This document shows positions 1 to 64,000 of a stretch of 64,000 nucleotides of DNA, one piece after another. The stretch's first letter is position 1, and the number at the start of each line of letters is the position of its first letter. The DNA comes from Hysterangium stoloniferum. Its lineage: Eukaryota; Basidiomycota; Agaricomycetes; Hysterangiales; Hysterangiaceae. Where the stretch lies: NCBI GenBank assembly GCA_015178975.1, contig WHVD01000068.1, positions 1 through 64,000 on the forward strand, read 5' to 3'. The position numbers and the translations under genes are program-made. Under the pieces are notes generated by a model. That model saw nothing but the letters and a program-made list of their open reading frames with translations. It searched no databases and had not been told where the DNA came from.

Positions 1-2503
1 CTGAGGGGGGGGATAATGGACAAGATTCGATCTCCCGATTCATACAGGGGTGTGGTTAGTTGAGAGTCCTGGGTTGCAAGGTGATGCTCCTCAGACCCTT
101 CTGGACTCTCAAGGTTCTCTAGGTCTTCCAACTCATCTACAAGGAGTGGACAAGGTCCTTGTCGACAGAGTCTGGCTCTATGAGCCTCTCTTTTATGTTC
201 CTGTGTCTCCTTCTTCACTTCCTGTCGGCAGGTGTGGCACTTTGCTGGGCAGCGGCTAAGCTTGACCTGTTTGGTCGGCCAGTCAATCTCTGGGTTGTGT
301 TCCTTGAGCCAGGTGTATCCCAGGATCAACTTTTGGCGACCCAGACTAGTCACTGCCATTGGGGTACGCTCACTGTGATCCTTGTAGCGTAAAATCAAGT
401 CAACCACCTCAGTGATGGATCCTGACTCATTCAGGGTTCCATCTACATTGTGTACTGGAATAGGATGGAGAAGCTTCCGAGTGGTGAGTCGGTTCTGCTT
501 CACAAACTCAGAATCAATGAATGATCCTGTTGCTCCAGAGTCTAGGAGGGCAGATACTCCAAAAACTTCAGCGGTATCTGTGGTTTGGATTTCCACCTTG
601 AGAGACAGGGAATTTGGATTTAAGGTGGCTGCAATGACAAATGGGGTTGGTAATCTTTGCTCCCAACGGGGCCTTTCTGACTCTGAGTTTCTTGGGTTGG
701 GAGTTAGGGGGTTTAGGGTTCAGTACAGCTGGAACTATTGAGAAGGGAGGCTGTGATAAGGGAGTATCATTTTCTACAGCCAAACATTCAAAATGGTTAT
801 GTACAGGCAGTGGAGGCGCACTTCTCATCCACTGCAAGAGCCAAAATCCTCTTCTACCTCTTCTTTACCTATTATACCTTGCCCATCCAGATTTTGTGCC
901 ATTCCTGCAGCACGCACATCAGCCGCAGCTAACAACTGCTCTAGCATGGATACCTGTTCCTCAACTGGGATGACCCGAACATCAAAGGCACGTGGGCAAT
1001 CTTTGACTAGATGCTCCAGACTGCCACAACGAAAACAAGCACCTGGCACACCACGATTGCGTCTAAGAGTGTCTACCTCCATAGGTACAGGGAGGTTGGC
1101 ATGGCTCTTCACAGGGAAGGAATGAGGGGGAGGCCCTGGAGGAGGTGCATAGACAGGGACTGGTGCAGGCCTACTCAGGGCAGGGATAGGACGATGCAGG
1201 GGAGGACCTGATGGCACAGAAGAGCGCCCTGAAGTGTTGAATGCTTGGTTGGCTGCCCGATTAGCATCAAAGCGGCGTGCAGCCTCATACCAGGCCAAAG
1301 GGTCTTCATTGGAGGGGCGGTCTGAGCCTAGCTCAGCAATGCGGTCCTGTAGATGTTTGTCTAAGCCTCGTCTGAATTTCATCACAATGGCTCGGCCTTC
1401 TGTATATCTGGCTTCAGTAATCAGCTCTTCGAACTGGTCAATGTAATCCTCAACAGGACGACGGCCCTGAAAATAGCCAGTTCCTTCTAACTTGGTGAGG
1501 GCAGCCATCTCCTCATCCCGAGGGCAGAAGCGCAGTCGGAACTCCTGTTCAAAATCTGCCCATGAACTAAATGGGAGGGCTCCTGAAGCTTGGGCACTAA
1601 CGACACGCTGGGCAAAGGTGGCAGCTCGGCCAGTCTTCATGTAGGACAGGGCCCAATGTATACGGGCCTGCTCGTTTGGGAATTGAGCTGCACAGAGGGA
1701 GAAGTACAAGGTGCAGCTAGTGAGGAAGGCCCTCCCAGAAGAGCGGTCCCCGTCGAAGTCGTTCGGGGCGGCGGCGCGAACACGAGCGTACGGGCCAATA
1801 GGCGCCGGCGCGCCGAGATCGGGTGGGGGGCCGTCGTCGCGGCCACGAGCGGCGTGTGGGGTGTGGAAAAGGGCGGGGATGACGGGACACGCCTCCTGGG
1901 GTTCGCGCCAAGAGGTTTCTCGCGCAGCGTGGACAGGCGCCGCGTTTTGAGAGTGCGCGTGCGAAAATGGTGGGTAGGGGTAGGGGTAGGGCACAACGCC
2001 TTCGTCGCGCGGCTGGGCAGCGAGCGCGTGCGGTGACCGAGGGTCGTAGGGGTGTGAGGAGGTGGGGCCATCACGACGTCGCTCAGCGACGCGTTTTGAG
2101 GCGGCGGCGCGACATTCTGGTTGCCAGTCGGCAGATCGGGCGGGGCGACGTGCGGCGGGATGGCGGGATCGCGCGGGGACTCGAGGCGTGAGAGAATGGT
2201 AGCTAGGAGGGTGTTCGTCTGAGTTCCTGAGTTTCGGAGCTCCGCGATCTCGTGTTCAAGAGCAGCAAGCCGCGCAAGCGTATTCTCAGTATCAGAGGGG
2301 GGGACCTCTCCTAAAGGCTCGAGATCTTCGGAATTGGTCATGTAGATGGAAGGGTGGCTGCTTATAGGGGTATGGGTGTCTCTTGAGGACTCAGAATCGC
2401 TCTGGGGTAACCCGTGTCTCCCTATGTTGTGCAAACCGGCCGGTCCAGGGGTGAATCCTTTTCTGCTGTAAGGGCTACCTCTAACAGGACCTGTGGTACT
2501 CAC
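1..2503 (-). mobile_element. Ty3/gypsy LTR retrotransposon, Gag and protease part, runs off the left edge
   Basis: Read on the minus strand, the block begins with a serine/proline-rich Gag leader (first Met at 2503) containing a short coiled coil. A retrotransposon Gag domain and a CCHC zinc knuckle of the form CFRCGSLEHLVKDCP follow near 1.0 kb. Further down, at about 0.5 kb, is a retropepsin active site, LLDSGATGSFID. This order, Gag then knuckle then aspartic protease, is that of the fungal Ty3/gypsy (chromovirus-like) polyproteins. Reverse transcriptase and integrase would lie beyond base 1. It is a fossil: the Gag part is broken, with about two breaks visible here. CpG content is still high, especially at 1.7-2.2 kb, which suggests a copy younger than the copia remnant next to it. 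Seen: the motifs. Known: the family order. Inferred: the relative age. Confidence 0.85.
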
Positions 2504-2774
2504 ACTAGGCTAGCAGAGGGATATCCAAAGTATATTAAGTACCTAATATATACAGGAGACTAAACTACTCACCTAGCAGAGGGATATCCAAAGAGAAAAG
2601 GATAAGGGGGCAGCCTCTGCTAGGCGATCCGAAACTAGGGGGTGGCTAAAAATAGAATGACAGCTCACCCCAACGGTCACTAACTACCTACTCTACCCTG
2701 GAGATATTCCTAGGGAGTGTTAGAAGTCATGGAAAAATACGAGAAGATTACAGGAAACAGTACTAATAACCCTC
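2504..2774 (-). other. Leader between the gypsy Gag and the adjoining copia remnant, with a 21-bp direct repeat pair
   Basis: There is no open gene here. A 21-bp direct repeat occurs at 2510-2530 and 2573-2593, each beginning CTAGCAGAGGGATATCC. The stretch is probably the untranslated leader, and perhaps a piece of the long terminal repeat, of the gypsy element whose Gag starts at 2503. I could not place an LTR boundary or primer-binding site with confidence. Confidence 0.4.
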
Positions 2775-5340
2775 TTGGGGCTAGATTACTCAGAGGAACT
2801 TATTGGGGTTTTAGCAATATATATATCAACCATATTGAAGGCACAAATTGAATGTCCCCTTACAGGAATGGAGGGTCAATACCCCACTTGGTGGAAAAAG
2901 AAAGGAAATGCAAATAAGGAGGAGCCCAGCACAAAAACACTGATGGCAAATATTGCCATTGTATCTACACAATATGTAGTTGGCCCCTCAGAGAATGAGT
3001 TCTACATTTCCATGACTCAAGCTATGGAGACTCACCATAGGCATACACTCACCTATGCTGATTCCACAGCTAGTGATCACTGTTTTGTCAATATCGGTGA
3101 TTTTGTGACTTATGAACCTTTTAATGGGAAACAAAGCAGGAGGAACTTTCCAGATATGCAGAACAGGAACCATAAAAAAAAGGGTATTTTTTGAAGGAAG
3201 ACCGATTGACATTAGTTTCAAAAATGCTTTACACACACCTGATCTACATATCATACAACCTCCTATCTATTGGGCATTTTGATAAAGCTGGCTGCAAAAT
3301 GATATTCAGAGGAGGAAAAGTAATCTTTGTGAATAAAAACAAAAAGTTGTTCATGAGTGAAAGGGGTATAGTGTTACGACCGGACTTCCCGCCAGACTCC
3401 GGGCACTAACTTATACGCACCCACGCCCTAGATGCACCCATTATCAGTTTACCAGAATTCCCGCCGGACTCCGTATGTCAGCCTTGTCTATGTTCGTTTT
3501 CGTTACATTGTGTTTCAGTCACCGGAAAACCCACCAGACTCCATTCTGTCTATGTCCGACCTCATCCCACACATCAGTCACTGGACCCCACTCAGAAAAC
3601 CTGTCATCCCTCTAACAGAGCCCCGTTCCCATTTTAGTCAAATGACCTGTCACGATTCAGACTCTGCTCCCGCTCTGTTTCCTGTTATGGTTTATGATTT
3701 GTCACTATTCGGACTCCGCTCCATTCCATCCCGTTCCTAACACCAATTTGGTGTTTACTATTCCTGTTTTATGTTTTGCTCATTTCATTTCATTATTGCT
3801 GAATTCGGTATGACATTTACTCCACGGTCTATTTAAACTGGCAGATGTTGTACATACAATCCAGTCAGAAAATTGGCTTAGATTCCCCCAGTAATCTAAT
3901 ACATTTTCCGCTCTCAAAACCCTACTTGAATTATACCGCTCACACTAGTCAGAGCCCATGGGCTCCGACGCATCTATCTCTTTCACCTCTCACAACCTCT
4001 CGACCCACGACCTCTTGACCCACGACCTCCGATCTACGACCTCTCAACCACGACCCCCGCCCGGACTCCCTGGGATTCCCGTCCGCCTGTCTGAAATTGG
4101 ACGACACGATCTGGCGAGGGCGCAGCCTATAAGCTGAAGCCAAGTCCTACCAGATATTCTGCAGGTTTCTCTGGAGACCCGCCCTGTACGTATCCTAACA
4201 TATAGACACTATGTACAAAGTGGACATGTTGACACAAATCAGATTTTACTCAATAAAGTTGAATAAACAATTGAAGAATATTCAACAATATTGAATGCAG
4301 ATGCCTCATTTGACAAAGTATTAATTTGCCCTGTTGATAAAGTGTGAGGCAAAGGTAGGACACAGAAGCACACCAATAATTATGTTGAAGAAATCTCAGA
4401 TAGAAGTTGAATTAATAATATAATAGTAATAATACATTAAGGTACAGGTTTTCTGACTGACTTCCCTTGCTCCTATCATTGATCTTTTATAGTATATATG
4501 TATCATTTACCTATGATGATAATATGATATCAGAGTGAAATCATCAATGATGTCAAACTGAGACAAGTTGAAGATGAGTCAGAAATTGAGTCAAAAAGTC
4601 AAAGGAATGTTGAGCGAAAGTCGAAGAAAGCCAAATTGAATATTATCAGAATTTGAGCTTGTATTTTTAGGCCCCAAACCCACTGTTGACTCACTGTCAG
4701 AACCCCTGCCCTTGCCACCTCAGACCCTTTTAATATTGTTTAGTATGTAGTCTCAGTCCTTTTCCTCCCTTCTTAATACCCTCAAAGATGTTTTTGGCAA
4801 GCTGCAAACTCTTACCTACAACTCTTAGTATTTCAGTCCCCCAGCCAATTAAACTAAATATTAAACTTCATTTCTATCATACTATCTGCTCTGTTTGAAA
4901 TACCAAAGCACTCTGACAGTTCATATGAGGGTACAACACATAAGTTGAAGCCAAGCTCCACTACATTTATAGAGTTGGACCTCCCAACTAGTACAATCTC
5001 TATCATTGGATTCCCAACTTAGAGCCCTCCTTTCCCCTTTTAGCATAGATCTTAACAGCTACAAGGTCCCATATGACACCAGTCAATATTGATACATGGC
5101 ATCATCAACTAGGCCATGTAAACTACCAAACCATCAGTCACATGCAACAGGACTCAATAGTGGCAGGCTGGATATAACAACTCATGAGGAAGGTACTGGG
5201 AATAAAACACTACCAAGCCCACCAAGTGAGGAGGAGATACAGGAAGATCCACTTGATAACTAGATGACAAAAATGACCCCCCAAGTACAGCCCAAAACTC
5301 AACCAAAGATATTTCAAACTCTCATCTATACCCAGAGCTA
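2775..5340 (+). mobile_element. Old Ty1/copia remnant (protease to GAG-pre-integrase), CpG-depleted, split by a solo LTR
   Basis: On the plus strand the reading contains a copia-type protease signature, YADSTASDHCFVN (about 3054-3092), followed by the downstream pattern NALHTPDLH. After a solo LTR insertion, a GAG-pre-integrase signature TWHHQLGHVNYQTI appears at about 5090-5130. Spacing and order fit Ty1/copia. The element is a broken fossil with many breaks and no recognised LTRs of its own. CpG is almost absent here (two CG in about 600 bp before the LTR), while the inserted LTR keeps many, so this remnant is the older layer. A stretch near 4.92-4.96 kb resembles the end of an LTR and may be a further nested scrap. 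A related piece lies in reverse at 25.03-25.57 kb. Confidence 0.7.
3372..4200 (+). repeat. Solo LTR (829 bp) inserted in the copia remnant, target duplication TATAG
   Basis: The block starts TGTTACGACC and ends GTATCCTAACA. It is flanked by identical 5-bp copies TATAG at 3367-3371 and 4201-4205, as expected for LTR integration followed by loss of the internal region. It is rich in CpG, unlike both flanks. A TATA-like CTATTTAAAC lies near 3830. Its 3' part carries a box (4115-4149, including AAGCTGAAGCCAAGTCC) that recurs in other LTRs of this window. An inverted, CpG-poor relative is at 43471-44310. Confidence 0.85.
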
Positions 5341-5869
5341 AATTGGAAGTCTACAGCCAGTGAATTTTTGATAAACAGCTGAACTTCCATAAGCTGACAT
5401 GTAAGATGGCCAATTGGGATAGATCAAAGAAACTGTGAACAGCAGTATCCACAAGAATCCCATTTTGGATGTTGTTAATATTGTCAATTTCTGGCTCCTT
5501 GTCAGTAGTTCTCCCCAAGCAGAGCTTGAATGTACTGCATCTCATCAATATGTAAAAAATTCTGTGAGTGAATGATTGTTGCACTTCATTTCCCTTTGAA
5601 TGAGATGAGTTGACACCCATTGCATGGAATGGATGGTGGATAGTGTCGGCCAGATGGAGGACTCTGTTTTCAAGGAGTTCAGGGCCCGTGGTGTTGTCAG
5701 TGACACCGCAGCACTGTCAGGATGTAGGTGAGGTTGTCTATAATACCATAATGTGCGTGTTACTTTGATTTGGGTGGTTAATGTATATTATTATTTACTT
5801 GCAATATGGCTTGTCAATTTTAAATATAAACTACTAAATATAAAACTATTCAAAATGTGATGTGGTGAT
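5341..5869. other. No recognised gene; CpG-poor spacer
   Basis: An 89-residue minus-strand frame (5351-5620) has no recognised motif and lies in CpG-poor sequence that looks like a continuation of the old repeat layer. From about 5640 onward CpG returns and the sequence becomes AT-rich. I see no gene or structured RNA. Confidence 0.4.
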
Positions 5870-6081
5870 CCGAGAGCACCTGGATCAAGGTTGTTAGGCC
5901 AGCTAGTAGACACCTGAAATAGTTAGTATAGACCAACTCGTTGTAAAAAGAAATATCACTCAGTACACAGCTGGTGCTTAGCCTGTTATATTAGCTAGCT
6001 AGGGTATGTAGACATGACAGTATCTTCCTGGTTCAGACAATATGTACATATGAGAAGTGCTTCAGATTATTTCTGGCTTGC

Positions 6082-6449
6082 TGTAAGGCTGTCGGTATCA
6101 GCCTCACTCGGTCAACACGGACAGGACTAAGTTTTCTTTATTTTTACATATCAGTAGGATACAAGGTGAATGCGAGGTTCCCTAGGGAAGAGTGGGAAAA
6201 GGATTAATGGTCAAAGAGAAGATATCCTATCACTATAGGATATGGGGTTTTATATAGAGTCAAGGAGATGAGAAGAGATTCGAGATCCTGATCCGGTTCC
6301 ACCAGGCGTATGTGTCACTAGGGGAATGGTGTTGATCGAGCCCAATATCGGGTTGGGACTCGGTGACACGGGCAATTGGTAAGTCGGCCAGGGGTGGCCA
6401 GTGGTCAATGATGCGGCTCTGCATGTGTGGTAAGTCGGCCAGGATTACA
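6082..6449 (+). repeat. Solo LTR (368 bp) unique to copy A, target duplication CTTGC
   Basis: It starts TGTAAGGCTG and ends AGGATTACA, with CTTGC at 6077-6081 and 6450-6454. The same site in copy C runs uninterrupted through TTTCTGGCTTGCC. The empty site shows both that this is an insertion and that it postdates the A/C duplication. A TATA-like TTTTATATAGAG lies near 6250, giving the plus orientation. Confidence 0.85.
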
Positions 6450-6607
6450 CTTGCCTCGCATTTGTGCCAAAGTATGCTGTGATATGCCAAAAGCCTAGCA
6501 CAGGCACATCAACAGCCGAAATATATTTCATCGCAATGCAATGCACATTTGCCCAACTCCTTATAACAGAGGCATCTCACTTTTCGTTTATTGATAACCA
6601 AGCACTG

Positions 6608-8447
6608 ATGCCCATCACTACCGATTCCCTGCCAAATACCTGACGGGATCACTCGTACGGGTTTCCCCCTACGATTTCCCCTTCAGCAGCAGTAACAAGT
6701 ACTGACTCTCAGCTGAGCGATCAAAATATCATGAGAGCAATGAAGGCTTACAAAATACTCTATGAGCAATGGGGTTGCGACGAACTAGGCCATGACTTAT
6801 GCCTACAGGGGACTGAATATATTGATCATATGCAGCTGTCTGAAGAACAGATTTTCATTTGGATAGGCGAAATTGTGGGTCATCTATTCATTGAAATTTA
6901 TCATTTTCATTATTCACTCATTCAATACCTGATTTGCCCAGTGCCGAGGTCAGGCGACATGCCACTATCCACCAGACGTGTTTATTGTTCCAGACGGCTC
7001 TAGATCTAATAGGAACCCAAATTCTGACTGGGGTGCTAGCGAAACGAATACTGACCCAGAAGTTGAGATTGGACCGGGATATTTTTGTGGACTCGCTCTG
7101 GAACGAGTCGGCAGGACAATCCTTTTTCACTCAAAGGTTTCGCTGTTGTTAGCCAAGCTATCGTTTTATAAACAAGTTGTGAATCGTCCGCAGCCTTCTA
7201 GAAGTACTAGACGAATTTACAAACCTCCGTCCGCGCAAAGCCTTGGAATAATCTTGCAAGAGACAGCCGATCTAATGCGGTATGAGTTGCCATCTATTAC
7301 ACACCCTTTGAACATTGAACATCTTTGCAGGCCATCTTACCCATATTATATTCGAAAATGCGCATTCAAGGTTTTTGTCATGTTCACCTTGATCACTGAT
7401 GAATACCAGGGCGATGATTACATCCAAATTATTTTAGAATGGCTAGCTGATGCATTCTGTTACTCCAGGAATCTCGTGTCGCTTGAAATTATGTCAGCAC
7501 TATATCGAAATCTGACGAGTGCACCCTTGCATATTCATTATGACGAGGTTCTATCCAATTTCATTGTAATTCTCGCTCGATATCTCAGCTCGTGGAAACG
7601 GGACCCTTACACGCTTACACATACCGTGTTTAACCTCTGCCGTTTACACAAGCTATCATTAAAGGAGCTGAATGCTGTTCATGATTACTTGGAATCCTGG
7701 CTGCAACAGTAAGATATGTTGTCAGCATTCTTCACCGAGCTAACTCGACCCATGCCAGATCCAACTCAAGATGGTCCTACAACAGAGATGCTTACTTTAT
7801 AGACTCCCAAATGGAAGCCTCCATACTATATTCTCGACAGGATGCACGGTTTCATATCCTCTCTGAGGCGTTATTGGATATTGCCTTAGATACCACGATT
7901 GGGGCTACATCGCGACATAGGAGGCTTGACTTCTTCCTCGAGGGCAAAGTGTGCTGTGAATAGATTCTTCAAGGATAGGGTATTGCTGATAGACCACGCC
8001 AAGAAAATATTGCCTCGTTTATTGCATGCTATCTACGGCACGTTGTACATGCACTTTTGTCAACTGATATCTTAACTTACCTTCCCCTTCTAGTCATATT
8101 TTGATTCAACCCCGCCAATGGTCCACGTTCGATTGTCCCGCTAGCACAATCAAAACCATCACGTCCCTCATAGCAGCTTCTCCCGATCCAGAATTTTCCT
8201 GTAGGGAAATACAGGCAGAAAATGTAGTAAGCGCTTTCGTCGATTTTTTCGCCCATTTCGATCCACTTGATTTTTGCGATCACACCCACCATTTCACATC
8301 CTTTTCACGTTTGAAAAGTGACTCGCACTCCCTCTTACTCCTCATCGCCAATCCATTCACTGGTCCTTCGGTCCTATCTAACTCGCATTGTATGTCGATA
8401 CTGAAGGACAATGGATGGGTCGGAAACGCTCTTTCTGCGTCCAATTA
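6608..8447 (+). pseudogene. Copy A of the unrecognised multi-exon gene family (decayed)
   Basis: By comparison with copies B and C the exons are about 6608-6874, 6942-7279, 7331-7708, 7759-8046 and 8097-8447, separated by short GT-AG introns (6875-6941, 7280-7330, 7709-7758). Exon 2 and exon 3 remain open and encode conserved stretches such as GPGYFCGLALERVGRTIL and the tail AVHDYLESWLQQ. Exon 1 has a stop and a small deletion soon after the first Met (6608). A start at 6731 would avoid these, but only by losing the first 40 or so residues. Exon 4 is shortened and frameshifted near 7945-8010 relative to copy B, and exon 3 lacks about ten residues. No domain was recognised; the protein is soluble-looking, with several amphipathic helical stretches. 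Probably a pseudogene, though a shortened product cannot be excluded. Confidence 0.6.
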
Positions 8448-9570
8448 AGCGAACATTTCCTCCCATCATTTACCCTCAGAACTGTGATGCTCCCCGTATT
8501 GGATCCCAAACATTAAGGAGTATTTCTAAAGGGTTCTGGGATATTTTCTAGACGCCAGTAACAGAGTAAAATCACTGGTGATATGGTGATGGAATGCGGT
8601 GATTGCCTTGTCCCAGCAACGGATGTTTTACCTACGCTTCCTGTAATTCAGTCCTTCCATTAACCCAATCTCCCCCCCCCCCATCAGGTTATTCATTCGC
8701 CTTGCTCATCCATCGTATTCAGCTTCTCCCACAAGTGATTGCGAGTCTGACTCGCTGAAGCGTTTCCCAGAATCGAAACCCTCTTACCGTTCTTAAGCCC
8801 AGCCAACACGATATTTTTCTGTGACATACTTACCCCATCCTATATGCAGCACATAATAAAGGAATGCGTTTTGGACTAATAATAGTTTGCCATTAATACA
8901 GCACGTCCGTCATTCCATAAAGTCAGGGATTCTTTCCCCTCAGGACGGTAATGTGACTAAAATCGCGAGGATTTGACCTTTTTGCACTATCCACAGGATA
9001 TCGCCTACAGCATGAAGTACACCAGCCAACCAAATGTACTTTAATTACACATGATCTCTGTTTATGCACAAAAGAGGATCATCTTCAAACCATTTCTCCT
9101 TTCTTTGCACTTTCTTTAAAGGAGCGTGTACTTAGAAATGTTAAGCACTCAATGTTAACCATCGGTTGATCTTCTGACACGTTTCTCTCAAGCCATTGTC
9201 ATCACCTAGGCCGCTCTTAAAAACCCTTGTAGATTCCCTCAATTTAATAGTGGGAACAAATTGGATGCGGCAGATATATTATTAGACATATTATTTTTCC
9301 TTCAACTACTATGACATTGACTATGTTCTAAAACTACTTTGAATCTCACTGTCGTCATGGCTTTTCAAGGTATGGAGCATTCCAGGACGAATATTACACA
9401 TACGTTTTCCCAACCGCATACAAGCCGCCTGTTATTCTAGTCAATTTTCAATGGAAGATGCCGCGCGGAAGTAAAAGCCCCAATTTGAATCTCCTTAAAT
9501 TAAACTTTCCCTTTTTCTTCCGTTTCCTGTTTTCGGATTTCTTTCTTCTCACTTGAATCCTCTTACTCTT

Positions 9571-11255
9571 TCAGACCGTTGGAGATGTTATAAGAACATC
9601 AAAAGCTCTGCTCAAGGTGATCTTGGATCCAATGGGCGACATTCTGAATCGATCGACGGGCTCCGATGCTACTGATCGAGGTTTATTGAGTTTAACAGAT
9701 GATGTCAACGTTATCGTGCGCGAGATTGACCTCGCCCATCCAGCCGCGAATAACATGATCGAGCTCGCTGGGACAAAACACGAAGCAGTGGGAGATGGAA
9801 CAATATCTGTCATTATCCTCGGTATGCATTCGTCAAATTTATGACAGTGACCTCATTAAATTCGTAACAACAGCTGGGGGAAATCCTGGCTCAATCTCTT
9901 CCCCTCCTTGAAAGAAACATCCACCCCGTCGTCGTCATTGCTGTTTTCAACAAAACCTTGAAGGAGAGTTTAGACGTCCTGGAAATCATCGCCATGCTCA
10001 TCGATACCTCTTCCGACAAGGAAATGCTAGGCTCATCAAAGCATGCATAGGCACTAAAATTGTCACCCGCTAGTCAGACCTAATGTGTCAACTAGCTCTC
10101 GATATGTACTGTCGGAAGGAAGACGCAGGGATCAAGATGGTCGACATTAAGCAATACATTCGTGTTGAAACAGTTTCTAGTGGTGAAATTGAACAGAGTT
10201 GGACTTTGGATACCATCATGATCAATAAGAGCATGACTTATTCAGCGATGCGGAGACGTATCATCAAACCTCAGCTTATTTTTGGAGGCTGCCCGCTTGA
10301 GTATAAGAAAGGCGAAGGTCATAAGAACACGGAAATTCAAAGGAGACAGATTGGGCACGAGCGCAGGAGATAGAAGAGGAACAGGTGAAAAGCATGTGCC
10401 AAATGATCATAGAGTTCAAACCCGACTTGATCTTTACCAAGAAAGGAGTTTCATGTAAGGGTGTTCGTGTTATTGCCATTTTAGTGTGTTTCAGCTAACG
10501 GCTTTTTTTTATCTAGACCTCGCTCAGGATGTCTCGAACATCACCGCCATCCGCCGAGTACACAAATCAGATAACAACCGTGCCGCCTGTGCCGTGGGTG
10601 CTACAATTGTGAACCGCGTCGGGGACTTGCAGGAGGCTGACGTCGGAACTCAATGCGGACTGTCCAACATCGGAAAGCTTGGAGACAAGTATTTCACCTT
10701 CCTCACAAAATGCACATCCCCCCAAGGCGTGCACTGTCATCGACCGCAATTTGGCTGATGTCATGGCCGTCGCCCAAAACATAATGTTGTATTTCACCCG
10801 ACTCTTGTACCGGTGGAGGCGCGTGTGAGCTCATGTGTCTCACGGCAAGCGCGTGCAAAGAGTGCAGTGTTTTCGGCTGTTGGGGATGAGATGGAGTTGA
10901 TACCCAGACACTTGCCCAAAATGCGGGTGGGAATTTCGTATCCTTACCGAGTTCAACGAACGCGGAATTTCTTCTTGTTATGGTTGAGTTGTATTTGTGA
11001 GATTGTGAATTGTATAGGCTAACCACGCCAAATGGGGATAGCTCATGATAGAGAAACAGCCAAGGCTAGCGATATGAAGGCATATGGTCCTTTTGAGACC
11101 TCCAGTGTCAAGGTTTGAATGGTGCGTTTCTTCTATCATACCAGTATCTTATCTTCTCATACAGACCCAAACTTTAAAGACTGTCATTGAGGTAATTCTA
11201 TTCATTTGCTTAGAAGCTCACTGCATTGACGAGATTATGTCACCAGGGTACCCGT
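9571..11255 (+). pseudogene. CCT3: CCT3 (T-complex protein 1 subunit gamma) pseudogene, N-terminus missing
   Basis: Group II chaperonin gamma subunit, normally one of eight CCT ring subunits that fold actin and tubulin in the cytosol. The match begins at VGDVIRTSKALLKVILDPMG (about 9573) and continues through REIDLAHPAANNMIELAGT and VGDGTISVIIL, the ATP-binding equatorial region (the usual GDGTTSV has become GDGTISV). After an intron come LERNIHPVVVIAVFNKTLKE, VDIKQYIRVETVSSGEIE, CPLEYKKGEGH, ITAIRRVHKSDNN, VGATIVNRVGDLQEADVGTQ and, near 11070-11200, DMKAYGPFETSSVK and TQTLKTVIE. Those phrases fit gamma best. Damage: the first 50 or so codons are absent, an extra G lies after the first intron (about 9875), there are stops around 10050 and 10370, about 13 codons are missing near 10735, and further frame shifts follow to 11.05 kb. 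It lies between copies A and B of the duplicated segment. A functional CCT3 must exist elsewhere. Confidence 0.85.
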
Positions 11256-11261
11256 ATCGTA

Positions 11262-14200
11262 CGTGGGTTTCTTCGCAATGCAATGGACATGTTGCCCAAT
11301 TGCTTATAACAGAGGCATATCACTTTTCGTTCATTGATAACCAAGCACTGATGCCCATCACAACCGATTCCCTGCCAAATACCCACGTGGTGCACGGGAT
11401 AAATCGTATGGACGACGTTGCAGGGTTACCCCCTACGGTTCCCCCTTCAGGAGAAGTAACAACTGCTGACTCCCAGCTGAGCGATGAAAAGAAGACAGCG
11501 GTGAAGATTTACAAAATGCTCCGTGAACAATGGGGTTGCAACGAACCAGGCCATGACTTATGTCTACAGGGGACTGATTATATTGGTCATATGCAGCTGT
11601 CTGAAGAACAGATTTTCATTTGGATAGACAAGATTGTGTGTCATCTATTCATTGAAATTCATCGTTTTCATTATTCACTCATCCAAAATCTGATTTCCAC
11701 AGTGCCGAGGTCAGGCAACATGCCACTATCCGCCAGACATGTTTATTGTTCCAGACGGCCCTAGATCCAATAGGAACCCCAATTTTGACTGGAGTGCTAG
11801 CGAAACGAATACTGACTCAGAAGTTGAGATTGGACCGGGGTATTTTTGTGGACTCGCTCTGGAACGAGTCGGCAGGACAATCCTTTTTCACTCAAAGGTT
11901 TCGTTGTTGTTAGCCAAGCTATTTCTCTATAGACAAATTGTGAATCGTTGGCCGCTTTATGGATATAGACGACTTTACAAACCTGCGTCCGAGCGAAGCC
12001 TTGGAATAATCTTGCAAGAGACAGCCGATCTAATGCGGTATGAGTTACCATCTATCATACGAATTTATCGCCAACGCTTTGAACATTATACATCTTTGCA
12101 GGCCATCCTACCCACTTTATATTCGAAAACGAGCATCCAACATTTTTGGCAGGACCACTCGGATACCTGATGAATACCGAGGCGATGATTGCATCCAAAT
12201 TATTTTAGAATGGTTAGGTAATGCATTCCGTCGTTCCGGGGAGGATCATGTGTCGCCCGAAATTATATCAGCACTATATCGACATCTGACGAGTGCACCC
12301 TTGCATGTTCATTATGACGAAGTTCTATCCAATTTCATTGTAACTCTCGCTCGATATCTCACTGGCGCGTGGGAACGGGACTATGATTCCCTTCCCTACA
12401 CGCTTGGGCATCTCATGCGAAATCTCTGCCGTTTACGTAAGTTATCATTCGAGGAGCTGAATGCTATTCATGATTACTTGGAATCCTGGCTGCAACAACA
12501 GTAATATATGTTGTCAGCATTCTTCACACCGAGCTGACTAACCCATGCCAGATCCAACTCAAGATGGTCCTACAACAATGATGCTTACTTTATATACTCC
12601 TATATGGACGTCTCCATGCCATGTTCTCGACAGGATGCACGGTTTCATATCCTCTCTGAGGCGTTATTGGATATCGCCTTAGATACCACGTTTGGGGCTA
12701 CATCGCGAGATATGGGGCTTGACTGGTTCCTCCAGGGTAAAGGAGCGGCTGTGAATAGATTCTTCGATGACAGGGTATTGCTGATAGACCACGCCAAGAA
12801 GATTAAACGAATTGCCTCGTTTGTTGCTTTCTATCTACGGCACGTTGTACATGCACTTTTGTCAATGATATCTTAACTTACCTTCCCCTTCTAGTCATAT
12901 TTCGATTCAACCCCGCCAATGGTCCACGTTTCATTGTCTTGCTAGAATAATCAAAACCATCATCTCCCTCATAGCAACTTCTCCCGATCCAGAATCTTCC
13001 TGTAGGGAAATACAGGTCGAAAATGCAGTAAACGCTTTCGTCGTTTTTTTCTCACATTTCGATCCATTTGATTTTCGCGATCACCCCGACGATTTTGCAT
13101 ACTTTTCACGTTTGAAAAGTGACTCGCACTCCCTCTTACTCCTAATCGCCAATCCGTTCACTGGTCCTTCGGTCCTATCTAACTCGCATTGCATGTCAAT
13201 ACTGGAGGACAATGGATGGGTCGGAAACGCTCTTTCTGCGTCCAATCAAACGGACACTTCCTTCCCTGAGTTACCATTATAATTGTGACCCCCTCCGTAT
13301 TGGATCCCAAACATTGAGATTAGGAGTATTACTGAAGGGCTCTGGGATATTTTCTAGACGCCAGTGATAGAGTGAATTCACTCACTGAGGATATGATGAT
13401 GGAATGCGGGGATTGCTCTGCGGAACGTGAGTGGTGTATGCCAGGCACTATCAAAAGACCACACCGCTTGACGTTGTATCCCAGCAACGGACGTTTTACC
13501 CTACGCTTCATGTAATTCAGTCCTTCCATCCAACCAATCTCCCCCCTCAGGTCATTCATTCACCCTGCTCATCTATCGTATCCAGCTTCTCCCACGAGTG
13601 ATTGCAGTCTAATTCGTTACAGCGTCTTCCAGAATCTAAACCCTTTTCCATTCTTAAGCCCTTCACCAACCGCCAACACGAGCTCTTTCTGTGACATTCC
13701 TACTTATCTTGTCTATCTGATATGCAGCACATAACCCAGGAATGTTTTTCGATCTAATCATAGTGATACAGCACGTCCGGCATTCCACGATTTTTCCCCT
13801 TAGAACGGTAATGTGACCAAATTCACGAGAATTTGACCTCCTTGCACTATCCACGGGACATCGGCTACTACGTGAAGTACACCAGCCAACCAGATGTACT
13901 TTACTTACATATGATTGTTGTTTGTGCACGAAAAAGGATTATCCTCAAACAATTTTTCCTTTCTTTGCACTCCCCTAAAGGAGCGTTTAATTAAAAATCT
14001 TAAGCACTCAATGTTGACCATTGGTTGATTTTCCGAGAAGTTTCTCTCAAGCCATTGTTAGCGCCTACTTCAAAACCCTTGTACATTCCCTCCATTTGAT
14101 AATGGGAACAAATTGGATGCGGCAGATATATTAGACATATTATTTTTCCTTCAACTGCTAAGACATCGACTAAAAACTATTTTCAATCTCACTGTTGTCA

Positions 14201-14546
14201 TGGGTATTCAAGGTATGGATCCCACATAGGGAACGTTGGTGTCGTGTTTGGTGCAAAGTCAGTCCTCGTTATTTTCATCCAATCACATGTTGCTAATTAT
14301 TTTCCGTCTAGCATGCACATAGATACCAACAATTTTATTGAAAGTTGGCATTCTAATCTCAAGCGCAATTTATTTCCTATATTAGTGCAAGAAATTTTAC
14401 ACCCTCTTTACTAAATACCTGAGAAAACACAAGAAATACGAACCTTTGGTTATCTAATCTTATATTGGCGGCAATCACTCAAATTGATCGGCTATGCACT
14501 TATATGGGACCCGGTATCGAAGATAAATAAACACAAGTAAATGACG
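11262..14546 (+). repeat. Segmental duplication, copy B
   Basis: Second direct copy. It shares the gene body with A and C. Its far 3' end (about 14310-14546, ending GACCCGGTATCGAAGATAAA and following bases) matches 23120-23398 of copy C. It has no LTR at the two sites occupied in A and C, so it represents the empty state for both. Its 5' end abuts the CCT3 pseudogene directly. Confidence 0.85.
11351..13282 (+). CDS. Unrecognised multi-exon protein, copy B, the best preserved of three paralogues
   Basis: Proposed exons are 11351-11635, 11703-12037, 12102-12500, 12552-about 12854 and about 12895-13282. The first three introns (67, 64 and 51 bp) start GTGTGT, GTATGA and GTAATA and end AG; the third has GCTGACTAAC as branch point. 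Phases agree across the first three junctions and the frame stays open, giving about 440 residues before the last junction. The start is the ATG after CCAAGCACTG, conserved in all copies. Conserved features: GHDLCLQG, a Cys-containing CRGQATCHYPPD that arises only after splicing, GLALERVGRTILFHSKVSLL, DDCIQIILEWLGNAFRR, and the fifth-exon tail SVLSNSHCMSILEDNGWVGN. The fourth junction could not be joined in frame with a simple GT-AG pair, so exon 5 may be misplaced or the gene may be damaged there. There is no signal peptide, clear membrane segment or known domain. Function unknown. Confidence 0.55.
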
Positions 14547-15222
14547 GTATATACGGTTAAGGTACGATATATTCATATTAATTTCTCTATCAACGAAGGT
14601 TAGACAAAGGAGACATTCCGCGGGACTCGCTCTGAATCACTATGACGGCACACTATCCTAGTGGCCAGAGGGCCTCAGTTTCTTCATAGGTGTGGTAATA
14701 CGTATGGAGATTCGATGTTGTGTTTACCTAGGGTTATTGCCACCAGCCTACACATACGTGGTCATGGAAGTTCCCGGGCTACAGGTGCCCAGAGCAATGG
14801 TTTATTCTGTTGTCTTTGCTTTGGTCCCAGGCTCAGTCCGATGAAGAGAGTCCTTCCAGAAAAATTACAGTGGTCTACTGCACCACGGACTCGATCCTTC
14901 GAACAAAAAGGGTTCTGTAATAGACAGAAAGACAGAAAGACTCAGAACTTTATATCCCTTGCTCATGTCGACCACAGATTCGTTTTTCGGCAACGATCGA
15001 CTATCAGTGCAAGAATTATTGGGGTAGATAATGGAAAATCGTAGCGCAAGTAGTTTGCTACAAGGTTCCGGAGAACACCCAGAGCACTGAATCACCTAAA
15101 CCGCGAAGAAAGTATTATACACGCTGTTGTCATATCCTACACAATAAAGATACAGTGGGCACTTGTGATGTAATGAAGCCACAAAAAGGTTTGACATCAA
15201 GTCAAAGCTTAGAATTAGAGTA
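14547..15222. other. No recognised gene
   Basis: Unique spacer after copy B with ordinary CpG content. A 127-codon plus-strand frame (14661-15044) has no recognised motif, and its reading is compositionally random (many Cys, Arg and Ser). Nothing else was supported. Confidence 0.35.
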
Positions 15223-15643
15223 TCAACTACCTCCGAATCCCCTTCCACGAAGCTGGATCATTTTGGACGAGATTGTTTGGGACGTCCCATTATCTGTAAC
15301 GTTGCCGTTATGGCCTGGTAGTCTTTCTCTGATGATGACTCGAATTTCGTCAGCATTTCGTGATTCCTCCTCAACACTCTCCTTGGTGTTGACGGCACTG
15401 GCATTTGTTCCTGGCTAGAGACACCGACTATAAATTGAAGATACTGGTAGGCTAATGCATGTCAAGCTGTCACATACCAACCTCGATTTTCTTTCAGCGG
15501 TGGCTTCGTAAAAGTACTCTATGCTGATTTTTTGCTCGTCAAGGATGGGAAGCTCCTGCGCAAATAGCCACTGAAACCACCCCGAACTCCATTTAAGTTC
15601 TTGGTAAGCTTGTCGTTGCACCGAGAATGCTATGAACAGCGAC
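15223..15643 (-). CDS. Partial unknown gene, last two exons
   Basis: Two minus-strand exons are proposed, 15643-15478 and 15414-15223, joined by a 63-bp intron with donor GTATGTG and acceptor CTCTAG; the join keeps frame. The penultimate exon gives a hydrophobic-aromatic stretch (YQELKWSSGWFQWLFAQELP) followed by EQKISIEYFYEATAERKSR. The last exon gives an acidic then basic tail, NTKESVEEESRNADEIRVI, with the stop at 15223-15225. An upstream acceptor CTTACTAG precedes the first of these exons, and a further exon ending QDLFQHIDQ near 15.75 kb is possible. I do not recognise the family. The 5' part is not resolved. Confidence 0.4.
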
Positions 15644-16769
15644 CTAGTAAGTACTGGTGTTTGCCAAAATCTCGTATGGCATCCGAGTTCTTAATAGATT
15701 TGCGCATTTTGCGTTCATACCTGGTCAATGTGTTGAAATAAATCTTGCGCTGTTCTTAGGCCGAGTTATTTTCCGTTTGACCGAGTAAGTAACAATTAAC
15801 TCGTTGCAAACACAAACAGATGGGTACTACAATACACAACTCATCTTTATATAGCCCGGTAACCACTTACTAATATTCATCGTATGGTTTGAGTTCCTTG
15901 CAGCTCACATACCGAATTCCCAAAATTCAACACAGATGTCTTCAAAGAGCGGTCACTGAAGAAGCAACTGTAATGTAACCAAGCATCTTACACCGTGTTA
16001 TATAACACTGACGGTATGATTTGTAGTAAGTTTGAGATTTAGGTTTCGAACATGGATAATTCAATTTCGTATACGTGAGATGTGTTGCAAGAGGTATCCC
16101 GCAGGATGGGTGGGACCGAGTATTGAAGAGATTACCAGTGCCGAATAATCCATATTCGAAATGTTAAGATGGACTTGTTCTGATTTTGATGATGACTGAT
16201 GGTGAGGGATAAGAAAAGAATAGTGACGAAGAGCACTAAGAAGACGAAGAAGAGATGGTTGGAAAGCTGGGTGCAACACCTTTTCAGACCGCATCTTCCA
16301 GTGACCTGTATGAACGACGAACATCTGAAGGTTCTCTTCATTGAATGTAGACCTGATGCAAAATGGCATATGGGTACATACTTGCAAATATTTGCAGGCC
16401 CAGTCAAACACGTGGCATCACCATATTGAATGATTCCTGTATGAATACATTGATTTGCGATAGATGGAAGACAGTAGATGACAGATGGAAGATGGCAGGG
16501 TACTGTGTAATCTAGTAATTTGTTATACGAAGGGGATGTTTGGCACTCAATTAACTACTCTAATTAAGTTGTGGGTGATCTACTGGCTACGAACTTCTGC
16601 CTCTAATTCATAATTGCGTAAGTTATTAGTTTTTGAAGCGACAGACCGATTAAAGTTGCTTCTAATCGAGCGCCTGCAGTCAACTACATATACCGCACCG
16701 TGAATGCTGCTAATCTAATTTCTTGAGTAGCTAAAAGTGGCTCAGCACTGATACTCGTCATTACCTCAC
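15644..16769. other. Unresolved spacer with a partial duplicate of the DUF6533 gene's first exon
   Basis: At about 15932-16020 the sequence repeats, with changes, the 5' end of the downstream DUF6533 gene: CTTCAAAGAGCGG occurs here and at about 16788, each followed by a similar AAGAAGCAAC and later AACACTGAC. It looks like a small tandem duplication that left a dead first exon. A 116-codon minus-strand frame (16061-16411) has no recognised domain and was not accepted as a gene. The rest is AT-rich with no support. Confidence 0.4.
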
Positions 16770-18454
16770 ATGGCATCCGTGGTAGATCTTCAAAGAGCGG
16801 CTATTCAAGAAGCAACCGCAGAGTAAATACTTACCTTTGGTCGTTTCATTGCACACAACACTGACTGTAGGTTTCCAGGGAGGTTTGGGCCTACACCGAT
16901 TTCACAGCACTAGGTCTGTCTTCAAGCAGTCGCAGTTGTTTTCACACTATATAGACGGGCATCTCAGTTCTGTTTAGCTATGACACAATCTTGACTCTTC
17001 CAGCGGAAATCCAGTTCGTATGGAAGAGTAGGATCAGACTAGCATCTGTGCTGTATATCATTGCCCGATATTCAGTCCTACTTGAATGTATATTTAATGT
17101 GGTCTTCGATTGGGCAGATGGACCGTTAGAGGTGCGTGGTGAGATGGGTCTGAAAATGCTCCCGCGACTGATAGCAGTTGACAGTCCGTGGTACCTTCTG
17201 AACCCTCACAATGGTTGTTTACAGGTTGACCATAGGGCATGTAATGCTATATTAATGACTATGAATTTCCTGGACACTGTAGCGACACTTGGTGCACATG
17301 GTGATCAATCTATTTAGCATTTACTTGCTCAAATAACTCAACTAGGATGGATGTCAGGGATATTATTGGCAAGGGTTTATGCTATAAGCAGATCTCAGAA
17401 ATACCTTTCAATACCGATATCGGTAATATATCTCGCCGAAATTTGCTGCCGTATGGTGTGTTTACGCATTGGCACTCTGTCCAATGTATCGGTATACTTA
17501 TGAGGATGAGAGTTATTCGCAGTCCATGATAATTGTATTCCAGGGACCACTAGCAAACTGTGCGTTTCACTCCAATAGAACCAGGTAACTAATAACAGCA
17601 TTAAACAGGCGTACATTAGTCCGTTCCATATGCCTGGAGAGCTCCAGTTGATATGATCATCACAGCCACAGCAGAAAGTGCTTTGACAATTACGTTTGAT
17701 GGGTTCTTATTATTCACCACATTATTCTACACCATCGGCATGATTAGGCTACAAAGAGGTATTAAAGCATTGCGGAAAGGATCTATAACCTATCTAATTG
17801 TACAACAAGGTATTCACCTTCGCGTTTGAGCCTACATGTTCTCACGCTGATCATGTTAATTGCAGGCGTTCTCCGATTTGTTTCAGTACTAAATTAACCT
17901 GGGTTTATTTGATGAAATTTTGATTTTGATTTTTTAGCGTAATTTTCATATGGAATTTACAGAGCATAATCACGGATAAGGTCTGGGATTCCCACTGCTT
18001 TCCCCCTTTGTCACTGATACTACAACATTTCCTCTAAGTTTGTCTCAGTGAATATCTCTTTTCCTCTGTGAATCTCATACCACACACTTGTCTCACATCC
18101 AATACAGACCCCATTTTTAGGCGTTGGTGTAAACTTGCAGGGTTGGTAAGTATTCATCGCATCCATTTTCTCTACATTCTTATTGGCAACTGCAGCATAT
18201 CCACCCTTCTTGTTTGCCGCTTCTTCCTCGATGTGCGAGAATTAAACTCGTCATGTGACGCGATCAATTCAACTAACAATCTCGTGGTCACTACCTTCCG
18301 AGCGGCGGTACGCAGTACTGGAAATTCTTTGATCGAGGACGTCGGAGATGCATATTATACAGGGAATTTTATTCTGAGTCCACCTCATGAAGGAGAACTC
18401 CCCGATCATTCTGCAGAGGGGTGTGAGGAAACCTCTAGCCATGGTGCACACTAA
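16770..18454 (+). CDS. DUF6533-family multi-pass membrane protein
   Basis: Members of this Agaricomycete family are 6-7-helix membrane proteins of unknown function. Proposed exons: 16770-16822 (starts MASVVDLQRAA), 16978-17131, 17225-17300, 17346-17491, short exon(s) near 17544, 17666-17809, about 17866 onward, and 18196-18454. The second exon carries the domain signature YDTILTLPAEIQFVW followed by LASVLYIIARYSVLLE, a membrane helix. The third and fourth join in phase to give a helix with the typical LLARVYAISRSQKYL. The later exon ITFDGFLLFTTLFYTIG is another helix, and the last exon begins ISTLLVCRFFLDVREL, the usual family C-terminal pattern, then a hydrophilic tail. Introns are 45-80 bp with good GT-AG ends. 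The 16-bp exon near 17544 and the region 17.87-18.2 kb are uncertain, so damage there is possible. A second member is at 45869-47322. Confidence 0.6.
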
Positions 18455-19679
18455 TGCAAGGGGGTTCTCTACCAGTATTATGGGTGACCATTTACGTCTG
18501 GTGTGCGATAATGCAATGCAATACATATTGCGACCTTACTGGACTCCTTGGTGAATATTGATGAATGTATAATAATAATATAATGTTAGATTAGATCAGA
18601 TTACAGTTACCAGGACGAGGTATTATGCGATATTTGCTGACTATAAACTGCATAAGCTTGAATCTGTTGTCTTTATCTATTAATAATAATGGCAGTGCGC
18701 CGCCCTCAAGATCTTGGCTGGAACCCGGCGTCGAACCAAAGGATGACGCGGCATACCGTAAGGTCTAATACTGTTCTCTTATTCCTTCCTTGTGGTTTGG
18801 TTTCGCTCGCTGGATCTATTATTAAAATGGATGATTACGTTGAAAAGGGACAACACAAACTGGATTTCAAGGAGAAAATAAAAGCAAGAAGGATTTGAAT
18901 AACATTAGCAGTTCACCAATGACATCTGCATATTGTCCGTTCAAAAGTTCACAACTCTCTCTCGTATGTGGATTGGTGGATTAATGTAATCATTGAACCA
19001 TGCGCATCTTCGAAAAGTCCCTCATGACTCTTATGGCAAGTGACTTTTAGAATGTGGCCCCAAGGATTCGAAGAGGAACAGAATTTACAGCTGACATGGG
19101 CTGTGTTTCATATTGTGGATGACAACAGTGGCAGCGTCAACATCTGCCACTCACCTGTGTAAGGGTCGTTTTCTAACAACATCCTGCCTGTATCTTCCTT
19201 TTCACTTTTGGCTCCAGATACATCGCCAGGCCAACTACTACCAGAGATAAATTATATTAGAATCTTTGAATAAGAAATTGACGGTGTACACGTGCAGCTG
19301 GATGCTTTTACATGCCTCTTTGTTCTTAGGCCAAATGCTTTGAGGGTATCAGACAACGGAATGGAGATAAATACAGTACAACATCCAGAGAATGGACACA
19401 GTAACCTATGTGAGTCTATTCCGATAACATCTCGGTTACTCAGGAACTGCTTCCGTTCATCTTTCCCAGACCAGGGGTAGGTGGGAGTAGCATCGGAGAT
19501 ATAGATCTTGTGCCAGGAGCGGCTTTCCTTTTGTTTTTAGGAAATGGCCTCACAGGTCAAGCTGCAGCACTCATGTGGTGAGTTAATGGCTGTCCATGTG
19601 CAGATGAAGGTGTGCTGACCTTTACTTCATCTTCACTAAGTGCGGTGTGGCCAGAGTAGTCGCCTTTGATTAGCCCAGT
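18455..19679. other. No recognised gene
   Basis: Mixed AT-rich spacer with ordinary CpG. Short frames at 18689-18898 and 19292-19480 have no known motif. A tRNA-like phrase near 18.70-18.76 kb was checked and rejected. Copy C of the duplicated segment begins at about 19.68 kb. Confidence 0.4.
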
Positions 19680-20138
19680 TAGAGCGGGTACGAGAGACAC
19701 CCGACATAGCTAGTATACATTGTAAAAAGAAATACCACTGGGTAAATAGCTGGGCTTTGCCTGTTACACTTGCTAGCTAGGGTATGTATACAATTCACAA
19801 TTTCCTCATGCATGCTTTATATGAAGTGGCTATCCTCGGTCTCATTATCAAAAATTTACTTCGTTTTCTGACGGGGAATATAGGGGAGGATGATCTTGAG
19901 TCGGCATGGTGAGTATAGGATAAGAAATGACAGAATCTTTCTGGTTCAGACAATATGTGCAAATGAGAAGTGCTTCAGGTTATTTCTGGCTTGCCCAGTA
20001 TTTGTGGGAAAGTATACTATGATAGGCTAAAAGCCTGGCACAGCAACACAGCCGGACTAACGGCATTGTGATGCGCACGTCGCCCAATTGCCTATAAAAG
20101 AGGCATATCACTTTCTGACCATTGATAACCAAGCACCG

Positions 20139-22064
20139 ATGCCCATGACTACCAATTCCCTGCCAAATACCTATGGGGCGGATGGGATAACTCGTTTGGC
20201 CAACGTTGCAGGGTTACCACCTACGGTTTCCCCTTCAACAGCAGTAACAATTGGCGACTCTCAGCTGGGCAATGAAAGCTTCATGAGAGGAGCGAAGGCT
20301 TACAAAATTCTCCATGAAACTATGGGGTTGTGACGAACCAGGCCACGACTTATGCCTACAGGGGGTTGAATATATTGGTCATATCCAGCTGTCTGAAGAA
20401 CATATATCCATTTGGATAGGCGAAATTGTGGGACATGTATTCATTGAAATTCATCGTTATCATTATTCACTAATCCAATACCCACAGTGCCGAGGTCAGG
20501 CAACATGCCACTATCCGCCAGACGTGTTTATTATCCCAGACGGCTCTAGATCCAATAGGAACCCAAACTTTGACTGGGGGGCTAGCGAAACGAATATTGA
20601 CCCAGAAGTCGAGATTGAACCGGGGTATTTTTGTGGACTCGCTCTGGAACGAGTCGGCAGGACAATCCTCTATCATGCAAAGGTTTCGTTGATCTTAGCC
20701 AAGCTATCGCTTTATTGGCAAATTGTGAATGGTTGGCCGCTTTATGGATATAGACGACTTTACAAACCTCCGTCCGCGCAAAGCCTTGGAATAATCTTGC
20801 AAGAGACAGCCGATCTAATGCGGTATGAGTTACCACCTATCATACGAACTTATCGCCAACCATTTGAACATTGAACATCTTTGCAGGCCATGCTACCCAC
20901 CTCGTATTCGAAAACAAGCATCCAACGTTTTTAGTAGGACCACTTGGATCCCTGATGGATACCGAGGCGATCATTACATCCAAATTATTTTAGAATGGTT
21001 AGGTCATGCATTCCGTCGTTCCGGGAAGGATCATGTGTCGCCTGAAATTATGTCAGCACTATATCAAAATCTGACCAGTGGACCCTTGCATGTTCATTAT
21101 GACGATGTTCTGTCCAATTTCATTGTAATTCTCGCTCGATATCTCACGGGCTGGGAACGGGACTATGGTTCCCTTCCCTGGGCGCTTGCACACAGCGTGT
21201 TTAACCTCTGCCGTCTACGTAAGCTTTCACTCCAGGAGCTGAATGCTATTCATGATTACTTGGAATCATGGCTGCAACAACAGTAAGATATGTTGTCAGC
21301 ATTCTTCACAGCTGACTCAAGCCATACCAGATCCAACCCAAGATGGTCCTACAACAGAGATGCTTACTTTATAGACTCCCAAATGAATGTCTCCATACCA
21401 TGTTCTCAACAGGATGCACGGTTCCATATCCTCTCTGAGGCGATATTGGATATCGCCCTAGATACCACCATTTGGGCTACATCGCGACATATGGGGCTTG
21501 ACTACTTCCTGCAGGGTAAAGGAGTGGCTGTGAATAAATTCTTCGAGGATAGGGTATTGCTGATAGACCACGCCAAGAAGATTAATAGAATTGCCTCGTT
21601 CATTGCTTTCTATCTACGGCACGTTGTATATTTTTGTCAACTGATATCTTAACTTACCTTCCCCTTATAGTCATATTCCGATTCAACCCGGCGACGGGCT
21701 CATGTTCTATAGTCTTCCTAGCACAATTAAAACCATCATGTCCCTCATAGCAGTTTCTCCCGATCCAGAATTTTCCTGTAGGGAAATACAGGCAGAAAAT
21801 ATAGTAAACGCTTTCGTCGATTTTTTCGCACATTTCGATTCACTTGATTTTTGTGATCATGCCGACGGTTTCAGACCCTTTTCACATTTGGTAACTGTCT
21901 CGCATTCCCTCTTACTCCTCATCGCCACTCCATTCACTGGTCCTTCGGTCCTATCAAACTCGTATTGCATGTCGATACTGGCGGACAATGGATGGGTCGG
22001 GAACGCTCTTTCTGCGTCCAATCAAGCGAATATTTCCTCCCCTCATTTACCATTGGAATTGTGA
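20139..22064 (+). pseudogene. Copy C of the unrecognised multi-exon gene family (one clear frameshift)
   Basis: Exons by comparison: 20139-20427, 20488-20822, 20887-21282, 21331-about 21628 and about 21671-22064. Introns are 60, 64 and 48 bp. The first contains CACTAATCC, a good branch point, and ends CCCACAG. Exons 2 to 4 are fully open and close to copy B. Exon 1 carries one extra base near 20320 (GAAACTATGG where B has GAACAATGG), which breaks the frame between the N-terminal part and GCDEPGHDLCLQG. A start after that point would give a shortened protein of about 390 residues. The fifth-exon frame is open for 120 codons, as in copies A and B, which argues that it was coding. Called a pseudogene because of the frameshift; expression of a short form cannot be ruled out. 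Confidence 0.6.
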
Positions 22065-22278
22065 CCCCCCTCCGTATTGGATCCCAAACATTAAGATTTA
22101 GGAGTATTTCTGAAAGGCTCTGGGATTCTCTGTAGATGCCAGTGACAGAGTGAACTCACTGGGGATATGGTGATAGAACGCGGTGATAGCCCTGCGGAAA
22201 GTCACTGGTGTGGATCAGGCGCTACCGATAGACTACACCGCTTGACGTGACACCCCAGGAACGGACATTTTATTCTAC

Positions 22279-22504
22279 TGTTAGAATTCAAGACCCATAT
22301 TAATAGGGAGTCATAGATAAGTATAATAGACTGTCTGTAACTATACAGTAGTTGCCTCATTTATATACGTTTTCTCGATTATGTAGGCGCTGGGGGAGTC
22401 GGGGTGAAATGCCCGAGAACAAAGGGCGGAAGAACCTTTATGTCTCAGCTCATATTGCCCCCTGATCGGGAAAAGTAGAACGGTGTTTTCTTCACCTTCC
22501 AACA
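22279..22504 (+). repeat. Solo LTR (226 bp) unique to copy C, target duplication TCTAC
   Basis: It starts TGTTAGAATTC and ends CTTCCAACA, flanked by TCTAC at 22274-22278 and 22505-22509. The corresponding sites in copies A (about 8630) and B (about 13500) read straight through. A TATA-like ATTTATATACG lies near 22360. Inserted after the triplication. Confidence 0.85.
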
Positions 22505-22721
22505 TCTACGCTTCCTGTATTTCAGTCCTTCCATAAAACCAATCTCCCCTCAGGTCATTCATTCACCCTACTCATCCATCGTATCCAGCTTCTCCCACGA
22601 GTGATTGCGAGTCTGACTCGTTGCAGCGTCTTCCGGAATCTAAACCCTTTTACCATTCTTAACCCCTTCACCGATTCCAACGCAAGCTTTTTCTGTGCAT
22701 TCTTACTTATCTCGTCTCTTT

Positions 22722-23042
22722 TCAGTATGCAACGCTAATAAAAGAATCTGTTTCGGAGTGATCATGGTTGGCCAGTGATACAGGACGTCGGGCATTCCAC
22801 ATATTTACGGACTCTTCCCCTTCAGACGGCAATGTGACTAAATTCGCGAGAATTTGACCTTTTTCCACGATCCACTGGATATCAGCTATAGCGTGAAGCA
22901 CATCAGCCAACCAAATGTACTTTGTTTGCACATGATCGCTATTTGTGCACACAAGAGAATCATCCTCAAGCCATTTTTCCTTTCTTTGAACTCTTTTAAA
23001 GGTGCGTTTGCGTAAAAATGTTAAACACTTAATGTTAACCAT
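22722..23042 (-). CDS. Hypothetical 106-residue opposite-strand protein in the 3' flank of copy C
   Basis: The minus-strand frame starts MVNIKCLTFLRKRTFK at 23042 and is open to 22722. It includes the hydrophobic-acidic stretch WLADVLHAIADIQWIVEK and then LVTLPSEGEE. The same strand in copy A (about 9180 downward) begins almost identically (MVNIECLTFL) but soon breaks, and copy B (about 14040 downward) is also broken. Conservation of the start argues for a former gene running opposite to the main one. No family recognised; it may equally be untranslated DNA that happens to stay open. Confidence 0.3.
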   Translation of the reverse strand: MVNIKCLTFLRKRTFKRVQRKEKWLEDDSLVCTNSDHVQTKYIWLADVLHAIADIQWIVEKGQILANLVTLPSEGEESVNMWNARRPVSLANHDHSETDSFISVAY

Positions 23043-23884
23043 CGGTTGATCTTCTGAGACGTTTCTCCCAACCTGTTGTTATCACCTAGGCCACTCTTCA
23101 ACATTCTGGTAGATTCCCTCATTCCAGCATTCACATAAATACCAACGATTTTATTGAAAGTTGACAAAACAATCTCAAGCGCAATTTATTTCATATATTA
23201 GTGCAAGAGAGTTTTGCACCCTCTTTACTAAATACTTGAGAAAACACAAGAAATACGACCTTTGATTATCTAATCTGATGTCGATCGGATCAGCAGGCCG
23301 GTGATTTTCATTATAGCGGCAAAAATCACTGAAATCCGTTGGCTATCTATTTGCATGGGACCCGGAATCGAAGATAAATAAACACAAGTAAATGACAATG
23401 TGTTGAGATAGACTCGAGCGCCCAAGCCTACGTCAAGTCTACAAGACAACGCTAAGTCGTATCGCCCTACTCTATGTCAAGTTAACACGACCATACCAAG
23501 ACATTACGTGCCTTAGACACGTATACCGCTATTATAGTCTTTTTTCTTCCATATCCGAAACCTATTTAGCTAGCACAGTAGCGGCCTCATGTTGGATTAG
23601 CAAGCACGATATAGTCTCGCTTCCGCTATATTCGGAGCCTAACCTAAAGTACTGAGCTAGGCAGGTACACACGATATATTATATACGCCTTTCTATTTAG
23701 TTACTTCCTGTTTTACCCTCTCCGAAATACGCAACGTACGATCATAGATAGAATGTCAATACCTTAAAAACTTAGTATCTATAGCTAGTGCACCTCAGCT
23801 GTTTAGCCCCGCTACTGCGTGCAAACACTGAGGTGAGATTACTTTTACACGTTTACTTAGATACAATACTTATCATGCATCCTA

Positions 23885-24032
23885 GACTACTTTCTGGTAT
23901 CTAGGTAAATATCAGCTGTTTAGCCCCGCTACTGCGTGCAAACACTGAGACTACTTTCTGGTATCTAGGTAAATATCAGCTGTTTAGCCCCGCTACTGCG
24001 TGCAAACACTGAGACTACTTTCTGGTATCTAG
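23885..24032. repeat. 64-bp tandem repeat within the LTR
   Basis: Two identical 64-bp units (23885-23948 and 23949-24012) each begin GACTACTTTCTGGTATCTAG and contain TTTAGCCCCGCTACTGCG; a 20-bp partial third follows. A single diverged core also occurs upstream at about 23800-23832. The relative at 47.35 kb has fewer units, so the array expanded within this LTR lineage. Confidence 0.85.
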
Positions 24033-24066
24033 CTGTCTAGCGTCTATATTATTTCAACACCTCATA

Positions 24067-24212
24067 CCTCAGTCGAACCATTCTTACGTGTCGACTGAGG
24101 TACGTTATTATTCCTATAGTTCAGTTACAGTCAGCTCACTAAAATACGTTGTAGCGTACTTCGTTACAGGTAACAAATACAGTCGAACCATTCTTACGTG
24201 TCGACTGAGCGT
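24067..24212. repeat. Two copies of a hairpin-forming sequence near the LTR 3' end
   Basis: CCTCAGTCGA (24067-24076) and TCGACTGAGG (24091-24100) are perfect inverted arms around a 14-base loop. The same loop recurs between CAGTCGA (24180-24186) and TCGACTG (24201-24207). The repeated hairpin may be part of a transcript end or simply an LTR-internal duplication. Confidence 0.7.
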
Positions 24213-24409
24213 ACTTCGTTACACAATGAAACATGGCATATGGCATATATCATCCATGTACATCCCACAGATCATACATGATACGGAATACAGATTGACT
24301 GTACAAACAGACCTGGGTACCACCGTCCCGGCCTTCCCGCTCCCATAGGTGGTGATGAAGCCTAGTGTGAGTAGACCTCGGCGTTGTCCCTTTATTCTCG
24401 TGTCTTTCC

Positions 24410-24600
24410 AGCACTCGCATTGATTGCATCACCTCCGCGGACCAACGCAAATCATTTTAGGCACGTCATCCCCTGAATCACTGAAAGAACAGCTGACGGC
24501 GTTGGAGATACTCCCGAAGATGACACAGGAGGTTATCAAAAACATTGAGAAAAGTCTGGATCTTATGCTGAAGCCTGAGTCAAGCCGTTTAAATGTTCTT
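24410..24600 (+). pseudogene. Aldo-keto-reductase-like C-terminal scrap
   Basis: A plus-strand frame from about 24424 reads RGPTQIILGTSSPESLKEQL followed by TALEILPKMTQEVIKNIE. This resembles the C-terminal segment of the aldo-keto reductase family, where an IILGxSSxEQL motif contacts the NADP adenosine phosphate. Only this segment is visible: no upstream barrel strands with the catalytic Asp/Tyr/Lys/His were found between 24.2 and 24.4 kb, and the frame just before the motif is interrupted (TGA at 24421). It is probably a fragment of a decayed gene. The short length makes the assignment tentative. From 24600 to 25030 I see no gene. Confidence 0.4.
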
Positions 24601-25029
24601 ATACTCCAACGCGTGATTGTCTATCTCACCCTAAAACCTATCCATCGAAGCACTTCAACATTGATGGCATCTTCTAGTCAAAGTGTGTACCGGACTTCCT
24701 AGATATATAGAAATAACACTGATCCTCCCTTTACAGTAAATGCATGGAATCTCAAGCTGGACCGGTGGGGCGCAGAAATCTTCATTTATAATCGAGCTAG
24801 AAGGCATCGCCGCTATCTGGCACCTACGAATGCTAACTAGCACTACGAAATTTCATCCAGCCTATCTTAGCTATCGCAATACCCTACCTCAACGACATTA
24901 TCCACGGTCGCGTTGTTAAACATCCTAGCTAAACTCGCTAACTATTTTCCATTTCCCTGACACTTCTCAACAGAGCCTCCCTTATCTCCGGCTAAGAGAC
25001 CGGGTGTAGCCATGGACACTTGAGGATTG

Positions 25030-25565
25030 CAGCTTTGTTTTCAAGAGCAGAAAGATTTCTTGATGCTGGCTGGAGCAGACTTGGCCTCCATCTGATCTGT
25101 GAGCATTTGTGACTGGTATTAGCCTCTTACTTCATCAACAGGGCAAATCAATACTTGGTCAAATGAGGCTTCTTTATTCAGTACAGTAGAGTCTATTTTG
25201 ATTAATATTCAACTTTATTGAAGAAAATCTGTTTCATGTAATATACCCCATAAATGCTATAACAAAACTTGTTTATGGCCAAAGTGTAAAGATTGTATAT
25301 TATTGCTACATACATATGAAGAGGAGAGTTTCTCCCAGCTCATAGCATCATATCACAAGTCTGTCTCCAAACAAGTTGTACCTTTGTAAGCCACCAGCAT
25401 ACCGATTACATTATCATAGATGCCCATAGTATCATTTTTAGATCATCATTTTTACTTACTGTGATCATCATGTATCATACTCACCATTCTTGAGGAATAC
25501 AGTTTGGTCCTATCAATATCTGGACCAATACCAATGTAAGGCTGCATTAGACAGCAGCCTTTCAA
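25030..25565 (-). mobile_element. Old copia remnant, CpG-depleted, inverted relative of the 4.2-4.4 kb part
   Basis: The stretch at about 25130-25230 is the reverse complement, with substitutions, of about 4230-4350 in the copia remnant (shared words such as ATCAACAGGGCAAAT and TCAACTTTATTGA). The block is poor in CpG and its edges coincide with a return of CpG. A heavily broken fossil with no LTRs seen. Confidence 0.5.
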
Positions 25566-26185
25566 CCCTACATCTATGTACCTACCAATGAAAAAGGATA
25601 CCCTTAAAAATTGGGAAGGGGGGGGAAATAAGATGTTTATGGTGATGCGTTGCGGGGGGGCGTGGGATGAGACTGACTCTCGCCATATACATGTGCAGAT
25701 GAGGGGCGGAAGCTGTGATGAGTGGTGTAAAAGTAGCGAACGGCCGGTTCTCTGCGTGGTGCCGTGCGGCCAGACTGAATATGTATTTTCTGACCAAAGC
25801 GGCTATCGGTTCGGCACACAAGTGGAAATTCCAATCGAGATTCGGCGATCATACGGGTCGCCCACGACCTTCCGAGCTGCTCTACATAGATTGTCATCGG
25901 GAGTTCAACGACTCAAAGTAAGTGGACAGTTTGAAGCCTAAGCCAAACATTCGTCCCGAGGGGAAGAGTTGGTAGTTACGATCAGAAGTTATACTAGTAA
26001 GTGTGTTATCCCGGAAGATTCTTTTCCCAGACCTACATTAAGATAAATGACTCGGGTCGTCTTTGTTAGTAGTGGCCGACGGGATTATTTGGCCTAACGT
26101 CCCTGGAGGCAGTGTAGAGTACTGTGTGACTGTCAGTGCTTAAGTATCAAAGCCAAGTGCTACGTCTGATCTGAAGTCACTAGAG
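25566..26185. other. No recognised gene
   Basis: CpG is normal again. A 121-codon plus-strand frame (25576-25941) ends just past CTCAAAGTAAGTGG, a plausible intron donor, so part of it could be an exon, but the protein matches nothing I know. A homopolymer run of eight G lies near 25620. No other signal. Confidence 0.3.
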
Positions 26186-26330
26186 GCATCCCAAAATTTT
26201 TGCAGTTCGAAAAAATTTTACTATTTGGCCAATTTTTTTAAGCATTGTGAACTCAAAAAACTATTTGAGTTGTAGTAGGCTTTTCTGAGGTGAAAAATTG
26301 TATATGAAAACTCTAAAAATTTGGTATGCG
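26186..26330. repeat. Copy of a short unclassified repeat (relative at about 48790-48970)
   Basis: GAGGCATCCCAAAATTTTTG followed by TATTTGGCCAATTTTTTTAAGC and TAGTAGGCTTTTCTGAGG has close counterparts at 48.79-48.93 kb in the same order and orientation. It is AT-rich with no coding capacity; possibly the end of a non-autonomous transposon. Confidence 0.55.
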
Positions 26331-26424
26331 AAGGAACACTATTAGGCTGTAGAGTCGTTCTGAAATTCAGATTCAAGTACAAATATCTTAATGGCATATC
26401 TATATCATTACGATCCATGCTATC

Positions 26425-29400
26425 TATCCTTGCACAATATACTCAGTCATCCAAGCGGTATGATTGGACGCAACTCCTAATCGGTCCAGGGGCCGCATGT
26501 GCTGCATTGTATAGTCTTCATTACTGGGTGACGGCATAGTTATGTCGAGCAAAGTTGCAAACTCCTGGACAATATCAGCTTTTTTTATAATTTGGTACAC
26601 GTCCGGGGAGGCACCACGGACAGATCGAGTATCGGTCGTAGGAATCCATAGCCAGATGCCTCTCTTTCACCTTCTGTTGCAACTCTTCCGTCCTTTTCGT
26701 TTCTTTGTTTCCTTCGCGTTTTTCGCTTTCTTTCCCCTTTCTTGGTTTCGATGTGAATGAAGGGTTTTCACAGCCGCAGCGAAATGACTAAATAGCTCTT
26801 CAAATTCACTATCAACAACGGGTTTGCAGGCCATTGATATTATTTTTGAATGGTTTTCTCGATAATTGGATTCGTTGCCAAGCTCCATAAGTAGCGCGAG
26901 ATAGGGAAGAGGTTGATGAAGATCACGGGGGATACCAAGTGGACGCATCTTGGAGCTTGCTTTCTTATCCCCCGCAGCTTTAAACTTGACCTGGACAACA
27001 GCCGCAGAAAGCCAAGAGGGATCAAAGACCGCATTCGCCTCGATAGAGCCAGTGTATGTTAGGATTAGCAAATCGATTCCTTCTTGAGTGAAGCAGCATT
27101 GCAACGCTGCACCTCGAGCCCATAAATTTGCAAGCAACCGCCTTAGAAAGGATTTGAATCAGTAGGTCCATGCGAAAAGACATATTTGTAATATTATACT
27201 CATGAATCCGGTACCTCAGGTATGGGGTCCTTTGTCACCATCCAATGCGTGAAATTTACGTGTGCATTACGAAACGCTGCGTCAAATTTTCCTTGATTGG
27301 TACCTACCCATACGTTGTTGCCAAAGAGCGTATGGAGAAAATCCAGAAGGCGAACGGGCTCCAAAAGATTCCGACGACCATTCTCCGTGGGGGCGGTGAA
27401 GTCGCGGGCAACAAGGAGAAGTGTCCGCGCACCAAGTTCACCTAAAACTCCCTTTTCGACCAACCCTGCGCTGCATAAGTCGTGGCTCAGAGTGTGTAGG
27501 ACGTTTCCCAAATGTTTTGCATCCAACGTGTTATACAATATATCAACGCTACCTAGTACAAGGATTGGTTCCGATGGCGAGTGCGTGTAGAATATTTTGC
27601 TGTTGTCTGAGAAGCCGGTGAGAAGTCTCATATGATGCGCAACACTGCGGTCTGCGAGTTGAATAGCTTCGGAACCAGTCAGTACTGGATCAAGACAGAG
27701 ACGCTGTGAAAGCACGGCAAAAACATGGTGCCTATCCTTGGCCAAAAAGAGCCACCCATTTATAAGCTTGAAGGAGGCTAAGCGGATCACCTCGCCACTT
27801 TGGTCTTCAGGTAGCTGTGCCCGCCACCTGATCCAAATATGACCAACTGCCTTTGATAGAAAAAATCCACCTACAACGGCCGGCCATACTGAGAGAGATG
27901 CATAATGGATTGGAAATCGCCCATGCGGCACGTCCTTGCTGTTCGACACTTGGCAATCATTTATTGGTCGAAGCCGAGAGCGATATAGGGCGGCAGCAGC
28001 CGAGCCACTTCCATTCTAAGTTTTAAGGAAAGCACTGTTTCTTATCTAAGTGAGGTGATTATAAATAAAGGAGAGGCTGACGGTTGGCCGGACGTGGAGC
28101 GTAATAGGAGAGGCTCGACTTGGTTCCCATGAAGACATACCACATTCTGGTTGACGATTCTTGGTATTGCAAGAGGCGTAAGAGGACCCAGAAACACAAA
28201 TCCGATTCATGTGCTTCATCAAAGTACGTCACACACAAAGCTCGAGGCTGAATCGTGGATAGAAATTCACAAGGTCTTCGGTGACCTTCTTGGCGTCAGA
28301 TCCATAAGACAAAGCAGCGAATGTACTGGCATCAGGAACCATTGGTTCCAGATCACCCGTCTCTGTTCTTCTAGGGCTCTTGTGCGTAACGTGATAGTTC
28401 CTGTTCAACTGCAAGACACTAAGAGGGTGAAACCAAAGAAAGGAAATTGAATGACTTGCAGAATTTGCTCGTTGAACAACTTCCGAAAAAAATTGATCTC
28501 GGAGATAACGTGGTCCCTGTGGTTCCATAAGCTCATGCCAATGCGTAAGGAGCTCTGATCCATTAAACTTGTTTTCATTTTGGGCTTTCTGCAACCATTC
28601 GAGCATAGTCGTATGTGCAACAGCAAGAAAGCAGGCAAAGGCGACATGCGCACTGCGACTGAAGTCGTTATCCTTGGACAAAGTAGCATAATACTTGACT
28701 ACCTCCAGATCTGAAGGTGGATAACCCGGGTCATCCGCTTTGCGAAGGCAGATTGGAAGGGTGAAGATTTGTCTACCAGTCTAACAGGAATTGTGTAGCA
28801 TAGTGTAACAGTACGGAACCTAAACACACCTCTGTAAGCATGCGTGACTTTCCTGTTCCGGAACTCTGAACTACGGCAATCGCCTTAGCGTAGATGTCCT
28901 TCATGCTTGTTCGCACCTCGTCATCGGTCCTTTCAAGATACTGGACAAAATTATATCTCCAACAAAGGGTGTTTTGTAGGCGGTAGTAAGTCCTACCAAA
29001 GTTTGTCAAACATCAAAGATAGAAGTCAAGAGTGTCCTACTTTGAAGAACGTGCAGACTACAATTGCAATTTGTAAGTATTCGAGTAGAGTAAAGGAAAG
29101 AATGCGTGCCGTTGTTCAGCACCCCAAACAGCTTTCCCGATAATTGGAGAATGATCAGGAGGTTCCTAAGTTTGGCTGGGGAAGGGATGAATTGCACCAG
29201 ACCTTCAGATAGGACGGAGAGCGTACAATGTGCAGCAAGTTGCGACCAATCGCCTTTCTCTACACCTGCCTTCACTCCCATCTGCCATTCTTTGAACTCA
29301 TTGTCGTCCAAGTTATCCATCAGCTGTTCTGCTTCGCTCGGCGTTATAAAGTTTGCTTTCAAAGCCGTATCGGACAATGCACTGGTGAGGGGCCATAAAA

Positions 29401-29491
29401 CATCCTGGAGAAACTCCCTCCAACTGGATAAGTCGTCCCCACTGTTTTTAATGCGCACTTGCCACCAATTGTTAGTTGATTGCTTGTTCAT
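26425..29491 (-). pseudogene. Large P-loop NTPase-family protein of basidiomycetes (Crinkler-like architecture), broken
   Basis: Read on the minus strand from Met at 29491. A first exon of about 125 residues is followed by IYAKAIAVVQSSGTGKSRML (about 28.85 kb), whose SSGTGKSR is a Walker A loop. Then come RQIFTLPICLRKADDPGYPP, a probable Walker B/DEAH-like YFDEAHESDLCFW near 28.2 kb, MWYVFMGTKS, PPYIALGFD, a long conserved stretch including FDPSWLSAAVVQVKFKAAGD and MRPLGIPRDLHQPLPYLALL (about 26.9 kb), and a C-terminal MQHMRPLDRL then HTAWMTEYI near 26.45 kb. This order matches a family of 700-900-residue proteins that is expanded in mushroom genomes. At least three introns are evident. The copy is broken, with several reading-frame interruptions, and is best treated as a fossil. 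Function of the family is not established; the nucleotide-binding loop is intact. Confidence 0.65.
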
Positions 29492-32063
29492 CTTCTTGTT
29501 GAGTATAGTCAGCTCATCCTGCGAAAGGGCAGTGAGGAAGGAGAGTCGACCTCTTTGTCCGCACAGTCACAGCAGTCACAGCAGTCGTGACTGTTAGGCT
29601 TCCTGGTTAGTCAGCATCGTTTATGATCGTGCGGCTGTGTGCGGCTGAGAATAAGTTGTCCTGACTTCACGCCTCCCTCACCTTCGTCTCGCCTTCACAT
29701 TCAACTTTTACCCTCATGTTTCAACTACCTTGTCTTTGCCTTTGCCTTTACTTTCACCTTCACCTTGACTGATCCTCGCCTTAACTTCATCGTCCCCCTT
29801 ATCGTCATGTTATCTCCACCCTCCCCCTCAGCTCCATTTCCACGCGGTAAAACTTCCGGATTGTTCAGCGAGTGAGTTGAAAGCGGACGTTTGTCTTGTG
29901 AGAAGTCAAGCTTTAAGTGAGGCGGTGGCATTATTACCTTTACATCAATGATATCAGAATGCACGTCTTCTAAGGGTATCTCCATGTCCAGTATGTTCAG
30001 TAATATCTTGTTACATAGTCTGCAGCAAAAGCCTACCCTCTTACAGCTGTTTTCCCCCTTAACGGCTCTCTATTACCTGATACAAATTTTATGGCTTATT
30101 TCGACGCCCCGCTTGTTCCGTGACATCCCTTCACTGTACTACATAATGCCCACTACACAGTATCGACGGAGAACAGCAACGAACATAATGGCAGGACGCT
30201 TTGCCCCTCTCCCCTTCATCTCATTGATCCAGTAGCCATAAATACCTTAGATTATTGGCTATCCTAGTCTAGGAGAAGAAGCAGTACATACAAGTATCAG
30301 AATGAAGTGGCTGGACACGTGAATTTGAGACCCTTCATCACGATGAACGGAGGTGAGAATATGTCGCTTTGGAGTAAATCTGGCGGGTCCAGATTGCTCC
30401 TTGTAAATCGCTCCTGGCCATACCTTGTCAGCAACATCACGTTCCAGGTTTCATGAAAAATGGAATAACCATGCAGGAAGAGCCTTATCAATAAGCGGAA
30501 GACTTGAACACGGCTCCAGCACCATTGAAATAATATTACAAACACCCCATGTCGACGGAATATCACGGAAAAAGCATTCTGTCGTCCAAAAAAAGCAGTT
30601 TCTTGCGATATCTATCAATCCGGGAATCGTAAATAGGGCTTTAGCGTTAAAAGTCCTAAGGTATTAGCGAGTGTTAGATGCCATTAGGATAGTTAGCCAT
30701 ACCGGCTGCAGCCAGCATATACCCCTCATCCTCTCTGCCAGCAATGATCCTTACAATTTCTTTATTTTATTTGTTACAGAGCACAGGGTGTTAGTGCTGA
30801 TTGATAACAGTTTCCGTGTACTTGATATTCAGTATTCTTGCACTTTCTACGACACTGCATCATACGACGGATGTCCTCGTATGTTATTTCACAGTGCTCA
30901 CTCTGCCCTGCCCTTCTCCTTGGGTAGCCCTCACATCGTGCATTATATTACTAGGAATTTACCTTCCACCATCACTCCTAAAAGCACACTCAACCTGTAA
31001 GAAATTCGAGATCGCCGCTGGCTGACCAAACTCGTCGTTGGTGACGCCTTCATCTTCGTTGCTTTCTCTCTGCAGTTGGAAGACTGCTCGTTGCAACAAG
31101 CATGGCTGGAAGTTATAGTGTATTTTGATGCATCGATAACCACCTCTCACACTTAAACATTATCCATGCCCCCACACAGTCCATACGGCGGCTGCCATGC
31201 AACCGAATCTCAGCCAGCGGTGCTGCTGCTTTAGCACTTCTGGTCAAGAACTACACCGGTTCTCTTTCAAGTATCACGACAGCGCCAACACTACCATCAC
31301 CATCATAGAACGTCTCTTACACATCTCTACAGCCATTCATCCTGCCGAGTCTCGGCGTAATGCTGGTGTCCGACTGGCCGCCGTAGGACCTTCTGCTACT
31401 GTGCCGCCATCAGCTCCAGCTACTGTTGCTCACACACATGCCAATTTTTCGTGATTTGTAGAAACATTGGCAGTAAAAGGACGGGGAGCCCCGATGCTGG
31501 ATAATCATGGTTTCGAACGGCGTCTGCAAGTCTTTGCGGATGCGATTGACCGTGGCAGAAAGAGAAACAACAAGGGGGGCGTAGAACTAGATTTAAGCGC
31601 GGATTTAGGCTCGAGAGAGAGGCTGGGTGAATGCATTGGAGTTCCTGGTGAGTCTCACACAGCCATATACCATGATACCACAAATTGAATGTTTATTGTC
31701 CTTGGAATATCATGCATAATGTAGACCTCTATAGAAGAACGCACGTCATGGCTGCAACACGTATATCCAACCCACACTGCTGGGCCACACGCCCCTGCTA
31801 TCCCTCCTCTCCCTCCTTGATCCCGCTGCGCCGTCTATGCTCTTCTGCGTGTCAAGGTACAGCGGAGTGGGCACCTGACGATGTTAGTGGGCTTTTGCTG
31901 CAGACTATGTAACAAGATATTACCAAACATACTGTACATGGAGATACACTTAGAAGATGTTCATTCCGATATGATTGAGATGAAGGTAATAATGCCCCCG
32001 CCTCACTGAAAGCTTAAATTTTCACGTGACAAACACCCACTTTCCACTCACTCTGAAGGCAGT

Positions 32064-32344
32064 TGTAAGGTTCGGCTTTGGAGATAGCGTAATCCTTCAG
32101 TTGAGCTCTTACAAAGAGGAACGCACAGTAGGAATAGGCTCCAATTCGAAAAAGACTACTCTAACTAGTGGAGGGTTCACCTATTTACTCTGGCAATCGT
32201 AAGCTACATCCTAACAACACCTAATAAGTCTGAAACCCTTTAATGATCGAAACTTCCGGTGTCTTCTCTTTACTCCTTACCATCTAAGACTAGGGCGGTT
32301 ACCCGCCCGATTCAAAGTCCGCCACCACGTCTGCTCCCGTTACA
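32064..32344. repeat. Solo LTR (281 bp) inside the modular repeat
   Basis: It starts TGTAAGGTTCGG and ends CTCCCGTTACA. The flanks GCAGT (32059-32063) and CCAGT (32345-32349) differ by one base. The uninterrupted state is visible at about 41615 (GGCAATACCTCC) and, inverted, at about 38875 (GGAGGTACTGCC), so this is an insertion into an existing module. Confidence 0.7.
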
Positions 32345-34251
32345 CCAGTACCTCCAAGGAAACTGCGCGGTCCTCGAAGGAATGCTGCTCTCAAAAGGGA
32401 TGGAAAGGATACTGACCTTAAACCCCCAAACCCGATTATGCTGGACAATCCGGAAGTTTTACTGCAAAGTGGAAATGGAGCCGAAGGGGAGGGTGGAGAT
32501 AACATGACGAGAAGGGCGACGATGAAGATAAGGTTGAAGGCGAGGATCAGTCAAAGTGAAAGTGAAAGTAAAGGCAAAGGCAGAGACAAGGTAGTTGAAG
32601 CATGAGGGTAACTTGAAAGCGAAGCTGAATGTGAACGTGAGACGAAGGTGAGGGAGGCGTGAAGACAAGACAACTTATAAGTTTTATGTGACTCCAACGT
32701 TACTGTGGCTAATCAAGTCAGCAACTATCGCGCTTCGTCCAGCTCAAAACTGTGGCGCCGTGCCTCGCGCTCGTGAGTGTGGTCCGTAAAGGCGTACGCG
32801 CGAATGCCCCCGCCAAACAATTCGGACGCTGTTTGTCCCCCTTATTACCTGATACAAATTTCATGGCTTATTTGATCGTCCCGCTGTTTCATGACATCGC
32901 TTCACTATGCTACATAATGCCCACCAAACAATACCGTCGAAGAACAGCAACAAAATTAATGGCAGGTTGCTTTGACCACCCCCCCCCCCCTTCACATAAT
33001 TGATCCAGTAGTCATCAATACCTCTAAATCATTGTCTGCCCCAGCCAGGATAAGGGATTTCCAATGGGGAAATGTGTGGCAGCAAAAAGGCAAAGGTGGT
33101 GAAATCGGAAGTTAGACAAGCTGTTTATGTGGTGGGTGAGTCTGGAAGTGAAAATGAGAATTGGGCACAGGATATATTGATGGCTACTGGATCAATGAGA
33201 TGAAGGGGAGAGGGTGACCCTTGATGTGTATTGCTGTTCTTTGTCCATACTGTTTAGTGGGGGTTATGTAGCGCAGGGAAGGGATGTCATGGAACGGTGG
33301 GACGGTTGGATGGGCCATAAAATCTGGATATAGAGAGTTGGTAAGGGGGCAAACGGCTGGAAGAGAGTAAGCTTTTGCTGCAGACTTTGTAACAAGATAT
33401 TACCGACTGTACCGGCGATGGAGATACATGTAGCAGATGCGCATTCCAGCTTTTGGGAAGTATAATATATGGAGGTTATACCCGTCTATATTCTATACTT
33501 TAACCTCATGATATGATATTCATATGGCATTGATCCCATAAACTGGCACGATTCGGGTCCAGGACTCAAAGCACATTGTTGAGAGGAGATGGACTTCGAC
33601 CTCACCCGAGAATGACCGTCGCAAATGTGCAGAGGTGCTCTATCGCATGTACACATATAAACAAGAAGAACAATAGAATCCTAAATGGAGAGACAATGGG
33701 AAGGTGAAACAATAGGACAAAGAGGGGGAACAAAAGGATATGAGCTTGTTTGATGCTCGAAATACAACACATTGAAGTCCGCAGCGATAATGAGAGGAAA
33801 GGAGATGATGCAGTACATACAAGGATCAGAATAAAGTGGCCGGACACGTGAATTTGAGGCCCTGCGTCACGATGAACGGAGATGAGAATATCTCGCCTTA
33901 AAGGAGTAAATCTGGCAGGTCCAGATTGCTCATTATAATTCGCTCCTTGCCATACCTTGTCAGCGACATCACGTTCCAGGTTTTGTGAAAAAGGGAATAA
34001 CCATGCAGGAGGTGTCTCATCAATAAGCGGAAGACTTGAACACGGCTCCAGCACATATTACAAACACCCATGCCGACGGGAATACCACGGAAAAGCATTC
34101 TGTCGTCCAAAGGAAACAGTTTCTTGCGATATCTATCAATCTAGCAATCGTGAATAGTGATTTGGCGTTAAAAGTAGTAGATGATTTCCTGAGGTATTGG
34201 CGAGTGTTAGATGCCATTAGGATAATTGACCATACCGGCTGCGGTCAGCTT

Positions 34252-34775
34252 TGGTGAACTCACGCTGTAATTGGCTTTCAGGAACCAAAATATGGGGAAA
34301 CCAATGCAGTCTTAACGTGAATAGGATCGATTAAATCATGAGAGGTGCCGCAGTGCCAAGATGAATAAGTCATACGGTGAGATCAGTGTTGCCCTTAATC
34401 TTAGGATTCACAGCCCGCATGATACCCCATTGTAGAGGTACTTTTGGATTTGCCTTGCAAAAGCTCTCGGATAGGTTCCTGATATAATAGTATACGAGCG
34501 TCAGTATGTGAGAAAGAGAGCAGAAGGTGTGCAATGGATTTGTTTGCACGACAGGACACAGCTTTGCAGATTGATATGCCTCATCCAGCTCGAAGCTTGG
34601 AGCACGATTCGAGTCAACAGTAGTGGAAAAGGTTTTCTCATAATGATTTATGTGCCAATAAAAACGACAAACAAGAAATATATTAATTCCACATCAGTGA
34701 GAACACAAATGCACACTAATCAGCAAAGGCATGAGTCCAGGACTTGCTTTCTTTCAGTTCTTTTCTCTCCACGTG
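34252..34775. other. Unclassified ~525-bp insertion in the modular repeat
   Basis: The copy at 39.74 kb reads without interruption from CGGCTGCAGCCAGC into ATATACC, whereas here about 525 bp intervene between the same words. The insert has no TG...CA ends, no clear inverted repeats and no target duplication that I could find. A 130-codon frame (34508-34900) crosses its right edge and is not convincing. Confidence 0.5.
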
Positions 34776-35238
34776 AATATACCCCCCTCATCCTCGCCGC
34801 CAGTGACGGTCCTCACAATTTCTTTATTCTATTTGTAATAGAGTACAGGCTTACTCAAAGGAGCTTTTCGGCCCCAATTTCCTTATTCTCACTGAAGTAA
34901 GTTCTTTCTCAGGTACTCGTATGAGCTGATGAGCATAAAACTCAACATCGGCAGCTTGGTGTGGTTTCTATGACAAGTGGGGTTTCTCAGGCGAGACGAA
35001 GTGGGAAAATAGACTGAGGACAACATATGATTTAGCGAGTAGGGATTTGGAAGAATGAAAGAAGAGTAAGTGAAGAATGGGAAGAATGGAAAAAGAAAAA
35101 GACTGTCAGACATTGCGAAGCAAATGTTACAAAAGAGAATAAACTAAGGTTAGAAAACTCGGGAGATATTATCGCACGTGTTGGTGCTGATCGATAACAG
35201 TTTCAGTGTACTTGGACACTGCATCACGTGACGGATCA

Positions 35239-36063
35239 TTTTTTTTTTTTGATATATTTGTATCCCGCTTCAAGTAACAAGGACTAACTGCGGCCAGGGG
35301 CATGGTGTCCCCACTAAACTATGCTACGGAATTACGAAGTGCCGAGTGAGCTACATGGGTATGAGGGATTTTGGTGGGAGGGAAGCAGTCTGGGTTTTCG
35401 GTGTGAGGTGGGAAGTGGGGTTGTAGGCACAAAAAGAAAGAGACACAAGAGGATAATACAAGCATGCGAAGGGGATATAAGTACACGAAGGAAATACAAA
35501 TAGCTAGAAGGAGACTTTTCTGTGTCCAGGAGATAGGAGGTGTAGGTCAAGCGGGAGGTCCGGTAGGGGGCCTCTAGGGTGGGTCGTGAGTCTGTGTGGT
35601 TTCAGGCGTGCCGGGTTGGGTCGAAATGGGGTTCTGAGGTCTGTTAGGCTGTTTCGCAAAGGCAGCAGTTTGGCAAATGAACTTAGAAACCGCCCTGAGC
35701 CCCGACTTCGTGCCCAAGAGGAAGGCTAGGTCGAGTCCACGCGAGACCTTGCGCAGGAGGGAGCGGTGTCCTTCAAAGAGGGAGCAGCTGGTGAGGATGT
35801 GTTCGCGCGTCTGGAGAGGAGCAGAGCCACATGGGCAGGCAGTGGAGAGGTTGGGAAGAAAGCGAGAGTAGTACTCCCCAAGGAAGCCATGCCCGGTGAT
35901 TGCTTGGATGAGGCGGGTGTGTTGTGCTCGGGAGCCGGGGAAGTCCTTGTGGATGGGAGATAGTTTGAGCGATGGCGGGCCAGTGAGGACCAGAGCTGAG
36001 GCATTCGAGTGCGGTTTGGCGGCCCAATCCCTGCCCCATTCTCTAACTGAGCGGACTTTGGCC
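35239..36063 (-). mobile_element. 5'-truncated LINE (Tad1/I-like), target duplication of about 11 bp
   Basis: On the plus strand the element starts with 12 T (its poly-A tail) and GATATATTTGTATCCCGC. On the minus strand it encodes the end of a LINE reverse-transcriptase protein: ITGHGFLGEYYSRFLPN, then the zinc-knuckle-like CPCGSAPLQTREHILTSC and a C-terminal tail ending TQTHDPP near 35.58 kb. The zinc-knuckle phrase matches the C-terminal Cys/His region of fungal Tad-like elements. GTGACGGATCA (35228-35238) and GTGACAGATCA (36064-36074) flank it, a 10-of-11 target duplication typical of target-primed reverse transcription. The remaining coding part (about 160 codons, 36.06-35.58 kb) appears open; everything upstream of it was lost to 5' truncation. 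It lies inside module M4/M5 of the modular repeat. The same 3' tail recurs at 62374-62900. Confidence 0.85.
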
Positions 36064-37488
36064 GTGACAGATCAGTCATCTCGTCCTTGCTTCCGTATGT
36101 ACTGCTAGATTCTGGTCAGTGCTCACTCTGCCCTGCTCTTCTCCTTGGGTAGCCCTCTCATCGAATGGGAGCTGCTCACGTTCATCACTTGTTGGTTCGT
36201 TAGTCAGCACTTTGCATTATCTGTCCGTTTATGCTTCTCACATCGTCCATTATATTACTAGGAATTTACCTTCCACCATCACTCCTAAGAGCACGCTCAA
36301 CCTGCACGCAATCCGAGATCGTGGCGGGTCATAATCACGTCGTCCGTGATGCCTTCATCTTCGTTGCTTTCTCTCTGCTGTTGGAAGACTGCTCATTGCA
36401 ACAAGCATGGCTGGAAGTTTGAGGTGTGTTTTGATGCATCGATAACCATCTCTCACGCTTAAACATCATCCATACCCCACGCAGTCCGTACAGCACCCTT
36501 ACGCAACATATCGTTGCTATACAACCGAATCTCAGCTAGCCGCGCTGTCGCTTTGGCACTTGTGATCAGAAACTACACCAATTCTCTTTCAAGTATCACG
36601 ACAGCGCCCAGACTACCATTAGCATCATGGACCGTCTCCCACACATCTACATAGGCTTTCGTCCCACAGCCCGTGCCCAGCTGCCCCTTGTAAGACCTTG
36701 TGTGACTGCACAGGCATCAGCTCCAGCTGCTTTTGCTCACACACCCACCGATTCTTCGCCATTTGTAGACACATTGCCGGTAAAAGGACGGGGAGCCTGA
36801 TGCTGGATAATCGCGGTTTCGAACGGCATCTGCAAGTCTTTGCGGATGCGATGGACCGTGGCGGAAAGAGAAACGACAAAGGGGGCATGGAACTAGATTT
36901 AAATACGGATTTAGTTCAAGAGAGAGGCTGGGTGGATGTATTGGGGTTCCTGGTGAGTCTCGCGCAGCCATATACCATCATACCACAAATTGAACGCATT
37001 TTTTTTGTCCTTGGAATATCATGCATAATGTAGACCTTTATGGCCGAACGCATCTCATGGCTGCAACACGCATATCAAACCCACACTACTATGCCACCTC
37101 TTCCCAGCCACACCGCTGCTATCCCTCCTCTCCCTGCTTGAGCCCCCTTCACCGTCTATGGTATTCTGCGCGTCAAGGTACAACGGAGTGAGCAAGCGAG
37201 GACGTGGTCAAAGTTACGTCCGAATTGTTTGGGGGTGGCATTCGCGTGTACGGACCACATCCACGAGCGCGATGCACGGCACCACAGTTTTGAGCTGGAC
37301 GAAGCGTGTCATTTGCTGTCTCGATTAGCCATAGCAACGTTGGAGTCACATAAAACTCATAAGTTGTCCTGTCTTGACGCCTTCACCTTCACCTTCACCT
37401 TCGACTTCGACTCGCCTAGTACTTTGACTACCCTGTCTTTGCTTCTACCCTTGCCTTTACTTTCACTTTCACGTTTGGCTGACCCTCA

Positions 37489-37622
37489 TCGATTTTTTCG
37501 CAGATTTAGATCCACTTGATTTTCGCGGCCCCGACGTTTTCGTATACTTTTCACGTTTGAAAAGTGACTCGCACTCCGTCTTACTCCTCATCACCAATCC
37601 GTTCACTGGTCATTCGGTCCTA
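37489..37622 (+). pseudogene. Displaced 134-bp fragment of the A/B/C gene's fifth exon
   Basis: The stretch from TCGATTTTTTCGCAGATTTA to CATTCGGTCCTA aligns with the fifth exon of copies A-C (for example about 13032-13170), sharing the run CTTTTCACGTTTGAAAAGTG and CGTTCACTGGT. It sits immediately after a partial M1 module and before about 340 bp of AT-rich unique DNA, 15-29 kb away from the nearest full copies. Two copies of CCTAAATAGGAAGGTAA (37619 and 37650) adjoin its right end. It is a non-functional scrap, probably carried or inserted during rearrangement of the repeat. Confidence 0.85.
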
Positions 37623-40600
37623 AATAGGAAGGTAAACTGCGCGACACTTCCTAAATAGGAAGGTAACTGCTGTGACATACAAAGTTTTGGTGTAAACCTA
37701 AACCCCATGTCATTTACGAGTTACATTCTGTTATTTCAGACTTTAGTAAGTTTATTTGAGCATTGATATTACTCAAGGAAGGACTAAAACTAAGGATATG
37801 GCAATTAAAGTGGTGCACAAGGTATTTTTCACCAGGAAACTGTACACTAGATGTAACAGTTCTCATGTTTTGATAATCTAATGTCAAATATAATTTTATT
37901 TTGGTAATTTACGATATAAAATTCATCAAGTATCTGCTTAATTTGCAAAAAGAAACATGTCGCGGCACTTGCGCGACAACCCTGCGCGACTGCACAGCCA
38001 TCAGCTCCAGTTGCTTTTTCTCACGCACTTGCCGATTTTTCGCGATTTGTAGAAACATTGTCGGGAAAAGAACGGGGAGGCCGATGCTGGATAATCGCGG
38101 TTCTGAACGGCGTCTGCAATTCTTTGTGGATGCGATTGACCGTGGCGGAAAGAGAAACGACAAGGGGGGCATGGAAGTAGATTTAAGTACGGATTTAGGT
38201 TCAAGAGAGAGGCTGGGTGGATGTATTGGCTTCCTGGTGAGTCTCCCTCAGCCATGTAACATTATACCACAAATTGAGCATACCTTTTATGTTCTTGGAA
38301 TATCATGCAAATTGTAGAGCCCTATGGAGGAACGCACCTCATGGCTGCAACACCTTGATCCCACTTCACCGTCAATGGTACTCTGTGTATCAAGGAACAG
38401 CAGAGTAGGCACCTGACAATGTCGATAAAGTTGCGTCTGAATTGTTCGGCGGCGGCATTAGCGCGTACGCCTTTACGGACCACATTCACGAGCACGAGGC
38501 ACGACGCCACAGTTTTGAGCTGGACGAAGGGTGACAGTTGCTGACTCGATTAGCCATGGTAACGTTGGAGTTACATAAAACTTCTAAGTTGTTCTGTCTC
38601 CACGCCTCCCTCACCTAACACCCTCATGCTTCAACTACCTTGTCTCTGCCTTTGCCTTTACTTTCACTTTCACTTTGACTGATCCTCGCCTTCAACTTAT
38701 CTTCATTGTCGCCCTTCTCGTCATGTTATCTCCACCCTCCCCTTTGGCACCATTTCCACGCGGTAAAACTTCTGGATTGTCCAGCATAATAGGTTTTGGG
38801 GTTTTAAGTTCGGCATCCTTTCCATCCCTTTTTGAGAGCAGCATTCCTTCGAGGACCGCGCAGTTTCCTTGGAGGTACTGCCTTTGGAGTGAATGGAAAG
38901 TGGATGTTTGTCACGTGAAAATTTAAGCATTAAGTGAGGCGGTGGCATTATTCCCTTCACACCAATGATATCAGAATGCACGTCTTCTAAGGGTATCTCC
39001 ATGTACGGTACATTCAGTAATATCTTGTTACATAGTCTGCAGCAAAAGCCTACCCCCTTACAGCTGTTTGCCCACTTCCCAGCTCTCTATTACCCGATAC
39101 GAATTTCATGGCCCATCTCGCCGTCCTGCTGTTCCATGACATCCCTTCCCTGTACTACATGATGCTCACTCCACAGTATCGACGAAGAACAGCGACAAAT
39201 ATCATGGCTGGGTGCTTTGCCACTCTCCCCTTCATCTCATTGATCCAGTAGCCATAAATACTTTTAAATTATTGGCTATCCCCGCCTAGGAGACGAAGCA
39301 GTATATACAAGTATCAGAATCAAGTGGCCGGACACATGAATTTGAGGCCCTTCGTCACGATGAACGGAGATGAGAATATGTTGCCTTGGAGTAAATCTCG
39401 TGGGTCCAGATTGCTCATTATAAATCGCCCCTTACCATACCTTGTCAGTGACATCATGTTCCAGGTTTCGTGAAAAAGGGAATAACCATGCAGGAGGAGT
39501 CTCGTCAATAAACGGAAGACTTGAACACGGCTCCAGCACCATTGAATTAATATTACAAACACCCACGTCGACGGGAATACCAAGGAAAAGGGATTCTGTC
39601 GTCCAAAGGAAGCGGTTTCTTGCAATATCTCAATCCGGGAATTGTAAATAGGGATTTGGCATTAAAAGTAGTGGATGCTCTCCTGAGGTATTGGAAAGTG
39701 TTAGATGCCATTAGGATAGTTGACCATACCGGCTGCAGCCAGCATATACCTACCCCTCATCCTCTCTGCCAGTGATGATCCCCACAATTTCTTTATTCTA
39801 TTTGTTACAGAGTACAGGCTTACTAAAAGGAGCTTTTAGACCCTAATTTGCTTATTCTCACTGAAGTAGGTTCTTTCTCAGGTGCTTTGACTCGCTGATG
39901 AGCATAAGACTCAACATTGGCAGCTTGGTGTATCAAGGATTTGGGAATGTTCTCACACTTAAACATCATCCATGCTCCATGCAGTCCATACAGCAGCTGC
40001 CATGCAACCGAATTTCAGCCAGCAGTGCTGCTGCTTTAGCACTCGTGGTCAAGAACTACACTGATTCTTTTTCAAGTATCAGGACAGCACCAAGACTACC
40101 ACCAGCATCATGGAGCTTCTCCCATACATCTCTATCCCACTGTGATCCTGCTCTCTGCCATCAATTCTATGCCAGTCTGCCATCCCGCCTTAAGGGATGA
40201 AGTCTCTGAAGGAGAAGATGGCAAGCCAAAAACACTGTCCCATATGCACCTCAAGGCTCAAAATGCAGATACACACTATTGGGGGTGTCGCAGGAAGTTG
40301 CCTGTGAGACCTCCATGTGCTAATTTGTGTTATTCCTTTCCTTGTGATTGCTAAATTCCAGGTTTCTTGATTTTGACAGTTGTGAGACTAACTCATCAGT
40401 CTGTTACCTTCCCGCCTTCACTCACATGTACCCCCACTTGATTTTGATATTTGTATGTACTGCTTCATCCCCTTTCCTCTCATTTTCATTGCAGACTTCA
40501 ATGTGTTGTATTTAGAGCATCAAACAAGCTCATATCCTTTTGTTCCCTCCCCTCTTTGTCCCATTGTTTCACCTTCCCATTGTCTCCATTTAGGATCCTA

Positions 40601-41711
40601 TTGTTCTTCTTGTTTATATACATAGCTACATGCAAATAGAGCACCCCTGCACATTTGCGATGGTCATACTTGGGTGAGGTTGAAGTCCATCTCCTCTCAA
40701 CAGGGTGCTTTGAGTCCTGGACCTGAATCATGCCAGTTTGTGGGGTCAATGCCATACTGTATGAATGTCATATCATGAGGTTAAAATATAAAATATAGAC
40801 AGGCATAACCTCTGTATACTATACTTCCCAAAAGCTGGAATGCACACCATATATCTCCAGCAAAAGCCGACTCTCTTCCAGCTGTTTGCCCCCTTACTGG
40901 CTCTCTATATTGAAATGTTATGGCCCATCCAACTGTCCTGCTGTTCCATGACATCCCTTCCCTGTGCTACATAATCCCCACTAAACAGTATGGACAAAGA
41001 ACAGCAATACACATCAAGGGTCACCCTCTCCTCTTCATCTCATTGATCCAGCAGCCATTAATATATCCTGTGCTCAATTCTCATTTTCACTTCCAGACTC
41101 ACCCACCATATAAACAGCTTGTCTAACTTCTGATTTCACCACCTTTGCTTTTTCACTGCCACACACTTCCCCATCGGAAATCACATCCCTTATCTCTTGG
41201 GCTGGGGCAGACAATAATTTAGAGGTATTGATGACTACTGGATCAATTACAGTATGTGAAGGGGGGTGGGGGTGTCAAAACAGCCTGCCATTAATTTGGT
41301 TGCTGTTCTCCATTGATGCTGTTTGGTAGACATTATGTAGTACAGTGAAGGGATGTCATGGAACAGAGGGATGATCATTAAGCTATAAAATTTGTATCAG
41401 ATAATAGAGAGCCAGTAAGGGGGCAAACAGCTGTAAGAGGGTGGGCTTTTGCTGCAGACTATGTAACAAGATATTACTGAACATACTGTACATGGAGATA
41501 CACTTAGAAGATGTTCATTCCAATATGATTGAGATGAAGGTAATAATGCCCCTGCCTCACTGAAAGCTTAAATTTTCATGTGACAAACACCCACTTTCCA
41601 CTCACTCTGAAGGCAATACCTCCAAGGAAACTGCATGGTCCTCCAAGGCATGCTGACCTTAAATCCCCAACCTGATTATGCTGGACAATCTGGAAGTTTT
41701 ACTGCAGAGTG

Positions 41712-41983
41712 TGTTAAATTTGATGATGAAACACACCTTTTTATAGGGGGAGTCCACCAATTATTGCAACTTTTCATATGAAGATGCTAATTGTGGACCA
41801 TGCATTTGGAGGTTAATGTGTGTCAGAACCACTATACACCTCCCAGAGCATCCAACCTATATTGTCAGGAGGTGCTACACTAACTGACACAAGATATTGA
41901 GACACAAAGTACTTTTATTACAAGCTTATTAAACCCTTGTATATTGTGTATTGCAATAGAGTCAACTCATACTATTTTTAATA
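41712..41983. repeat. Solo LTR (272 bp), CpG-free, target duplication GAGTG
   Basis: It starts TGTTAAATTTGATG and ends CTATTTTTAATA, flanked by GAGTG at 41707-41711 and 41984-41988. The sister module at 32.47 kb reads uninterrupted (ACTGCAAAGTGGAAATGG). The final TAATA may once have been TAACA. Not a single CG remains, so its insertion preceded the CpG loss of this domain. Confidence 0.75.
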
Positions 41984-43365
41984 GAGTGGAAATGGAGCCA
42001 AAGGGGAGGGTGGAGGTAACATGACAATAAGGGTAATGATGAAGATAAGTTGAAGGTGAGGATCAGTCAAAGTGAAAGTGAAAGTAAAGGCAAAGGCAGA
42101 GACAAGGTAGTTGAGGGTAACCTGAAGGTGAAGTTGAATGTGAAGGTGAGATGAAGGTGAGGGAGGGGTGAAGACAGGACAACTTCTGAGTTTTATGTGA
42201 CTCCAATGTCACTATAGCTAATTGAGTCAGCAACTATCACACTTTGTCCAGCTCCAAACTGTGGCACCATGCCTTGCACTTGTGAATGTGGTCCATAAAG
42301 GCCCATGTGTGAATGCCACTGCCAAACAATTTGGATGTAACTTTGTCAATACCTCCACCTAGCCTCTCTCTCGAACCTAAATCTGCACTTAAATCTTATT
42401 CCATGCCCCTTGTCATTTCTCTTTCCCCCACAGTCAATCACATCTGCAAAGACTTGCAAATGCCATTTGAACCACCATTATCCAGCATTGGTCTTCCTGT
42501 TCATTGACCAGTCATGTTTTTGCAAAAAATCAGCAAGTGCACGAGCAAAAGCAGTTGGAGATGATGCCTGCACAGTCACACAAGGTTTTATGGCATACAG
42601 CTGAACAGCAGAATCTGCAGCAGTAGCATTACACTGAGACTTAAGGGTAACAGGGTGGTGGGCTGTGGGATGAAAGCCCATGGAAATGTGTGGGAGACAG
42701 TCCATGATGCTAATGGTAGTCTGGGTGCTGTCATGATACTTGAAAGAGAATTGATGTAGTTTTTTATCACAGGCACCAAAGCAACAGTGCAGCTGGCTGA
42801 GATTCAGTTGTATGGCAGCAATAAGTTGTGGGTGCTGTACAGACTGTGTAGGGTATGGATGATGCTTAAGTGTGAGAGATGGTTATTGATGCATCATAAC
42901 ACACCTAAAACTTCCAGCCATCCTTGTTGCAAATGAGCAGTTGTCCAACCACAGAGAGAAAGCAGCAAAGATGAAGGTGTCATGAACAACAAGGTGATTA
43001 TGAAGGATGTTTGGGTAGCCCATGGCAATCTCAGATTTCTTGCAGGTTGAGTGTGCTCTTAAGAGTGATGGTGGATGGTAAATCATAAATGGAGAGATAA
43101 TGCAACATGCTGACTAATGAACTACCAAGTGATGAGTGTGAATAGCTCCCATTTGATAAGAGGGCTGTAATACCCAAGGAGAAGGGCAGGGCAGAGTGGC
43201 TCTGACAAAATAACATACCAGCATACCAGGACAAAGGACGTGATCTGTCACATGATGCAGTATTTTATTTTATTTTATTAATACATTTGTATACCAATCA
43301 CATAACATAGATACATACATAGCAGTTGGGGGCAGGTACCCTAATGGTAGGTGGATAGGTATGTA

Positions 43366-43465
43366 CAGTGGCTTCCAAAACTGTCCCAATGTTTTGGTAA
43401 TTCTCAATAAATGCCTACCAAATAAATTTTCTAAAATAGTGAAAATATTCTCACATATACCTTAG
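43366..43465. mobile_element. MITE-like end, possibly mariner-type, truncated by an LTR
   Basis: CAGTGGCTTCCAAAACTGTC followed by CCAATGTTTTGGTAATT resembles the left end of the MITE at 62081 (CAGTGACTTACAAAACGTATCCAATGTTTTGTAG, split here for comparison only). It is preceded by TA. No matching right end is found because an LTR starts at 43471. Confidence 0.4.
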
Positions 43466-43470
43466 CATGC

Positions 43471-44310
43471 TGTTAAGGAGTGCATGGAGCTTATCAAGGG
43501 GTTTCCAGAGAAACCCATGGAGGCCAGTAGGACTTGGCTTCAGCTTATAGGCTGCACTCTTGTGAGATTGTAGTGTCCAATTTCAGACAGGGGGATGGGA
43601 ATCCCAGGGAGTCCAGGGAGTAGTTTGTGGTTGAGTCCACAGAGATTGGGGGGTCAGGTGGTGATGGGTTGGAGGTTGAGTGATAGATAGGTGAGAGGTT
43701 GAATAATAGATGGGTTCAGAGCCCATAGGCTCTGATGAGGGAATTAGCAGTGAGGATTAGAGTGGGAATGTACTGAGATTACTGGGGGAAATCTAAGTTG
43801 ATTTTCTGACTGGATTGTATGTACAACATCTGCCAGACTATATAGACTGTGGAATGTATGTTATACCAAATCCAGTAATAATGAAATCCAAACTAGTATT
43901 CATGAAATGAGATAAGTAAACACCAAATTGGGTGTTAGGAGCGGGACAGAATGGGGACAGAGTCTGAAATGTGACAGGTCATTTGACCATAATGGGAATG
44001 GGGCAGGAGCAGAGTCTGAAGTGTGACAGGTCATTTGACCATAATGGGAATGGGGCTCAGTGAGAGAGCTGATGGGCTTTCCAAGTGGAGTCCGGTGACT
44101 GATACATGAAACAGGGTTGGAGATAGACAGGTACAACATGCACAGGTACTGTATTCCAGTGACTGATTCTTGAAACAATGAAGGTCAGACAAGGGCAGGT
44201 TTGATGTCCAGGTCCTGGTGGGTATTCCAGTTAACCAATAACTGGTGCATGTAGGGTGCAGGTGCATACAGGGTAGTGCCTGGAGTCTGGTGGGTTTTCT
44301 GGTCATAACA
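43471..44310 (-). repeat. LTR (840 bp), inverted CpG-poor relative of the 3372-4200 LTR
   Basis: On the plus strand it starts TGTTAAGGAGTGC and ends GGTCATAACA. Read in reverse it follows the LTR at 3372-4200 from end to end, including the AAGCTGAAGCCAAGTCC box (43530-43560). Most differences replace CG by CA or TG. Flanking pentamers CATGC and GTTTG do not match, so no target duplication survives or the ends belong to a rearranged element. Confidence 0.75.
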
Positions 44311-44729
44311 GTTTGTCTCTGAAGTGCACTTTTTCCAGCACTTACAAAATGCAAGGTTTCTCTCAAGATAGTCCACTTTAAACCACAGTAAATTGTGGGA
44401 ATATATCATAATACATGGGCTGCATTGTAAGACCAAAATTTACATGCTACAGTATGACACAGTCCCTGTAGTCCTTGATTATAACATCGTTATGCTTCTC
44501 CCGACCAGGCTATGCAATATTAAGAGCAATGAAGTTTTGAGAACCTATATACAACCCCATAAAAATAATCTAAGTACTTGATTTCCCTCATTTCCATGAA
44601 TCATATGCCTCCTACCACTCTGTCTTGGACAATATACAAACCATGATAGAGGAATGTGGAGCTTTGTGAAGATCTGTTCCCAAAAAGTCCTTGAAGCATT
44701 TTCTAGGCATATTATCAGTTTCCAAACCA
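44311..44729. other. No recognised gene; CpG-poor spacer
   Basis: Sequence between two LTR remnants, poor in CpG, with only short frames. No motif was recognised. Confidence 0.35.
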
Positions 44730-45365
44730 TATTCTGGACTAATGTTCAGATACAGAATTCACTGGAACCCAAACCCCATCCAGCAAGTACCTTTCAACTC
44801 AAGCTCCCAGTTGGAAATTCTGCCCTCAACTAGATGCCTTATCTTATGTCCCAGAAACTGTCAGACTCTGCCCCTTCACAGCTCACTTCTCCAAGTGTCC
44901 TTGGTCATTTTCCAACCTGGACTCTGGTTGGACTGCTGCATGTTCTTTTAGATACTTTAGTAATCTGCAAGTCAGACCCCTTGAATACATTTGCTTGTTT
45001 ATTGTTACTGCACTTATTTCCTGATCTGTCCTGGTCCTCATTTACCTAACTTGTTATTATGTGCTTATTTTGGAAACATTTCCAAATATGTTTTATTATA
45101 CTCTCGATTTGTAGTTCAATTATTGAAACAGCTATATAGTCTTCCATAGTCATGTACTGACTCTCCAGTTTGAATTTCAAATCAGTCCCAACTTAGTCTA
45201 ATTTACTCCTTTAGTCTGTCTGTACACTTGATATCTAGAACTCCTTGGAACTCCAGTTATTTACACCTCTCATGTAAACATCTGTCAACTTGAAATAAGG
45301 AGGCACAGCACATGAGCTAAAGTCAATTCCTTCTTGTACCCTGGTAATATTTCAATACTGTTAGA
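44730..45365 (+). repeat. LTR remnant, CpG-poor relative of the 62981-63863 LTR
   Basis: From about 44980 onward it aligns with the reverse complement of the LTR at 62981-63863: shared GCTTGTTTATTGTT, ATATAGTCTTCCATAG and the box near 45301-45330 (CACAGCACATGAGCTAAAG). The 3' end is cut short at about 45365. Nearly all CpG have been replaced. Confidence 0.65.
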
Positions 45366-45868
45366 ATGAAAAAGATGGAAGGGCATTGGGGCACAAAATA
45401 GTGACCACAGTGGACAAATAGACCACATCAGGAAAGTGGGAAGATCAGTAAGTATGCCATTCTATATTGTCAAGAGCCATCTAGGAGAGCTACCTAGCTC
45501 AGTTAGACATGGCTAGACACACTACTTTCACAAGATCCCTATTTACTAGTTGGTATAAAAGCTTACTATAGATCTAGGGAGTCTGGGGAGGCTAGGGAGT
45601 CTACATAATGGGTGTAGACATTCCCAGATCCCTGATGCACCACTCAGACATGGACACATACTGATCCCAGAAGTAACTGAACTCAGATGACTACATGTTG
45701 GACAGAGTCACAGACATGGATAGAGGCTATTATGGATACATGTGGGTACTGAGCATTCCAAATATTCCAACAGAAATATCTTAAAAGGCAGCAGACCACA
45801 CCCCTGTTCAACAATGCCGTTTCCTATGCGCTCATGACCGAGGCGTGATTGGGGATGACAGTGCATAT
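45366..45868. other. No recognised gene; right edge of the CpG-poor domain
   Basis: CpG-poor to about 45815, then CG dinucleotides return abruptly in CAATGCCGTTTCCTATGCGC. Possibly the leader of the element whose LTR remnant lies to the left. The 3' untranslated region of the minus-strand DUF6533 gene probably occupies the last part. Confidence 0.4.
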
Positions 45869-47322
45869 TCATCTGACAAAGTCTGAAGTTGAGATCTGTT
45901 TCAGCCAAGTATAGAAATTAGAAGATCGTTTGAGTGGGGGTGTCATTACCATCTGTGCAGTAAAGTTCGGGTTCTGAAACCACGTGTCGACGCCTAATAT
46001 GACACTGCTAAAGATTGTACGGCCACGGTCGGTAGTGGTCACGAGATCAGAACTTTTGTAATTATCACGCGCCGCTTTTCGGAGATTGACTAAAATCCGT
46101 GCAGTCAATATTACATGGAAGTCGCGCTGTGTACTGTAGTAGCAATGAGACTGAAGTTCGAATGACGCAGAAACCGAAAGAGATGCACGGACAGTATGAG
46201 GCTGGGCGAGGGCTTGGACTAGGTAAAGTGAAACTTAGAGTATGTAGGCTGTAGGAGTATTTGTGGCATACGTTAATGACCAAAAGAATGATGTTAATAA
46301 TTGATATGCCTTCCCAGTGGTAAGGTTACAACATGATCGTCAAGTCTTTGGCATATCTACGCACCGATGAGGTATACATAGTACATTACACCTTTCCCCG
46401 CAAGAAAAATCAGGTGGCGTCTTACAGGTTAGCTGAAAAACATACCGTCTTGATATAGTGTAACAATTAGACGGGATCTCCTTATTCTGACTGCGAGGAA
46501 GTCCCGGAGAGATTTTAAATGTGTTGTTGACGTGTGCCAAGACCAGGCAGTACTCACGGTGTTGAAGGCACTTGAGGATGGTCAGTACTAAGATGACTAA
46601 AAAGAGTAAATAAGGAGGCGAATACTGTCATCAACAGAATGGCAAATACTTGTTTCAAATATTACAACCACTATGTAGTCGAGAAATATTATGTTGCCAG
46701 CAGGCGTTACCATCCAGCAAACGTAGTCTACACCGCTTGGACTTGGTCCGACTGCATGGCTCGCAATGGTAAGATATTTGAATCACGCTGATCGAAGAAT
46801 GAGCGGTTTACATGTGGTGGACGAGAGACCGTGGTAGACGAAATACCCAGTCGGACACGCCATTAAAAGTGCTGCAAAAAGGAGCGATATCATTACTTTG
46901 CTATTTTTCCCCCAAACAGCCCAGGTTCTGAAGACCAGAACAACTGCCAGATGTCGATTTATTTGGCTGAAACTCGGGTTCTGAAAAGGCACAGTGGACC
47001 AAATGAGATCAATCTCTTCCCCTAAGTTCAGAAAGTGGTCGTACAACTGCGTCCCACACGCATTAGCCTCGATCTAAATTTATGTTTGAGTATTCTTAAC
47101 GCACCAATAAGGTGTAGGCGGCTACTATGAAACGGTTAGTATGGACAGATCAATGATTGACAAATGGTAGAGCATGCATACTATTAGAATACTGAAAGTT
47201 AATCCAGTTAATCCGTACATAACTGAACCTGTAGGACATTGAGGGCTTACCGCTTGAGCACGGTGGTTCTCTAAAAGGGCCTGAATGTTGATGGTGTGGG
47301 ATGAAGACATCATGTCATGCAC
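45869..47322 (-). CDS. DUF6533-family multi-pass membrane protein
   Basis: On the minus strand the first exon starts MHDMMSSSHTINIQALLENH (47322). An exon supplying VAAYTLL lies near 47.12 kb, then YDHFLNLGEEIDLIWS (about 47.04 kb), the diagnostic DUF6533 signature. After it come HLAVVLVFRTWAVWGKN and the membrane helix VMISLLFAALLMACPTGYFV. A further helix LVILVLTILKCL is near 46.58 kb, followed by SLRDFLAVRIRRSRL and, across an intron at about 46.44 kb, VMYYVYLIG. The last exon carries ARILVNLRKAARDNYKSSD and ends at 45869. Order and spacing match the family; I see about six or seven exons, but not every junction was fixed. No stop interrupts the recognised exons, so it may be functional. 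CpG content is normal, in contrast to the repeat domain that starts at its 3' side. It lies between that domain and an LTR fragment at 47349. Confidence 0.6.
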
Positions 47323-47348
47323 TGGTGTGGCTAAAAGTTAGATGAAAT

Positions 47349-47751
47349 TGTTGGAATAGTATATATACTAGACAGTTAGATAGCAGAAACCAATCTCAGT
47401 GTTTGCACGCAGTAGCGGGGCTAAACAGCTATATATTTACCTAGATAGCAGAACCCAATCTAGGATACATGATCAGTATTGTATCTAAGTAAGCGTGTAA
47501 AGGTAATCTCACCTCACTATTTGCACGCAGTAGCAAGGCTAAACAGCTGAGGTGCACTAGCTATAGTCCATAAGCTTTTAAGGCATTGGCGTTCTATCTA
47601 TGATCGTGCGTTGTGAATGCTACGGAGTCAAACAGGAAGTAACTAAATAGAGGCATGTATATTATATCGTGTGTACCTGCCTAGCTCGGTACCTTAAGTT
47701 AGGCTTTGAATATACCAGGAGCGGGACTATATCGCGCTTGCTAATCCAACA
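47349..47751 (-). repeat. Truncated inverted copy of the 23401-24223 LTR
   Basis: It shares GTTTGCACGCAGTAGCGGGG and CTAAACAGCT with the reverse complement of the LTR at 23.4-24.2 kb and follows it to GCTTGCTAATCCAACA. It lacks both ends and has fewer internal repeat units. It sits 27 bp upstream of the start of the minus-strand DUF6533 gene and could influence its promoter. Confidence 0.75.
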
Positions 47752-48320
47752 GAAATGGTAGTGAAGGAATACATCAGCAATGGTGAAGAAACCCGTCTTT
47801 AGTAGACTGGATCTGTAAGTTTCGGGACCACAGCCTACAGGGGTTGCTTAATGTATCATAGAAACGTCTCCAGTAAGATAAAGGAAGATCAAAGGAATTG
47901 TATATATGCCGAAATTGAGCACTATCATGATCATGATCTTCGATCAATCTGTAGTGTTGATTTGTAATGTGCGTTATAAATGCATTTGAATTCATAGGCA
48001 CACTAATAGTGATAATGCATCGTGCCGGAGTTTGAAATTTTGTATGGATGTGGTTAGGATGTCGGAAAAATCCGAAAATCCTGATCAGGCCTGTCGGCCT
48101 GGCTAGATGCCGACCTACCCGATGCCAGCTGCTCAGCTCCTGAACAGGCGTCAAGCCAGCTGATGTGTCTGGTGCAAGCATCAGGCCGGCGGTACTCGGC
48201 ACACAGCCCGGCTCCCTGCCATAGGGCCGGCCATGCAGCCCGCCAACATGCAGCCTGATCAAGGCCTAGGATCTGCACAGACGCTCTGTGTGTAGGTAAG
48301 TAAGCTTTAGGCACTCTCAA
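47752..48320. other. No recognised gene; GC-rich patch with inverted words
   Basis: A GC-rich patch (48075-48260) opens with GATCAGGCCTGTCGGCCTGG and closes with CAGCCTGATCAAGGCC. These are imperfect inverted words and might be ends of a small non-autonomous DNA transposon of about 180 bp. Minus-strand frames of 88 and 162 codons cross it but have no known motif. Confidence 0.3.
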
Positions 48321-48339
48321 AACCTATTTAGTGACATAC

Positions 48340-48475
48340 TGTGGGTGGAGGGTGGCAGTGGTGGAGGGTGGGAGCGGGTGGATCCCGGTGAAGGTGGCGG
48401 TGGGAATAGTGGGAATGATGGCAGGAATAATGGTAACGGGTGGTGGTGGGTGATGGTGGTGGTTGGCGGTGGAAT
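48340..48475. repeat. GGTGG-rich low-complexity tract
   Basis: Irregular repeats of GGTGG, GGAGGGTGG and GGTGATGG on the plus strand. Proline/threonine-rich reading on the minus strand is a consequence of composition. Confidence 0.7.
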
Positions 48476-48789
48476 AAGAGCATGGTAGAAGTGCCAAGTG
48501 GCCTGCTTTGCAGTGCATTAGTGGATGATATTCAGTGTGTTTACTATTTTAATGAACTGGTTTGAAGAGTAATATGAACTGAAATTACATGCAAAGATAC
48601 AGAAAAAGTGACATCTGTCCTACTTAGATTCAGTGTCTTAATGTTTTGAATGCATCATCCAACAACCACTTGACAGCTTAAATGAGTGTTTGAACTTAGA
48701 TGAAGTGCCTAGAGGGCTTCATTTAAGTCCACTAACTTCCTATAGGGGCTATAGGAAAATGCTGTGCAGGGTGTTGCACTGCCATGCAA

Positions 48790-49330
48790 CACTGGAGGCA
48801 CCCCAAGATTTTTGGAGTCAGAAAACCTTCAGAAAAGTACTATTTGGCCAAATTTTCTAAGCATTCTTTGAACTGAAAAACTGTCGGAAAATCTTGAGTT
48901 TTAGTAGGTTTTTCTGAGGACAAAAATGGTATCTGAATACCCTAAAAATGTTGATCAGGAAATTCCAAGGAAACATTGTTGGAAATAGCCTATTTTCTGT
49001 GGATTTTCTAAATAGGAAAACTCTTAAAAAACCCTGGATTTTGTTACAGTTTTCCACCCAAGAAAATTCTATGAAAACTGTAATAATTTGCCTAGAGAAA
49101 TCAATTGAAAACCACATATTTCTACTCAATTTTTCCCCTCAGGGAATTGAGTGAAAACTGTAATTTTTTGCCAGGAAAATCTTGTGCCAAGAGAAAGTTT
49201 TCTTAATGTTTTGTCAAGGGGAAAACTATGATGAAATTTACATTTTAATTATATGTGAAATCATTGAATAATTATATATTTCAATAAGATTTTCCTTGGT
49301 GACAAACACTATGGAAATTCGAAAAATGTG
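48790..49330. repeat. Degenerate AT-rich repeat block related to 26186-26330
   Basis: The left part (48790-48970) parallels 26186-26330. The rest consists of recurring words such as GAAAACTGTAAT, AGGAAAATC and GATTTTC in both orientations, as in a decayed tandem or inverted array. It is poor in CpG. No coding content; flanks 48476-48789 and 49331-49920 also show no gene. Confidence 0.5.
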
Positions 49331-49920
49331 CTTGTGAAATCTGGAAGAAATTAACAATTTCAGAGACCAAGGGTAAGTGAGTGCAAGCAGAGGCAGAGAG
49401 CAGAATACTTAGAGTGAGACTATGAGAGTTGTTTAGGAGTGTTCTGAGTTGATATTCTGATTGTCTTAATACTACAATACATGAGCAGCATATACATGGA
49501 AAACTGGCACTTATCCAAATGTAAACAGAACAAAGGAAAGTACTAATGGAAAAGACAGAACTACATATAGAGTGATGCAAAAATGGAGACTGATAGATGG
49601 AACATTACAAATATGGACATAGACTACTATGGGGGCAGAAAAGGTGTAAACTGGTTGTATGGGATTAGGGGCCAATGGGAATACTAATCAGGAACAATGA
49701 AGGTGCTTAATGGGGTTAGTTGGGACACTGACAGTTTTGTGAGCAATTGCAGTTTTGTGTGAGGTCCAATCAGGGCTGATGGTGTGCCAAGCGCATGGGT
49801 TGTAACAGTATCCCCCCTTATAGCTGAAGTCCCATGGAGGCTGAGAAATGAAGATGTACATGCCAAGTGAATTAACTGATGTGTCAACAAATCAGAAGAT
49901 CTGGTGGTCCTGAAGAAACC

Positions 49921-49930
49921 TTATATAAGG
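49921..49930 (+). promoter_or_regulatory. TATA-like box upstream of the coiled-coil gene
   Basis: TTATATAAGG lies 39 bp before the ATG at 49969, a suitable place for a core promoter. Inference from position only. Confidence 0.4.
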
Positions 49931-50422
49931 TCACCAGGGCATCTTTTGTCTTTTAACCTTTATCCACCATGTCATCTAACAACAGGACAACCTCTAGCCT
50001 CTTGGGACCCGTCAGTATGCTGAGTCTGAATAACTTGTGACCCCAAGTACAGGAAAGGGAGGCATGCCATTTGCGAGAAGAGGAGGAGGTGAGGAAGGAC
50101 ACCAAGTTGCTGGTGGCTGCTGAGAGGGCCAAGGAGGAGCGAAAAAAGAGAGAGGAGTGGAAAAAAGCAGAGGAGGCAGAGTGTTGGAGGGTTGTGAGGT
50201 ATCAGCTTTATCTCATAATTTTCTCTTAATTTTCTTTGAATTCTTTAATATTTTATCGAATTTATTGTATTTTTATTATATTTTTATTGTGAAATATAAG
50301 GCTCTATTCCTTTTAACTTCGCATAATAATAGCATATATGAACTCATATTATGCTATTATATCTTAGTTAATTCATTATAATTTTTAATTAATTATTTAT
50401 ATTTTATTTACTTAGTTATTAC

Positions 50423-51653
50423 TGTCCGGCACATTACTTGCTTGTATGTGTGCATTCGGGCGTCACATGACTACAGTCACACGAGTGACTGTAACCCTAG
50501 TCACGCGAGTGACTGTAACACTAGTCACGGGTGACTGTAACACTAGTCACGGGTGACTGTAACACTAGTCACGGGTGACTGTAACACTAGTCACGGGTGA
50601 CTGTAACACTAGTCACGGGTGACTGTAACACTAGTCACGGGTGACTGTAACACTAGTCACACGAGTGACTGTCACATAAGTCACGGTCCGGTATCGGGAT
50701 GTCACACAGGTCACGAATGTGACTACCCGAGTCATTATTTGATCCCGCCGACTCATCGTTTGCTTCCGTCCCCGGGACCGCGGCCTTGAACCTTCATGTT
50801 CAAGCCAAAGCTTAGAACCCTTGTCTCAGAGAGGGGAATCATGTGATAAATACAGGGTAAATAATGAGTAGAATATGAGGTCATTATGATCTAATTGGTG
50901 ACCTCATAAACTAAATAATTAGCTAATCATTTAGTTATCAAAATGTATATAAGGAGGGCCAACTTTCCAATAAAATCATCTATCTCACACATATTTTACA
51001 GTACAGCACAGAAGCTTACCTCATCATCCTAAGGACAATAATAGCCTTAGTCTGATACACTCACTGCAAGCACCTACACTTGCAGCATCTTGAATCTTTG
51101 TCAGCAACTCTTGGACTTAGCTAATCATCTAAGTTCCTCAGCCTCACAGCTACCCTTTAGGCTTATTAATTAGATAATAAACCTAATAAGTATCTAAGTA
51201 TCCTTACTGAAATCCCTGCCAATACTAGATTATTCAAGGCCCAGCCCTAAGTTTATTGAATTAATCAAGTACAAGCACTCAGATAATCCAATACATATTA
51301 TTTTCTCTATTAATAAATTATTTAACACCTTGTTAAATAACTATTAATAGTTACAAATAAGCATACAAGAATCCGAAGCTCTTATATCAAGTCTCTGCCA
51401 AGTTACTGCGCATATATTCAGCTTCCAGCCCCTATTCTCAAGGAATAGTTCTTTTATTTGCTAAAAGAGTCATACACAGTTCTATTGAACCTTTCAATAA
51501 TCAAAATAAGCATTGATTTGAGTTGTTTAAGCTTCATAGTGCAGCTCATTAATCTATCAGTATTTAAATTACTGGACCTTTGCTTGTTTTGTTGTTGAAG
51601 CTCTGTGACACTATAGCATATACTGAGCTATCTAAGAGAATCCCCTGAATACA
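50423..51653 (+). repeat. Probable solo LTR (about 1.23 kb) in intron 1, target duplication TTAC
   Basis: It starts TGTCCGGCAC and ends CCTGAATACA; TTAC precedes (50419-50422) and follows (51654-51657). A TATA-like TGTATATAAGG near 50944 gives the plus orientation. The left part contains the 22-bp array below. The internal body is AT-rich and non-coding. Boundaries rest on a 4-bp duplication only, so they are less certain than the others here. Confidence 0.5.
50475..50695. repeat. 22-bp minisatellite of hairpin-forming units
   Basis: About eight units built on GTGACTGTAACACTAGTCAC, six of them in exact 22-bp register (starts at about 50531, 50553, 50575, 50597, 50619 and 50641). Each junction AGTCACGGGTGACT is a near-perfect palindrome. 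Outer units carry ACGAGT or GCGAGT variants, the usual sign of central homogenisation. Confidence 0.9.
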
Positions 51654-51755
51654 TTACAAGGGTGTTGGTTGCCACACTTGTGAAGGTGAAGCAAGAGAAG
51701 GCTGAGGCTGAGGCGAGGAAGGTAGGTGTTCCCAGAAACTGAAAATGCTGAGTGC

Positions 51756-54700
51756 TAAAGACATTTAAGTATCTCAGCAGTTAAACGTTCACTGTATTAT
51801 ACAATACCTAAAGACATTTAAGTACTAAATACATAGATAAGTTTTGTTTCGTGATGAGGCAATTGACATATCACTTACTCTCAGTGGTTAAATGTTCGCT
51901 GAGAGATTCCCTAGCTATACTACGTGTATATAATAGTACATTCGAGAGGAGATTGAACAATATGACGCATTGCATCTTTTCGAGACATTTTTGTCTCACC
52001 TTCTTTGTACAAGTGCTTACTTCTTTAATGCTCGTTATACCTAATACTCCTCCTCGAGCTTTGAAGAAGTAAGTCCTAAATGTCCTGTGTGATGGTAATG
52101 AATTGGTGAAGAGAGGGATTTTGTTAAAATATCTGCAATCATTTGTTTGGTCAATTGATAGATGAGTTGGATAGTGCTGTTTTCAATTAAATGTCAAATG
52201 AAGTGGTATTTCACTTCAATATGTTTCATCCTTCTCAAAGTGCATTGGTTTTGAGTGAATGCGATAGTACCTTGATTGTCTTCGAAAATTGCCATCGGTT
52301 CTTCATATATTATATTAAGTTCTTTGAGGAAATGGCGTGTCCACAAAATTTTGTGAGCCGCTTCTGAAAGCGCAATATATTCCGCTTCAGTGGATGAAAG
52401 GGCGACTGTTGATTGCTTCCTCAAAGACCAAGATACCACTCCTGAGCCTAAAAAAATTGCATATCCACCTGTTGAACGTTTATCCTCTTGATCTCCTGTG
52501 AAATTGGCATCCAAATATCCATGTAGACAAAGTGCTTGTCCTCCCAATTGAAGCTCAAAATCTCGAGTTGTGTATAAATATTGCAGGATACGTTTAGCTA
52601 ATTTCCAATGCATTCTCATGGGATTTGATGAATATTGAGATAATTTGTTAACAGAATACATGATATCTGGACACGATACTGTAGCTGCAAACATCAAACT
52701 TCCAATAAGTTCGCGATACGGCAGTTCTGCAATTTCATTTCATTCTTCTGTAGTATCTGGGCGAATAATAGAGGTGAAATCGATTCCAAGTGATATGGGA
52801 GTTCAAATTGGCTTGGAATTTTGTACGTTGAACTTCTTCTTCACTATATTTTCGATATATTCCTTTTGCGATATGAATATTGATTTCGATTCAGCATCTC
52901 GATGAATACTCGTTCCCAATATCCAATGGGCCTCACCTTCACTCGAAATTCCAAATCATTTGTGGAATGCCTTTTCGAGATCTAGGAGCCATTTTTCATC
53001 ACCTACAGCAGTTGTGTCATTTAACCAAAATGCAACTATGGCCCAACTTCCATCATCCCATATTTTGAAGAATGTAGCACTGTCAAAATCGGAACAGAAC
53101 CAGGTGAGTTCTTTAACCATAAAATCATATAGCATTTTTCTCCACTCATTGCCTCCCTGTTTTGTTCCATATAGAGCCTTCAATAACGGTAATGCTAAAT
53201 TCTCCTTTCCGGGTTCTTCAAACCCCTCCAGTTGTTGAACCCAAACCTTTTCTTTCATCATCCCATGTAAGTATGATGATTTGACATCAAATTGACGTAT
53301 AGCTGGATTTGTTATTGCTCCCAGCACCAGTAAAATTTGGAACATTTCCCACTTCATGACTGGTGCGTATGTTTCATTGAAATGTAATCCAGGAATTTGA
53401 CTAAATCCTTTTTTGACGATTCGTACTTTCCTCTTTATTAGTTCACCATTCTTGTACAATCCACAACACACCATTCTGGTTTTTAAAACACACGTTCCTG
53501 GCGGTGGTTCTTCAGGTGCGCTGAATACGTTATGTTCTACCATATTTTTCCACTCTGCCTGTCTAGCTTCTTCCCAAGCTAATCCTTTGTCTCCCGGCAT
53601 ATTCAATGCTTCCTCTATCATTGGATTGCCCAATGTCGAGAAAAACAACCAGTATGTTAGAATCTTCTAATTCTTTTTCTTTGACTGACAATGAACTTCG
53701 AATTCCTTCTTGTACTTTACCAGATCTTGTTATTTCATGAGGATAGTCAGGTACATTTGACACTAATTGAGACTCTTCCCTCATCATAGTCTCCTCTTTT
53801 TCTTCAATAGGTCGAGGACGAGGTGGGATATGGATCATGAGTCTAGGTTGAGGCTCACTCTTGATTTGAATAGGAGGTACACTATTCATATCTCTAAATT
53901 GACCTTCGTCTCCATAAGGCACCAGTGATGGCAAAGTCATTGCATCTTCGTGGAATATCACATCTCGTACCTTTTCAATCCTCCTCATTCCAGGGAACCA
54001 CACTAAATACATATCCAGATGAATACGGTTCATACCCAACCATATAACCCATCTTTGAATGTGAGTCCCACTTCTGACATCTTTGTTTAGGAACTGCCAT
54101 GCTAACTGGACTTCCAAATATCTGCAAATGTGCTAAATATGGCTTTTCTCCAGCTATTCGTTCAAGAGGCATATGTCCATTGTTTCATGCAATGGACTCC
54201 AATTCCTCAAATATGCCATCATTTTGACTGTGATTGACCACAAGAATTTTGGGAGTTTTGATGTGTATAGTAAGTTTCATGCACCTTCCACTATTTTCAT
54301 CACATATAACATTGTTCTTGCCCCTTCCATAATGGTGTGTATACCTCTTTCTGCAACACCATTTTGCTGTGGCATATATGGCACTGAGGTAAATAAAGCT
54401 ATACCTTTCAATAACAGATAACTTCTAAATTCCAAATTTATTAGCTCGGTTCCATTATCCATCATAACTCCTTGGACCCTCATATTAAATAACGTCTCCA
54501 GTTGAGTTATATTCTTTTATTTTGCACACTGCTTCCAGCTTGGTTGCTAATGTTTCAACCCATACAGCTTCGGGAGAAGTCATCAACAACAATAATGAAA
54601 TAATGCTTTTTGTTGAAACTTATCATTTCCATAGGTCCGGCTAAATCCATATGGAGTAATTCTCCCAACTCCGTCGCTCTGGTACATCCAGTTTTGAATG

Positions 54701-57700
54701 GATTTTTGTGCTGTTTACCCTCAATACATGCAATGCAGTCAGCTTCGAAACCTTCAAGTTCTTCGATTTCCATTCCAGTTGTAAAATGTTGCGCAAGATT
54801 CTTAATAGCATTCATACTCAAATGCCCCAAATGCTGATGCCATCACATAATATTGTATGTCAAACTCATGGAAAATATCATAGTATTAGGTATAACGAGT
54901 ATTGCAGAAGTAAGCGCGCGTATGAAAAAGGTGAGACAAAAATGTCTTGAAAAGATGCAATGCGTCATATGTTCAATCTCCTCTCGAATGTACTCTTATA
55001 TACATGTAGTATAGTTAGGGAATCTCTCAGCGAATGTTTATTCACTGAGAGTAAGTGATATGTGTATTGCCTCATCACAAAAACAAAACTTATTATGTAT
55101 TTGGTACTTAAACGTCTTTAGGTATTGTATAATATACCGAACGTTTATTCGCTGAGATACTTAAACGTCTTTAGGTTATGGGCCCGGCTCTTTACATTGA
55201 TAGCAAACAATTAACAAGCCATTCTAATTAATCGCTGAAATGATTACCCTGGACAAAATTAAGAATTATGAAATAAGCACTGGGAGTGCTTACCAAGTTT
55301 TTCCAAGGTTACGCAAAGACAATTATTTTACTTGGAGTGCGAGTATGAAAACCGTGCTGGAGTCTTTGAACCAATGGGAGGTTGTAACTGGGGAACTGGT
55401 GGATCCTATACGCGTAGACGCGAAGGTTCTGATGATGGAGGAACTTGAGATCGAAGAGGCCTGGGAACTTCAAAAGAAGAGGGCCTACAGTGAGATAATG
55501 CTTCGCATTGAAGACGAGCGCAGGGTGGCTATAATGGTGGATAGTAATCCAGTCAATGCATGGGAAACTTTGAAGACGACATACGGAACACGATTGGCCA
55601 ATAGTCGTGCGACGCTACTTTCTGAACTCGTTCGTATGCGTTACAATGGGACAGGAATTATCGAATACAAATCCAAAATGGACTCCATCAGACTTAAATT
55701 GTTAGAGGCTGGTCATGCCATCATGAATGCTGACTACCTTAGCCTATTCATGAGTATGCTACCCGAGGATTTCGATATAATGTCAACGACAATTGATTAT
55801 GACATTGATACTGTCGAAGAAGTAGTCAATAAACTGTGTCAAGTAGAGATTCGAAAAGAGATACGTCCAGGCTATGGTGAAGGTTCCACATTTCGTGCCC
55901 AGAGGGGCGAAGGTTCCACGTTTCGCCCCCAGAGGGGAAGCAGTATGCAGCGAGGAGCGTATCGTAATAGGGGTCGTGGTCGTGCCGCCATTCCACGAGG
56001 AACACAGATCAGGAGGAGTACTCCACAATCTGGTTGTTTCGAATGTGGGGATTTGTCGCATTGGGCAAGCGATTGTCCTAAAAGAAAGCAGAGATATGCT
56101 CAGCGATCTGAAAATTGGAAGAACCAAAATAGAAGTAACGACTCATCTGGAAATACGCCATCTCCCTCAGTTGCCAGTAGGGGAATGTTTACCGCCATCA
56201 AATCCACATTTTTCTTGACCAAGGAGAGTGTGCCACATAAATATTTCCTGGATTCCACAGCATCAGGACATTATGTGCCCAGTATGTATGACTTACACAA
56301 TTTTATGGCATATAAAAATCCAAAGAAAATCCAAACGGCGAATGGCGCTTATATTTATGCCAGAGGTATTGGAACATTGCGTTTCAAGGTTACGGAACAT
56401 GGTACAGAGTTTATAGGTGAAATTCCCAATGTCGAATGGACTCCCGAAGTTAAAATGCAACTCCTTAATCCCGGGCAGCTTTTCAAAGATGGATATCACG
56501 TTATGTTGAGCAAGACAGGTTCTACAATAGTCAATTCGTCAGGACGTACACTCATTGAGGTGAATGAGAGGGGTAATGTATACCCTTTCCAGCTGGATAC
56601 GATTTCCGTGTCACCACCAGTATGCGAATATACGAATTTATCAGACGATGAATTACAAAATAGGTTGGAAGACGTACCTATGATATTCTCCGCGAATTCG
56701 ACATGTGATATTATGAAATGGCATCAGCGTTTGGGGCATTTGAGCATGAATGCTATTAGGAATCTTGCACGACACTTTGCGACTGGAATGGAGATCGAAG
56801 AAATTGAAGGCTTCAAAGCTGACTGCATTGCATGTATCAAAGGTAAACAGTGCAGAAATCCATTCAAAACTGGACGTATCAGAGTGACAAAGTTGGGAGA
56901 ATTACTCCATATGGATCTTGCCGGACCTATGGAAACGATAAGTTTCGACAAAAAGCGTTATTTTATTATCATTGTTGACAACTTCCCCCGTGCTGTATGG
57001 GTTGAAACATTAGCAAGCAAGCTGGAAGCGGTGCACAAAATAAAGGAATACATAACTCAATTGGAGACATTATTCAATACGAGGGTCCAAGGAGTTATGA
57101 CAGATAATGGAACCGAGCTAATAAATTTGGAATTTAGAAGCTATCTGTTATCGAAAGGTATAGCTTTATTTACCTCAGTGCCATATACGCTGCAGCAAAA
57201 TGGTGTTGCAGAAAGAGGTATATGCACCACTACTGAAGGGGCAAGAACAATGTTATATGCGACAAAAATAGCAGAAGGTGCACGAAACTTACTTTATGCA
57301 TCAAAACTCCCTAAATTCTTGTGGTCTATCGCAGTCAAAACGATGGCATATTTGAGGAATTGTAGTCCATCGTGTGCAAACAATGGACATACACCTATTG
57401 AAAGGATAACGGGAGAGAAGCCAGATTTGGCACATTTGTGGATATTCGGAAGTCCAGTTAGCGTGGCAGTTCTTAAGCAAAGACGTCAGAAGTGGGACTC
57501 ACGTTCGAAGATGGGTTATATGGTTGGGTATGAACCGTATTCATCTGGATATTTAGTGTGGTTCCCTGGAACGAGAAGAATTGAAAAGGTACAAGATGCC
57601 ATATTCCATGAAGATGCAATGACATTACCATCGCCGGTGCCTTATGGAGATGAAGGTCAATTCAGGAATATAAATAACGTACCTCCAATGCAACCCGAGA

Positions 57701-60700
57701 AAGAACCTCAGCCTAGATTTACAATCCATATCCCACCTCGTCCTTGACCTATTGAAGAAAAAGAGGAGATGAGGGAAGAGTCCCAATTAGTGTCTAACGT
57801 ACCTGACTATCCTCGTGGAATAACAAGATCTGGTAAAGTACGGGAAGGAATTCGAAGTTTATTGTCAGTCGAAGAAAAAGAATTGGAAGATTCTAACGTA
57901 CCAGTTATTTTCTCGACTTTGGGCAATCCGACGATTGAGGAGGCATTGAATATGCCAGGAGATGAAGGAGTAGCTTGGGAAGAAGCTAGGCAAGCGGAGT
58001 GGAAGAATATGATAGAACATAACGTATTCGGTGCACCTGAAGAACCACCACCAGGAACACGTGTTTTAAGAACTGGAACGGTGTGTCGTGGATCGTACAA
58101 GAATGGTGAATTAATAAAAAGGAAAGTACGAATCGTCGTAAAGGGATTTAGTCAAATTCCTGGATTACATTTTAATGAAACATACGCACCAGTCATGAAG
58201 TGGGAAATGTTCCGAATTTTATTGGCGCTGGGAGCAATAACAAATTCAGCTATATGTCAATTCAATGTTAAATTGGCGTACTTACATGGGACGATGAAAG
58301 AAAAGGTTTGGTTCAACAACCAGAGGGGTTTGAAGAACCCGGAAAGGAGAATCTAGCATTACCGCTATTGAAGGCTCTATATGGAACAAAACAGGGAGGC
58401 AATGAGTGGAGAAAAATGCTGTATGATTTTATGGTTAAAGAACTCACCTGGTTCTGTTCCGATTTTGACAGTGCTACATTCTTCAAAATATGGGATGACG
58501 GAAGTTGGGCCGTAGTTGCATTTTGGGTGGATGACACAACTGCTGTAGGTGATGAAAAATGGCTCTTAGATCTCGAAAAAGCATTTCGCGAATGATTTGG
58601 AATTTCGAGCGAAGGCAAAGCCCATTGGATATTGGGAACAAGTATCCGTCGAGATGCTGAATTGAAATCAGTATTCATATCGCAGAAAGAATATATCGAG
58701 AATATAGTGAAGAAGTTCAACGTACAAAATTCCAAGCCAATTCAAACTCCCATATCACTTGGAATCGATTTCACCTCTATTATTCATCCAGATACTGAGG
58801 AAGAACGAAATGAAGTCGAAAAATTGCCCTATCGCGAACTTATTGGAAGTTTGATGTTCGCAGCTACAGTATCACATCCCAATATCACATATTCTGTTAA
58901 CAAACTATCTCAATATTCGTCAAATCCCATGGGAATACATTGGGACTTAGCTAAACACATCCTACAATATTTGTATACGACTCGTGATTTCAAGCTTCGA
59001 TTAGGAGGACAAGCACTTTGTCTGCATGGATATTCAGACACCGATTTCGCAGGAGATCAAGAGGAGAGACGTTCAACAGGTGGATATGCAATTTTTTTAG
59101 GTTCAGGAATGGTATCTTGGTCTTCGAGGAAGCAGTCAACAGTCACCCTTTCATCCACAGAAGTGGAGTATATTGCACTTTTGGAAGCGGCTCGCGAAAT
59201 CATGTGGACGCGTTCATTTCCTCGAAGAACTTAATATAATATATGAAGAACCGACGGCAATTTTTGAAGATAATCAAGGTACTATCGCATTCACTCAAAA
59301 CCAACGCGCCTTGAGAAGGATGAAACACATTGAAGTGAAATATCACTTCATTCGTCATTTGATTGAAAATGGCACTATTCAACTTATTTATTGATCGACT
59401 AAACTAATGACTGCGGATATATTGACGAAACCACTCTCCTCACCCATTCACTACCATCACATGGAACATTTAGGACTTACTTCTTCAAAACTCGAGGAGG
59501 AGTATTAGGTATAACAAGTATTGCAGAAGTAAGCGCACATATGAAAAAGGTGACACAAAAATGTCTCGAAAAGATGCAATGCGTCATATGTTCAATCTCC
59601 TCTCGAATGTACTCTTATATACGTGTAGTATAGTTAGGGAATCTCTCAGCGAACGTTTATTCACTGAGAGTAAGTGATATGTGTATTGCCTCATCACAAA
59701 AACAAAACTTATTATGTATTTAGTACTTAAACGTCTTTAGGTATTGTATAATATAGCAAACATTTATTCGCTGAGATACTTAAATGTCTTTACATAGGTA
59801 CGTCTTCCAACCTATTTTGTAATTCATCATCTGATAAATTTGTATATTCGCATACTGGTGGTGACACAGGGATTGTATCCAGCTGAAAAAGGGTATACAT
59901 TACCCCTCTCATTCGCCTCAATGAGTGTATGGCCTGACGAATCGACAATTGTAGAACCTGTTTTACTCAACATAACGTGATATCCATCTTTGAAAAACTG
60001 TGCAGGATTAAGGAGTCACACCTTAACTTCTGGAGTCCATTCGACATTGGGAATTTCACCTATAAACTCTGGACCATGTTCCGTAACCTTGAAATGCAAT
60101 GTTCCAATACCTCTGGCATGAATATAAGTGCCATTTGCTGTTTGGATTTTCTTCAGGTTCTTATATGCCATAAAATTGTGTAAGTCATACATACTCGGCA
60201 CATAATGTCCTGATGCTGCGGAATCCAGGAAATATTTATGTGGCACACTCTCCTTGGTCAAGAAAAGTGTGGATTCAATGGCAGTAAACATTCCCCTACT
60301 TGCAACTGAGGGAGATGGCATATTTCCAGATGAGTTGTTACTTCTATTTTGGTTCTTCCAATTTTCAGATCACTGAGCATATCTTTGTTTTCTTTTAGGA
60401 CAATTGCTTGCCCAATGTGACAAATCCCCGCATTCAAAACAACCAGATTGTGGAGTACTCCTCCTGATCTGTGTTCCTCACGGAATGGTGGCACGACCAC
60501 GACCCCTATTACAATACACTCCTCGTTGTGTACTGATTCCCCTCTGGGGGCAAAACGTGGAACCTTCACCCCTCTGGGCACAAAATGTGGAACCTTTGCC
60601 ATAGCCTGGATGTATTTCCTTTCAAATCTCAACTTGACGCAGTTTATTAACTACTTCCTCCACAGTATCAATGTCATAATTGATTGTTGTTGACATTATA

Positions 60701-61545
60701 TTGAAATCCTCGGGTAGTGTACTCATGAATAGGCTGAGGTAGTCAGCATTCGTGATGGCATGACCAGCCTCCAACAATTTATGTAAGTCTGATGGAGTCC
60801 ATTTGGGATTTATATTCGATAATTCCTGTCCCATCGTAACACATACAAACAAGTTTGGAAAGTAGCGTCGCACGCTTATTGGCCAATCGCATTCTGTAAG
60901 TCGTCTTCAATGTTTCCCATGCTCTGACTGGATTACTATCCACCATTATAGCCACCCTGGGCTCATCTTCAATGCGCAGCATTATTTCGCTATAGGCCCT
61001 CTTCTTTCAAAGCTCCCAGGCCTCTTCAATCTCTAGCTCCTCCTTTGTAGGAACTTTTGAATCTGCACGTACTGGATCCACCAGTTCTCCTGTTACAACC
61101 TTCCATTGGTTTAAAGACTCCAGCACGGTTTTCATACTCGCACTCCAAGTAAAATAGTTGTCTTTGCGTAACTTCGAAAAAACTTGGTAAGCACTCCCAG
61201 TGCTTATTTCATAATTCTTAATTTTGTCCAGGGTAGTCATTTGAGTGATAAATTAGGATGGCTTGCTTATTGTATGTTATTAATATAAAGAGCTGGGGCC
61301 CATAACCTAAAGACGTTTAAGTACTAAATACATAGATAAGTTTTGTTTCATGATGAGGCAATTGACATATCACTTACTCTCAGCGGTTAAATGTTTGCTG
61401 AGAGATTCCCTGGCTATACTACGCATATATAATAGTACATTCGAGAGGAGATTGAACAATATGACGCATTGCGTCTTTTCAAGACATTTTTGTCTCACCT
61501 TCTTCGTACAAGCGCTTACTTCTTTAATGCTTGTTAAACCTAATA
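51756..61545 (-). mobile_element. Complete Ty1/copia element (minus), split by a second copia; target duplication AGTGC
   Basis: Both ends are present: LTRs at 51756-52046 and 61308-61545, with AGTGC at 51751-51755 and 61546-61550. Without the nested element it is about 4.88 kb. In minus-strand order it carries Gag with a start MTTLDKIKNYEISTGSAYQ near 61.24 kb, protease, GAG-pre-integrase and integrase, then reverse transcriptase and RNase H ending near 52.19 kb. It is a fossil with roughly ten or more breaks. The LTRs differ at about 13 of 238 shared positions by eye, and the right LTR lacks about 50 bp present in the left, so it is older than its nested guest. It lies in intron 2 of the coiled-coil gene. 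Confidence 0.9.
54884..59792 (+). mobile_element. Full-length Ty1/copia element (plus) nested in its relative; target duplication CATAG
   Basis: LTRs of 290 bp at 54884-55173 and 59503-59792 both start TATTAGGTATAAC and end GTCTTTA. CATAG flanks it at 54879-54883 and 59793-59797, and the host copia continues on either side. Parts in order: Gag with a UBN2-like domain and the CCHC knuckle CFECGDLSHWASDC; protease with FLDSTASGHYV; GAG-pre-integrase WHQRLGHLSMNAI; integrase (HMDLAGP, MTDNGTE); reverse transcriptase (FWVDDTTAVG); RNase H (SSTEVEYIAL, FEDNQGTIAF). It looks nearly whole, with about three breaks in the polyprotein. The LTRs differ at about 12 of 290 positions, mostly transitions at CpG, so it is moderately old. 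Confidence 0.92.
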
Positions 61546-61612
61546 AGTGCTAACAACTCGATAGTGTAGGCTCCAAGTGTCTTATCATCTGAAGGAGAGG
61601 ACAAGTTGGGAG

Positions 61613-62080
61613 GTGTTTATAATTACTATAATCTCAAATATTTACTAATAAAAGTCTTATTTTTACAAAACTCCATCTTTAAATAGTGATATCTATTCTG
61701 AAACAATTATATCATCAAAAAAGAACCATCAGAAATAGTTCTCCATATTACATCTTATACAACCCATAGTTATTTAACAAATTCTATTGTATATAATTTC
61801 CTTCCTTTTACAGATGCCTACTAATACTTTTATTAGTACTTCGTTTTTTAAAAGTAGTAATGTAGTTATTTCGATGTAAAATATGGAAAATATTATTGGA
61901 AATTTTTCATACCACAGCTGTCTTTATTAAGTAAAACCCTCTATATATTCTGGGTATGTTGAATCAAGTAGAAATCTGTTCAGATTGACAGATCCATTCC
62001 AAAGTAATACATATGTATTTAGAGGTGCCAATACATATGCATGGAATGGACTATTTAAAGGTATCTATTTTTTAAAAGTA
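61613..62080. other. AT-rich spacer, no recognised gene
   Basis: Strongly AT-rich with no frame of note. It may be intron or downstream sequence of the coiled-coil gene. Confidence 0.4.
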
Positions 62081-62291
62081 CAGTGACTTACAAAACGTAT
62101 CCAATGTTTTGTAGTTTCAGCTTATGTATGCTATATCCCAGTAGATAAAATAGTAGAAATCACCAAAATATTTGTGAACATGACCTATCATGTATATATG
62201 TATATGGTAGAACTATATTATGTAATATCCATATATGGAAACACTATGAATATTTTAATGGAGAGGGTTCATTGGATACGTTTTGTAACTG
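62081..62291. mobile_element. Small MITE (211 bp) with terminal inverted repeats
   Basis: The left end CAGTGACTTACAAAACGTAT and the reverse complement of the right end CATTGGATACGTTTTGTAAC share 19 identical positions (TTACAAAACGTATCCAATG apart from one base at the left). It is preceded by TA, as for mariner-type elements; a TA on the right is not clear. No coding capacity. Confidence 0.65.
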
Positions 62292-62373
62292 ACAGGTTCT
62301 AGCATGAAAACCATGTGCCTATGTTGATTGTTTGCAGTTGTTTATGTTTTTCAACATGTCATGTGATCATTCT

Positions 62374-62900
62374 TTTTTTTGATATATTTGTATCCCGCTT
62401 CAAGCAACAATGGCTAACTGCGGCTAGGGGGTGAAAAGGCCCCCAGAGAAACTATGCTACGGTGGTACGAAGTTCCGAGTGAGCTACATGCGTGGAAGGG
62501 ATTTTAGTAAGCAAAGGGGGGGCATGTAGATATACATGGTATAGAGCTGAGGCCTTGAGGCCTTGGGCCAAAGCCCCAAGAAAAGCCCGAGATCCTGCTA
62601 GCAGGCGTCGACAAGGGCTGCAGGCACACTGAAGTCTTGCATTGCTAGTGCATAGGTGAATGCTGGAGTCGGGGGTGGGTAGGAAGGGTAGACTGCTGCC
62701 AGGCAGCAGTCATGGTTGGTAGGTGCCAGTGACATTCCGCAGATGACACTGGTGCGTGGCTGAAGGCTGCCGACTTTGACAGAGCAGTGAATTCAGAGGC
62801 CTCCAAACCTGTTCACTGTCATCTGCCTCTCCGCCCCTCACCACGAGCACTGGGGGCCCCAACCCCAGAGGCAGGTGGTGGTCATGGAACAAGAGAGCCT
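62374..62900 (-). mobile_element. 5'-truncated LINE with perfect 17-bp target duplication
   Basis: TGTCATGTGATCATTCT occurs exactly at 62357-62373 and 62901-62917. The insert starts with seven T then GATATATTTGTATCCCGC, the same reversed poly-A end as the LINE at 35239, and shares TAACTGCGGC and GAGTGAGCTACATG with it. The minus-strand reading has only a 60-codon tail (62892-62710), so mainly 3' untranslated sequence survived. The perfect duplication points to a recent insertion. Confidence 0.9.
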
Positions 62901-62980
62901 TGTCATGTGATCATTCTATACTACAGTATAAGTAGAAGGGTTTCCTCAGCTAAGATTCCCTCAATTCTAACTATGCATCC

Positions 62981-63863
62981 TGTTAAGTTCCGTATCTCGG
63001 GGTGGATATTCCGGGGATATTCCGGACACTTCCCAGAAATATGTCCTCAGAGTTTCGGGGAATTAGTCCGGGAGTTTCCGGGGATTAGTAATGGGAGTAT
63101 CGGAATATTACCAGAGTACAGATGGACTTGGCTTCAGCTTATGTGCTGCGCCCTCGTGCACTCACTTGGGTGTCCATATTTCAGAGGATGAATATATGTC
63201 GGAATGTTTATAGATACTTGGAAGTTCCAGGAGTTCCGGATATCTGGAGTCCAGAGAGTTCCGAAGATTGAGCGTACAGAAAGACAGAAGAGATACAAAC
63301 TAATTCGAGATTAAAACTAAAGAGTAAGTACATGGCTATGGAAGACTATATAGATGTTCCGGTAATTGTACTACAAATCTAGAGGTATAATAAGACAGAT
63401 TAGGATGAAGATTCCGAAACGGGAATACAACAAGAACAATAAACAAGCGAATGAATAACTGTTAACCTGTCAGTTACTAAATATGGAACAAGGATGAGGT
63501 TCGGAAATATGGAAACTATAAATGTTCCATAGTTGGAAGTCAGGTCGGATTTTGAGGTGGATGTCAGAAAGTCGGATTGGAGACTTGGGGTGGAAAGTTG
63601 GATCAGAGATGGGAGTCTGACTGGGAGTCTGACCGGGAGTCTGACCGGAAGTCTGACCGGAAGTCTGACTGGGAGTCTGACCGGAAGTCTGACTGGGAGT
63701 CTGACCGGAAGTCTGACCGGGAGTCTGACTGGAAGTCACCTTGAAGGGATGAGGATCAGGTTCCAGTGGATTCTGGATCTTGATACTGGTCTGGAAGATG
63801 GTTGGGACCCAGAGATAATATCCAGGAAATACTCCGAAGAGTTTCCAGGAACGGATCTTGACA
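62981..63863 (-). repeat. Solo LTR (883 bp), target duplication CATCC
   Basis: On the plus strand it starts TGTTAAGTTCCG and ends GGATCTTGACA, flanked by CATCC at 62976-62980 and 63864-63868. It contains the GCTGAAGCCAAGTCC box in reverse (63124-63155) and a 12-bp minisatellite. CpG are retained. A CpG-poor relative lies at 44730-45365. Confidence 0.85.
63600..63737. repeat. 12-bp minisatellite in the LTR
   Basis: About ten units of GGGAGTCTGACC or GGAAGTCTGACC, alternating irregularly. Being a multiple of three, the array keeps frames open in both directions (GSLT and SQTPG repeats), which are artefacts. Confidence 0.9.
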
Positions 63864-64000
63864 CATCCCCTTTCCACTGCTGCCCAGTATGAGATCCTTT
63901 TTCTACTTAATGCTGGCCATTTGGCCAGACATATTTCAGTTTCTACTGGTTATAGCTATGCTACTATCTCTAGACTTTGTTCTAAACACTGTTCCCACCT

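Follow-up and report, generated by a model that had tools for sequence, protein, structure and literature searches.

CpG depletion in a repeat domain of Hysterangium stoloniferum is consistent with long-term methylation and deamination

The near-total depletion of CpG in a domain at 39637-45818 of the Hysterangium stoloniferum DNA analysed here, a stretch of 64 kb that we call the window, probably reflects CpG-methylated repeat chromatin in which 5-methylcytosine has deaminated over a long time; this is the best reading that the sequence offers. A two-state model delimits the domain, which holds 18 CG where 277.7 are expected from base composition (GC 0.42), an observed/expected ratio of about 0.06. 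The initial annotation had described a CpG-poor domain of about 6 kb at 39800-45815, in good agreement with these limits. The process is an ordinary one that has been reported for Basidiomycota, and it is unusually clear in this domain.

Chance or a GC effect was ruled out as the cause of the CG deficit by 1000 mononucleotide shuffles of the domain, which gave a mean of 277.6 CG and a minimum of 236; the GC-matched depletion that the initial annotation had weighed as a counter-explanation did not occur. The longest CG-free gap of the window runs from 41175 to 42372, bearing out a CG-free tract annotated from 41221 to about 42360, and a sister motif pair placed at about 32727 and 42235 was located at 32726 and 42235. 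Both edges of the domain fall within DNA that aligns to a relative as a single stretch. The left edge sits mid-module and is fairly sharp, as retention of inferred ancestral CpGs passes from 7 of 12 (39000-39400) and 9 of 13 (39400-39700) to 1 of 8, 1 of 11 and 1 of 91. The right edge is abrupt: the CG at 45105 is followed by those at 45818, 45829, 45839 and 45844, matching the sharp stop noted near 45815. Beyond it lies a CpG-normal flank (45818-48468; 104 CG against 132.1 expected) with the DUF6533 match that had been annotated beside this edge and is confirmed here (PF20151; 46783-47073, minus strand; 25.9 bits, cut-off 24.1). CpG-rich sister modules occupy 28000-39600 (492 CG in 11601 bp), and the ratio of CG to TG plus CA is 18:1070 in the domain versus 492:1662 at 28-39.6 kb. 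A Pfam search with 10 ORF pieces from the region 27.2-46.6 kb, a minor share of the 70 that reach 75 aa or more, gave no match above cut-off, and the modules are provisionally treated here as non-coding or decayed.

Comparison with the CpG-rich sister copies shows that CpG changed clearly faster than other sites in the substitution table by dinucleotide that had been proposed as a check. At 40500-43300, one of 91 inferred CpG sites survives, and other dinucleotides survive at 61-84%. Over 39000-43300, a range that takes in the left flank, 116 of the 135 inferred sites had changed, 102 of them to TG (54) or CA (48). A tally over 23 overlapping pairs, 21 from the domain, found 300 sister CG represented by TG (138), CA (107), TA (4), CG (5) or other dinucleotides (46). 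TpG and CpA products are about equal, and the loss is visible on both strands. Divergence outside CpG (transitions/transversions 0.079/0.048 for the domain versus its sisters) resembles that between CpG-rich copies (0.067/0.047), so the outcomes named beforehand as contradicting a CpG-specific loss are absent. CpA to TpA change from the sisters is 0.110 and the reverse 0.117, with no C-to-T excess at CpA, which rules out RIP of the CpA type. These comparisons support a CpG-specific process that age at other sites would not explain.

Modules, LTRs and unclassified DNA had been described as affected alike, and all are indeed CpG-poor, but three of the parts have histories of their own. Depleted module DNA, recognised by sister comparison, lies at 40422-41703 and 41985-43206 (both plus strand). 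The part at 40422-41406 is the inverted sister of CpG-rich 32843-33851, and the best match outside the window to 40422-41607 (88% alike) has intermediate CpG (7 CG versus 15.0). The closest of five CpG-rich copies compared over 41985-42347, at 32468-32828, is 4.7% away at non-CpG columns. Inserted between the two module pieces is a high-copy element of about 280 bp (41704-41985, plus strand); 13 of 14 near-identical copies read have no CG and the remaining one has a single CG, so its low CpG need not be loss in place. An old solo-LTR-like element (TGTTA...TAACA; 43471-44310, plus strand; 2 CG versus 38.4 expected) is one of a family whose 17 relatives fetched by likeness to it are all depleted; a matching target duplication was looked for beside it and not found. 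Lastly, a segmentally duplicated stretch (44370-46993, plus strand) spans the right CpG edge, with duplicates at C520:327676-330330 (95.8%) and, in pieces, at C70:96157-100305. Both duplicates share this edge, and the CpG loss at 44370-45818, whether it took place here or elsewhere, is older than the duplication.

Five further segments of the window were assigned to the depleted state: 2442-3377, 4194-6093, 25002-25648, 48468-50257 (right of the DUF6533 match; 6 CG versus 63.7) and 50782-51786. In the family of 43471-44310, two LTRs flanked by perfect 5-bp target duplications have a full complement of CpG within CpG-poor surroundings. One of them, a solo LTR at 3372-4200 (plus strand; TATAG on both sides), has 41 CG versus 44.6, and its flanks have 6 of 36.9 and 8 of 65.1 expected. 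Because these two solo LTRs keep full CpG amid CpG-poor DNA, they must be recent or unmethylated, and time must count besides place. The domain is no local oddity, since its state recurs in 8 of the 20 spots sampled across the 111-Mb genome. The distribution of 60 bins from these samples is two-peaked, with 25 below 0.4, none at 0.4-0.5 and 35 at 0.5 or above. A second switch within one contig separates C520:75.6-77 kb, which retains 5 of 78 CpGs, from a tandem neighbour retaining 44 of 62. The idea in the initial annotation of a regional process acting on CpG, rather than the age of one element, thus holds as to CpG specificity and to edges lying mid-alignment, but the state is found across the genome and age counts too.

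According to the methylation reading, the repeat DNA of the domain would have been CpG-methylated across long evolutionary time, with methylated C deaminating to T and becoming fixed as TpG or CpA. Newly arising CpGs would be lost likewise, which would bring CpG far under expectation, and the sister modules at 28-39.6 kb would keep most CpGs because they lie in DNA that was not persistently methylated. TE-type chromatin may set the edges, and the likely writers would be DNMT1-like maintenance enzymes and DNMT5. Methylation of this DNA, past or present, is our inference. A six-frame search of the genome found three methylase loci. One is a DNMT5, whose best relative of known structure is 7r76 (6.2e-97 and 6.6e-79), and the others are two DNMT1-like loci with BAH and methylase pieces. 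The BAH matches score below the Pfam cut-off, and no RFD domain was found in the three N-terminal pieces scanned. None of the three loci looks RID-like by domain context, in a search that can miss exons. The CpG specificity of DNMT enzymes is taken from papers. Extracts of PMC4352252 report BAH in class II enzymes only, not in RID/Masc1, and associate CpG-only signatures with Masc2-type DNMT1. In Ganoderma sinense, 98.7% of 5mC is at CpG, with higher levels in TEs (extracts of PMC4457147). TE silencing is tied to species with methylation in extracts of PMC4905642, in which, as in those of PMC12543289, the term CpG does not occur.

Two rival accounts invoke age or mosaic origin. One holds that the depleted pieces are merely older, under a single uniform CpG decay genome-wide. 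The LTR family is possibly an age series, with CpG-full members bearing intact target duplications and a depleted 43471-44310, and in all three sets of copies the distance of the domain copy to the outside copies L041, L043 and L044 (0.063-0.118) exceeds their mean distance to other CpG-rich copies (0.036-0.077). Against this, its non-CpG distances to the CpG-rich copies of the window are similar, in sets A and B, to those that separate these copies from the others (0.047 versus 0.052, 0.059 versus 0.061, 0.140 versus 0.121 and 0.116 versus 0.126), though it is farther in set C (0.105 versus 0.083 and 0.123 versus 0.078). In set A, the domain copy retained 0 of 24 CpGs, against 18 of 21 in W32, the copy closest to it at a distance of 4.7%, and both edges lie inside continuously alignable DNA. 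Pure age is disfavoured by the distance and non-CpG transition/transversion comparisons, and we consider it very unlikely. More improbable still is a mosaic of elements that came in CpG-poor, with no loss in place. Such an origin is likely for 41704-41985 and possible for 43471-44310, and 44370-45818 was already depleted before copying, here or elsewhere, but it misfits the module DNA, with its CpG-rich sisters and mid-module left edge.

A RIP-like mutator with CpG preference, targeting duplicated DNA in bursts, seems unlikely to us, if less so than these two. It would suit near-complete loss on a short branch (0 of 24), and CpG-biased transitions in Ganoderma are termed RIP (extracts of PMC4457147), as RIP-like CpG hypermutation is described in Rhizoctonia (extracts of PMC4014442). 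Yet it should not have passed over sister modules that are 80-87% similar across 0.9-1 kb, a 2.2-kb family with near-normal CpG (6450-8610, 11268-13416 and 19990-22194), a CpG-normal element (54882-59792) adjoining an 88% relative, or CpG-full LTRs within a many-copy family. Partly depleted copies exist (51756-54883; 64 CG versus 110.4), a CpA signal is lacking although CpA is the second choice in Ganoderma (same extracts), and the methylase loci are DNMT5 or carry the BAH reported absent from RID/Masc1 (extracts of PMC4352252). Because many multi-copy relatives are spared, methylation with deamination fits better than homology-triggered RIP, which is disfavoured.

The domain branch measures 0.031-0.059 non-CpG substitutions per site, and the retention of 0 of 24 CpGs along it means, by calculation, that CpG was lost per C no less than about 18-35 times as fast as the average site changed. 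This is above the mammalian CpG rate excess, which is roughly tenfold. Loss that looks fast on this scale counts against methylation, as do the two CpG-full LTRs in CpG-poor DNA. So do the missing RFD, the sub-cut-off BAH, the RIP label used by the Ganoderma authors (extracts of PMC4457147) and the partial depletion of some copies classed as CpG-rich (W38 of set C, 1 of 6 kept; W31 and W36 of set B, 19 of 33 and 19 of 34). If loss was much faster than ordinary 5mC deamination, CpG methylation in repeat chromatin might go together with a sharply bounded mutator, active or repair-blocked, a suggestion that we make tentatively.

The window is a natural experiment in which one module family of similar non-CpG divergence is CpG-stripped or not, with CpG-full insertions lying in stripped DNA besides. 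With such sets, the speed at which repeat DNA of a fungus loses CpG could be gauged against a built-in control, and passive deamination in Agaricomycetes could thereby be told apart from a RIP-like mutator. The CpG-methylated TE compartments of Basidiomycota (Ganoderma sinense, PMC4457147; review PMC13297926; extracts of both) share the CpG C-to-T signature in repeats and the DNMT1-type and DNMT5 enzymes; unlike them, the domain is known from sequence alone, has no CpA component, is depleted almost totally and comes from an array whose sister copies differ. RIP of the Neurospora type likewise concentrates C-to-T transitions in repeats, but here CpG rather than CpA is affected, many duplicated relatives are spared and no RID-type enzyme was recognised among the three methylase loci. 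Rhizoctonia solani AG8, another Agaricomycete, shows the same CpG to TpG bias, with changes commoner near repeats; genes and repeats are hit alike there (extracts of PMC4014442), whereas here the loss ends at 45818 and CpG is normal on the side of the DUF6533 match.

The loss of CpG in the repeat DNA at 39637-45818 is real, CpG-specific and regional. A two-state model that divides the window into CpG-poor (LOW) and CpG-rich (HIGH) segments delimits this domain, which holds 18 CG against 277.7 expected, along with five further, smaller LOW segments. GC-matched chance, an alternative raised in the initial annotation, fails as a cause of the deficit, since the lowest CG count in 1000 base shuffles of the domain was 236. 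In 500-bp bins, observed/expected CpG (o/e) falls from 0.66 (39.0-39.5 kb) to 0.46 (39.5-40.0 kb), stays at 0.00-0.20 from 40.0 to 45.5 kb, and passes through 0.37 in the right-edge bin to 1.07 at 46.0-46.5 kb.

Opposite 300 CG in HIGH copies, the LOW copies carry TG at 138, CA at 107, TA at 4, CG at 5 and other dinucleotides at 46; these counts come from 23 BLAST pairs within the window (21 from the domain), each 100 bp or longer, which overlap and are therefore not independent. Non-CpG transitions and transversions stand at 0.079 and 0.048 in these pairs, compared with 0.067 and 0.047 in 18 HIGH-HIGH pairs, and the absence of a CpA bias shows in the near-equal frequencies of C-to-T at CpA (0.110) and of its reverse (0.117). 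At 40500-43300, LOW retains CG at 1/91 inferred ancestral sites, each counted once from at least two references with CG in the majority, the references having been chosen for CpG richness, which biases toward calling CG ancestral. GC is retained there at 0.61 and ten other tabulated dinucleotides at 0.70-0.84; CpG thus changes faster than other sites, in line with the initial annotation. The CpG-rich modules (repeat units) of the window retain 181/282 CpG when scored against three outside copies, a contrast with Fisher p ~6e-31 if sites are taken as independent. Leave-one-out retention in single HIGH copies ran from 1/6, 19/33 and 19/34 at the bottom to 25/26 and 5/5 at the top, the top values being found in L041, L043 and L044, outside copies that differ little from one another.

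If age alone accounted for the loss, the depleted copies would simply be the oldest. Multiple alignments over three stretches (sets A, B and C), in which LOW retains 0/24, 1/35 and 0/7 CpG, respectively, lend this some support, as LOW lies at a somewhat greater distance from L041, L043 and L044 than the average for the remaining copies and, in set C, is more distant from all five CpG-rich copies. However, in set A the nearest CpG-rich copy of the window retains 18/21 CpG although it differs from LOW by only 4.7% at non-CpG columns. The LOW branch in set A measures 0.031-0.059 at non-CpG columns, and 0/24 retained gives by arithmetic a 95% upper bound on retention of 0.117, hence a loss rate of at least 36-69 per CpG per unit non-CpG divergence, or 18-35 per C, which sits badly with slow deamination alone. 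The module parts are CpG-rich in L041, L043 and L044 and intermediate in L037, L042 and L048. A second switch occurs in L056 (C520:75627-78772), where two module copies lie in tandem: the left retains 5/78 CpG and the right 44/62 (p ~3e-16), and the short stretch between them 3/16.

The left edge of the domain falls within a module that aligns in one piece to 29870-30787 (86.5%), and near 39743 there is an alignment break in another module copy. The right edge at 45818 falls within a stretch that aligns to C520:327676-330330 at 95.8% and to a copy on contig C70 at 98.0% over 45481-46993, and both copies drop to low CpG at the same position (250-bp bin resolution). The HIGH part of the C520 alignment has 51 CG in common; the LOW part has none, with 2 in the window only and 6 in the copy only, too few to separate post-duplication gains from losses. 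In the LOW part, TG/CA agree at 204 dinucleotides with the C520 copy and at 210 with the C70 copy, with one TG-against-CA conflict in each. Because independent losses would often hit opposite strands, this agreement indicates that the right-edge CpG loss preceded both segmental duplications.

The depleted state is common to a large share of the sampled genome sites: in a non-random draw of twenty samples, each 1.5 kb long and placed at a round coordinate of a large contig, 8 had all bins below 0.4, 9 had all bins at or above 0.68, and 3 were mixed or intermediate. PF00145 matches three genome loci (five exon matches). L065 is a DNMT5, with methylase and SNF2 domains; its best solved relative is the 7r76 chain, named Rad8, which we take to be Cryptococcus DNMT5. 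L066 and L067 each have methylase pieces as well as BAH matches that fall short of the Pfam cut-off (E from 2.6e-6 to 0.003); all 26 structure matches of one L066 piece are DNMT1 chains. A single SRA match, above the cut-off, lies at C519:421193 (E 3.8e-8). According to PMC13297926, the SNF2 part is linked to Rad8, and the set of matches above agrees with its account of Agaricomycotina. Judged from sequence, CpG methylation with deamination appears to be the best explanation of the domain.

The 1.1-kb CG-free run described in the initial annotation is present, but ~280 bp of it probably arrived CpG-free, as a high-copy element at 41704-41985 (of 1007 first-look candidates, 40 were scored and gave 48 matches). 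Thirteen of 14 near-identical copies read contain no CG and one (L006) contains 1, where 8-10 are expected; a more ancient relative (79%) has 1 against 8.8. Eight copies have long flanks: three lie in DNA of o/e at least 0.75 on both sides, two (L007 and L008) on one side only, and three in CpG-poor DNA. A 4-bp target duplication is visible by eye in five copies (L003-L007). Possibly, this is a mobile element that escapes methylation through absence of CpG.

A solo-LTR-like element (TGTTA...TAACA) at 43471-44310 has 2 CG against 38.4 expected, and 17 fetched relatives, ranked by similarity to this depleted query, have 3-13 against ~40. Two CpG-full solo LTRs of the family have perfect 5-bp target duplications: 3372-4200 (TATAG; 41 CG versus 44.6) and L069:3169-3985 (ATGAT; 48 versus 47.2). 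Both are surrounded by CpG-poor DNA (flanks 6/36.9 and 8/65.1 CG for the former, 1/33.7 and 1/24.1 for the latter), so new DNA can enter stripped regions with its CpGs intact. Neither the window nor the C520 copy has the L069 LTR at the corresponding site, which fits later insertion.

Elsewhere in the window, a CpG-normal LTR-retrotransposon-like element at 54882-59792, with 292-bp terminal repeats 95.9% alike, adjoins partly CpG-depleted relatives at 51756-54883 (64 CG versus 110.4) and 59793-61545 (41 versus 72.0). Three ~2.2-kb copies (6450-8610, 11268-13416 and 19990-22194) are 83-86% alike and near-normal in CpG; three ORF pieces in or beside them (6933-7709, 11078-11761 and 20287-20871) had no Pfam match above the cut-off. 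A short tandem array at 50480-50686 carries a CG every ~22 bp. The stretch at 1501-2500 is GC-rich (0.61-0.64) with full CpG, is flanked by CpG-poorer DNA, and bears long ORFs on the minus strand (828-2255 and 1640-2509).
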